Source of the DNA: Sulfurovum sp.
Lineage (GTDB): Bacteria; Campylobacterota; Campylobacteria; Campylobacterales; Sulfurovaceae
Assembly (NCBI GenBank): GCA_026983515.1
Contig: JALWHT010000150.1
Location: 1-38,956, forward strand
DNA length: 38,956 nucleotides
Reading direction: 5' to 3'
Shown: positions 1 through 38,956 of the stretch, piece after piece
Layout: each line of letters opens with the position of its first letter
How positions within the stretch are numbered: position 1 is the first letter of the stretch
Translations under genes and position numbers: made by a program
Notes under the pieces: generated by a model
Seen by the model: the letters and a program-made list of their open reading frames with translations, nothing else
What the model was told of the DNA's origin: nothing
Databases searched by the model: none

Positions 1-239
1 GTGTAATTTGATTTATATGTTTATTTGTTTTGTATGTGTTATTATTATTTTTTGTGTTTTATTTTAGTTTTGTTGTTTGTGTTTTGTTTGTGTTAATATT
101 TTTATTTAATATGTAATCCACAGTATTGGTGTTAAACATATGTGTAAAAAAATAAATTTATAATTACTGGTAGAACAGTTTTATGGTATTATCGGTTTAA
201 TATTATATAATGGTGAAATAAAAATAGTTTTTCGGTTTT

Positions 240-267
240 TAGCTAATGCACAGAGTAGCTAATGCAC
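240..267. repeat. 12-bp direct repeat, TAGCTAATGCAC x2
   Basis: TAGCTAATGCAC occurs at 240-251 and again at 256-267, a 16-bp period or about one and a half helical turns. It lies beside a degenerate promoter-like sequence and downstream of the first minus-strand gene. It could bind a regulator or a replication/end-binding protein. Confidence 0.7.
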
Positions 268-273
268 GTAATA

Positions 274-316
274 CATATAAAAGTAAAAAAAAAGTAAATT
301 AAAGTAAAAATTAAAA
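274..316 (-). terminator. T-rich terminator after the 321-566 gene
   Basis: Read on the minus strand, the sequence after the stop at 321 is a run of T tracts (T9 at about 286-294, flanked by T4-T5 runs). This is the usual form of an archaeal intrinsic terminator. No stem is needed or seen. Confidence 0.5.
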
Positions 317-320
317 CAGT

Positions 321-566
321 TTAGAAAATTTTGTTAATCAATCTTCTGAATTCATTGTTAATAGCTCTGTATCTCTTTTTATTAGTGTGCTCAAGCTGTA
401 TTAGTCTTTCAGTGTATTTGCTGTTCAGTGCAATAGATAATATAAGTATATCGAAGTTGTGTATTTTTATATTCTGAACAACAGTTTTATCGTTTTCTGC
501 AACTTTTCTTAATTTTCCAAGAATATCCCCTATAGCCTCTTTTTCTGCTGTAGTTAACTGCTCCAT
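321..566 (-). CDS. Small hypothetical protein (81 aa)
   Basis: Unrecognised. The start is the ATG at 566 (MEQLTTAEKEA...), placed 6 nt after GGTG of GGAGGTG; the longer frame begins only at the GTG inside that ribosome site. The protein looks helical, with a charged N-terminal helix, a hydrophobic stretch (FDILILSIAL) and a basic C-terminus (RYRAINNEFRRLINKIF). It is a single-gene unit behind one of the three strong promoters that share the CTGTGCAG element, so it is probably co-regulated with the Ubl operon. Function unknown. Confidence 0.75.
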   Translation of the reverse strand: MEQLTTAEKEAIGDILGKLRKVAENDKTVVQNIKIHNFDILILSIALNSKYTERLIQLEHTNKKRYRAINNEFRRLINKIF

Positions 567-586
567 TTTTTTCACCTCCTTTTTTT

Positions 587-624
587 ACTGTGCAGTCATT
601 GTTATATAAGTTTTTCGGTTTTTG
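587..624 (-). promoter_or_regulatory. Promoter P1 with shared CTGTGCAG element
   Basis: On the minus strand, BRE-like CCGAAAAAC runs into CTTATATAAC (601-624 on the + strand). Four nt downstream of the TATA core lies ACTGTGCAGT (587-596), an inverted-repeat-like element also found at the same spacing in P2 and P3. The core promoter matches P3 over 24 bp. Confidence 0.85.
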
Positions 625-665
625 CGTTGATAAAATAGCAACAAATATTAAAAATATTAAAAAAA

Positions 666-869
666 TTACTTATCTTCTTTTTCTTTGTAGAAAGAGCAGA
701 CAGTGTATTTAAGTAGTATTTTAAGTATGTTGTTATAATCTTCTTTACACTCTTCACGTATTTGATTATATGGGTATTTCTTTAAGAAGTTGTTTAAGTC
801 TTCTATAGTCTTCACTATAGTGTGGCATACATGGTAATGTATGCAGTTTATACAATTTTTGTTTCTCAT
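666..869 (-). CDS. Small zinc-binding-type Cys protein (67 aa)
   Basis: The start is the ATG at 869 behind AAGGTGGAT, not the upstream GTG. The N-terminus carries C-x2-C-I-H-x4-C (NCINCIHYHVC) and the C-terminus a further Cys followed by aromatic and basic residues (CSFYKEK). The same architecture forms the N-terminal domain of the 4894-5598 protein (NCLNCIHRDTC ... NCKHYKYK), so the two are likely paralogous zinc-binding domains. It is second in the P2 operon after 902-1231. Function unknown. Confidence 0.75.
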   Translation of the reverse strand: MRNKNCINCIHYHVCHTIVKTIEDLNNFLKKYPYNQIREECKEDYNNILKILLKYTVCSFYKEKEDK

Positions 870-901
870 GTTAATCCACCTTAAAAAATTTAAAATAAAA
901 T

Positions 902-1231
902 TCACTGGATAACGTATACATCGCTGTATTTATGTCTCTTTCCTTTATCGTCCTCTGTTACTACCTCTCTGTAGTAGGTCAGAGATAACTCTTTATTCAA
1001 CTCCTCTGAAATCTCTTCGACTATCTCTCTTAATTTGCGGTAACAATTTATTGAGACATTCCTTCCGCTCGCTGTTCCCTTATATGCGTCCATTAGTTTC
1101 TTTCTCTCGACAATTGCGAAGCCATTCTCCTTCAGTGACTTCTTTATGACGTCTTTTATGTCAGACAGTAGCTCCAAGTTCCAGACGTTTTTCCCTTTCA
1201 CACCTCTAACTGATATAATTTTCAACCCCAC
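902..1231 (-). CDS. Hypothetical protein (109 aa)
   Basis: First gene of the P2 operon. The chosen start is the GTG at 1231, 6 nt after GGTG of GGGAGGTG; the longer frame begins at the GTG inside the ribosome site. The protein has alternating strands and helices with a Lys/Glu-rich middle (a KLREIVEEISEELNKEL helix) and a charged C-terminus ending SDVYVIQ. The base composition is less AT-biased than its neighbours. No family is recognised. Confidence 0.75.
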   Translation of the reverse strand: MGLKIISVRGVKGKNVWNLELLSDIKDVIKKSLKENGFAIVERKKLMDAYKGTASGRNVSINCYRKLREIVEEISEELNKELSLTYYREVVTEDDKGKRHKYSDVYVIQ

Positions 1232-1260
1232 TTCAATCACCTCCCTTTTTCGTTAATACT

Positions 1261-1298
1261 ACTGTGCGGCAACTGTTATATAAGCTTTTCGATTTTTA
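1261..1298 (-). promoter_or_regulatory. Promoter P2 with shared CTGTGCGG element
   Basis: The minus strand reads ATCGAAAAG then CTTATATAAC (1275-1298 on +), followed after 4 nt by the element ACTGTGCGGC (1261-1270), as in P1 and P3. A perfect 10-bp palindrome TGCACGTGCA lies about 20 bp upstream, at 1316-1325. It drives 902-1231 and 666-869. Confidence 0.85.
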
Positions 1299-1315
1299 AC
1301 ACTCATGATGTAAAT

Positions 1316-1325
1316 TGCACGTGCA
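1316..1325. promoter_or_regulatory. Palindrome TGCACGTGCA upstream of P2
   Basis: A perfect 10-bp palindrome in the intergenic space between the JAMM gene and P2. Its position just upstream of the BRE suits an activator or repressor site. A related half, TGCACGT, occurs at 263-269. Confidence 0.35.
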
Positions 1326-1404
1326 GTATTTCAAGCATTAAGTAATTGATAATATTAATGTAATACTGATTAAGAAAAGAGAGAATACTACAGTTTTCTA
1401 AAAC

Positions 1405-1416
1405 AACAAAAAAAAT
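1405..1416 (-). terminator. T-tract ending the Ubl operon
   Basis: The minus strand has T8 (1408-1415) directly at the end of the JAMM gene, followed by further pyrimidine-rich sequence. It is a likely intrinsic terminator of the P3 operon. Confidence 0.35.
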
Positions 1417-2097
1417 TTAGTAAAAATGTATATTGTTTCTAAATCTTTTTCTGCTTTTGTTTTTGTTTGTTCTGTATGGATATTCAATTTGTATATTTGA
1501 AATATCTATGTCTTCCTCAATTCCGGGTATATACAGTTCAATCTCTGCGTCTATCTGTAGTTTTGTTTCATTGTTTAAGGGAACTGTTATCACTGCACGT
1601 GTAAACTCTCCGACACTGTAAAGTATGCTCGCTGTAAAGTGTGTGTTTATTGTTTCAATGTCATCTCTGCTAAAGCTACTTGATTTAAATGGGTGGCTGT
1701 GAATTACTACATTGTAGCCCTGCTTTTTGTATTCATTTAAGTCTTCTGTGTAGTCAACTGATGCACTTGATACTGTTTGTTTTGGTATTATGTAATCTTC
1801 TGTTAATTCAAGTATATTCTTTTTCCATGTAGCCTTAACTAATATACTGAATTCGTTGTGGTTTACTTTGCTCTGAATTACTTTGCATATATTAAGTATC
1901 TTTATTGGAACTCTGATTGTAACTTTATCAGCTATAGTTAATTCACTGTCGAATATATCAATTGTATCTTCATTATATTCTTGGTATACACTTTCTTTAT
2001 ACACTTTTAAATATTCATTGTATAGTCTCTCATGTACCTCACCCTCTAAATCATCTATATTTATTTCATATATTTCATCATCATCTCCCCAATACAT
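1417..2097 (-). CDS. JAMM/JAB-type isopeptidase of a Ubl cassette
   Basis: 226 aa. A JAMM zinc-metallopeptidase signature is complete: Glu82 in NEFSILV, then His133-Ser-His135, seven residues, Ser143-x-x-Asp146 (HSHPFKSSSFSRDD). These are the zinc ligands and the catalytic Glu/Ser of MPN+ domains such as Rpn11, AMSH and prokaryotic JAB enzymes, so it should hydrolyse Ubl (iso)peptide bonds. The N-terminal 60 residues are very acidic; the C-terminus is basic (NKNKSRKRFRN). The ribosome site GGAGGTGAT precedes the ATG at 2097. It is the last gene of the Ubl-E2-E1-JAMM operon. Likely roles are Ubl maturation, given that no Gly-Gly is exposed, or deconjugation. The family call is firm; the substrate is inferred from context. 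Confidence 0.92.
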   Translation of the reverse strand: MYWGDDDEIYEINIDDLEGEVHERLYNEYLKVYKESVYQEYNEDTIDIFDSELTIADKVTIRVPIKILNICKVIQSKVNHNEFSILVKATWKKNILELTEDYIIPKQTVSSASVDYTEDLNEYKKQGYNVVIHSHPFKSSSFSRDDIETINTHFTASILYSVGEFTRAVITVPLNNETKLQIDAEIELYIPGIEEDIDISNIQIEYPYRTNKNKSRKRFRNNIHFY

Positions 2098-2125
2098 TTT
2101 TTATCACCTCCTTTTTTTTAATAAA

Positions 2126-2794
2126 TTATGGATAAATAAATTCAGTAATTAAACCTCTTATGTCAAATGTCTTTATTATTTCCTTATCTGTTTGTATATT
2201 GTCAGCTGTTAAGTATAATGTTATTATGTTGGCTATAAATTGCGGTGGAACTAAGTAACTTGGCGTTACAGTATATCTAACTGGTTCATCACCGAATATA
2301 TCGTTATATTTTGGGTTAACGTGTATAGTTACACTGAAACCATCATATCCACCAGTTATTTTTGTTTTTCTCTGAATATCTTTTGGTAATGGCTCTATGC
2401 TGTCTCTGCAGTCAATTACTATATCTGTTTTTTTGATTTCTTCAAGTTCAAACTCTGTTAATTCTTCAAATTTCTTTGGATATGTATGTATGTTAATATC
2501 ATCTCTTCTTTCGTATATTAGTTCTGCTGTTGCTTCAACTTTACTCATGTTAATCTGCGAAAGTTTGAAGGGAGTTCTGTTCAGGTTGTGTGGTTCTATT
2601 ATGTCATGGTCGATTAAGTGTATCTCCTTTGTTCCAATAAGAGCCATGTTTAATGCAGTCCACGAACCCACTCCTCCGAGTCCAATCACTGTAACACTGT
2701 TTGGAACTGTTATTGTTAAGTCTTTTTGTCTTAAGTATATTTGTTCTCTGTTCAACTCATTGTAAAATTTAACTGCATAATCACTCATCATCAC
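2126..2794 (-). CDS. E1/ThiF-like Ubl-activating enzyme
   Basis: 222 aa (221 if the ATG at 2791 is used; the GTG at 2794 has the better 7-nt spacing). It shows the E1/MoeB/ThiF Rossmann fold: GLGGVGS (38-44), acidic DHD (62-64), then EPHNLNR (67-73), the E1 adenylation signature with the Arg, Lys85 in place of the conserved GxxK lysine, and VIDCRDS as the later Asp motif. The role should be ATP-dependent adenylation of the Ubl C-terminus. Oddly, there is only one cysteine in the protein, inside VIDCRDS, and no zinc CxxC pairs. The usual catalytic-Cys domain and the zinc clasp are thus absent. Its start overlaps the end of the E2 gene by 14 nt, implying coupling. Confidence 0.92.
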   Translation of the reverse strand: MMMSDYAVKFYNELNREQIYLRQKDLTITVPNSVTVIGLGGVGSWTALNMALIGTKEIHLIDHDIIEPHNLNRTPFKLSQINMSKVEATAELIYERRDDINIHTYPKKFEELTEFELEEIKKTDIVIDCRDSIEPLPKDIQRKTKITGGYDGFSVTIHVNPKYNDIFGDEPVRYTVTPSYLVPPQFIANIITLYLTADNIQTDKEIIKTFDIRGLITEFIYP

Positions 2795-3908
2795 TGTTAA
2801 ACACCTCCTCAGTTATGTAATTTCTGTCAAGGTAAAGTTCCTCTACTATATCCTCTGCCTCTTTTGTAGCATCATTAGGATATGCACTGTCTAAGTTTGC
2901 AATTTTCAGTATCTTTGGCAACTCTGTAACTACAGTCTTTAAATCTTTACCTTCCAAGTCTCCTAAACATATACTGCCATCACTGGCATTAGGATGATAT
3001 GAGTAATCGCACTGTGCTTTTGTAACTTTTGCAGTTATTGGTATCCTTATGTTTTCAATGTAGAATTCATTGATGTATTCTTTTGGAAGTTGATAAACAA
3101 CTCTCTGGTATTTCAGTTTGTCAACATATATCTTTTTGTATAATACTAACTCTCCGTTCTCGACTGTCCATCCTTTGTCCAGCACTTGCTCTATTGTATT
3201 TAATGCCTCGGTGAATGCTTGTTCTTTTGTTTCAATTACTTTTTCCTCTAACGCTTTTATTCTGCTTTTGTATGATTTAATTATTGCATTCAACTGAGCT
3301 TCATAGTTTCTCTTAATTGCATCAATTATCTCTGTTTTTATGTCATTATATGATTTTATGTTATCTACTTTCACTAATTTTACGGTATATACTCCAGTGT
3401 TAGATACTATTATGGCATCATTAAGTATCTCTGGTTCACTGAGTTTTATACTCTTTGTTTCTTTTGCAAAGTGAACTGATGATGTTGCTGTAACTACAGT
3501 CTCTAATTTGTTAATGTATTTACAGTATAAGTATGCTATTCTATTTGCAATTATTGTAGATAACTTTAGTAAATCATCATCACTTAAGTCTATTAGTCTT
3601 TCCACTCTGAAGTATTTCTTTAGAAAGTTTTTAAATCCGCTGCACCCCTCATTGAAATCGTAGTCTTCTGGGTGGTCGTGAGTTGTATACTCATAATTTA
3701 TGTCATTGTAAAATTCATGGTGGTATCTGTATATTGCTCTTAGTAATTCAGATATTGACATCTCACTATCTGGATATATCGCATAATCAGTATGTCGGTA
3801 TATTGCCTCAACTATTTCATTAATGTCAATGTTTTTAGTTACTAATTTGCAGAATATATTACCTATTCCTTTTTCAATAACAATGTCGACTCTACCAACA
3901 TCACCCAT
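2781..3908 (-). CDS. E2-like Ubl-conjugating protein with long N-terminal region
   Basis: 375 aa. The C-terminal domain (about 255-355) has the E2/UBC active-site signature HPNASDGSICLGDL: His305-Pro-Asn307 followed by Cys314, one residue closer than in classical UBCs (HPN-x7-C). The chain continues with a helical segment and a YPND turn like the post-catalytic part of E2s. Residues about 195-240 form a charged coiled coil. The N-terminal 190 residues are unrecognised and contain a His/Cys-rich patch (HHEFYND..HDHPEDY..C). It should carry the Ubl as a thioester on Cys314 and pass it to targets. The start ATG follows GGAGGTGATTTT. It sits between the Ubl and E1 genes. Closest known analogies are the Bil and PRTRC cassettes of bacteria. 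Confidence 0.88.
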   Translation of the reverse strand: MGDVGRVDIVIEKGIGNIFCKLVTKNIDINEIVEAIYRHTDYAIYPDSEMSISELLRAIYRYHHEFYNDINYEYTTHDHPEDYDFNEGCSGFKNFLKKYFRVERLIDLSDDDLLKLSTIIANRIAYLYCKYINKLETVVTATSSVHFAKETKSIKLSEPEILNDAIIVSNTGVYTVKLVKVDNIKSYNDIKTEIIDAIKRNYEAQLNAIIKSYKSRIKALEEKVIETKEQAFTEALNTIEQVLDKGWTVENGELVLYKKIYVDKLKYQRVVYQLPKEYINEFYIENIRIPITAKVTKAQCDYSYHPNASDGSICLGDLEGKDLKTVVTELPKILKIANLDSAYPNDATKEAEDIVEELYLDRNYITEEVFNSDDE

Positions 3909-3920
3909 AAAATCACCTCC

Positions 3921-3942
3921 TAAAAAAAAAGTAAAAAAAGAG
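3921..3942 (-). terminator. T7-AC-T9 tract between Ubl and E2 genes
   Basis: Immediately after the Ubl stop, the transcribed strand reads CTTTTTTTAC then TTTTTTTTTA before the E2 ribosome site. Archaeal RNA polymerase terminates at such T-runs. Partial termination here would make Ubl mRNA more abundant than E2/E1/JAMM mRNA, as expected for a modifier versus its enzymes. Confidence 0.5.
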
Positions 3943-4176
3943 TTAAAACTTTGCGGCGTTGTATTCCTTAATATATACTGTTCCCTGAAGTGGGAAATCA
4001 GCGGCAGTCAGTCTCTGTCCATCTGTGTTTTCAACTATGAATTTCTTTATACCATATTCTCTTGCCACCTCCTTCAGCTTAGATACTGTTATCTTTCCGT
4101 CTATCTCTACAGTTTCACCTCCGGGCAGAATTATTTTACTAACCTGCCCATCCTCTACTTCAAACACTTCATCCAT
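3943..4176 (-). CDS. Ubiquitin-like (beta-grasp) modifier, 77 aa
   Basis: First gene of the P3 operon. The start is the ATG at 4176 (MDEVFEVEDG...), 6 nt after GGTG; the longer frame begins at a GTG in the ribosome site. The length (77 aa) equals ubiquitin. The predicted layout is beta-grasp: strand VSKIILPGG, strand TVEIDGK, helix TVSKLKEVAREYG, strand KKFIVEN, then a GQRLTAADFPLQGT loop like the ubiquitin LEDGRTLSDYNIQ segment, and last strand VYIKEYN. The C-terminus is NAAKF, with no Gly-Gly. Identity as modifier rests on fold pattern, size and position before E2, E1 and JAMM genes. Confidence 0.82.
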   Translation of the reverse strand: MDEVFEVEDGQVSKIILPGGETVEIDGKITVSKLKEVAREYGIKKFIVENTDGQRLTAADFPLQGTVYIKEYNAAKF

Positions 4177-4208
4177 TTTTTCCACCCCCCTTTTTTTTGC
4201 TGTTCTTT

Positions 4209-4246
4209 TCTGTGCAGGTCATGTTATATAAGTTTTTCGGTTTTTG
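4209..4246 (-). promoter_or_regulatory. Promoter P3 of the Ubl cassette
   Basis: BRE/TATA (CCGAAAAAC-TTATATAAC, minus strand, 4223-4246) is identical to P1 over 24 bp. The element TCTGTGCAGG (4209-4218) lies 4 nt downstream of the core, as in P1 and P2. Only about 15-20 nt separate the expected transcription start from the Ubl ribosome site. Confidence 0.87.
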
Positions 4247-4260
4247 TGTTGTGGGTAGAG

Positions 4261-4295
4261 ATATATTATATTATAATGATATATTATATTATAAT
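4261..4295. repeat. Two tandem copies of an 18-bp AT repeat upstream of P3
   Basis: ATATATTATATTATAAT occurs at 4261-4277 and again at 4279-4295, an 18-bp period. It lies immediately upstream of the Ubl-operon BRE, on the face where activators bind. A pure AT composition may also ease melting. Confidence 0.65.
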
Positions 4296-4372
4296 ACTGA
4301 ATAGAGTAGAACAGTTTTAGAAATTTATAGAGCTGAAAAAATAAAAAAGTTGAATTATTAGACGTTATAACA

Positions 4373-4852
4373 TTACAGCATAATATACATTGTTATCTTA
4401 ATTGTGTCGTTGTTTGGATATATGTTAATGTAGTTAATGCAGTAGTCTTCGAAAAGTTTACACAGTTCGTTAATTTTGTCAATGTCTTTAACTTCGTCTG
4501 TGTGTAACTCAATGAATATTCTTTTAGTATCTTTGTTGTATGATATGTCAATTTCATAAAAGTATTTTGTTAAGTATGCTATAGCATCTGTGTACATTGA
4601 GAAAATTATAAGTATTTTGTCATTCAATGCTTTTATTCTCCTGAATGATACTGGGTATTTTTGGAATATCTTTTCAGTGTAGTTTATTATGTTGTTTAGT
4701 TTGTCAAGTGTTATAGAGTTTGTAGAAAGTATTAAGTCTATGCTGAATGTCTTTTTGATAGTTACTTTGTTTATATCAGTTGTCATTAGTATCTTCATTA
4801 TTTTATCGAGAACATCATTAAGTTCCTTCTTTAATTCATTGTTTGTTTTCAT
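4373..4852 (-). CDS. Hypothetical protein (159 aa)
   Basis: Third gene of the P4 operon. The ATG at 4852 follows GAGGTGAT with 5-nt spacing. The N-terminal 60 residues are helical and charged (ELKKELNDVLDKIMKIL), then alternating strands and helices end in a hydrophobic strand (TIKITMYIML). One pattern (strand-helix-strand with RIFIELHTDEV) suggests a small alpha/beta fold, but no family is recognised. Confidence 0.7.
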   Translation of the reverse strand: MKTNNELKKELNDVLDKIMKILMTTDINKVTIKKTFSIDLILSTNSITLDKLNNIINYTEKIFQKYPVSFRRIKALNDKILIIFSMYTDAIAYLTKYFYEIDISYNKDTKRIFIELHTDEVKDIDKINELCKLFEDYCINYINIYPNNDTIKITMYIML

Positions 4853-4893
4853 GTTATCACCTCAGAATTTCTGAAATCTCTTTACACCTATTA

Positions 4894-5598
4894 TTACATC
4901 ACCCCATATGTCTTCATTATGTCAACAACTTTAAAGTATTTGTCAACTACCTCATTGTAATCAAATGCTTTGCTGACACACGGGTTACCTTCAGGATATT
5001 TGTACTCTTTGAAGTCTATATCTGCAAGCTCTTTGGCTAAATCCGCTGTAGAGTTAGCTACAACTAAATGTGCACTGTCAATCTTTTCGTCAATAACTAT
5101 GAATACTGGAACTCTGTTCTTCGCTTCAAGCTCAATCAATGCATAGTGTTTTAGATTAGTCATTTCATTAAGTATGCATATCATTGTGTTTATGCCTTTC
5201 AAAGTGTAATATCTGCTTTTCTCATCGGTTATCAGTCTCTTTAGTATGTGTATATGTATGAAACCGCTTTCCTCTCCTAATATTAAGTCTCTCATTGCAT
5301 CGGTTATTTTATCACTGTCTGATGATATTATGGTAACCATTGCTATTTTGTCGGATTTTATGTCAATCTTTCCGGAAGTGTATGGTTTGTATTTGTAGTG
5401 TTTGCAGTTCTTAGCAATGTTTTCAATGCAGTTTTTGAATATATCTTCGGATATTTCTCTTCCAATAAGTTTGTCAATCACCGTTAAATCCTGCATCGCT
5501 TTTGCTAATGCATCGTGCAGTATATAGCATGTATCTCTGTGTATGCAGTTCAGGCAGTTGTCTTTTAAATCCTTAAAATCTTTTCCAAACATTTTCAT
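4894..5598 (-). CDS. Cys-motif protein with C-terminal alpha/beta domain (234 aa)
   Basis: The N-terminal domain (residues 10-70) has C-x2-C-I-H-x3-C (NCLNCIHRDTC) and a second Cys/His/aromatic cluster (NCKHYKYK). This is the arrangement of the 67-aa protein at 666-869, and probably binds zinc. The rest (75-234) begins KIAMVTIISSDSDKI and appears alpha/beta, with no recognised motif. The start ATG at 5598 follows GGAGGTGTTAGC and overlaps the stop of the upstream 46-codon gene (ATGA), so the two are translationally coupled. Confidence 0.75.
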   Translation of the reverse strand: MKMFGKDFKDLKDNCLNCIHRDTCYILHDALAKAMQDLTVIDKLIGREISEDIFKNCIENIAKNCKHYKYKPYTSGKIDIKSDKIAMVTIISSDSDKITDAMRDLILGEESGFIHIHILKRLITDEKSRYYTLKGINTMICILNEMTNLKHYALIELEAKNRVPVFIVIDEKIDSAHLVVANSTADLAKELADIDFKEYKYPEGNPCVSKAFDYNEVVDKYFKVVDIMKTYGVM

Positions 5599-5735
5599 GC
5601 TAACACCTCCTTAAGTATATTTTTCATCATCTCAATATTAGCTAACCTCCTTTTTGCTCTAATATATGCGTCAATAGAAATCTCTCCAACTTTTTTGTCG
5701 TATACTACTACTTCTTTTCTCAAAATTTCCGACGT
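5595..5735 (-). CDS. 46-aa gene with putative ACG start codon
   Basis: An open frame in the gap between 5598 and the P4 promoter. It has no ATG, GTG or TTG near its 5' end. GGGGGTG-TTAGC-ACG at 5747-5733 is the same context as the next gene's GGAGGTG-TTAGC-ATG, with C for T, so ACG at 5735 is the evident start. The product (SEILRKEVVVYDKKVGEI... ending MMKNILKEVLA) is a charged small protein whose stop overlaps the next ATG (ATGA). It is the first gene after P4. The alternative is a recently disabled start codon; the intact frame and three similar cases in this window argue for real ACG initiation. Confidence 0.6.
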   Translation of the reverse strand, partial: TSEILRKEVVVYDKKVGEISIDAYIRAKRRLANIEMMKNILKEVLA

Positions 5736-5767
5736 GCTAACACCCCCAACAGTAGAATTGAAGGAAA

Positions 5768-5791
5768 ATTATATAAGTTTTTTGGTTTTTG
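5768..5791 (-). promoter_or_regulatory. Promoter P4
   Basis: Minus strand AACCAAAAAACTTATATAAT. It lacks the CTGTGCAG element of P1-P3. The expected start of transcription falls just before the GGGGGTG ribosome site of the ACG-start gene, giving a very short leader. It drives 5735 down to 4373. Confidence 0.8.
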
Positions 5792-5816
5792 AAAATTTTG
5801 TGAAAAAATTTATTTT

Positions 5817-7373
5817 TTATAACAGTTTGTGATTACTTAAAATTAATCTTGATACATTAAAATACTTTGGTATCTCTTTTTTGTATCTGTATAAGTTTTC
5901 AAAACTACTGTCGAGTATATATGTTACTCCGTAGTCATCAACTGCTCTAACTATTCTGCCGCACGCTTGAATAAGTTTTTTAATCGCTTGGTATCTTGCC
6001 CACTTCCAATCATGTCTTTTAAGCCATATCTCTTTAACCCTAATGTCATTTATGTCAGGAAATGGTATCTTTGTTATTACCTGCCATCTGCATAGGTCAT
6101 ATTTTAAGTCAATACCTCTCTCAAAACCCACAGAAACAAATACTGCTGGCTTTTCAATATCCATGAATTCTTTAAGTTTCTCGTTTCTGTTACTGCTGTC
6201 GTGTGTTATCACTGTGTGTTTAGTTTCAAGTCTTTTCTTTATAACTTCCGCAATTTCGTAACTGTGTGCGTGAATAAGACCTTTTTCGTCTTCATGTTTC
6301 TTTGCTATAACATTTATAATCTCTATAAGTTTATCATAAGTATCTTCTCTACATTCTTTTGTCATTTTTCCAGCAGGTATGTAGAATATCGGTCTATTTT
6401 TCTGTGGTATAATTGGTGGAACTTTAATAAACAGTGTTTTGCCAGTCAGTCCAGAGTATTTCTTAAACATATCTTTGTTTATTATTGTTGCAGATGATAC
6501 AATAACTATATCACTACCTCTGTTCCATATAGTTTTGTTAAGTATCTTTCCAACATCAACAGGTCTTATAGTTAGTTTACTACCTACCTTTGAAAAAGTG
6601 TATTCTTTTGGGTTGTTTAGAAACATCTCAAGTTTATCTCTTGTTTCTTTAAGTTTACTTAATTCTTTTAGCATTCTGACAGATATTTCATCCATGTTCT
6701 CAATAAAAGCAATTTCTCTGTTTAGTGTTTTTATCTTCTTTTTTGCAAAGTCTATTAGCCCATCTTTATCAGATATGCTTTTGTTTGTGTGTAGTTCTAT
6801 TGTAGCAAAGTCAGCAGCCCAACTTTCTATATCATCAGCCTCATCAACTATTAGTATCTCTCTATTACCCCATGCATCATTATCAGCAGTTCTCATTAAG
6901 AATGCAAAAGATAACGCACAAATATCTGATAAAATAGCATTTTCTCTATCTACGTAGTATGGACATTCTGTCTTAATATCGCAAGCAAATCTCTTTTTAG
7001 TCATGCATGGTGCAACATTACACTTAAGTTTTTTACCAGTAATATCTACACTAACTGGACATTCATAATGTTCTTTACCCTTAATAACTCTCAATCCAAG
7101 CTTTTTAATTCTTTCGTCATTGTATAACTGCTCAAGTAGGTTAATCTGTGGTGTTGTGTAATACGCTTTGTAATAGTATTTATCAATGAAATATTTTGCA
7201 ATAATTGTATTTGTAATTGATTTTCCAAAACCAGTCTGTGCCTCAATTATTATGTTGTCATAGTCTTTTTCCTCAACAGCTTTAATCGCTGATATAATAG
7301 TTTCTCTCTGGTATTTTCTGTATTTAATGTTTAGTTCTTTTTCCATTTTGTCAACAAAATTTTCGATAGACAT
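5817..7373 (-). CDS. XPD/DinG-like superfamily 2 DNA helicase
   Basis: 518 aa. Motif Q-like Tyr21-Gln22; Walker A AQTGFGKS (45-52); DEAD box at 177-180 (VDEADD); motif V region VSVGFERGIDL; motif VI QACGRIVRAV. Between motifs I and II lie cysteines 105, 118, 123, 131 and 137, spaced like the 4Fe-4S ligands of XPD, DinG and FANCJ. It should unwind DNA 5'-to-3' in viral replication or repair. It is shorter than host XPD, consistent with reduced Arch/C-terminal regions. The ATG at 7373 follows GGGGGTAAT. A single-gene unit from P5. Confidence 0.93.
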   Translation of the reverse strand: MSIENFVDKMEKELNIKYRKYQRETIISAIKAVEEKDYDNIIIEAQTGFGKSITNTIIAKYFIDKYYYKAYYTTPQINLLEQLYNDERIKKLGLRVIKGKEHYECPVSVDITGKKLKCNVAPCMTKKRFACDIKTECPYYVDRENAILSDICALSFAFLMRTADNDAWGNREILIVDEADDIESWAADFATIELHTNKSISDKDGLIDFAKKKIKTLNREIAFIENMDEISVRMLKELSKLKETRDKLEMFLNNPKEYTFSKVGSKLTIRPVDVGKILNKTIWNRGSDIVIVSSATIINKDMFKKYSGLTGKTLFIKVPPIIPQKNRPIFYIPAGKMTKECREDTYDKLIEIINVIAKKHEDEKGLIHAHSYEIAEVIKKRLETKHTVITHDSSNRNEKLKEFMDIEKPAVFVSVGFERGIDLKYDLCRWQVITKIPFPDINDIRVKEIWLKRHDWKWARYQAIKKLIQACGRIVRAVDDYGVTYILDSSFENLYRYKKEIPKYFNVSRLILSNHKLL

Positions 7374-7390
7374 AATATTACCCCCTGTGT

Positions 7391-7417
7391 TGCGGTTTAA
7401 AAATTTTTCGGTTTTTA
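7391..7417 (-). promoter_or_regulatory. Promoter P5 (helicase)
   Basis: Minus strand AAAAACCGAAAAA followed by TTTTTAAACC as TATA element. It overlaps the last codons of the upstream methyltransferase gene (stop at 7415). Confidence 0.65.
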
Positions 7418-8455
7418 TAAGGTCTTTTGGGAGAGATATGGTTTAATCCTGTGCTCAGCTATTTTACAATAATACTTATCTATCTCAACACCTATAAATT
7501 TGTATCCATTTTTCAAACATGCAGCTGCTGTAGTTCCACTACCAATAAATGGGTCTAATACTATACCATTCTCTGGTGTTACTAATCTAACTAACCACTC
7601 TATTAATTTAAGTGGTTTAACTGTCGTGTGGTATATCAGTTTGTGTTTTTTGTGTTTGTTCCACTCATAACTTGGTATAACTTTATTGCAGTTAATGCAG
7701 TATGCGTATCTTTCATCTCTTCCAGCTTTTGCACAGTAGAAAAATCTTGAAGCTCCACCGTAATCTCCGTATGTATTACTATCTGTGTAGTTAGAAGATT
7801 TTCCACCCCAATCAAAAACCCAATTAGATGAGTATTTGTCTCTAACACTTTTTGATGATTTGTATTTACCACTTTGTTTGTCTATCTCTTTAGCAACACA
7901 TTTGTCAATTATAACATTTGTTGGAAATCTTCCAGTTTCTTGTCCTTTAACATCAATTCTGCATTTATCTATGTTAATGCACCCAGTACCCCACTTTTTG
8001 AAGTTATTTAATATGCTACCTTCAAGTGGTTTTCTCGCTATAACTGCTGGTTCACACGCTGGTTTCAACGTTGTGTGAAGACCTTCATACCCATATCTTC
8101 TCATATCCACTCCTTTTGGAAACCCACACCCATATAACCAAAGCAGCATATCTCTTATTTCAAAACCTGCTTTTTCAATGAAATATACACCATTATGATA
8201 TGTTCTTGTTCCAAAAAATGATATAATGTGTGCACCGAGTTTAACAACTCTGTAAACCTCTCTCCAAAATATAACATTAGGAACTTTTTTATCCCAATTT
8301 TGCTCTAAAAATTCTATACCATACGGTGGGTCTGTAACTACTGCATCTATACTATTTGAAGGCAACCTTTTAATCGCCTTCAGTGCATCACCATGTATTA
8401 TTTTGTTTACTGGTATATCATTTATATCATTTATTTCTATTATAATATATATCAC
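7415..8455 (-). CDS. Orphan beta-class N4/N6 DNA methyltransferase
   Basis: 346 aa. Catalytic motif IV TDPPYGIEF near residues 41-49 comes before SAM-binding motif I DPFIGSGTT (about residue 310) followed by FIGVEID. That order is typical of beta-group amino-methyltransferases. A central insertion contains YCINCNKVIPSYEWNKHKKH, a possible zinc knuckle. No restriction enzyme lies beside it, so it probably protects viral DNA or marks it for replication. The start is uncertain: GTG at 8455 overlaps the upstream stop (GTGA) but is itself the ribosome site; an in-frame ATT at 8446 is 6 nt after GGTG and would be another near-cognate start. Confidence 0.9.
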   Translation of the reverse strand: MIYIIIEINDINDIPVNKIIHGDALKAIKRLPSNSIDAVVTDPPYGIEFLEQNWDKKVPNVIFWREVYRVVKLGAHIISFFGTRTYHNGVYFIEKAGFEIRDMLLWLYGCGFPKGVDMRRYGYEGLHTTLKPACEPAVIARKPLEGSILNNFKKWGTGCINIDKCRIDVKGQETGRFPTNVIIDKCVAKEIDKQSGKYKSSKSVRDKYSSNWVFDWGGKSSNYTDSNTYGDYGGASRFFYCAKAGRDERYAYCINCNKVIPSYEWNKHKKHKLIYHTTVKPLKLIEWLVRLVTPENGIVLDPFIGSGTTAAACLKNGYKFIGVEIDKYYCKIAEHRIKPYLSQKTL

Positions 8456-8886
8456 CTCCCAAAGTATTCTTTGCTGAACAACCTCATAAACTCTACAAAT
8501 TTTGAGTTGCTTTGTTTACATATACCACATTTCATTCCAAAGTAGCACTCTTCACAGTCAAATGAATGAACTATACATGCTGTGCATGTTGAAGGGGAAG
8601 CCGCTAAATTGTATATTAATATTGGATTAACATCTGTATCTTTTGTTTTATCTCTAATCATAGTATATACTGCTCTCCACATTGGTGTATGCTTATTACC
8701 ATATAGGTCATACAGCACACTGTCAATTTGCTGTGCTATTTTCTCAAGCTCTGTCTCATTATTCTGTTTGCACCAGTCAGCAATATACTCCCATTTTCTT
8801 GGTATTCTACCTATGAAGTAGCTTTTAATCAAGTAGTATTTATTTATTAAATATTCTCTTATTGCTTCTTTTAACTCTTCCATCAT
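8452..8886 (-). CDS. Cys-rich zinc-binding-type protein (144 aa)
   Basis: The preferred start is the ATG at 8886 (MEELKEAIREY preceded by Met), behind GAGGTTGAT; an ATG at 8901 overlapping the upstream stop is possible. The N-terminal two thirds are helical; the C-terminal part holds CTAC, CEEC and CGIC pairs (three CxxC), enough for one or two zinc sites. The stop overlaps the methyltransferase start. Function unknown. Confidence 0.7.
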   Translation of the reverse strand: MMEELKEAIREYLINKYYLIKSYFIGRIPRKWEYIADWCKQNNETELEKIAQQIDSVLYDLYGNKHTPMWRAVYTMIRDKTKDTDVNPILIYNLAASPSTCTACIVHSFDCEECYFGMKCGICKQSNSKFVEFMRLFSKEYFGR

Positions 8887-8897
8887 TTTTATCAACC

Positions 8898-9143
8898 TCA
8901 TGAAGTTATTTTTATCTTTTTTACACTAAACAGTAACTCTCCGTTGAATATATTTTTCATAACCCACATACCTCTTTTGTATGCTGTGTCTTTGTCTTTG
9001 CTGAATATTATCAGCAACAGTATACCATTCTTTTCGTCTATTTTAAACTTAAATGACTTATCTTTTGCTCTAATTCCAACTAATTGTGTCTTTAATAGCT
9101 CCAAATCTACATTTTTTACCAAAGGGAATATAGTTATATACAT
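8898..9143 (-). CDS. Hypothetical protein (81 aa)
   Basis: The ATG at 9143 follows GGAGGTGATAAT with 5-nt spacing. The protein is a small beta/alpha one: hydrophobic N-terminal strand YITIFPLV, a Lys-rich middle, strand GILLLIIFS, helix around TAYKRGMWVMKNIF. The pattern is of a ferredoxin-like fold but no family is recognised. Part of the long P6 operon. Confidence 0.7.
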   Translation of the reverse strand: MYITIFPLVKNVDLELLKTQLVGIRAKDKSFKFKIDEKNGILLLIIFSKDKDTAYKRGMWVMKNIFNGELLFSVKKIKITS

Positions 9144-9147
9144 ATTA

Positions 9148-9555
9148 TCACCTCCTTTTTCTTTTTATGTATATGTTCCAAAATGGTAAACTCATAACAT
9201 TATACTCCTCCTCACACGATTTATACAGCACTTTACCATCACCTCTTTTCAAATACTTTATATTGAATAACACATCATCTGCATAATCAACACCCCCTCT
9301 TATTTCACTTAGGTATATACGCTCCTTATCATCACCCAATCCACACCTATGGTGTATATTAGTTTTAACACCTTTAACTCTAATGTGGAAACCATGTTTT
9401 GTAATATATACTTTAACATCTGCTTTTTTGTTTATGTTGCTGGCTAACCATTTTGCATTAAAGTATGTCTTCAATAGCTGGAATTGGTTGTGTGTATCTA
9501 AATCAACAGTTAAATCAACTTTGCTTAACATTTTTGTTAATTTACTTACCTTCAT
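9148..9555 (-). CDS. Hypothetical protein (135 aa)
   Basis: Lysine-rich protein with the segments HGFHIRVKGVK and RGGVDYADDVLFNIKYL. The ATG lies inside the end of the upstream gene (9542), so translation is probably coupled; the ribosome site (GGGAG) is unusually close. The C-terminus is basic (YIKRKRR), consistent with nucleic-acid binding. Function unknown. Confidence 0.7.
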   Translation of the reverse strand: MKVSKLTKMLSKVDLTVDLDTHNQFQLLKTYFNAKWLASNINKKADVKVYITKHGFHIRVKGVKTNIHHRCGLGDDKERIYLSEIRGGVDYADDVLFNIKYLKRGDGKVLYKSCEEEYNVMSLPFWNIYIKRKRR

Positions 9556-10246
9556 TCTCCCACTCTCCTAAATCTACTTGTTTGAATATACCGCTTTCAT
9601 ATCTGTATGGTGATGTTGACACACTCTCTGTGCACGCCTGTTCCTCAAACTCAACTTTAGCTTTAACATAATTCTCCCAGTATTTAGGTGATAGGTAACC
9701 CTCAGCGTAAAATGGATACCTATCGTAATTTGCATCAAATATCTCAATGTAAAATGGAACTCTTCTCTCCAATACATCGTAAAACTCATCAATAATTTGA
9801 ATACCATGATAATATCTTTCGCTGAAATCAACAAATGGTATATAACCCATACACTCCAAAAACATGTCCATTAAATCACTGCAAAAATCATTAAATTCTG
9901 CTGTGTTAGCAATACTATTCGGAGCTTCAGTTAATAGCCTGCACTCAATATGTCTCTTTTGCTTTGGGTATATATATGATTTTGTAGCGAGTATCTTGTA
10001 CCACTTAGCTTCAGTTTCATATTCGCCTTTCTCATATAGCTCAGGTATGTCATAGTACAACCATGTAGAAACTGTAATCATTGGTATACTGTTCTCTTTC
10101 GAGTATTCTATAACATACTCGCTACTCCTAATTATCTTCTCATATTCTGTTCTCGTTATCAATCCCTTTGAAAAATCAAGTATAGCTTTAAGTGTTTTAT
10201 CATCTAATTTTATTGGTCTTCCTCTTAAATTAAAAATATAAATCAT
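9542..10246 (-). CDS. Hypothetical protein (234 aa)
   Basis: The ATG follows AAGGTGATTTT (5 nt). The sequence is rich in Tyr, Glu and Ile, with many aromatic residues in the middle (ERYYHGIQIIDEFYDVLERR) and no Cys-pair or nucleotide-binding motif. It is in the replication/early operon between an AbrB-like gene and a basic protein. Function unknown. Confidence 0.7.
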   Translation of the reverse strand: MIYIFNLRGRPIKLDDKTLKAILDFSKGLITRTEYEKIIRSSEYVIEYSKENSIPMITVSTWLYYDIPELYEKGEYETEAKWYKILATKSYIYPKQKRHIECRLLTEAPNSIANTAEFNDFCSDLMDMFLECMGYIPFVDFSERYYHGIQIIDEFYDVLERRVPFYIEIFDANYDRYPFYAEGYLSPKYWENYVKAKVEFEEQACTESVSTSPYRYESGIFKQVDLGEWENEGK

Positions 10247-10250
10247 AAAA

Positions 10251-10487
10251 TCACCTTATAACTATCTCATTTTTTCTAACATATATTTTACTGGCATTTC
10301 TGTCAAGTCTAAGCACCAGTATTGGGTAAATCTCTCCTGCAACTACTCTGGTCTTTTTTATGATACCATCTCTGTTTTTCTTGATAACTATTTTGTCTTT
10401 GTGATACTCAATATCCACTAAATCACCGGGTTTTATTCCAATCCTTCTCAGCTCTTTACATAAGTTTATTGCTAAACTCTCAGTCAT
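10251..10487 (-). CDS. AbrB/SpoVT-type swapped-hairpin protein (78 aa)
   Basis: The N-terminal half matches the AbrB-type DNA-binding pattern: LAINLCKELRRIGIKPGDLV followed by DIEYHKDKIVIKK. The C-terminal strand-rich half (EIYPILVLRLDRNASKIYVR) is unassigned. It is likely a dimeric DNA-binding protein or antitoxin-like regulator. The ATG overlaps the stop of the ACG-start gene at 10484 (ATGA). Confidence 0.72.
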   Translation of the reverse strand: MTESLAINLCKELRRIGIKPGDLVDIEYHKDKIVIKKNRDGIIKKTRVVAGEIYPILVLRLDRNASKIYVRKNEIVIR

Positions 10488-10780
10488 ATCAACACCACCT
10501 TATATAAATATGCTTCATCAAATTTAGCTCTACTCAACACTTTGTACTCATGTATCCAATCCTCAACACTGCTGAAACCACTTTCGCTTAAATGTTCAAT
10601 TAGCATACCCATGTTTGCTTTTCCTATCTCCTCAATGTATACATCAGCAATTTTTTTTCCATGCCACTCTTTTTTAACCCAATCTCTACCTACTTTGTTT
10701 CTCTTTTTTCTGAGTGTATATACTACTCCATTGTTAAGCAGCTGTTTTAATGCTTTTTCCGACTTGAAGTAAATAACCGT
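10484..10780 (-). CDS. ASCH/PUA-like protein with putative ACG start (98 aa)
   Basis: A coding frame of 98 codons with no ATG, GTG or TTG at its 5' end; an in-frame stop lies six codons before. GGAGGTG-ATAAA-ACG at 10789-10778 puts ACG exactly 5 nt after GGTG. The product reads TVIYFKSEKALKQLL... VYTLRKKRNKVGRDWVKKEW, then GKKIADVYIEEIG and SGFSSVEDWIHEYK, resembling the small ASCH/PUA-like RNA-binding fold of archaea (call moderate). It overlaps the zinc-ribbon gene upstream and ATGA-overlaps the AbrB gene downstream. The frame is intact and operon-embedded, so it is very probably expressed. Confidence 0.7.
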   Translation of the reverse strand, partial: TVIYFKSEKALKQLLNNGVVYTLRKKRNKVGRDWVKKEWHGKKIADVYIEEIGKANMGMLIEHLSESGFSSVEDWIHEYKVLSRAKFDEAYLYKVVLI

Positions 10781-10944
10781 TTTATCACCTCCTCTTTAAT
10801 AATTTTTCCGCAATTTGTGCACATAAGACCTTTACTGATTTTGTCATTCACAACATCGTAATCTATGTAAACTACAACACCTTTTGCCTTCTTTGATTTT
10901 AAGTCTATCTCTATAATGTTACCACATGTGCATCTTATCCTCAT
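10747..10944 (-). CDS. Zinc-ribbon protein (65 aa)
   Basis: The CTCG knuckle near the N-terminus (IRCTCGNIIEI) pairs with CTNCG further on, a classic two-knuckle zinc ribbon, followed by a basic tail (KRLFTSSRKKH). The ATG overlaps the upstream stop (ATGA). The last part overlaps the ribosome site and start of the ACG gene. It probably binds nucleic acid or RNA polymerase. Confidence 0.75.
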   Translation of the reverse strand: MRIRCTCGNIIEIDLKSKKAKGVVVYIDYDVVNDKISKGLMCTNCGKIIKEEVIKRLFTSSRKKH

Positions 10945-11126
10945 AAGTTGTATTCACCTATTAGCTCTTCATAGCACTCAACGCACTTTTTATTAAATTC
11001 CTCATCGCTCATGTCATACTTCTCTTTAACTTTCTTCGCAGCTTTTCTTATTGCTTTGCACGCTGGAGACACTTTGTATCTGTAGTAATAATATAACGCA
11101 AGTATCGCTTTATCACTTTTCTCCAT
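10941..11126 (-). CDS. Small basic/helical protein (61 aa)
   Basis: Helical, Lys- and Tyr-rich (LALYYYYRYKVSPACKAIRKAAKKVKE is the first half, listed here as its features only), with two cysteines near the C-terminus (CVECYEE). The start codon overlaps the Sak4-like gene's stop (TAATG). Function unknown; the position suggests a replication or recombination accessory. Confidence 0.65.
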   Translation of the reverse strand: MEKSDKAILALYYYYRYKVSPACKAIRKAAKKVKEKYDMSDEEFNKKCVECYEELIGEYNL

Positions 11127-11785
11127 TATTCCACCTCCTTAATATTTTCAGCAGATATTATTTTCTTAATGTAATCAATGAATTCCTCTTGTGTAATACT
11201 ACCAAGATTAAGTATTCTGTCCTTCTTTAGTATCACCGTATCTTCGCTAATCTCCGCTACTATATCAACTATTCTCTTCAGTTCAAGAAGTATATTTGCT
11301 TCACCTTTTGAAACTTTAGTTTGTGGATGATATGTGAATATCGCTGATTTACCTGCTGAGTTTATGCTCCTTATTATATCTCTGAGTTTATCATATATAA
11401 CCGGAAACAGTTCCCATGTAACCAAGAATAAGTCTGGGTCAGATACTTTTTTCGGTTCGTCTCTCTCAATGCCACCAATGTAAAACTCACCTTTCTGTAG
11501 TATTTTACTTTTAATGTGTCTCTTTATAACCTCCTTTAGTTCAGTCATACTGTCAACTATTATTACATCAGCATCGCTTGAAACAGCTTGTTTAAGACCT
11601 TTAATGAATTTACTGTATGATGTTGCGTCAATTCTTTCTATATCTTCTGCACCAAGTTTCTGTATTATTGGTTCAGCACCTCCATCAACATCAAGCAGAA
11701 CAGCTTTAGTAACTTTGCAAATCTCTACGCATGTGTGTGTTTTACCAGCACCGGGTTCACCAACAAGTAGCACTTTAGTAATCAT
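11126..11785 (-). CDS. Sak4-like RecA-fold ATPase (219 aa)
   Basis: The start is the ATG at 11785 after GGGTGATAAT. Walker A GEPGAGKT (residues 9-16), Walker B DADVIIVDS, and a later TYHPQ segment in the place of the RecA-core Q/H motif match the single-domain AAA_24/Sak4 recombinases of phages and archaeal viruses. It likely anneals or exchanges single strands during replication. The neighbour upstream ends in an SSB-like acidic tail, the usual partner arrangement for Sak4. Confidence 0.85.
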   Translation of the reverse strand: MITKVLLVGEPGAGKTHTCVEICKVTKAVLLDVDGGAEPIIQKLGAEDIERIDATSYSKFIKGLKQAVSSDADVIIVDSMTELKEVIKRHIKSKILQKGEFYIGGIERDEPKKVSDPDLFLVTWELFPVIYDKLRDIIRSINSAGKSAIFTYHPQTKVSKGEANILLELKRIVDIVAEISEDTVILKKDRILNLGSITQEEFIDYIKKIISAENIKEVE

Positions 11786-11798
11786 ATTATCACCCAAA

Positions 11799-11809
11799 AT
11801 AAAAAAAAG
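11799..11809 (-). terminator. T8 tract between SSB-like and Sak4-like genes
   Basis: After the stop at 11810, the transcribed strand runs ACTTTTTTTTATTTT before the Sak4 ribosome site. It may attenuate transcription so that the DNA-binding partner exceeds the ATPase. Confidence 0.35.
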
Positions 11810-12412
11810 TTAGAAAATTTCACCTATATCAACTTCACTATCATACTCACCTTCATACTCCATGTTCTTCTTTTCATTCCACTCTTCAATACCTTCATTG
11901 TATGCTTGTTCAATGTCAACTCCAAGCTTCTTTATCTCTTTGTCGCTCAGTTTCTTAATAGGTATCCATACATCTCTCGCTTCAAGAACATTCTTTGGTA
12001 AGTTCTTGGGTATCTCTCTGTTAAGTTCATTAGCCATGTATTCAGCAGGCTGAACTGGTGTCCACAGAAATACCTGTTTCTCCATGAATTTCTTAAGTTC
12101 CTCAATCTGTTTCTCAGGCTCTTTGCTCTTTGGCTTAAACTTCAGCTTCATGTTCAGTGTGTAAACGAATGCACCCATTGCACTCCACTTTATTTTGCTC
12201 TCATTATACCATGCGTGCTGTAGATTTTCATATTTTTCAAGTGGCTTTATCACTATGTGCAGTCTCTTTAAGTTTCTGAGTTCTCTGCCCTGCTCCTTAA
12301 GCCTCTGTTCTCCCTTCCTGCACGCCGCACAGTCGCACGGGAAATTCAGTTCCACTACCAAGCCCAGAAAAGGCTCTTTTACATCATCTCTGTATTCACC
12401 TATATCAAACAC
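11810..12412 (-). CDS. Probable single-stranded DNA-binding-type protein (200 aa)
   Basis: First gene of the P6 operon. The start is the GTG at 12412, 6 nt after GGTG of GGAGGTG. It has a strand-rich N-terminal half with a CDCAACRKG cysteine cluster, a Lys/Glu-rich middle, and a strongly acidic tail ending DSEVDIGEIF. That tail is like bacterial/phage SSB acidic tips with a terminal hydrophobic pair. With the adjacent Sak4-like ATPase this suggests an SSB, but no OB-fold motif can be proven by eye. Confidence 0.6.
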   Translation of the reverse strand: MFDIGEYRDDVKEPFLGLVVELNFPCDCAACRKGEQRLKEQGRELRNLKRLHIVIKPLEKYENLQHAWYNESKIKWSAMGAFVYTLNMKLKFKPKSKEPEKQIEELKKFMEKQVFLWTPVQPAEYMANELNREIPKNLPKNVLEARDVWIPIKKLSDKEIKKLGVDIEQAYNEGIEEWNEKKNMEYEGEYDSEVDIGEIF

Positions 12413-12443
12413 CTTCGCCACCTCCAGCCACTTATAGAACCGT

Positions 12444-12470
12444 TAAGTATATAAGCTTTTTGGTTTTTCG
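12444..12470 (-). promoter_or_regulatory. Promoter P6 of the long early operon
   Basis: Minus strand CGAAAAACCAAAAAG then CTTATATACTTAA. It drives 12412 down to 7415, about a dozen closely packed genes. It faces the AbrB gene's promoter, so the AbrB protein is well placed to regulate both. Confidence 0.8.
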
Positions 12471-12478
12471 GGCATTAT

Positions 12479-12496
12479 GGGAAAAGCTTATAAACT
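12479..12496 (+). promoter_or_regulatory. Rightward promoter P7 (AbrB gene)
   Basis: GGGAAAAGCTTATAAACT: BRE-like A run and TATA box centred about 12490. The ATG at 12517 is about 25 nt downstream, and there is no ribosome site, so the mRNA should be leaderless. Confidence 0.7.
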
Positions 12497-12516
12497 ATTA
12501 AACCTATTGCTCAAAT

Positions 12517-12828
12517 ATGAAACTCGTTAAGTTGGATGTAAATGGAAAGATTGTGATACCATCTGAGATTAGAGGGGAATTAGCGATACGGAAAGGGACA
12601 GTATTTAAGATAGAAATGAGCGATGGCAGGATTATACTTAAGAGACTTCCTAAAGCACCAGAGATAGCAAGAAGTGCAGATTACAACATTGTGAAAGTTG
12701 ATGTGAATGGTAGAGTTAGAATACCTTCGAAAATTAGGAAAGATTTTGAGTGGAAACATGGAGATTTGCTTGAAATACATGCTGTTGATGAGAACACACT
12801 TGAAGTTAAGAAAAGTGATGTTTTATGA
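12517..12828 (+). CDS. Tandem AbrB/SpoVT-domain regulator (103 aa)
   Basis: Two copies of the swapped-hairpin AbrB fold: MKLVKLDVNGKIVIPSEIR (1-45) and KVDVNGRVRIPSKIRKDFEW (58-100), each with the VxxNGxxxIPxxIR signature and a GDxxxI/GTVFKI second hairpin. It is likely a transcription regulator acting at the divergent P6/P7 region. It is the only sizeable gene on the + strand, and probably sets early/late timing. It appears leaderless. Its stop overlaps the start of the next + strand gene (ATGA). Confidence 0.9.
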   Translation: MKLVKLDVNGKIVIPSEIRGELAIRKGTVFKIEMSDGRIILKRLPKAPEIARSADYNIVKVDVNGRVRIPSKIRKDFEWKHGDLLEIHAVDENTLEVKKSDVL

Positions 12829-12941
12829 CAAGAGTTAAGTGTTTGTGCAAAGAGTGTATACACAACAAGCATGGTATATGCAGTAAAGATACAATAACTA
12901 TAAAATTTGGTGAATGTTGCAACTATGAACCAAGTATTTAA
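12825..12941 (+). CDS. 38-aa Cys-rich mini-protein
   Basis: A short gene translated from the ATG at 12825, overlapping the AbrB stop by ATGA. The product has C6, C8, C11, C19, C31 and C32 with the core CKECIHNKHGIC, a relative of the C-x2-C-I-H pattern seen at 666-869 and 4894-5598, and an acidic end (NYEPSI). It probably binds one zinc ion. It ends tail-to-tail with the HicB-like gene (12938), overlapping by 4 nt. Confidence 0.75.
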   Translation: MTRVKCLCKECIHNKHGICSKDTITIKFGECCNYEPSI

Positions 12942-13138
12942 ATAATATCCATTAAATATTTTACTATTTTTTCTAACTCTCTTTTGAAATTATGCAATGC
13001 TTCATTTTCTGTTTTTCCGTAAACATGTATATTAAGTAAACTATTGTATGCGGTGTATCTGTTTCCTTCCTCTTTTATATACACATCAACACCTCTCTTA
13101 AGTTTAACAGTTATCAATTCTCTAATAACAACTATCAT
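12938..13138 (-). CDS. HicB-like small protein (66 aa)
   Basis: The pattern of HicB-type antitoxins is visible: strands around YIKEEGNRYTAYNSLLNIHV, then GKTENEALHNFKRELEKIV, the conserved G-x-T-x-x-E-A-x-x-N helix. No HicA toxin gene lies beside it, so it may be an orphan regulator. The ATG follows GGGTGATAAA (5 nt). Confidence 0.65.
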   Translation of the reverse strand: MIVVIRELITVKLKRGVDVYIKEEGNRYTAYNSLLNIHVYGKTENEALHNFKRELEKIVKYLMDII

Positions 13139-13326
13139 TTTATCACCCTATAATACTTAAACCCATCTTTAGCAACTATTCCCCTATTTACCATATCATT
13201 AAGAAGTTTCCTTAGTGTCTCTTTATTAAGTAAAATCTCATATTTTAGTTCATGAAGTGTCTTTGGTCTATCAAGCTTCTCCAAAATAATCTTTTCTCTA
13301 TCTTCTTTCTTTAATTTACCTACCAT
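13135..13326 (-). CDS. Winged-helix DNA-binding protein (63 aa)
   Basis: Helix-turn-helix with wing: ILEKLDRPKTLHELKYEILL, then NKETLRKLLNDMVNRGIVAK and the wing DGFKYYRVI. Typical of small archaeal wHTH repressors. It overlaps both neighbours (13320-13326 upstream, 4 nt downstream), so it is an operon member with the HicB-like and 278-aa genes. Confidence 0.8.
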   Translation of the reverse strand: MVGKLKKEDREKIILEKLDRPKTLHELKYEILLNKETLRKLLNDMVNRGIVAKDGFKYYRVIK

Positions 13327-14156
13327 ACCTCTCCCTCCATTAATAGAGTAACTTCATTTCTAACACAATCCGTTTTAAGCTTTTTAACAATATCATAAAT
13401 ATTGCTTGAATAATTACACAAAACACTCTTTATGAATTTAGCTTCTACGTTGCTAATAAGTGATAAAGGTTCTGTTTTAATGCAGTATTTGTTGAATGCA
13501 TTTGTGTATGTTCTTATATATTTGTAGTATGTTGGAAATCTAAATTCAGTAGATAACGCCTCTGCAACTACTATTCGTATGAATGTTGTTGTGTTTAAAT
13601 GCCACTCATCTGATTTTTTTGATATAGCTTTATGCCATGTTGGGAATGGTCTAAATGATTTAATCTTATAGCTGTCATAGGTGTATCTTTCAATATACTT
13701 TGATATGCTCTCCATCCTTCTACCAAAGTAATCAATTACATCCACTATGTTATCGTCTTCATACTCATACATCAGTTCCATCAATCCATATATAACTTTG
13801 TGAAAATCGTTAAGAACATTAAATACAGTGTATCTTTGATTTTCTTCTGTTCTTTTCATTAGCACTTTGAAACCAAGTTTACAGCATACACGTAGAACAT
13901 ATGATGATGTTAAACTGCTGTTAATAAAAGTCTCATCCATGCTTTCCAGCTCAATGTCATTAATAAACTGAGTGTAATCATTACTGTATTTCTCAATAAC
14001 CATTCCAATTACATCAATAACATCTTTTGGCAATCTTATTTTAACTGGATTACAGAACTCTGCCTCAACACTGCTGAAATCACTTTCCTCAGGTAATGAC
14101 AGCAAATGTCTATACAGTGCACTATCTCTGTTTCTAAATTCGCTAATGTCAAACAC
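13320..14156 (-). CDS. Hypothetical protein with RHH-like segment (278 aa)
   Basis: GTG start at 14156 after GGTGGTGATACA. Residues about 38-75 (VKIRLPKDVIDVIGMVIEKY) resemble a ribbon-helix-helix strand and helix, and a later segment (WHLNTTTFIRIVVAEALS) repeats the idea. The remainder is helical with many Tyr and Phe residues. It is probably DNA-binding, but unrecognised. It heads the small regulatory operon. Confidence 0.65.
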   Translation of the reverse strand: MFDISEFRNRDSALYRHLLSLPEESDFSSVEAEFCNPVKIRLPKDVIDVIGMVIEKYSNDYTQFINDIELESMDETFINSSLTSSYVLRVCCKLGFKVLMKRTEENQRYTVFNVLNDFHKVIYGLMELMYEYEDDNIVDVIDYFGRRMESISKYIERYTYDSYKIKSFRPFPTWHKAISKKSDEWHLNTTTFIRIVVAEALSTEFRFPTYYKYIRTYTNAFNKYCIKTEPLSLISNVEAKFIKSVLCNYSSNIYDIVKKLKTDCVRNEVTLLMEGEVW

Positions 14157-14203
14157 TGTATCACCACCGAAAATTACTTATACAAACAGATACACATAAC
14201 CGC

Positions 14204-14377
14204 TCACACCCCATCCTCCATTTTTCTTAAGTATTCGTCTATCAGTCTATTTAGTATGCTGTCATAGCTTTCGTCTTTCCTTCCAATCTGTTTCAGCCGT
14301 TCCCTCGTTTCCTTTCTCACTCTTATTGTTGTGTAGGGGCTTATTTCCTTTTTCTCAAGAACTTCGAGAACCTCCAT
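14204..14377 (-). CDS. CopG/RHH-type DNA-binding protein (57 aa)
   Basis: Not called by length alone. The ATG at 14377 gives MEVLEVLEKKEISPYTTIRV, then a KETRERLKQIGRK helix and ESYDSILNRLIDEYLRK: the beta-strand (TTIRV), helix A and helix B of ribbon-helix-helix proteins such as VapB/CopG. The transcript is probably leaderless (TATA about 25 nt upstream). An 11-bp palindrome between TATA and ATG suggests autorepression. Confidence 0.85.
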   Translation of the reverse strand: MEVLEVLEKKEISPYTTIRVRKETRERLKQIGRKDESYDSILNRLIDEYLRKMEDGV

Positions 14378-14382
14378 GATGT

Positions 14383-14416
14383 ATAACGGTTATGCATGTT
14401 ATATAAGGCTTTCCCT
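14383..14416 (-). promoter_or_regulatory. Promoter P8 with ATAACGGTTAT operator
   Basis: TATA CCTTATATAAC (14398-14408, minus). The palindrome ATAAC-G-GTTAT lies at 14383-14393, between TATA and the RHH start codon, a natural autoregulatory operator for a dimeric RHH protein. Confidence 0.7.
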
Positions 14417-14444
14417 TATTGTTCCGATAAGTTTTATGGTTATA

Positions 14445-14657
14445 TCAGTTTTTACCATTCCTGTATCTTCTTTCAAGCATATCAATGGTTCTATCAACCT
14501 CTTTGTTAATTCTTTTGCACAGCTCTACAACTTTCTCCTTTAGTATCTTTATTTCACCTTCAAGCTTACCAACCTTTATGTAAACTGGAGCTACTGCTAC
14601 AGTTACTGATATTACTACACCAAGCACTGATAAAACTACATAAACCATATCATCCAA
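14445..14657 (-). CDS. Membrane-anchored coiled-coil protein (70 aa)
   Basis: TTG start at 14657, 6 nt after GGTG of GGGGGTG. One membrane helix at about 5-27 (VVLSVLGVVISVTVAVAPVY) is followed by a charged coiled coil (GEIKILKEKVVELCKRINKE) and a basic end. It is the last gene of the large virion operon, shaped like a small tail-needle, spanin-like or holin-like protein, but the role is unknown. Confidence 0.7.
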   Translation of the reverse strand: MDDMVYVVLSVLGVVISVTVAVAPVYIKVGKLEGEIKILKEKVVELCKRINKEVDRTIDMLERRYRNGKN

Positions 14658-15758
14658 CTATAACACCCCCACACACAACTTTTTAAATCCACTAACCTTA
14701 ATAGTATTAAGACCATACTTAACACTAATTTCTTTCTTAGTGTTGTCAATAACTAAAACTGCTTTTCCATTGTAGTTTGAGTGTATTATCAGTTCATCAT
14801 TTTCATATTTAATTATGTTTATTTTCTTACTTGGTACACTGTATTTAACACCATCTATTATAACATTTCCACTTATATTGTTAACACCTTTGTTAATCCA
14901 TACTAACTTTCCATTAACTTCTGCAACTGTGCTAATATTTGAATATATTTTACCAGTATCAACTTTAATATTTGGTTTGTATATCTCGATAGGTTCAATG
15001 TATGTTTTCTGATATCCACCACTATGTAAATAACCAACAAAACAATCAAAATCTACAGTTCCACTAACATTTTCAATAGGTTCTTTACCATACCACCATC
15101 CGGGAAATAACTTAAGTATTTTACCACTAAGTTTGTATTTACCCGGTGGTAATACACCAAAATATGCAACATTAAAGCACCACTGACCGAACGTTCCAAA
15201 GCAGTTTGATTTCCATTTGTCAATATAGCATTTACCCGGAGGATACTCAAATGTTCCATACACTCCAAGACTTCCAATTACATGACTGTTGCAAAATGTT
15301 TTATTTCCTACTTGTGAACCCCAACATAACATACCTTTTCTATGTGATAACACATATCCAATAACTTTCTCAACATATTCTTTACTGTAATAGAAATCTG
15401 TAAGTCTTACAACAACTAAGTCAGGTCTAACTGGATTATCATACCATCTACATGGTCTTCCAACAAAACTACTTGGTTCACCAATACCTCCATTACACCA
15501 ACAACCCCATTTAACTGAAGCATATTTGTATCCATCTACTCTAACACATGTTAACACAGTATTTGAACCCGGATTGTTACTAAAATCAGGCATTCTATAA
15601 ACTGTCTGCCATTTCTTATTGTCTTTTGAAGCTGTAATATACAGAACCTCTGGGCTATTGAGTGCACCACAGTTTATGTGATACCTTATTATAAATACTG
15701 GATACCTACAATTTCTAATATCGTATATCTTTCCTATATCTACTTTATCTATTATCAT
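14658..15758 (-). CDS. Large beta-rich putative virion/adhesin protein (366 aa)
   Basis: Rich in Gly, Tyr, Trp, Cys and Asn (GCWCNGGIGEPSSFVGRPCR; FGTFGQWCF; FPGWWYGKEP), with little predicted helix. At least 13 Cys suggest disulfides, plausible for an extracellular protein. The C-terminal 45 residues (NYNGKAVLVIDN ... VKYGLNTIKV) are a module shared with the 15768-16316 and 27582-28112 products. Probable capsid-surface or host-attachment protein. The ATG follows GAGGTGATAAA. Confidence 0.7.
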   Translation of the reverse strand: MIIDKVDIGKIYDIRNCRYPVFIIRYHINCGALNSPEVLYITASKDNKKWQTVYRMPDFSNNPGSNTVLTCVRVDGYKYASVKWGCWCNGGIGEPSSFVGRPCRWYDNPVRPDLVVVRLTDFYYSKEYVEKVIGYVLSHRKGMLCWGSQVGNKTFCNSHVIGSLGVYGTFEYPPGKCYIDKWKSNCFGTFGQWCFNVAYFGVLPPGKYKLSGKILKLFPGWWYGKEPIENVSGTVDFDCFVGYLHSGGYQKTYIEPIEIYKPNIKVDTGKIYSNISTVAEVNGKLVWINKGVNNISGNVIIDGVKYSVPSKKINIIKYENDELIIHSNYNGKAVLVIDNTKKEISVKYGLNTIKVSGFKKLCVGVL

Positions 15759-15767
15759 TTTATCACC

Positions 15768-16316
15768 TCATAGTGGTTTTATACATACCTTCATTGCATA
15801 TCCTATGCAAATACAGTTTTTACCTTTTTTAACTTTTATTGTTGTTTTCTCACCATCTATTATTACAAGTGCTTTACCATCATAAGATGAGTTAAAGCAT
15901 ATCTTTCCTTTTTCAATTGTAATACTCTTTATTTCCTTAATCTTCTCAAGGAAGAAATTTTTACTTAAGCATACTATAGCATACTCAGGATATTGCTCAT
16001 AGCAGTCAAAACTAATTGTTATTTTATCACCTTTAAAAACTTTCAAAGTATGTTCACCATTATAATATCTACCGAAATCAGTATCATTTATATACACATT
16101 AACAAATACATTACCGCCATTACTTTTTCTACCGCAAACATAAAATCTAATAAGTCCGTCTCTTGGTATATTAAATATAATCTGCGGACTAAACAGTTTA
16201 TCACCTTTTTTTAGTGAAATTTTACAACACCATTTGTTATCAACTTCCTTTATCTTTCCTGTTGGATATCCATCAATTATACATACTGGTTTTAAAATAA
16301 CACTATCACTCTCTAT
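15768..16316 (-). CDS. Virion-type protein with putative AUA start (182 aa)
   Basis: The coding frame runs 73 codons beyond its first usable GTG, without ATG, GTG or TTG near the true 5' end. GGGGGTG-ATAGA-ATA at 16326-16314 places ATA exactly 5 nt after GGTG, and ATAG overlaps the upstream stop. The product begins ESDSVILKPVCIIDG, resembling the N-terminus (KSDSVEYKV) of the gene two upstream, and ends with the shared module SYDGKALVIIDG ... VKKGKNCICIG. Starting at the internal GTG would cut off the first domain. Probably a beta-sandwich virion protein. Confidence 0.72.
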   Translation of the reverse strand: MESDSVILKPVCIIDGYPTGKIKEVDNKWCCKISLKKGDKLFSPQIIFNIPRDGLIRFYVCGRKSNGGNVFVNVYINDTDFGRYYNGEHTLKVFKGDKITISFDCYEQYPEYAIVCLSKNFFLEKIKEIKSITIEKGKICFNSSYDGKALVIIDGEKTTIKVKKGKNCICIGYAMKVCIKPL

Positions 16317-16693
16317 TCTATCACCCCCATATATGGAACATGCATATATCCACCACCAATTTCTTCATAATACTCTTTGTCAATGTGGACACCAAATGTA
16401 AGTGGATAGTCGCATTTCATACACTTGTATATCATGTCTATTCTGTATTGACCATTACACTGCTCAAATACATTTCTACTCTTAAATGCAATATCTGATG
16501 AGTAATCAACTGCTTCTTTAATTGCTTCTTTCAAATCCATTCCATTAGCTATACATTCCATAAATTTGTTTATAAAGCAGATAGGGCAAACTAATTTAAA
16601 CTTTGGCTCAAGTGGCATTAGCTTATTATGTGTTTTTCTCCATTTGTCCATACTCATGTCTACTTTGTTAGTATAGAATTTAATAAAAGTCAT
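16313..16693 (-). CDS. Two-knuckle zinc protein (126 aa)
   Basis: ATG at 16693 after GGGTGATACC (5 nt). CPICF and, about 60 residues later, CMKCD form two zinc knuckles separated by a helical insert (GMDLKEAIKEAVDYSSDIAF). It is embedded in the virion operon. Function unknown. Confidence 0.75.
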   Translation of the reverse strand: MTFIKFYTNKVDMSMDKWRKTHNKLMPLEPKFKLVCPICFINKFMECIANGMDLKEAIKEAVDYSSDIAFKSRNVFEQCNGQYRIDMIYKCMKCDYPLTFGVHIDKEYYEEIGGGYMHVPYMGVIE

Positions 16694-16697
16694 GGTA

Positions 16698-17093
16698 TCA
16701 CCCATACTCATCGTATTGTACCCACTTTTGTCCATTAAAGTAGTATGTATATACCTGCAGAACCATATTCTGATTTAGTTGTATTACATCATCAAATGAC
16801 TTTCTTTCTCCATATTTCATGTATGTTTCTTTATCCCATAGTATTTTCTTATTGTATGCGTCATAAAGAATTACTTTAACTTTTCCGCACTTCCCTTCAT
16901 TTATAACATCAACCATAACTCGTGCAACTGTTCCTTTCTTAACACTGTATTTTCCGGGTTTGTGTCCTCTATTGTTCCACACAATATATGTTTTACTTCT
17001 GTCAATCTTTGGTTTTGGAAGCAACAGTTCTATACATAGCATTCCGTTTTCACTGTACACTTTATACTCCACACTATCACTTTTCAAAATCAT
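16698..17093 (-). CDS. Beta-sandwich 'W-D-YG' family protein, copy 1 (131 aa)
   Basis: One of five paralogous domains. Shared features: a Y-x-V-K-K-G-T segment (KYSVKKGTVARVMVDV), a middle strand VKVILYD, an N-M-x-L-x-V strand (NMVLQVYTYY), and the end W-x-x-Y-D-E-Y-G. The pattern suggests an Ig/CARDB-like beta sandwich, as found in surface or fibre proteins. The start overlaps the upstream stop (TAATG). Confidence 0.78.
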   Translation of the reverse strand: MILKSDSVEYKVYSENGMLCIELLLPKPKIDRSKTYIVWNNRGHKPGKYSVKKGTVARVMVDVINEGKCGKVKVILYDAYNKKILWDKETYMKYGERKSFDDVIQLNQNMVLQVYTYYFNGQKWVQYDEYG

Positions 17094-17557
17094 TATTCCA
17101 CCTCTATTTTGTGCCTTTTAACATTTTCGCTTTCTTTCTTTTTGCTCAGGTCTTCAATTCCAAACAGTAACATTAGCCCGAACATCAGCATTATTATATC
17201 CCATGCAGACTTTTGTATTATTAGCAATACAGCTATCACAGATACTATAAGACCTATTGTTCTGAATATACTCGGAAGTTCATTAAGAACTGTTTCCCAT
17301 TCAAATGGACTACCTGACACTTCCATGTTAACATAGTTATCACCTATCTTCATATACTTAACTTTAGCACCATATTTGCTTAACATCTTTGGTATTTCTC
17401 TGATTATCCTCTTAGCTTGATTTTCATTTATGTAATTCTTAAATTTAACTTGTATCTCATACATACTCCCTTTTACACTGCTCCAATGTCTAAGTTTACT
17501 GTATGGTATCAGCACTTTCTTAACACAGTCTGTTTTCTTACCAACTTCTATTTCCAT
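17093..17557 (-). CDS. Membrane protein with two helices (154 aa)
   Basis: The soluble N-terminal part (about 1-95) alternates strands and helices; two adjacent membrane helices follow (IGLIVSVIAVLLII about 101-114; DIIMLMFGLMLLFGI about 120-134), then a highly charged tail (KKKESENVKRHKIEVE). Probably a virion-membrane or virus-induced membrane protein. The ATG follows GAGGTGATACT. Confidence 0.75.
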   Translation of the reverse strand: MEIEVGKKTDCVKKVLIPYSKLRHWSSVKGSMYEIQVKFKNYINENQAKRIIREIPKMLSKYGAKVKYMKIGDNYVNMEVSGSPFEWETVLNELPSIFRTIGLIVSVIAVLLIIQKSAWDIIMLMFGLMLLFGIEDLSKKKESENVKRHKIEVE

Positions 17558-17561
17558 AGTA

Positions 17562-18803
17562 TCACCTCTTCTTAAGACCTTTCAACACAACAATACCGCC
17601 AACTACACCAGTGGCAATAATCAGTATATTCTTATACTTCGATAATTTGTTCTCTATCTCACTCTTTATACTACTTGATGATTTACCAGATGGCTCAACT
17701 CCCTGATATACCAAGTCAAGGTATAAGCTTATCTTAGTGTGGAAGTTTGGAGGATATGGATACCAACATGGGCACTTGTATGTAGCTATCTTAACTCTGT
17801 TTTCACCATTGTTAAGTATTCCAGAAATATCTGCTTCTTTACTTATATTGCATGCACCAGTTGCAACTGTTCCACAATACATCTTAATTACCTTATTATT
17901 ATTCCAATATACATCACAGCATACTGCACTATTATCACTATACCAGTAAGCTCTTAATTTTGCATCAACAATTCTCGTTTTATTTGTATCCCAAGTAACA
18001 TATATGTTCTTTCTTAAGTCTTTTTCTGCATCTAATATACCAAAATCTACTTCCTGATTTTCATAAATTGTAATTGTCTTCCTATATGTCTTAACATTAA
18101 CACCTGCACTCACAACACCACCCCCTAAAAGTCTTAGAGCATCTCTATCATGTTTCAAAGACCACACAGTTACTCTAACTACAGCAAATTCATGTTCACC
18201 TTCTGTTTCAACATTATTAAAGTAATCTATCCAGTAGCTATATCTATCATGACACATTTTATATGCGTCTTCGACACTTTTTCCTTCAGCAAGTCCTTTT
18301 ATGAAATACAAATTAGCATCAAATACACACTCTATTATCTTTTTCCATAACTCTGGTCTTATTTGATAAGGATTTCTACCACTGCATGCACAGTTGAAAT
18401 ATCTCTCATCATTACACCAATTAAACCATATTACATCATTATATCCAACATAATACTTGCATTTCTTATTTGTAGTTACATATTTACCAAGAACTTTTGC
18501 AGTTAAACATGACATAGCACAAGCTATAGCACCATCAAGTATATCTGTATTATATTCAGGTGCTTGTATCCATACAGTAACATCCTTTAGTGTAGTAGTA
18601 TTTGGGTTACCATGCCCTACCCACCAAATTACATCAGGATTATACTTTTTTATAACTAAATTAGCAGTTCTTGGTTCTGGGTCTTCTACCGTTATCACAG
18701 TGTGATTTTTCTTTATTTCATCTGCAAATTTTCTTGCAACACATGAAGCATAAGTAAGCTCATCAAATTTTCCATGTTTAGTTAAAAGAAACATAAATTT
18801 CAC
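17562..18803 (-). CDS. Caspase/gingipain-like (clan CD) protein with tail anchor
   Basis: 413 aa. The N-terminal domain has the clan-CD arrangement: strand VIWWVGHGN with His64-Gly65, then GAIACAMSCLTA with candidate nucleophiles Cys95 or Cys99, as in C25 gingipain/CHAT folds. Residues about 270-380 form a beta module (CCDVYWNNNKVIKMYCG ... GENRVKIATYKCP) shared with two other genes here. A C-terminal membrane helix (IIATGVVGGIVVLKG) and basic tail KKR anchor it. Likely a virion-surface protease for entry or maturation. The protease call depends on two short motifs, so moderate. Confidence 0.65.
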   Translation of the reverse strand: MKFMFLLTKHGKFDELTYASCVARKFADEIKKNHTVITVEDPEPRTANLVIKKYNPDVIWWVGHGNPNTTTLKDVTVWIQAPEYNTDILDGAIACAMSCLTAKVLGKYVTTNKKCKYYVGYNDVIWFNWCNDERYFNCACSGRNPYQIRPELWKKIIECVFDANLYFIKGLAEGKSVEDAYKMCHDRYSYWIDYFNNVETEGEHEFAVVRVTVWSLKHDRDALRLLGGGVVSAGVNVKTYRKTITIYENQEVDFGILDAEKDLRKNIYVTWDTNKTRIVDAKLRAYWYSDNSAVCCDVYWNNNKVIKMYCGTVATGACNISKEADISGILNNGENRVKIATYKCPCWYPYPPNFHTKISLYLDLVYQGVEPSGKSSSSIKSEIENKLSKYKNILIIATGVVGGIVVLKGLKKR

Positions 18804-19192
18804 TCTTCACCACCTCTCTTTATCAGCTTTATTATTTTATTAAGTTCTGTTTCAACTGCTTCTTTCCATAACATCTTTTCAATCTTTTTCTTATCAATAA
18901 CAAGTCCACTAAGTGATGCCATAGTAAAGTTATCTGGTAGCATTTCAATAATCTTTTTAACTCTGTGTTCAGCCGCCTTCTTTAGATTAGGTATATCACT
19001 ATCATATATTGTATGTGGTGATGCCATTCTTTCAAGCATTTTCTGTATTTTTTCACCAACTTCACTTCCTCCCATTACTTCATCATATATCTCTTTAGGT
19101 GTATATACTTTACCTTCAAAGTAAATTATAGGTAAATTTCTTTCTACCTCTGGTATCTTGTTATACCATTTTTCAATAAATTCTTTACTCAT
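18800..19192 (-). CDS. Helical hypothetical protein (130 aa)
   Basis: ATG at 19192 after GGGTGATAAA (5 nt), overlapping the upstream YG-family stop region. Almost wholly helical and charged (MSKEFIEKWYNKIPEVE; KKAAEHRVKKIIEMLPDNF; EKMLWKEAVETELNKIIKLI). No motif is recognised. Placed between a W-D-YG paralog and the protease-like gene; may be a structural or scaffolding protein. Confidence 0.7.
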   Translation of the reverse strand: MSKEFIEKWYNKIPEVERNLPIIYFEGKVYTPKEIYDEVMGGSEVGEKIQKMLERMASPHTIYDSDIPNLKKAAEHRVKKIIEMLPDNFTMASLSGLVIDKKKIEKMLWKEAVETELNKIIKLIKRGGEE

Positions 19193-19196
19193 TTTA

Positions 19197-19553
19197 TCAC
19201 CCATATTTATCATACAACTGCCAAGCACCTCTATTATCTTTGTAATATGTTCTTGCTTCAATATCCATGCTTTCTTTTATATCAATAGTTGGCATGAAGA
19301 AGGCATACTGTTCACTAAATACATACACTTCTTTACTTGCAATCTCTATATCATTCTTTTTGTCATACCACTGCATTTTTACCCAACCGCTGTTACCAAT
19401 ATTCTTTATTGACATATACAAACACATACCAGTTCCATAATCTAATGTGTACCATCCGGGGTCATATTTGTGTCCGAGCCACTCAAGATGTGTTCTCTCT
19501 ATCTTAACTACATCCCATATTGTTTCTCTAATAATCTTTGGCTTTGCTGGCAT
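19197..19553 (-). CDS. 'W-D-YG' family protein, copy 2 (118 aa)
   Basis: Same domain as copy 1: GWYTLDYGTGMCLYMSIKN, VKMQWYDKKND, MDIEARTYYKD and the end AWQLYDKYG. It lacks the terminal Cys of copies 3-5. The ATG follows GAGGTGATATT. Confidence 0.75.
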   Translation of the reverse strand: MPAKPKIIRETIWDVVKIERTHLEWLGHKYDPGWYTLDYGTGMCLYMSIKNIGNSGWVKMQWYDKKNDIEIASKEVYVFSEQYAFFMPTIDIKESMDIEARTYYKDNRGAWQLYDKYG

Positions 19554-19562
19554 AATATCACC

Positions 19563-20309
19563 TCAACAACCAAGACTATCTATTTGTTTCCAGCCACTAC
19601 TTGTCTTAACATATACAATTGATTTAAGTCTCATTTTTCTTTCAGCTACTATATTGTAATTCCAAGTATATGTTCCTTTTGGTTCAATTTCTGCTTCAGT
19701 CCATGCAACACCTTTGTTACTAAGTAAATCCCACCACTGCAGTCCAACTTTAAATGGACTATCTTCATTATTGTGAACAACCATGTGTAACTTTAGATTA
19801 ACACCTTTATTAACTGTGAAATGCTCTCCTTCCATATATGTCCACCCAAGTGCTTCAATATATGTATGATACTCATCTATCTTTATGTCTGGTTTGAAGT
19901 CGTAATCATAGTAAACATTAAGGAACAATTCATCTATCTTTACTGTAACAATGTCAAGGAATGGCGGACATTTATACACATTAATCTTTATGTTGTTCTC
20001 ACCTTTTCTTAATATACCAGTTATATCTTTTGTCTTTTCTAAATCACATGAGTTCCATATACCACCACAGTAGAAACTAAGCACTTTGTGTCCATTAATA
20101 TAAACATCACTGCATGTCTGTGGTAAATCACTGTGCCAGAACATATCTATTGTAGATTTGAATATATTTTCGAGTTTAAATCCAGTTGGTAACCCAAGTG
20201 ATTTCTCATCAATAACTACATTCTGCTCTATTGTTTTGTTCATTGTAAATCTATCGAGAGTTACAGCTTTGTTCTTAAATAAAAAAAACGACTTAAATCC
20301 ATTATACAC
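19563..20309 (-). CDS. Two-module virion protein: DVY module + W-D-YG domain (248 aa)
   Basis: GTG start at 20309, 5 nt after GGTG of GGAGGTG. Residues about 50-135 carry the DVY module (CSDVYINGHKVLSFYCGG ... ITGILRKGENNIKINVYKCP) seen in the protease-like protein. Residues about 150-248 are W-D-YG domain copy 3 (HFTVNKGVNLKLH; VGLQWWDLLS; KMRLKSIVYV; GWKQIDSLGC). It shows module shuffling inside this operon. An A8 run in the N-terminal coding part could be slippage-prone. Confidence 0.78.
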   Translation of the reverse strand: MYNGFKSFFLFKNKAVTLDRFTMNKTIEQNVVIDEKSLGLPTGFKLENIFKSTIDMFWHSDLPQTCSDVYINGHKVLSFYCGGIWNSCDLEKTKDITGILRKGENNIKINVYKCPPFLDIVTVKIDELFLNVYYDYDFKPDIKIDEYHTYIEALGWTYMEGEHFTVNKGVNLKLHMVVHNNEDSPFKVGLQWWDLLSNKGVAWTEAEIEPKGTYTWNYNIVAERKMRLKSIVYVKTSSGWKQIDSLGC

Positions 20310-20313
20310 TCTA

Positions 20314-20838
20314 TCACCTCCTCTTTCTTCTGAATAGCATATATGTGATACCTCCTATTAGAACACCAGTAAGCACATCTATTATTATATTGTTTATATT
20401 ACTTGACTTTGAAGTTTGTCTGCTTTGTGTAGGCTGTGAAGGCTGTGGTGTTGTTGGCTGTGTTGGCTGAACAGGATGAACAACTATTGTTTCGTAAGTT
20501 ATAATGAGTTTCACATTTATTATAGCAGTTACTGGCGTTGGGAAAGGAGACATTCTGTAAACTTTAATCGTTATGTTGTTGTCTGCATTAGGAACAACAT
20601 TAACCTCAACTTTGTCAGCTAAATCTTTATTTGTATCAAGGTGTAACACTTTGTTATAGTTAAACCACACATCAATTCCCATTCCTGATGTATTACATTC
20701 TACTTCAAGCTCTGCACTTTTAATCTTTGCATTTCCACTTATGTTCACTTTAACATTCTTTGAAATCACTTTATCTCCCTCAAACCACCCAAGACTAACT
20801 TTATAATCTTTAAAGACATCAATTTCAATAGTTTTCAT
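20314..20838 (-). CDS. Tail-anchored surface-type protein, PTQ linker (174 aa)
   Basis: An N-terminal beta domain (1-115) with a diverged DVY module (GIDVWFNYNKVLHLDT; NNITIKVYRMSP), a Pro/Thr/Gln/Ser-rich stalk (HPVQPTQPTTPQPSQPTQ), one membrane helix (IIIDVLTGVLIGGITYMLF) and a basic end FRRKRR. The layout suits a virion-membrane spike. The ATG follows GAGGTGACATT. Confidence 0.8.
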   Translation of the reverse strand: MKTIEIDVFKDYKVSLGWFEGDKVISKNVKVNISGNAKIKSAELEVECNTSGMGIDVWFNYNKVLHLDTNKDLADKVEVNVVPNADNNITIKVYRMSPFPTPVTAIINVKLIITYETIVVHPVQPTQPTTPQPSQPTQSRQTSKSSNINNIIIDVLTGVLIGGITYMLFRRKRR

Positions 20839-20842
20839 AATG

Positions 20843-21034
20843 TCACCTCTTCCTTTTGCTCAGTTCATACACTCCTGCACCAAGTAAAGCAAGAAATATA
20901 GCACCAGCTATGTATAGCATATTGCTCTTATGTGGTTTTGCAGGAGTTGTAGTTTTTGATGGTGGCTGTGTAGATGGTGCAGGCTGTGTAGGCTGTGTAG
21001 TATGCTCACTCTCATACACATTTATTACCCACAA
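20843..21034 (-). CDS. Small tail-anchored PTQ-rich protein (63 aa)
   Basis: TTG start at 21034, exactly 5 nt after GGTG of GGGGGTG; the ATG further upstream lies before the ribosome site. Short N-terminus (WVINVYESEH), Thr/Gln/Pro-rich stalk (TTQPTQPAPSTQPPSK), one membrane helix (YIAGAIFLALLGAGVYEL) and basic SKRKR. It is a reduced version of the 20314 protein. Confidence 0.75.
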   Translation of the reverse strand: MWVINVYESEHTTQPTQPAPSTQPPSKTTTPAKPHKSNMLYIAGAIFLALLGAGVYELSKRKR

Positions 21035-21045
21035 ACTACCACCCC

Positions 21046-21423
21046 CTAACATCCATATTTATCTAACAAAACCCATCTCTCAGTTTTCTCATCAAGTTTA
21101 TACAGTTCTACAACTAATTTCATATTACTGCTAACTTTTATGTCTTTGCCAAGATTTATAAATTCACCACTGTGATGCTTTTCTATTGTCTCACATAACA
21201 CTTTATCATTAAGTTCATCATACCATCTTAGCTTAAATGTTTCATAACTTCCGGGTGAACCACCAGTTACCACTGCTTCAGCATATACGGTTATAATACT
21301 ACCATTCTTAACTCTGTAATTTCCCGGACTAACAATATTTCCATTAATGTCAACACCTGTTTTCTCTTTAATAATATGACCACTCATTGGTCTTGGCTGT
21401 CTAACCATAATATGCCATGTCAT
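21046..21423 (-). CDS. 'W-D-YG' family protein, copy 4 (125 aa)
   Basis: Domain features: NYRVKNGSIITVYAEA, FKLRWYDELND, NMKLVVELYKLDE and the end RWVLLDKYGC. It carries the terminal Cys. The ATG follows AAGGTGATACA (5 nt). Confidence 0.78.
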   Translation of the reverse strand: MTWHIMVRQPRPMSGHIIKEKTGVDINGNIVSPGNYRVKNGSIITVYAEAVVTGGSPGSYETFKLRWYDELNDKVLCETIEKHHSGEFINLGKDIKVSSNMKLVVELYKLDEKTERWVLLDKYGC

Positions 21424-21432
21424 TGTATCACC

Positions 21433-21798
21433 TTAACATCCGTATGTATCTAAAGTAACCCATACACCGTGCTCATCCCTATACTGAAGAACAACTTTAA
21501 GTTTCATCTTTCTGTCAGCAATTATACTTCTACTAACACTAATCTGCCCACCTCCGCAAACTCTACCTTCATTTGATGCAACTACATTACTGCTGTTCTC
21601 ATCAATCCACATTAGTCTTAAGTATCTACACTCTGTTCTATCACCTATTGCATTAGCTTTAGCGAACAGTGTTATATTAGAACCTTTCTTAATATTGTAA
21701 CTACCTACGCCAAGTCTCTTGTTTCCTACAAGAATATATGTGCTACTCCTGTCTATCTTTATCTCCATAGGTTCAACAACATTAATGTACCATGCCAT
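21433..21798 (-). CDS. 'W-D-YG' family protein, copy 5 (121 aa)
   Basis: Domain features: SYNIKKGSNITLFAKAN, LRLMWIDENSS, KMKLKVVLQYRD and the end VWVTLDTYGC. It is adjacent to copy 4, suggesting tandem duplication. The ATG follows GGAGGTGATGTA. Confidence 0.78.
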   Translation of the reverse strand: MAWYINVVEPMEIKIDRSSTYILVGNKRLGVGSYNIKKGSNITLFAKANAIGDRTECRYLRLMWIDENSSNVVASNEGRVCGGGQISVSRSIIADRKMKLKVVLQYRDEHGVWVTLDTYGC

Positions 21799-22097
21799 TA
21801 CATCACCTCCTTATCTATAACAACTTGAACCGGTGCAGACGCATTTACATATACCTCTCCACCAACTACTTTTTCAATGTTATCCACTATTAAGTTACCA
21901 CCAGCAGGAACTGAGCCAACAAATATTACTTTGTTAATTGTTTCTCCCAGAACATTATATACATCTTTTATTGTAACAGTAGCACTCGCTGTTCCACCAT
22001 TGTATATCTGAATACCCTTTATCTTATACCTTTTATCTGGCGGACATGAGAAAGCTAAAGTATCAGTATTTGCACTTTCAACATTTACATAAGTCAT
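21798..22097 (-). CDS. Small beta-sandwich protein (99 aa)
   Basis: Gly/Ala/Val/Thr-rich with regular strand alternation (GTASATVTIKDVYN; NKVIFVGSVPAGGNLIV; GEVYVNASAPVQVVI), a form common in minor virion or fibre-tip proteins. The ATG overlaps the upstream stop (ATGA), with 8-nt ribosome-site spacing. Confidence 0.7.
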   Translation of the reverse strand: MTYVNVESANTDTLAFSCPPDKRYKIKGIQIYNGGTASATVTIKDVYNVLGETINKVIFVGSVPAGGNLIVDNIEKVVGGEVYVNASAPVQVVIDKEVM

Positions 22098-22723
22098 CCA
22101 CTATTCACCTCCCACCTAAGCAAACTCGGATGGTCTATAACTCTTAATGAGCCATTAGCAACATAGTATTCCATATTCTCTTTAATTTCATTAACATCTT
22201 CCTCCTTTATCTCCTTTATCAGACATCTGTTAACTATGCACCTAAGTATGAACTTATCAAACTCGGTGCTATCATTGTAAATTCTGTAAACTATTTCATC
22301 AAATGACTTTACAGTGTATTCTATAAGTCTTGGTGGAAATTCATCAAATGGTATATCTTTCTCACTGTAGCAACCAATGTATCTCTTAGTTATATCTTCA
22401 AGTGATGTCTGCCACTTCGGGTCTTCAAGTGTATTGTAGTATGTAGTAGTCGGATATCTTACATACAAAAGTCCCTTTCCATTACCGTCTAACCCAAATC
22501 TAAGTTCATACAGTGTTTCATTGCTATCTGGATACAGACCATAATCACTTAACTGTAAATCAATATAACTAAATCCTTCAATATACTCAGTAATATAAAC
22601 AGGTATTTGCTGAGTTGCAACTACTCTAAACATTTTATCTGCAAATCTATCGGGAAATCTTTTACCATTAAAGTAAACCAAGACACCACTATCAAGCATT
22701 GGAAGGTTCTTTACAATAGGCAT
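22094..22723 (-). CDS. Hypothetical virion-operon protein (209 aa)
   Basis: Mixed alpha/beta, acidic, many Tyr residues (EYIEGFSYIDLQLSDYGLYP). No motif is recognised. The ATG follows GGGGTGATAAT. It is downstream of the small genes that follow the probable major structural proteins. Confidence 0.7.
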   Translation of the reverse strand: MPIVKNLPMLDSGVLVYFNGKRFPDRFADKMFRVVATQQIPVYITEYIEGFSYIDLQLSDYGLYPDSNETLYELRFGLDGNGKGLLYVRYPTTTYYNTLEDPKWQTSLEDITKRYIGCYSEKDIPFDEFPPRLIEYTVKSFDEIVYRIYNDSTEFDKFILRCIVNRCLIKEIKEEDVNEIKENMEYYVANGSLRVIDHPSLLRWEVNSG

Positions 22724-22744
22724 ATTATCACCCCAAAAAATTAA

Positions 22745-22984
22745 TTAAGCTTTATAACTATCAAGACCTTCAATCTCTTTTTCGGACTCAATAACAACTT
22801 TGTCTCTGTAAACTATCCATGATTTTATGCACGACTTATCCTTTTCCACAGTAATAGTTCTCTTGTTCCCATTAACAGTAACTTCCATTTTCTCTTTTTC
22901 TTTCCAAGTAGCTTTGTCTCTAATTATCTTAGCAATGTCATCACTTACTTTACCATTAACTGCTGGTATCACATACTTAACCAT
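22745..22984 (-). CDS. Hypothetical protein (79 aa)
   Basis: Lys/Glu-rich small protein with a beta-hairpin pattern (KMEVTVNGNKRTITVEKDKS; WIVYRDKVVIESEKE). The ATG follows GGAGGTGATATA. Function unknown. Confidence 0.7.
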   Translation of the reverse strand: MVKYVIPAVNGKVSDDIAKIIRDKATWKEKEKMEVTVNGNKRTITVEKDKSCIKSWIVYRDKVVIESEKEIEGLDSYKA

Positions 22985-22996
22985 TATATCACCTCC

Positions 22997-23326
22997 TTAG
23001 TATCCTTCTGCCTCTATTCTAAATTTCTCTGAACTAAGGTCAACAGCACCAACTTCTGCACCTATAGTAACAGTAGCAGTTCCACCTTCATTAATGGTTG
23101 CTTCTATGTTATCCCTAACGAATATCTTCACCTGATTTGGATTAAGTGTAGTATCAATGTCTGGTGTTATTATCTGTGCTATATACTCACCATTACCAAT
23201 GTATTTAACACTCGCACTCTTAATCTTCTTAAGCTCACCTATAGTAACTACAAATCCACCAGCTGGGTATGATGTAGGTCCAACAACTTCTTTAGTAACA
23301 CTGTGAATAAATTTAGAAGAAAACAA
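22997..23326 (-). CDS. Probable structural beta protein (109 aa)
   Basis: TTG start at 23326, 6 nt after GGTG of GGAGGTG. Strand-rich with Gly/Thr/Ala repeats (AGGFVVTIGE; YIGNGEYIAQII; NEGGTATVTIGAEVGAVDL). Base composition is less AT-rich than the flanking hypotheticals, suggesting high expression. Possibly a major or decoration protein; inference only. Confidence 0.7.
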   Translation of the reverse strand: MFSSKFIHSVTKEVVGPTSYPAGGFVVTIGELKKIKSASVKYIGNGEYIAQIITPDIDTTLNPNQVKIFVRDNIEATINEGGTATVTIGAEVGAVDLSSEKFRIEAEGY

Positions 23327-23339
23327 TTAAATCACCTCC

Positions 23340-24035
23340 TCAGAACATTGTTTCAAACTTCTCAGCAGTAGTAACAATCACACCAACTGGTGCAGCCATA
23401 TCATCTCCATCACTGTCATATCTAACTTTGATAGCGTATGCGTCTCTTGGATACAGTTTAACAGCTTTGTGTCTTATAATCGGATAATCATTGCACTCAT
23501 TGAATGGTGTACTAACTATTATGTTCTGCTTCGGAAGAACATACATTGCTCTAACAAGCTTTGGTGAGTCAATAGTATCTACCCATGCACCATATACCCT
23601 ACCTTCATCGTATCCAAGTGTAATCTTTGTATCATTCTCATCAGACTCAAAGTATGTAACTCCCTCACTTACAGTCTGAAGCCAAGTTGTAAGTGGAGTT
23701 CCGCTCTTCTTAACATAGTTTGGCATTATGAAATCAAGGTTAAGCTGTCTTCCTTCTGCATACTCACCTGCAAACTCACATTCTCTTGAGTTTATGCTTG
23801 CCTTAACTGCTCTAACTACATCGTAGATAGATTTCCTCATTTCCCAAAGCACTGAGAATACATATGGGTTAGACGCTACTGCACCAAGTCTCGTGTGTAT
23901 ACTAATAACTTCTTCAACACTGAGTGAACCCATTCCCTCTTCCTCACCAAACATCAGTCCAGTGCTGTACTGCGACTTAATCTGTTCATTAGTCATATCA
24001 ATCAGTCTATCAATCTCAAGCATACTAACAGACAT
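23340..24035 (-). CDS. Candidate major virion protein (231 aa)
   Basis: Third gene of the P9 operon. Balanced amino-acid composition and relatively GC-rich codons, a mark of highly expressed structural genes here. An N-terminal helical part (SMLEIDRLIDMTNEQIKSQY; VLWEMRKSIYDVVRAVKASI) is followed by a beta-rich C-terminal part. No capsid family is recognisable by eye. The ATG follows GAGGTGATGCACG (7 nt). Confidence 0.65.
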   Translation of the reverse strand: MSVSMLEIDRLIDMTNEQIKSQYSTGLMFGEEEGMGSLSVEEVISIHTRLGAVASNPYVFSVLWEMRKSIYDVVRAVKASINSRECEFAGEYAEGRQLNLDFIMPNYVKKSGTPLTTWLQTVSEGVTYFESDENDTKITLGYDEGRVYGAWVDTIDSPKLVRAMYVLPKQNIIVSTPFNECNDYPIIRHKAVKLYPRDAYAIKVRYDSDGDDMAAPVGVIVTTAEKFETMF

Positions 24036-24046
24036 CGTGCATCACC

Positions 24047-24520
24047 TCATGAAGAGTATATACCAGCATTAACAGTATTACCACTACTAACCTCCGCACC
24101 GCTAATCTCTACATTAACATCTGGCTCTGGTGGTTCAAAGTATGGCTCATCAATGTTGTTCCCGACTTCATCACCTATAGCCATACTCTCAGCAAGTCCT
24201 TTAAGACCACCGGGGAATTTCCACTCCATCAGGTCGTAGAATATACCTGCAAATGAGCCAGCACATGCAGAGAACAGTATCCATGACGCAAGTCCACTCA
24301 TGTGCCACGAAAGCACTGCAAATCCAACACCAAACACAGTTCTAATCAGTGCCTTAGTGAGGAATTTCTTAGTTGCATCGCTAATCTTCATTGCCTTAAC
24401 TATGTATTCACCGGTAAACTCAGTAACTCCAAATCCGCCAAAGCCACCAAGTGCCGCACATCCGAATTTCTCAGCCTCAGTCTTTATCTCTTCTCTTATA
24501 CCAGCCTTAACTACATACAC
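24047..24520 (-). CDS. Membrane protein (157 aa), probable virion component
   Basis: A GTG at 24520 is the preferred start (6 nt after GGTG of GGGGGTG); the longer frame starts in the ribosome site. A Gly-rich hydrophobic segment (CAALGGFGGFGV), then two membrane helices (VFGVGFAVLSWHM; ASWILFSACAGSFAGIFY), and a Pro/Glu/Asp-rich soluble tail (EPYFEPPEPDVNVEI). Second gene of the P9 operon. Confidence 0.7.
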   Translation of the reverse strand: MYVVKAGIREEIKTEAEKFGCAALGGFGGFGVTEFTGEYIVKAMKISDATKKFLTKALIRTVFGVGFAVLSWHMSGLASWILFSACAGSFAGIFYDLMEWKFPGGLKGLAESMAIGDEVGNNIDEPYFEPPEPDVNVEISGAEVSSGNTVNAGIYSS

Positions 24521-24541
24521 CACAAACACCCCCTAAAAAAA

Positions 24542-25096
24542 TTAGAGATACTTTGCGATAAGCTCAAGCCTACCTTTGCTAATAGCCCTCTCTTTCCTTT
24601 CTCTGTTGCAAACTTTAACTGCACCATATCTGTCTCTGAGTATCCTAACTGCCTCTTCAACTGTAGCCGGTGTGTTTTCAAGTGCAAGAGCATCTCTAAC
24701 AGCTTCTCTGAATGCATCGCTAAGTGCAGATACAATCATCTGTTTGTTAATCTCTCCCTCACTCAGTGCATTAATCTTTTCACATGCAAGTGGCATGAAG
24801 TATTTTATAACATATGCTCTCGCCGCAGGATTTACGCATGACATCTTATGAGCCGCCCACGCAAGTATATCATTAATAGCCTTAACTCCGTCAGGTCTTC
24901 TGCCACCCCTGCTGTGTGCGAAGTATGGAACTAAGCTAAGCACATTCTTTTTCTTTGGTCTTATGTCAAATGGTCTTCCTATCTTTTCCCACGGGTTGTC
25001 TTTCACAACAAACTTATTGCCAGTCAGTGCCCTAACTATGTAATTCAGCAGTTCCCTTTCAGGTATCATTCCACCAAACAGTGCCGCCTCCTGCAT
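24542..25096 (-). CDS. Helical basic protein, first gene of virion operon (184 aa)
   Basis: Predominantly alpha-helical and basic (RPFDIRPKKKNVLSL; HSRGGRRPDGVKAIND; SEGEINKQMIVSALSDAFRE; RERKERAISKGRLELIAKYL), with GC-richer codons. It could be a DNA-binding capsid or nucleoprotein. The ATG follows TAGGTGATGGT (5 nt). No family is recognised. Confidence 0.7.
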   Translation of the reverse strand: MQEAALFGGMIPERELLNYIVRALTGNKFVVKDNPWEKIGRPFDIRPKKKNVLSLVPYFAHSRGGRRPDGVKAINDILAWAAHKMSCVNPAARAYVIKYFMPLACEKINALSEGEINKQMIVSALSDAFREAVRDALALENTPATVEEAVRILRDRYGAVKVCNRERKERAISKGRLELIAKYL

Positions 25097-25150
25097 ACCA
25101 TCACCTAACTAAACCGTAATCCTAAGAATAAATAAAGTGAATTTTATTGA

Positions 25151-25187
25151 CGCATTTTATAAATATTACTAATCGCCCAATTAGTAA
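25151..25187 (-). promoter_or_regulatory. Promoter P9 of the virion operon with operator-like repeat
   Basis: TATA-like ATATTTATAAAATG (minus strand, 25153-25166). Just upstream is the perfect inverted repeat TTACTAAT-CGCCCA-ATTAGTAA (25166-25187). It lacks the CCGAAAAAC BRE of the early promoters, suggesting a different activator-dependent (late) class. Confidence 0.55.
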
Positions 25188-25400
25188 CATGAATATAAAT
25201 TCAAACCGTTGTAACCATTTTGAATATTTATTCAATTCCGTTACAATTATAATTACATTTTATTATTTTGCTTTTATAAAATTCCCTATGTCCACTCTCC
25301 GAATTTTATAACTCGACACTATAAAAATGGAATATAATATAATACTATTAAAAATCTCCCAGCCTCCGTTCACTTTAAGATTTAAACCACAAACTGTTTA

Positions 25401-25459
25401 TTAGGTATACCCCACGTAGTACACTCAGGGGGGCGAGTGTACTACACGGGTGAACCTAA
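25401..25459. ncRNA. GC-rich hairpin, candidate structured RNA or cruciform
   Basis: TTAGGT (25401-25406) pairs with ACCTAA (25454-25459); CCC (25411-25413) with GGG (25448-25450); GTAGTACACTC (25416-25426) with GAGTGTACTAC (25435-25445), around the loop AGGGGGGC. It is the only GC-rich island in a very AT-rich stretch, the hallmark of structured RNA in thermophiles. T8 follows on the + strand (about 25466-25473), as at the end of a + strand transcript. Other options are an origin cruciform or packaging signal. Confidence 0.5.
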
Positions 25460-25550
25460 ATGTCGGTTTTTTTTAAAAATTTTTCAAAGACGACCTCATT
25501 CCTTTATATACCGATTGAAGATATTTTAATTCACACCAAAAATAAAAATA

Positions 25551-25569
25551 GTGTTTAAATTTTAAACAC
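25551..25569. repeat. 19-bp perfect palindrome GTGTTTAAA-T-TTTAAACAC
   Basis: Perfect 9-bp arms around one T. First of the palindrome cluster. A shorter relative, AGTGT-AAATC-ACACT, is at 25593-25607. Confidence 0.75.
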
Positions 25570-25637
25570 GCTCAAACCAATATACCCAAATTAGTGTAAA
25601 TCACACTTACAGTAAACTATATATACTTGATACCAAT

Positions 25638-25722
25638 AAACCGGAAAACCGGTTTAAATCTTATATTATAAGCACGAATTATATAATTCACAGACCTATA
25701 AAATTATCGAATATATAATTTT
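25638..25722. repeat. Cluster of four inverted repeats
   Basis: AAACCGG-AAAA-CCGGTTT (25638-25655), CTTATA-T-TATAAG (25660-25672), GAATTATATAATTC (25676-25689), and AAAATTAT-N7-ATAATTTT (25700-25722), all perfect and contained in 85 bp. The density is far beyond the rest of the window and suggests multiple protein-binding sites or an origin. Confidence 0.75.
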
Positions 25723-26037
25723 GCCCAAAATAAACCGATAAACCAGATAAATTTTAAACTTCCAATCCAATTACACCAAAAATTCTAAACCACAAATTCT
25801 GTTTGTTTACTGTTTCCACGATTTACCTTTATTCCATAAGCAAACTTCCTATCACTAACCTCAGGTAAAAATTAAAATTTAAACATTCCACAGCTAACAA
25901 CATTAATATTTAACCGAGTGTTACTATATAATCTCTGACCAAAAATTTCATTTTCCAATTCTAATGAACTACACAACCTATTTTACCGATTAAACAGAGC
26001 ATAACAACTTTTTAATACTTAAACCGGTAATAAAAAA

Positions 26038-26784
26038 TTATTCCACAAATGCAGATAATATATTACTATTTCCTTCCAAATCTCTTTTTATCGCTTCAGC
26101 TAATCTGTAACTCATTAAAGGTGGAACTGCATTACCAATTTGTATATACTGCTCCTTTAAGTTACCAGCTAAATAATAATCAATTGGAAATGTCTGAACT
26201 AATTTAGCCTCAGGTATCAAACTTTTTCTCCTGAATATTTTCGATAATCTTGTCATCTGTCTTTTACTACCAACTCCTTTATACTCTGTTGCCATTACTG
26301 CAGGAAATGTTACATTAATCGGACTTTTTGTAGGTTCTGGAAACTCACCAGCAAATAATCTTCTCCTTATCTGTGGAATTCCATAATCACACATTTTGTA
26401 AATTCTTATTTTAACACCACTCGGAACATAATATTTAGCTCTTGGAACTTCCTCCATAATAATGTATCTTGGTTTCTTTTCCTCAACAACTTTCCAAAAC
26501 CAGTTAATCAATGTAGGGTCTTCTTTCCTCTTTAAATTAGCAATACTAAAATCTTGACATGGTGGTGAACCAATTATAACATCAGCATCAGGTATGTCTT
26601 CTGGTTTTAATCTCAAAGCATCTTTACAAACAATTTCAACATTAGGATAATTTACTGAATAACTCTCACAAGCAACTTTCCACTTATCGAGTGCAAAAAT
26701 AACTTCAAAAGTATCATCTAAGTAGTCAAATCCATAAGTAAACCCACCACAACCACAAAATAAATCAATAACTTTCAATTTCAT
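26038..26784 (-). CDS. C5-cytosine DNA methyltransferase (248 aa)
   Basis: ATG at 26784, 5 nt after GGTG of GGGGGTG. Motif I DLFCGCGGF (7-15), motif IV GSPPCQDFS with catalytic Cys76, motif VI MEEVP in place of ENV, motif VIII QIRRRLF, and motif X QIGNAVPP. It is short, with a small target-recognition region. No restriction partner is nearby, so it is probably an anti-restriction or self-marking enzyme. It is the second orphan methyltransferase in the window. Confidence 0.95.
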   Translation of the reverse strand: MKLKVIDLFCGCGGFTYGFDYLDDTFEVIFALDKWKVACESYSVNYPNVEIVCKDALRLKPEDIPDADVIIGSPPCQDFSIANLKRKEDPTLINWFWKVVEEKKPRYIIMEEVPRAKYYVPSGVKIRIYKMCDYGIPQIRRRLFAGEFPEPTKSPINVTFPAVMATEYKGVGSKRQMTRLSKIFRRKSLIPEAKLVQTFPIDYYLAGNLKEQYIQIGNAVPPLMSYRLAEAIKRDLEGNSNILSAFVE

Positions 26785-26810
26785 ATTTACACCCCCTACA
26801 TACATACCAT

Positions 26811-26909
26811 CTACTCATCAATCTCTGTTCTTAATGGACACACAGGTAACTCTCAGCAGTATGGATTTGCTAATTTACATCAAAATGAACATGGCATTAT
26901 ATAGCTCAC
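26811..26909 (-). CDS. Cys-rich mini-ORF with two in-frame UGA codons
   Basis: GGAGGTG-ATATA-GTG gives a well-placed GTG start at 26909, overlapping the upstream stop (TAGTG). Translation reads MSYIMPCSF-UGA-CKLANPYC-UGA-ELPVCPLRTEIDE-UAG, 32 positions. Cysteines flank both UGAs (CxxU and CU), as in selenoproteins. Selenocysteine is used by several Methanococcales. It could equally be UGA readthrough as Trp, a 9-aa leader peptide, or a decayed gene. No SECIS is demonstrated. Confidence 0.3.
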
Positions 26910-27106
26910 TATATCACCTCCTTATTTAATAGATATTCTCTACATTCGTCTATTACATTAAGTATTTTGTTTCTTACTTCTCTATCATATAAATCATCGC
27001 AAATCCATGCAACCACTCCAAGAACAACAATATCATAGAAAACCTCATTCTCAGCAAATTTGTCATAAATTTCAATCTCTTTCTTATACTTCTCCTTAAA
27101 CTTAAT
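26909..27106 (-). CDS. 65-aa gene with putative AUU start
   Basis: Frame KFKEKYKKEIEIYDKFAENE..VVLGVVAWICDDLYDREV... lacks any ATG/GTG/TTG before the body of the protein. GGAGGTG-AGACT-ATT (27118-27104) puts ATT exactly 5 nt after GGTG. The protein is helical and acidic. It is the third near-cognate codon type in the window (ACG, AUA, AUU). It lies between the 132-aa gene and the UGA-containing mini-ORF. Function unknown. Confidence 0.65.
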   Translation of the reverse strand: MKFKEKYKKEIEIYDKFAENEVFYDIVVLGVVAWICDDLYDREVRNKILNVIDECREYLLNKEVI

Positions 27107-27126
27107 AGTCTCACCTCCTAATAAAT

Positions 27127-27525
27127 TTAAATATCCTCAACAATATTCTTTATCTTAGCCAATTTATCAGACATACTTTTATTAATCTTAGATAAATCTA
27201 TATCTATGTCCATTATATAGTAATTTTGTCTCAAATCACCTAAGTATCTAAAGTATATATCATCACCATCTGATTTAACTGGACAAATCTCTAATGTAAC
27301 AACTTCCCATCCCTTATTAAGTAGTTCAGCACATTTAAGTATTGCATATTTCATATTATTGAAGCACTCATAGAAGTAATCACCCATTGGCTCATAGTCA
27401 ACATCAAACTCATGCTCTTCATCAGCATAATACTGGTATCCTTCAACTCTAATATACATATCATCTTTCTGAAATCTGAAATTCCTCATTATTTTCCCTT
27501 TATTTTCAAAATCTTTTACTTCCAC
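27127..27525 (-). CDS. Hypothetical acidic protein (132 aa)
   Basis: The GTG at 27525 (VEVKDFENKG...) lies 5 nt after GGTG of GGAGGTGGTGGT. Tyr- and Asp-rich (YQYYADEEHEFDVDYEPMGD), with one helix (MKYAILKCAELLNKGWEVV) and an acidic C-terminus. First gene after P10. Function unknown. Confidence 0.7.
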   Translation of the reverse strand: MEVKDFENKGKIMRNFRFQKDDMYIRVEGYQYYADEEHEFDVDYEPMGDYFYECFNNMKYAILKCAELLNKGWEVVTLEICPVKSDGDDIYFRYLGDLRQNYYIMDIDIDLSKINKSMSDKLAKIKNIVEDI

Positions 27526-27558
27526 ACCACCACCTCCAAACTGAATTACTGAAAAACT

Positions 27559-27582
27559 GTTATATAAATATTTCGAAAAAAC
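27559..27582 (-). promoter_or_regulatory. Promoter P10
   Basis: Minus strand TTTTTTCGAAATATTTATATAAC, inside the end of the upstream structural gene. BRE is TTTCGAAA-like; TATA is TTTATATA. It drives 27525 and probably 26909-27106 and the C5 methyltransferase. Confidence 0.7.
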
Positions 27583-28112
27583 TACAGTGGTTTGATACAT
27601 ATTAATCTTCCATCTGGTATTGATATTGAATTATAACCATACTTTACATAAATATATCTAACCTTACCATCTACAATTAGCTTAGCTTTTCCATTATACC
27701 CTGAGTAAAACACAATTTTACCATTGCCTAATTTCATATTTGTTATTATTTTACAGTTTGGTGGAATTACATAAAGTATCTTTGAGTCAGTCCATTTTAC
27801 AGAACCACTATCACTTGCACCAGCAAGTAACTTAATTTTATATGGCTTTTTATCAAATTTTACACAAAACTGTATTCCAGCACTAAACCATTTACCAATA
27901 TACCTATATTTAATTTCATTTGGATTTAATTTGATATACTTTGCATCACCAGTAGATAACATTACATACACTGGAAAATCAGATATATTCTGTATTCCAA
28001 AAAATAAATGTTCACCAGACCACTTAGTAACATCAACAAAATAACACATTCCATTTGGACATACATTTACTCCACACTTATGCAAATTACTAATAGTTGC
28101 TCTAACCCCCAT
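27582..28112 (-). CDS. Virion-type protein with shared C-terminal module (176 aa)
   Basis: ATG at 28112 after GGTGATGTGT. Strand-rich, six or more Cys in the N-terminal half (CGVNVCPNGMC). The C-terminus (GYNGKAKLIVDGKVRYIYVK, then YGYNSISI) is the module also ending the 14658 and 15768 products, linking this block to the 14445-25096 virion operon. Likely a surface protein. Confidence 0.72.
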   Translation of the reverse strand: MGVRATISNLHKCGVNVCPNGMCYFVDVTKWSGEHLFFGIQNISDFPVYVMLSTGDAKYIKLNPNEIKYRYIGKWFSAGIQFCVKFDKKPYKIKLLAGASDSGSVKWTDSKILYVIPPNCKIITNMKLGNGKIVFYSGYNGKAKLIVDGKVRYIYVKYGYNSISIPDGRLICIKPL

Positions 28113-28127
28113 ACACATCACCAATAA

Positions 28128-28469
28128 TTATTTTTTATGTTCACCACTACTTTCATGCCTACCAATACCATATTTCCTCATAACATGTTTTATTATTACA
28201 TCAGCATATTTACCATATCCCTTCTCTTCCAAATTCTTTTTCCACTCATCTTCATTTTCCGCCGGCTTAATCACTCCTTTTTCTATAGACTCTTTTATGT
28301 CATCAATTGTTACCTCTATTGTTTTTATTAACTCATCTTTCATCTTCTCAAACTTCATTTCCCTTATTTTCTCTATGTCTTCATTAGATACCTTCATTAG
28401 TATCTCTATGTCATCAACATCTACCACTTTTTCATAATTTTCAGTTTTTTCAAATACTATATACCTCAT
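28128..28469 (-). CDS. Charged helical protein (113 aa)
   Basis: Very rich in Lys/Glu, predicted coiled coil (EDIEKIREMKFEKMKDELIK; DDIKESIEKGV) and a His-containing C-terminus (GRHESSGEHKK). The ATG follows GGTGGTGAAATA. Function unknown. Confidence 0.7.
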   Translation of the reverse strand: MRYIVFEKTENYEKVVDVDDIEILMKVSNEDIEKIREMKFEKMKDELIKTIEVTIDDIKESIEKGVIKPAENEDEWKKNLEEKGYGKYADVIIKHVMRKYGIGRHESSGEHKK

Positions 28470-29101
28470 TATTTCACCACCGCAAGTAAATTTAATTGAA
28501 AAACACCAGAATATGCCGATTCATTCATGAGTTCATAATTTACTATTTTTGAGGATAGTTTACATATTGCAGATGATGACCACAAATAACCATTATTCCA
28601 CACACCTTCAATCTGTTTACCGTTTGTATCATGAAATCTTAAATTACAAGCCCGTGAACCAACAGCAGACATTATAGCGTAGTTGTAATTTGCTGGTGGA
28701 CTAAATGGAAATATTAATTTCTCTTGTCCAGCAAGTGAATATTCTTTATATCCGTGTATAACCTTAAAATCAACATTTAGCTTATATATATTTTGTAATG
28801 CCGCTGTTGCAGTGCTAATAGTCACAGTTGCATCAACAGGTATATAGAAAAACGCAATCCCACTTCTACTAACACCTCCATAAGCAATCATTTTACCATA
28901 TCTATTTCCATCAACGCCATCTATTGTTAGTGTACTGTTCAATCTTGCATAGTCCCAAGATAGTACAAATATTGCCTTTTTATCACCTTTTATGTCAAAA
29001 CTTCCTGTGAATTCATAGTTAAAATTACTATCGATATACCTATTCCAGACCGTTTCAATTTCCCAACCACCAACTTCTGCAATTCTCTTCAATCCAAGCA
29101 T
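28469..29101 (-). CDS. Beta-rich putative virion protein (210 aa)
   Basis: Aromatic, Gly/Asn/Ser-rich beta protein (SWDYARLNSTLTIDGVDG; GIAFFYIPVDATVTISTATA; FPFSPPANYNYAIMSAVGS), typical of fibre or receptor-binding folds. The ATG follows GGAGGTGATTTA and overlaps the glycosyltransferase stop by one base. Confidence 0.68.
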   Translation of the reverse strand: MLGLKRIAEVGGWEIETVWNRYIDSNFNYEFTGSFDIKGDKKAIFVLSWDYARLNSTLTIDGVDGNRYGKMIAYGGVSRSGIAFFYIPVDATVTISTATAALQNIYKLNVDFKVIHGYKEYSLAGQEKLIFPFSPPANYNYAIMSAVGSRACNLRFHDTNGKQIEGVWNNGYLWSSSAICKLSSKIVNYELMNESAYSGVFQLNLLAVVK

Positions 29102-29922
29102 TAAATCACCTCCATAACACTCCCATCCTTATCCAAATGTTTACAAATCAATCCAGTATCTGTAATTAGTTTAAATCCTTTTTCTCTGCATCTTCTACTG
29201 AAATCCACATCCACAGTCAAAGGAATTTGCTCAAGAACATATCTTGGTATCAGTGTGCAACCAAAGCTTATTACATCAACCTCTATTACATCACCCCACT
29301 CGAAGTCCTCTCCGGGCTTCAACTGGACAGCAATTGTCATTTTTCCACCGCCATACGGATTGTCAACTGCTTTAAAGCAGAAGCTGCTTAATCTACCTCT
29401 ATCTCTCGGTTTTAGCTTGTATATTCCAGTAATTACATCACCAACTCCACTCTTGTGAAGCTCTATTAATCTTCTTATAATCTCTGGAGGAACAATTACA
29501 TCATCCTCTATTGTCATCAAATAGTCATATCCAAGTGCAATGCACACTTTCCTTGCCTTATCATATTTGTATGGTATATTATTTTGCCACCCTACTGAAT
29601 TATATCCCTTAGGATACTTATTATGCAACATGTAGTATATGTCAATCTCAATGTCTTCGATGTCTAAATCGAGTATTGCTTTCCTATATCTCTCATCAAG
29701 CCTGTATATAGGAGTTGCTATTAACACAGATGCTTTTGGTTTTGTTTCTTTTATTCGTGGTATTGAAACAACTCTACTTTTTTCTAATTTAACACCTTCT
29801 TTCGCTTTGATAAATGTTTCACTGTATCCACACTCACATCTATATTCAACTAAAATAATATCAGGAAGCTCTCTTTCATTTACTTTCATCTCTGATTTAC
29901 ACATTGGGCATCTCTTCATCAC
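29101..29922 (-). CDS. GT-A glycosyltransferase with N-terminal zinc ribbon (273 aa)
   Basis: GTG start at 29922 (5 nt after GGTG), overlapping the upstream stop. The N-terminal ribbon has CPMC and CECG knuckles. The GT-A domain begins ASVLIATPIYR, contains KARKVCIALGYDYLMTIEDD with EDD as the DxD metal/nucleotide-sugar motif, and ends with VISFGCTLIPR. It should transfer a sugar from a nucleotide sugar. Within a structural block it probably glycosylates virion surface proteins. Confidence 0.85.
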   Translation of the reverse strand: MMKRCPMCKSEMKVNERELPDIILVEYRCECGYSETFIKAKEGVKLEKSRVVSIPRIKETKPKASVLIATPIYRLDERYRKAILDLDIEDIEIDIYYMLHNKYPKGYNSVGWQNNIPYKYDKARKVCIALGYDYLMTIEDDVIVPPEIIRRLIELHKSGVGDVITGIYKLKPRDRGRLSSFCFKAVDNPYGGGKMTIAVQLKPGEDFEWGDVIEVDVISFGCTLIPRYVLEQIPLTVDVDFSRRCREKGFKLITDTGLICKHLDKDGSVMEVI

Positions 29923-30623
29923 TTAATCACCAGTATAAGCCTTGCCATCCTTAGAGTAGCTGCGTTAGTTCCATCACCAGTTACCTGAACTTTAACTTCA
30001 ATACCTTCTTTAAGCGGATATGTAGCAGTTAGAAGATTAGTAGAGCTTCTCGTTCTTTCAGATGATGTTCCGTATGTGAGTGTAATAGTGTCTATTGTTT
30101 CACCGTCAGTTACATCAAGTAATTCTGCACTACCATTAGATGTTAATGCCGAAGCATCATAGCTTATCTCCCAATATGCTTCAGCAACATTCTTTAGCAT
30201 ACCAGTATCAATGTATAATCTCTCTGCCGCCGCAACAGTTCCACTGCCACTTATTGCATCAGTCAGAAGCGGTATTGGTATCACCAAGTTATATGGTAAC
30301 TGACCAATTACTGCCGCTGACGCATTATCATATACTTCCAATTTACCAGTGTTCTCTCTAACAGTCAAATCTTGACCATTTGTTTCAGTTCCAGTAAGTC
30401 TTACACCCGGAGTATCACCCTCAATTTGTGGTGTCTGAACCATCGTTGGTATCACTGTAAACTGTTTGTTTGCTCCATCAAACTGCACAACATTATCCCA
30501 AGTTCCAGTTGCACTATTATACCACTTTATTGTATATTTGTTTGTAGACGTATCAAACACTAACACGAGTATATCACTTAACTGAAACGCCGCTTCAGTA
30601 CTCGACGGTTGGTATTCAGGCAT
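29919..30623 (-). CDS. Probable fibre/structural protein (234 aa)
   Basis: Low-Lys, Thr/Gly/Ala/Asn-rich beta protein (WYNSATGTWDNVVQFDGANK; GTETNGQDLTVRENTGKLEV; VTGDGTNAATLRMARLILV), like phage fibre or baseplate proteins. Codons are less AT-biased, suggesting high expression. The ATG follows GGAGGTGGTAGGTA. Confidence 0.7.
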   Translation of the reverse strand: MPEYQPSSTEAAFQLSDILVLVFDTSTNKYTIKWYNSATGTWDNVVQFDGANKQFTVIPTMVQTPQIEGDTPGVRLTGTETNGQDLTVRENTGKLEVYDNASAAVIGQLPYNLVIPIPLLTDAISGSGTVAAAERLYIDTGMLKNVAEAYWEISYDASALTSNGSAELLDVTDGETIDTITLTYGTSSERTRSSTNLLTATYPLKEGIEVKVQVTGDGTNAATLRMARLILVIK

Positions 30624-31098
30624 TACCTACCACCTCCAATAAACCACCTTCACACACATTTAACCTAATACCCTCACCAATATACACTAAATTACTATAC
30701 AATCTACAAGTCCCATGAATATATAATTTACCATTCAGTGTTAATGATTTAAATGAAGCTTCTTTACCACTTGGTATATCAAGTATTTCGCCACTATCTA
30801 TTGTCAAATCATGAACTCCAAGATATCTCTGTGTTTTAATACTTAATAGGTTGTTCTCAACAGTAACAAGTGTTGCATCTTTCGCAAGACCTACATCATC
30901 TTCACTAATATCAATAAGCACCTTATCAGTTCCAACAGATTTCAGTGCATTCTTTAGAGAAACCAAGTCATTGTGTATCTCTGACAGCGGTATATCACTT
31001 ACAATATTTCCACTACCATCTATTATTATAAACCTTCCATCACCTGATGCTATTGCTTCCTCAATTAATTTCTTTAACGTTTCAGGTGCAATTGCCAT
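30616..31098 (-). CDS. Probable structural protein (160 aa)
   Basis: N-terminal helix (PETLKKLIEEAIASG), coiled segment (HNDLVSLKNALKSVG), and C-terminal repeated short strands (LTIDSGEILDIPSGKEASFK; LTLNGKLYIHGTCRLY) like a beta-helix or trimeric stalk. The ATG follows GAGGTGATGAT. Confidence 0.68.
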   Translation of the reverse strand: MAIAPETLKKLIEEAIASGDGRFIIIDGSGNIVSDIPLSEIHNDLVSLKNALKSVGTDKVLIDISEDDVGLAKDATLVTVENNLLSIKTQRYLGVHDLTIDSGEILDIPSGKEASFKSLTLNGKLYIHGTCRLYSNLVYIGEGIRLNVCEGGLLEVVGNA

Positions 31099-31107
31099 AT
31101 CATCACC

Positions 31108-31680
31108 TCATATATTAAGAGTTAGTAGCTTACCATCTACCTTAACATCATACTCAATATACCCTTTGTGCTGAACAACCAATCTTAATGAAATACCTGA
31201 TTGTATCTCAGGAAAATCTTTGTTGATAACCATACCAGCAAACTTTGCATTAATTGTTTTCTGTTTTCCAAGATTTATAGGTATCCATAAATCAGCAGAA
31301 CCTATTGAAGCCATATACATTCCTCTAACTTTATCAGCACTTGTTACAAATTTTGCATTTAAGTTAAACACTGCCAAACCAGCCTCCTTTGTATCAACTA
31401 TTTTTATATCATACTGTTTAGGGTACAGAAACTTGTCATTCTCAACTTTACCTTTTGCCTCTCCCTTAATAGGTATCACTTGTATATCTGAATTCCCACT
31501 ACCACTACTTGTAACCCTACTTATCATATCTTCTCGTGGTTTTGGGTCTTTAATTAAATTACTCTCAATCCACTTAATGCATTCACTGCATATATTTGTT
31601 ACTCCAAAAGGAACTACTACATTAACTTTGTCGTTAATAATTTCTATTTTAGCACCACAAATATTACATACTCTTCTCAC
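31108..31680 (-). CDS. Zinc-ribbon plus beta-domain protein (190 aa)
   Basis: GTG start at 31680, 6 nt after GGTG. N-terminal CNICG and CSEC knuckles form a zinc ribbon; a Gly/Ser linker (TSSGSGNSDI) leads to a beta-rich C-terminal half (AVFNLNAKFVTSADKVRGMY; ISLRLVVQHKGYIEYDVKVD). Part of the second structural block. Confidence 0.68.
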   Translation of the reverse strand: MRRVCNICGAKIEIINDKVNVVVPFGVTNICSECIKWIESNLIKDPKPREDMISRVTSSGSGNSDIQVIPIKGEAKGKVENDKFLYPKQYDIKIVDTKEAGLAVFNLNAKFVTSADKVRGMYMASIGSADLWIPINLGKQKTINAKFAGMVINKDFPEIQSGISLRLVVQHKGYIEYDVKVDGKLLTLNI

Positions 31681-32146
31681 GCTTCACACCCCCTATCTCA
31701 TTAACAACAGTTTCAAAGTATTTGTTAACTAACCTATCATAAAAACTTTTCATAAGTAAACCATACCTTGAAGTTACTATCATATTAACAATATTATCAC
31801 TATTATTTTTAATTTCTACAACTATACTATTATATACAGGTTCAAATGCACCAAGCTCCATCCAGTTTATTGGAACAGAATATGTCTCCTGAACAACAGA
31901 CTCATCATACATTCTCTCTTCACCATCTATTATAACTCTAATACTAAGTGCATTATCTGTGTCAACAACATACTTTTCCTCACTAACTAAACAAACCATC
32001 CCATCCTCAATATTCCTAACTATATTAAATGTGTAGTTAGGTGGCACAGGTATTCTAACAGTTCTACTATAGCATCTCATTATACCAAGAGAAGTTAAAG
32101 AAGTAAATATTTCTCTAAGATTTACTGATAAATTAGCACCAACCAT
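31664..32146 (-). CDS. Hypothetical structural-block protein (160 aa)
   Basis: Mainly beta (RTVRIPVPPNYTFNIVRNIE; NSIVVEIKNNSDNIVNMIVT) with a C-terminal helix (KSFYDRLVNKYFETVVNEIG). The end overlaps the next gene. Ribosome site GGAGGGG before the ATG at 32146. Function unknown. Confidence 0.68.
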   Translation of the reverse strand: MVGANLSVNLREIFTSLTSLGIMRCYSRTVRIPVPPNYTFNIVRNIEDGMVCLVSEEKYVVDTDNALSIRVIIDGEERMYDESVVQETYSVPINWMELGAFEPVYNSIVVEIKNNSDNIVNMIVTSRYGLLMKSFYDRLVNKYFETVVNEIGGVKREKSM

Positions 32147-32157
32147 TGCTACCCCTC

Positions 32158-32781
32158 CTACTCTTCAACTTCTTCTATTAGTTTCTTATAATCGGTGTGT
32201 TCAATTACTGACAGTATGAAGCAAACTATACCCACTACAGCAACACCAACTGGCTTTGGAAGTGTATGATATATTGAACTGAGTGCAACTAATATAGGTG
32301 TAGCAACTGCTGTTCCAACTACAGCTTTATTCTTATGAACTGGTTTAGGCTTAACTGTTGGTTTGGTCTTCACAGTAACTATAACATGTTTAAATGGCTT
32401 TGGTTTATCTTCATTAAGCATCCTTTTAGCAAGTGCAAACAACCACTCTTTGTATTTACTTCTGAACTCAAGCACATAATACGACAATTTGCTATTAAGC
32501 TCATCAATAGTTATTTTGTTTCTTTTCATCCAGTCCTCAAACATCTTTGCAGTCTTATAGAACACATGAGGTGTCCAAAACATCTCTGCAACCTCTATTT
32601 CTGCATCAGTGTAAACAGTTATAGTGTTATCTCTATTTAACTTATCATTGAACTGAACAGGTTCTTCTGCATAGGTTGTTGGGTTTTTCTCTATTATATA
32701 CCCTCCCTCTCCTTCAGCTATGTATTTCTCAGTTTCTTTCCAAAGTCTTTCTATTTCCTCATCTACTGACGCCGGTAACAT
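32158..32781 (-). CDS. Membrane protein with two C-terminal helices (207 aa)
   Basis: ATG at 32781 after AGGTGGTTGAT. An acidic, helical soluble domain, a Lys/Pro/Thr linker (KPTVKPKPVHKNK), then two membrane helices (AVVGTAVATPILVALSSIY; VGVAVVGIVCFILSVIE) and an acidic tail. Probably a virion-envelope or lysis/egress component. Confidence 0.72.
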   Translation of the reverse strand: MLPASVDEEIERLWKETEKYIAEGEGGYIIEKNPTTYAEEPVQFNDKLNRDNTITVYTDAEIEVAEMFWTPHVFYKTAKMFEDWMKRNKITIDELNSKLSYYVLEFRSKYKEWLFALAKRMLNEDKPKPFKHVIVTVKTKPTVKPKPVHKNKAVVGTAVATPILVALSSIYHTLPKPVGVAVVGIVCFILSVIEHTDYKKLIEEVEE

Positions 32782-32782
32782 A

Positions 32783-32935
32783 TCAACCACCTACCACTTC
32801 ATCTATTATACTATTACACCTACAATATTCACTAATAAGTATTTCGATAACACCGCTATAATCTGTTCTAAAGTATACTGATAACATTTTCAACTTATTA
32901 TACACATCATCACTAACTATAATTCTTCTCACCAT
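32783..32935 (-). CDS. RHH/CopG-like small protein (50 aa)
   Basis: ATG at 32935 after AAGGTGATT. MVRRIIVSDDVYNKLKMLSV continues RTDYSGVIEILISEYC: the strand-helix-helix order of ribbon-helix-helix proteins. It is a DNA-binding candidate inside a structural operon. The stop overlaps the next ribosome site. Confidence 0.7.
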   Translation of the reverse strand: MVRRIIVSDDVYNKLKMLSVYFRTDYSGVIEILISEYCRCNSIIDEVVGG

Positions 32936-32937
32936 AA

Positions 32938-33075
32938 TCACCTTAAACCATACTTTCTTTCTATACTCCTCCTAATATCATCAATACTCGCACATACTTC
33001 TTCCTCTATTGAATACTCCGACATCGGTATAACATAGAAAGTCCTACTAACTTTACTTTCATCAACAAATGACAT
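32938..33075 (-). CDS. 45-aa small protein
   Basis: ATG at 33075 after AGGGGTAGGAGC. SFVDESKVSRTFYVIPMSE then YSIEEEVCASIDDIRRSIER, a hairpin and a helix, with an acidic middle. The next gene starts 3 nt after its stop. It could be an antitoxin-like partner of the RHH gene; otherwise unknown. Confidence 0.65.
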   Translation of the reverse strand: MSFVDESKVSRTFYVIPMSEYSIEEEVCASIDDIRRSIERKYGLR

Positions 33076-33095
33076 TGCTCCTACCCCTTTAACAA

Positions 33096-35333
33096 TTATT
33101 CTACTAATGCACATAGTCTATCACCTACCAAATACCCATCAACACCTATCACAGACACAATACCATTATTGAATGCCTCATCTAACATACTTTCAATATC
33201 ACTAATATTTACACGCTTAATGAATGCACTACTAATCTTTATTTCAGTTTTAATTTCATCTTCCATTTCTTTAATTTTATTAGCAATTTTCTTCAAAGCA
33301 CTCTTGTAATCACCTATTAAACACAATTTATCTATATCTTCACTATCCATAAACACAAAATACATATATATCAAATTCAATTCTCCCAACTTAATTTTAA
33401 CATAATACACTACATTTGTTATGTAACTCTTACAGCTACCAAGTATAATATTTGCAAAATCATTAAATCCATTAACAATTACACCACTACCATTAGTAAT
33501 TACTAAATTAATCTGAGCCCTAATATGACCAACCGTTAGATACACATTACTTTCACCACCAACAACACTTGAATACAAATTAACAGCTAAATCATTACAC
33601 ACAAATTTGCTACCATTGTAATACCTATCAATATTACACAATACTTTACCAGTTCTGCCAATAAGAAATCCAAGAAATCTACAAAAATCATTAGTAAGTT
33701 CATTATAGAACATATTAAGGTATTTTATTAAGCACTTTTCAAATGAAGCCTCAACATCACCAGCACCAGACAATGCATGAATAGCTTCCTCAGCTCCAAC
33801 ATCTTCAGGTCTTAAGTAATATAACCAAAGGTAACCCATTCTATCAATACCAAAGTATATACAGTTATCACTCTTTGAATATAATGCAATAGTTCCCTTC
33901 TTAACACCTTCCATTTCACTCATATCACACAGTTTAATATTAACTGTATTCTTATTTAATCCCGCAGAAAGTAAACCAATCATACACATACTGTAATTAA
34001 CAGCGGATATAGTGTTAATTAGATTTTCAAGACCATATTTACCAATTATATAGTTCCTAAATTTATCATCTTCTAATTTATACACACTCCAAACAGAGCC
34101 TTCTTTAGTGCTCTTATTAAACTTTTCAAAATCTCTTGCTATTAAATCATCTACACTATCTAAATTAAGTATAAAATTCCTAACAGGTAAACTATTAACA
34201 ACAACATTGTAACCTAAATAACTATATTTATCAACAAATGATGCATCACCTGCTACTCCAGTGTCATCTGGTTTAAGATTGTATTTCTCCAGAAACCTAT
34301 TAGTCAAAATCTTTCTAAACTCTGAAGAAAACCTCATACCTGAAATTACTTGTGCCTCGATAGTGTCTCCACTAAACTCATAGTATTTACTATTGTGTGT
34401 GTATTTTACACTACACAACTTGTCAATAATAATATCAGCAATTTTAACTTTATTATCACACTTATCAAATAGTTCTGAAATTTCACAATACATTTCACCA
34501 ACAGAGCTAACGTGAATTCTATCTCTACTTAGGGGTGTCCACCACAAATTATAATCAAATATACTATCTCTATCAGTCAATACAGTAAACTTATTAACTA
34601 ACATATCTTTAACATACAATTTACCATATTCTCCTTTTTTCTCTGCAATAACTACCTTAGCATTATAATCACAGTCAACACCCATTTCATAACCGCCAAT
34701 TATCGCAGAAGCCAATACACTACCACTAAATAATACTTCACCCACCTTATCAGCCATATTTCCAAAACCACTAACCATAACTTTAGTATATCCGTAACAA
34801 CTCTTTTTAGGTTTACCTATTAAAACAGTAATATCATTCTCAGGTAGTATAAATCTAAAAGCAACATCATAAGATATAACATACATTGAACTACCTCTTG
34901 TTAAAAAGAAACAAGCAGCAACATCAAGTCCCTCACCATATCTCCCTCTGCTCCAACAAGGTTTGTCACTCCTACCTATCTTCAAATGTCTATAAAGTAT
35001 CTTTTTTGATGGGTTCTCAATAACTAAAAATCCATTATAATCGTAAACATTAACATCATTAACATTACCACCAACTTCTTCAGCACCATCAAGAGCATTC
35101 TGTAACAGTTCTCTAAAAGCCATCATAGAATTCCAATCAGCAATATCAGCATAAACAGCTTCAACAGGGTAACTAATAACATACTCCCATTCAGGTTCTT
35201 CATCACCAAGTAACTTTTTAGGCTCACCAAATATCTCAACATATCGCTCATACGGAGTAATCTTTAGCAAATCCTCCTTACTCAAACCATATCTTTCCAT
35301 AACCTCCTTCTCGACCTTAAAAATGTCAACCAT
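33096..35333 (-). CDS. GHKL-type ATPase protein (745 aa)
   Basis: The largest gene. The start is the ATG at 35333 (MVDIFKVEKEV), about 27 nt after the TATA, so leaderless. The Bergerat ATP-binding fold is marked by the N-box FRELLQNALD (Glu75, Asn79, Asp82), a diverged Asp/Gly motif (VIENPSK near 104-110) and the glycine lid GRYGEGLDVA (130-139). The long C-terminal 500 residues are unrecognised and have no transducer or histidine-kinase motif. Possible relatives are the MORC/Hsp90-like or topoisomerase-VI-B-type ATPases. It could act in genome segregation, DNA topology or counter-defence. Confidence 0.78.
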   Translation of the reverse strand: MVDIFKVEKEVMERYGLSKEDLLKITPYERYVEIFGEPKKLLGDEEPEWEYVISYPVEAVYADIADWNSMMAFRELLQNALDGAEEVGGNVNDVNVYDYNGFLVIENPSKKILYRHLKIGRSDKPCWSRGRYGEGLDVAACFFLTRGSSMYVISYDVAFRFILPENDITVLIGKPKKSCYGYTKVMVSGFGNMADKVGEVLFSGSVLASAIIGGYEMGVDCDYNAKVVIAEKKGEYGKLYVKDMLVNKFTVLTDRDSIFDYNLWWTPLSRDRIHVSSVGEMYCEISELFDKCDNKVKIADIIIDKLCSVKYTHNSKYYEFSGDTIEAQVISGMRFSSEFRKILTNRFLEKYNLKPDDTGVAGDASFVDKYSYLGYNVVVNSLPVRNFILNLDSVDDLIARDFEKFNKSTKEGSVWSVYKLEDDKFRNYIIGKYGLENLINTISAVNYSMCMIGLLSAGLNKNTVNIKLCDMSEMEGVKKGTIALYSKSDNCIYFGIDRMGYLWLYYLRPEDVGAEEAIHALSGAGDVEASFEKCLIKYLNMFYNELTNDFCRFLGFLIGRTGKVLCNIDRYYNGSKFVCNDLAVNLYSSVVGGESNVYLTVGHIRAQINLVITNGSGVIVNGFNDFANIILGSCKSYITNVVYYVKIKLGELNLIYMYFVFMDSEDIDKLCLIGDYKSALKKIANKIKEMEDEIKTEIKISSAFIKRVNISDIESMLDEAFNNGIVSVIGVDGYLVGDRLCALVE

Positions 35334-35352
35334 TAAACAAAATTGACAACAG

Positions 35353-35380
35353 TAAATTATAAAAGTTTCGGAAAAAACGG
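35353..35380 (-). promoter_or_regulatory. Promoter P11 (GHKL gene)
   Basis: Minus strand CCGTTTTTTCCGAAAC then TTTTATAATTTAC, within the end of the primase-like gene. Distance to the ATG fits a leaderless mRNA. Confidence 0.65.
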
Positions 35381-35382
35381 TT

Positions 35383-36081
35383 TTACCATTCAACCTTTTT
35401 TACCAATATACCACCCTGAAGAGTTCCCGGAACTGGTGTCATAGCCTGCTTTCTAAATATCTCAATACAATCATATTTTCTTAAATCATTATATATTATT
35501 CTACCAACTTCCTTATTATACCTAACAATTACATGATACCCACCCCTCGTCTTTGAAATCCAAACAATATAATCCCCCAAAATGCCAGCAACCTTATCCA
35601 AAATATTAATATCCTCACTATCTATATCAACTACACAGCACCATCTTCTTGAAGCACTTCTCGCAATAGCTGAAAACAATTTCCCATCAATTTTTCTAAA
35701 TACACTATTATCTAACCCTCCCCTAATAACATTATGTAGCCAATCATGAACCTCTTTATTAAATTTACCAACTGCGTCAATAACACTTTTCGGTATCAAA
35801 TCCAAATATACTACCATACACCTGTGAGACAATCCATAACCAGTTTTATAATCTACATAGCACCCACTAATATAACAAAACTTCCTCATTTTTCTAATAA
35901 CATAATCAACATCGCTTCTCTTTAATATCATTTTCCCAACCATTTCCTGACTTCTACTAATTTCACAATATTTCTTTCTTGCCGCAATCATAGCAACCAA
36001 TACCTCATCACCCTCAAGTTCTGGAATACAACACTTACAAAACTCCCTAAGTATATCTTCATTAACAAGTAATGTATCCAC
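35383..36081 (-). CDS. Archaeo-eukaryotic-primase-like protein (232 aa)
   Basis: GTG start after GGTGGTAG. The C-terminal half has the AEP-like order of motifs: WCCVVDIDSED (Asp152, Asp154), SKTRGGYHV (Ser176...His183) and TPVPGTLQGG. AEP/PrimPol enzymes use hDxD, sxH and a later basic/Asp strand for metal and nucleotide binding. The third acidic residue is not obvious, and the N-terminal half (helical, Cys-containing) is unassigned. It may be a replication primase; call moderate. Confidence 0.5.
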   Translation of the reverse strand: MDTLLVNEDILREFCKCCIPELEGDEVLVAMIAARKKYCEISRSQEMVGKMILKRSDVDYVIRKMRKFCYISGCYVDYKTGYGLSHRCMVVYLDLIPKSVIDAVGKFNKEVHDWLHNVIRGGLDNSVFRKIDGKLFSAIARSASRRWCCVVDIDSEDINILDKVAGILGDYIVWISKTRGGYHVIVRYNKEVGRIIYNDLRKYDCIEIFRKQAMTPVPGTLQGGILVKKVEW

Positions 36082-36609
36082 CTACCACCACCTCCCAATA
36101 CCTAAACTATATAGATATTCCATAAACAGCTTCCAAGCTCTTACATACTTACCTCTCATACACCCACTCTTATTCCAAAGCTTACCACGAATATACTCTA
36201 TATCATCAATTAACCCCCCAATCAAATTAATTAAAAACTCAATATACCTAATATTCTGCTTAATATAACTCTCAGAGTACCCTTTACTAACTAACCATTC
36301 TCTAAATCCATTAACTAACCACTTATACAGCTCACTAACTCTCAATACATTCCCACAGCAACCTGCACTTATACCATTTTCTTCCAAATACTCCATAAAT
36401 CTATTCCATGATACAGTGTATGCAGTTCTTGACTTTCCTCTCATATTATCATAAATTTCTCTAACCCTATCTAACCCAATAAATTCACCACTAAATCTAT
36501 TTAAGATACCTAAAACTACATAATAACAATGTTCAGAGTATGTATCAGAATACCCCTTATATCTCATCCACAAACTAAAAGCCTTAGCAACACTCCGTAT
36601 ATCTACCAT
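36082..36609 (-). CDS. Two tandem SAM-like (integrase N-terminal) DNA-binding domains (175 aa)
   Basis: Two copies of the tyrosine-recombinase core-binding fold: FSLWMRYKGYSDTYSEHC ... RTAYTVSWNRFMEYL, and FREWLVSKGYSESYIKQN ... RGKYVRAWKLFMEYL, each with the F-x-x-W-h-x-x-K-G-Y-S start and R-x-x-Y-x-x-x-W-x-x-F-M-x-Y-L end. No catalytic domain (R...HxxR...Y) follows. It overlaps its sister gene upstream by 26 nt. Likely a sequence-specific DNA-binding protein. Confidence 0.82.
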   Translation of the reverse strand: MVDIRSVAKAFSLWMRYKGYSDTYSEHCYYVVLGILNRFSGEFIGLDRVREIYDNMRGKSRTAYTVSWNRFMEYLEENGISAGCCGNVLRVSELYKWLVNGFREWLVSKGYSESYIKQNIRYIEFLINLIGGLIDDIEYIRGKLWNKSGCMRGKYVRAWKLFMEYLYSLGIGRWW

Positions 36610-37090
36610 TATCTATCACCACCACATATCCAAGTTCCCTAACAAACTCCTTAAATCTTCTAAAACTATACAGATATGTTCTCCTCGTTTTTCCACTACA
36701 TTTCTCAAACTTCCTTCTTATATCATCATCATTAAAGCAGAAACTATTAAATCTTCTAACCAGCGTCTTAATTTTACAAGAACAATAATATGCCGTTGCT
36801 TCACTGTATCCCTTATTAATCAACCATTTTCTGAATTCACTCATAATGTAATCAATTTTAGCACTAATTAAAAATCTACTAAAACAATCCCAAGCATAAA
36901 CAAAAGAATGTCTAATGTACTTAGTGCAATCCCAGTACATCTCTCGTATATCATCTAAACATAAATCAATGAATGCACCATTCTCATGAACCAACTTAAT
37001 TAGTTTACTGACTACTTTTCTTATAGTGTTATCTGAGTATCCAATTCTTTTCAACCACATCCTGAACTCATTTAAATCAATTGATATCAT
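36584..37090 (-). CDS. Second protein of tandem SAM-like domains (168 aa)
   Basis: Again two copies: FRMWLKRIGYSDNTIRKV ... RHSFVYAWDCFSRFL, and FRKWLINKGYSEATAYYC ... RRTYLYSFRRFKEFV. With its neighbour it makes four repeats in a row, from gene or domain duplication. Recombinase catalytic residues are lacking. It may bind iterons, termini or the host chromosome, or block recombination. ATG after GGTGTGAAAT. Confidence 0.82.
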   Translation of the reverse strand: MISIDLNEFRMWLKRIGYSDNTIRKVVSKLIKLVHENGAFIDLCLDDIREMYWDCTKYIRHSFVYAWDCFSRFLISAKIDYIMSEFRKWLINKGYSEATAYYCSCKIKTLVRRFNSFCFNDDDIRRKFEKCSGKTRRTYLYSFRRFKEFVRELGYVVVIDNGRYTECC

Positions 37091-37093
37091 ATT

Positions 37094-37420
37094 TCACACC
37101 AAACCAAGTGCTCCTATGAACAATGGCATCAACTTCTTTCTATATTTATCATTAATACAATATGTCAAACATGCTATCACTGAAGCCTTTTTATCTAAAT
37201 CACTAATCTCTTCCCTATATCTGTTAGCAATTTGTATAGCTCTAATCTTGTTTCCTGAATTTGCCGCTTCAGCAATATCATTGAACATCTTGCATATCCA
37301 ATCTATAACATTATTCACATACTCCTCTCTCTTCTCATCATCCATACTCACTATCTTGTGTAAATAAAAATTAACTCTTTTAGCCAATAACTCTGCTAAA
37401 TACTTCTTATCTTTTCCCAT
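37094..37420 (-). CDS. Helical hypothetical protein (108 aa)
   Basis: ATG at 37420 (GKDKKYLAELLAKRV) after GGGTGATGTGT. Charged helices with conserved-looking hydrophobic spacing; hydrophobic end PLFIGALGLV. It is related in helical pattern to the 105-aa protein upstream, with which it overlaps in the ribosome site. Function unknown. Confidence 0.68.
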   Translation of the reverse strand: MGKDKKYLAELLAKRVNFYLHKIVSMDDEKREEYVNNVIDWICKMFNDIAEAANSGNKIRAIQIANRYREEISDLDKKASVIACLTYCINDKYRKKLMPLFIGALGLV

Positions 37421-37425
37421 ACACA

Positions 37426-37743
37426 TCACCCTCCTAACACTTCACTTATCTTCCTAAGTGTATCTATCACTATACCTTTATGCTCATCTTTCACAAGAAC
37501 TACAAATGCAGTTATTATGTCATCCATGTGTTTCATTATTTCACTCCATGCTCTACTTTCCACAGCACACACAAGCCAGTCCATTACACTATATGCCCAA
37601 TCGTATATTTCACTTACTTCCTCCTTAGTTTCTTCAGTGCACTCTGTATCTTCACCAATATCAACAACACTGATATCGCTATTGCTATCACTATTACTTT
37701 CAATGTCGAATTCACCTTCTTTCTCATTATCTTTTACCTCCAT
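37426..37743 (-). CDS. Acidic hypothetical protein (105 aa)
   Basis: Acidic, Ser/Asp/Glu-rich N-terminus (EGEFDIESNSDSNSDISVVD) followed by helices (EIYDWAYSVMDWLVCAVESR; RKISEVLGG end). ATG after GGAGTGATTAT. Function unknown; could be an inhibitor or a scaffold. Confidence 0.68.
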   Translation of the reverse strand: MEVKDNEKEGEFDIESNSDSNSDISVVDIGEDTECTEETKEEVSEIYDWAYSVMDWLVCAVESRAWSEIMKHMDDIITAFVVLVKDEHKGIVIDTLRKISEVLGG

Positions 37744-37747
37744 ATAA

Positions 37748-38644
37748 TCACTCCTTTAACTTAGGAAACTTAGGTATCTCAACATTATTATCTTCTTTAT
37801 TAACTAAACCCATCTTCTCAAGTCTCCTTTCTACACTATCAAGTGCACTGTCAAGCAGTTTAGGTGCATATACCATCCATGCCGGCACTTTACCATCAAT
37901 TGGAACTTCAGCATCTTCTGACTTCACTTTACTATCACCAAATATACTTCTCATCTTATCATATCTTGACTTCAGTGTATCCATCATTTCAAGAACATAG
38001 TCTTCCATACTCTTACCATCAGGCAATTCTACAACATTCTTTCCACCAATTCTTGCAAGAAATGTTCCTATCTCAGCAAGTTCCTCAAGTTCATCTTTAA
38101 TCTCTTTCAATCCCTCAACAAAGCTCTTAATATCACCAGTACTCCTCCTTCTCGGTTTAACTCTTCTTTTACTGACTATTCTAACTCTACCTCTCTTCTT
38201 CTTGCCAATCTGTTCCTCATCTTCGAACTCATCTTCATCAATTTCATCATCACTGTAATCATCTTCATCACTTGGGTAATCAAGTTCATATTCCTCCTCT
38301 TCATCATCATCCTTCACAACATAACCATAGTATTCTTTTCTCAGCACATCACCGAACATCTTGTTTCTACCCATTTTCTTTATCTCCTGCAACCAGTATG
38401 TTCCTTCAACACCGTAGTTTCTCACATCTCTAAGCCACTCCTCATCAGAAGGTAAGTGGTCGTATTCCTTAACTTTCTTTCTCTTTATACTACCTTTAGG
38501 CTGACACCACATAATGTACCCTGCTATCTCCAAATCATTCACTGCTTCAGTGTTATCTACTTCTTCATTAACACTGCTCTTTCTTATAGCATCGAGTATC
38601 TTCCCTAATCCACCTTTCACTTTACTAATGCCACCAAGCCCCAT
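37748..38644 (-). CDS. Acidic/basic-block protein, first gene at the right end (298 aa)
   Basis: The start is the ATG at 38644, about 24 nt after a TATA box, so leaderless (a longer frame begins at a TTG). Residues about 110-145 are extremely acidic (DDDEEEEYELDYPSDEDD), followed at once by a strongly basic patch (GKKKRGRVRIVSKRRVKPRR), then helices (DIKSFVEGLKEIKDELEELA). Such bipolar segments occur in DNA- or RNA-binding and histone-interacting proteins. No family is recognised. Confidence 0.75.
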   Translation of the reverse strand: MGLGGISKVKGGLGKILDAIRKSSVNEEVDNTEAVNDLEIAGYIMWCQPKGSIKRKKVKEYDHLPSDEEWLRDVRNYGVEGTYWLQEIKKMGRNKMFGDVLRKEYYGYVVKDDDEEEEYELDYPSDEDDYSDDEIDEDEFEDEEQIGKKKRGRVRIVSKRRVKPRRRSTGDIKSFVEGLKEIKDELEELAEIGTFLARIGGKNVVELPDGKSMEDYVLEMMDTLKSRYDKMRSIFGDSKVKSEDAEVPIDGKVPAWMVYAPKLLDSALDSVERRLEKMGLVNKEDNNVEIPKFPKLKE

Positions 38645-38662
38645 GCTGATACTACTACAACA

Positions 38663-38680
38663 CAATATATAGATTTTACG
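38663..38680 (-). promoter_or_regulatory. Promoter P12
   Basis: Minus strand CGTAAAATCTATATATTG; TATA centre about 24 nt before the ATG at 38644. It drives the right-end operon 38644 to 35383. Confidence 0.65.
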
Positions 38681-38956
38681 GTTTATAAAGAAAATTCCGA
38701 AAAATAAAATTCTGCGTCAACAACCGTCCAAATCCAGAAACACGGTGGTATTTAATAGAAACAATAACGACAAAATAAACAAAATAAAAAATAATATATC
38801 AATACTAAAACCAATACAAAATACATAAATCAAACACAAATAAAATAACATTAACAAAACATAACAAAATAAAAATACACACAATTAAAAAATCATATAT
38901 TTTAAAAATTTTAATATAATATAAAAATTCCAAAATAACATAAAATAACTATAAAT
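38681..38956. other. Right terminal non-coding region
   Basis: No gene. The last 187 bases (38770-38956) of the + strand contain no G. Its reverse complement is T/G-rich like the left end, and shares the 10-mer TTTGATTTAT (7-16 at the left; 38825-38834 in reverse complement) within loosely similar sequence. It may be a terminal inverted-repeat-like end, or the flank of an origin if the molecule is circular. Confidence 0.65.

Follow-up and report, generated by a model that had tools for sequence, protein, structure and literature searches.

The window analysed here is a stretch of 38,956 nt (positions 1 to 38,956 of the forward strand of contig JALWHT010000150.1, Sulfurovum sp. assembly GCA_026983515.1). 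Its minus strand carries a four-gene operon, running from 4176 to 1417, that encodes in order a ubiquitin-like (Ubl) modifier, an E2-like protein, an E1 enzyme and a JAMM protease. The Ubl gene (3943..4176), recognized from its ORF, its model and structure matches, specifies 77 aa from an ATG, or 80 aa from an upstream GTG, with the C-terminus ...IKEYNAAKF. The 375-aa E2-like protein (2781..3908) was assigned by alignment, model, Foldseek and UBC profile, and the codon of its predicted catalytic Cys314 (HPNASDGSICLGDL) lies at 2967..2969. The start of the next gene overlaps the E2 stop and belongs to a 222-aa E1/ThiF-like adenylating enzyme (2126..2794; Pfam, NCBIfam, alignment and PDB profile matches), which is followed by a 226-aa JAMM/JAB metalloprotease (1417..2097; Pfam and alignment) with residues E82, H133, H135, S143 and D146. 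An earlier note on this DNA had described a full Ubl, E1, E2 and JAMM set as a single operon under one promoter, with a beta-grasp product, a UBC fold around Cys314 and named E1 and JAMM residues; the four ORFs lie where it placed them, and the evidence below agrees with each of these assignments.

An archaeal-type BRE and TATA box (CGAAAAACTTATATA; 4225..4239, minus strand) lies ~50 nt upstream of the Ubl start codon, and a Shine-Dalgarno-like stretch, read from the sequence (GGGGGGTGG; 4182..4190, minus strand), precedes the ATG. The BRE/TATA element repeats before other genes in the cassette's third of the contig: it occurs with at most one mismatch also at 603, 1277, 5770 and 12448, and the genes sharing it with the cassette lie at 321-575, 902-1240, 4894-5598 and 11810-12421. 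In all, 19 matches have at most three mismatches versus 5.3 expected, and five have at most one; YTTATATA by itself is not enriched. The cassette's promoter type is also that of the part of the contig with helicase, methylase and AAA genes, and the window gives no indication of the virion-tail modification that had been suggested, although a portal gene directly follows the cassette at one related locus (L016).

Folds and active sites of the four proteins

The UBC/E2 domain occupies the C-terminal third of the E2-like protein (about 228-359), with Cys314 at the catalytic position, and is preceded by an N-terminal alpha/beta domain and a long helix (187-244). The single sequence has no UBC match in Pfam. 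Human UBE2C is matched (E 0.0026) by a profile built from the C-terminal part, with the HPN motif and the catalytic cysteine aligned, and E2s make up 59 of the best 60 of 72 matches in the UBC-profile search. The UBC part of the model has a pLDDT of 86-95, and the first 12 Foldseek matches are all E2 enzymes or complexes with one, none below E 0.001. Across the 10 rows of the E2 alignment C314 is invariant and HPN is present in nine; used as a search query, this alignment returned two contigs only, both already in the set. Profile and model thus point to an E2 of UBC fold with a catalytic cysteine, for which catalysis is predicted.

The E1 scores 87.4 bits against Pfam PF00899 (cut-off 28.1). 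All 51 aligned rows, the window's own among them, share Y20, R22, Q23, the GxGGxG motif, D62, N70, R73, K85 and D131, and the predicted adenylation site is complete. The sole cysteine kept by the family sits inside DCRD. Its best PDB profile matches are MccB, PaaA and TcdA, and in NCBIfam ThiF models rank highest, all under their cut-offs. For the protease, the Pfam Prok-JAB score (19.7 bits) falls below the cut-off of 25, the profile found nothing useful in the PDB and the alignment was too poorly conserved to serve as a scan query; H133, H135, S143 and D146 are invariant in the 13 aligned rows and E82 is nearly so, consistent with a JAMM motif of the form E..HxH..SxxD.

The Ubl model (pLDDT 76) has the element order of a beta-grasp fold and matches Raf RBD, UFM1, SUMO, NEDD8 and ubiquitin, from which we assign it, with moderate confidence, as a small beta-grasp modifier; at the sequence level its profile matches no Ubl family in the PDB or Pfam. 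The C-terminus carries a conserved motif of the type N-x-A-[K/A/G] in place of Gly-Gly. This motif is found in 17 of 17 alignment rows, which were picked by synteny and partly by the motif itself. The protein ends exactly at the motif in eight of these rows and extends beyond it in nine, and the last motif place is Gly or Ala in 10. Gly-Gly is absent at the motif in both the 19-row and the 17-row alignment; in one Ubl (L009) a GG immediately follows the Lys of the motif, inside an extension.

Recurrence in viral contigs

A reading of the cassette as standing alone is not supported: searching IMG/VR with the E1 alignment gave 16 loci, with E2 and JAMM genes within a few kb of E1 at all 16 and a Ubl at 15, a count whose profiles had drawn part of their training from these rows and that includes some assignments made by eye. 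Ubl pattern matches at two loci (L022 and L027) were false and were left out of the counts. Because E1, E2 and JAMM stand side by side at every IMG/VR locus, with the Ubl at all but one, the cassette is more than a chance assembly. Across 18 cassettes, moreover, the E1, E2 and JAMM distances correlate with one another (r 0.50, 0.52 and 0.52; 0/5000 permutations each). In large viral contigs the cassette adjoins SbcD/SbcC-like genes and lies near portal genes, not in recognized defence islands; at two IMG/VR loci a portal gene is found at the cassette or no more than about 1 kb away. Single-protein searches of IMG/VR with the window's E1, 231-aa and 765-aa proteins returned no relatives.

A wider E1 scan yielded 38 loci, 11 on contigs already in the set and 27 new, some of them near-duplicates. 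Because the 27 new loci gave a JAMM match (E ≤1e-3) in 18 cases, an E2 match in five and no Ubl match below E 0.01, E2 and Ubl go mostly unrecognized outside the core family. Since the same four-gene set occurs in other uncultured viruses, microbial viruses seem to possess their own machinery for tagging proteins; no virus-borne Ubl-conjugation set was found in the open-licence PMC papers searched.

Host of the contig

Because the bin is that of a Campylobacterota-type bacterium, the contig was probably placed in the wrong bin. We consider it probably a virus of archaea, as the earlier note had proposed, and infer both its viral nature and its host. In favour are the BRE/TATA-type element, the E1 (54-55% identical to that of Pyrococcus kukulkanii) and the helicase, whose 15 best-ranked matches in the phage collection are haloarchaeal tailed viruses. 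Against this reading stand the bacterial bin, the majority of bacterial phages among the 495 helicase-matching records and a related cassette (L024) in a Sulfurimonas-titled MAG. The window has no recognized virion hallmark gene, and many of its proteins lack any match; nor does the contig show a terminal overlap as a sign of a circular or complete molecule. An archaeal-type promoter was rejected or weakened as a family trait: in the 16 relatives no such box stands where it would be expected ahead of the Ubl, except CTTAAAT at -34 in one (L014). A loose sigma-70 pattern likewise has no match before the Ubl in these relatives.

Somewhat unlikely, in our estimate, is that the contig, with the same cassette, comes from a virus or plasmid whose host is the Campylobacterota bacterium of the bin and not an archaeon. 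The missing promoter in the relatives argues for such a host, as do the Sulfurimonas-titled MAG, whose E1 is 52% identical, and a second related contig (named C129) that shares the bin. Conversely, five near-perfect BRE/TATA-type elements precede window genes, and the G+C content of the contig is 33% versus 47.5% at the bin's rpoB. The E2 has no relative in 99 other genomes searched, and among 297 further genomes from the bin's order there was no full E1-family match, nine of them giving partial ThiF-type matches near 75 bits. These searches reject or weaken the idea that the four genes are a cellular set belonging to the bin's lineage. No CRISPR spacer link emerged in 77 other, bacterial, genomes of the same genus, with three candidates scored per genome. 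Such a link was rejected or weakened by a check of 28 of the listed short-match loci: 26 led back to the window itself, and CRISPR-like repeats were near none of them. No host 16S was found in the bin.

Predicted mechanism, role and known systems

The families or folds of the four proteins, their conserved active-site residues, the operon, the promoter element and the recurrence in viruses were established computationally. We think it likely that the operon is a self-contained, reversible protein-tagging system brought by a virus, most likely an archaeal one, and we infer the chemistry, order of steps, timing, targets and host. The JAMM protease would trim the residues behind the Ubl C-terminal motif (in the window the last Phe, perhaps also the Lys), and the E1 would adenylate the new C-terminus with ATP. 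Because the E1 family keeps no cysteine outside DCRD, the Ubl would pass from the adenylate to Cys314 of the E2 directly, or through E1 residue C129. The E2 may then attach it to target lysines without a separate E3, with its N-terminal and coiled-coil part as a substrate arm, and the JAMM would take the Ubl off again. Expression would most likely be early, with host or viral proteins in takeover and replication as targets. More tentatively, with slightly less than even confidence, we propose that archaeal and bacterial viruses share a Ubl-conjugation system of their own: an inherited four-gene unit with an NxA(K/A/G) modifier and no E1 thioester, which would have its main home in viral genomes and tag host or viral proteins during infection.

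So far, microbial viruses are known as targets of Ubl-type conjugation and as carriers of erasers (CBASS, Bil, Borg deSAMPylases). A full writer-eraser set in viruses would mean, if true, that viruses tag proteins to their own advantage. With its compact E1-E2 pair, in which no E1 thioester is obvious, and a modifier that lacks Gly-Gly, the family would make two questions testable: the minimal chemistry of Ubl conjugation and the exchange of parts between cellular ubiquitin-type systems and viruses. The genes are small and readily reconstituted.

We regard as unlikely that the cassette, in the manner of Bil or CBASS, fends off rival viruses instead of aiding its own virus's infection. Such a role would fit the closest PADLOC models of the E1, which are E1-E2 (E 1.9e-17), and the protection of bacteria from phages that Ubl-type conjugation provides in CBASS (PMC10097602) and Bil (cited in PMC12660748). 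It fits less well with the position of the cassette in large viral contigs, by SbcD/SbcC-like and portal genes and not in recognized defence islands, with the missing full E1-family match among those 297 genomes of the bin's order or with the single clear case among 300 genomes of an Acidilobaceae MAG's phylum, which is that MAG itself. Less probable still is a counter-measure that competes with or reverses host SAMP/Urm1 and proteasome tagging, the JAMM acting on host conjugates. PMC12660748 reports that archaea use SAMP tagging and that Borg elements carry many deSAMPylase-like JAMM proteins, which would suit this role. A full writer set (E1, E2 and Ubl) kept together would, however, be superfluous for a pure eraser, and the Ubl lacks a Gly-Gly end. 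A sulfur-carrier or small-molecule route, in which the E1-activated Ubl becomes a thiocarboxylate or enters a biosynthetic or peptide-modifying reaction (as with ThiF/MoeB or MccB) and the E2-like protein is an accessory, is very improbable: the MccB, PaaA, TcdA and ThiF matches of the E1, its lack of a conserved second cysteine and the action of MccB on a peptide with a non-Gly C-terminus favour it, whereas a UBC-type cysteine and a JAMM protease accompany the E1 at all 16 IMG/VR loci, and Pfam shows no sulfurtransferase or ThiG/MoaE-like match in the 29 window proteins scanned.

We rate the tagging cassette a distinct virus-borne variant of Ubl conjugation, the conjugation being predicted. 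The earlier note had set it beside the PRTRC, CBASS and Caldiarchaeum groups; the features tested do not support membership in these, and the NCBIfam and PADLOC results reject or weaken PRTRC, CBASS and SAMP membership. Operon type 6d corresponds to PRTRC. Against PRTRC_ThiF the E1 scores 17.5 bits (cut-off 144.75), and no other PRTRC model appears for the four proteins among the matches listed up to E 5 (for E1, the best 25 of 30); against the UbaA equivalog, the SAMP counterpart, it scores 37.7 bits versus 450. Types 6a-6e of Iyer and others (2006) hold Ubl, E1, E2 and JAB in one operon, some on mobile elements; in type 6d the E2s are without the classical histidine and the Ubls have a conserved C-terminal glycine (PMC1779556). 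By contrast, the window E2 has HPN and the Ubls of its family end in NxA(K/A/G).

The Caldiarchaeum subterraneum operon comprises Ub, E1, E2, a small RING and Rpn11, which trims pro-ubiquitin ahead of E1 activation (PMC5654768), a precedent for the trimming step predicted here. That archaeal operon likewise groups Ubl, E1, E2 and JAMM genes. By comparison, the window operon has only four genes with no RING E3, a Ubl without a Gly-Gly end, a compact 222-aa E1 without a conserved catalytic cysteine and an E2 with a 230-aa N-terminal part, and it sits on a mobile element. CBASS Cap2/Cap3 (PMC10097602) also pairs E1 and E2 chemistry with a JAB protease, and a single Gly or Ala closes its modifier, like the last motif place in 10 of 17 Ubls here. 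There, however, E1 and E2 are fused in Cap2 and a cGAS-like enzyme serves as the modifier, whereas the window has separate E1 and E2 genes and a small ubiquitin-fold protein; no CD-NTase Pfam match was found among the 29 window proteins scanned, a subset of the ORFs. PADLOC matches are confined to E1-E2 models and a weak JAB (for E1, the best 25 of 32), a result that bears on Bil only if PADLOC includes Bil models. Bil, an ISG15-like defence, is a Ubl, E1, E2 and JAB set linked to phages; unlike Bil, the window-type set sits in viral contigs.

No E2 motif was found by the pattern used in a stretch of Flavobacterium phages FpV4/Fpv3, whose ThiF aligns with just 30% of the window E1 (43% identity). 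Close to this ThiF gene are two features recognized by eye, a Ubl-like N-terminus and a protein resembling a JAMM (HIHSHNTMAVFFSGTD).

A family of putative conjugation cassettes in viruses

A search of IMG/VR with the E1 alignment as query returned 16 loci related to the minus-strand cassette of the window (4176–1417), two of which (L011 and L013) are near-duplicates. A JAMM motif and an E2-type Cys motif are present in all 16 loci and a Ubl in 15; for L008 and L018 the E2, and for L016 the Ubl, were first identified by eye. HPN is absent from the E2s of L008 and L010 and takes a variant form in L020 and L022. The genome collection yielded six further loci: the four-gene set is complete in L023, which has a short E1 frame of 183 aa, and in L024; L025 and L026, from Acidilobaceae MAGs, encode a Ubl–E1 fusion followed by small E2-like and JAMM genes; and the cassette is partial or of another type in L027 and L028. 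The Ubl-like domain forms the N-terminal part of the fusion (7689–9907 in L025, and also in L026). Second ThiF-like genes lie beside the cassettes of L020 (9566–10180, Pfam) and L021 (9506–11799, by eye), the latter together with a QueC/glutamine amidotransferase gene, and ThiF, JAMM-like and Ubl-like genes lie close together in Flavobacterium phage Fpv3 (1622–5633).

Distances among 18 cassettes correlate between E1, E2 and JAMM (r about 0.5; 0 of 5,000 permutations as high). This correlation is as expected if the three genes travel together, and common ancestry of the viruses would produce it equally. In searches of open-licence papers, none of the titles or abstracts listed recognizably dealt with a Ubl/E1/E2/JAMM set carried by a virus. 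A term search found no occurrence of ThiF, JAB or UBC in the main text of a jumbo-phage survey (PMC7824862), and a paper on Borgs describes deSAMPylases and one Borg SAMP (PMC12660748).

The C-terminal tail of the Ubl

The Ubls share a conserved tail motif that lacks Gly-Gly. In an alignment of 17 Ubls that includes phage loci, this motif usually reads N-[K/E/A]-A-[K/A/G]. Its final residue is Lys in seven sequences, Ala in seven and Gly in three, and its penultimate residue is Ala in 15, with Gly and Pro once each. Eight of the 17 proteins stop at the motif and nine extend beyond it, among them the window Ubl (by F), L019 (by 14 residues) and L016, whose Ubl (7543–7980) has a long, zinc-ribbon-like tail with four cysteines. 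In a second alignment (n = 19), the final motif residue is Lys in 17 Ubls, Ala in one and Gly in one, and 11 of the 19 proteins end exactly at the motif. Similar ends (VDEAG, YDVAG and YEVAGA) occur in some distant phage loci, with weak scores. CBASS modifiers are described as ending in Gly or Ala (PMC10097602); Ala or Gly ends of these Ubls therefore fit such chemistry. For Ubls ending in Lys, either the E1 would have to accept Lys or the tail would have to be trimmed after the Ala. In eight loci of large phages (L011, L014, L015 and L017–L021), the Ubl gene lies upstream of E2 and its product is extended at the N terminus by what looks, by eye, like a winged-helix DNA-binding domain; the phages with SbcD- and SbcC-like genes share this extension.

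Host of the contig

The window spans one entire contig of a bin that comprises 207 contigs (1.85 Mb). We assign this bin to a Campylobacterota-type bacterium because its RpoB is of bacterial type and shares 71% identity with the RpoB of a MAG titled Sulfurimonas. The G+C content of the window is 33% versus 47.5% around the rpoB gene of the bin. The best 15 of 495 records matching the XPD-like helicase (5817–7373) are haloarchaeal tailed viruses (~29% identity), whereas bacterial phages make up the majority of the 495.

The motif CGAAAARCTTATATA is laid out like an archaeal BRE followed by a TATA box. Copies with no more than one mismatch lie at 603, 1277, 4225, 5770 and 12448, each ahead of a gene and on the coding strand. 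Allowing up to three mismatches gives 19 sites, a number that 0 of 100 shuffles reached, versus 5.3 expected; the shorter pattern YTTATATA by itself is not enriched in the window (14 versus 13.2). No near-perfect copy lies in the window outside 603–12462, and the five repeats suggest a co-regulated gene set.

On balance, we read the contig as an archaeal element placed in the wrong bin. A bacterial host is a live rival. Two observations count against an archaeal host: the related cassette L024 also sits in the Sulfurimonas-titled MAG, and the promoter element was not found ahead of the Ubl in 16 relatives. Searches of the window recognized no gene for a portal, terminase or capsid, and we infer its viral status from relatives and gene style. 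The bin also includes a second related element, the 3.8-kb contig C129, which matches window positions 29094–30959 (1.9 kb) at 78% identity.

Possible roles and neighboring genes

Family membership suggests the cassette chemistry. We favor a role during takeover and replication, because the promoter elements of the window fall within its first 12.5 kb, together with helicase, methylase and AAA genes, and because large-phage cassettes adjoin recombination-type genes. SbcD- and SbcC-like genes lie downstream in L011, L013, L014, L015, L017, L018 and L019 (order and N-termini by eye), with Pfam support for both in L011 and for the first of the pair in L017. A portal-MuF gene directly follows the cassette in L016 and lies ~1 kb after it in L009; we call both loci phages on account of this proximity, and their portal-side cassettes speak against a single rule. 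Defense, counter-SAMP activity and sulfur transfer are kept as rivals to the takeover role.

Elsewhere in the window, 0.9 kb (25097–26037) is without a listed minus-strand ORF of at least 90 aa, and two neighboring integrase SAM-like proteins (36082–37090) have no recognized catalytic domain. A 413-aa protein (17562–18803) that by eye looks like a peptidase of the caspase/gingipain type, with a membrane helix at its C terminus, has no match in Pfam or PHROG. Four small apparent paralogs (16698–17093, 19197–19553, 21046–21423 and 21433–21798; by eye) each have a D-x-Y-G type tail. A 765-aa protein (33096–35393) with GHKL-ATPase-like motifs ELLQNALD and GRYGEGL (by eye) matches an uncharacterized PHROG.
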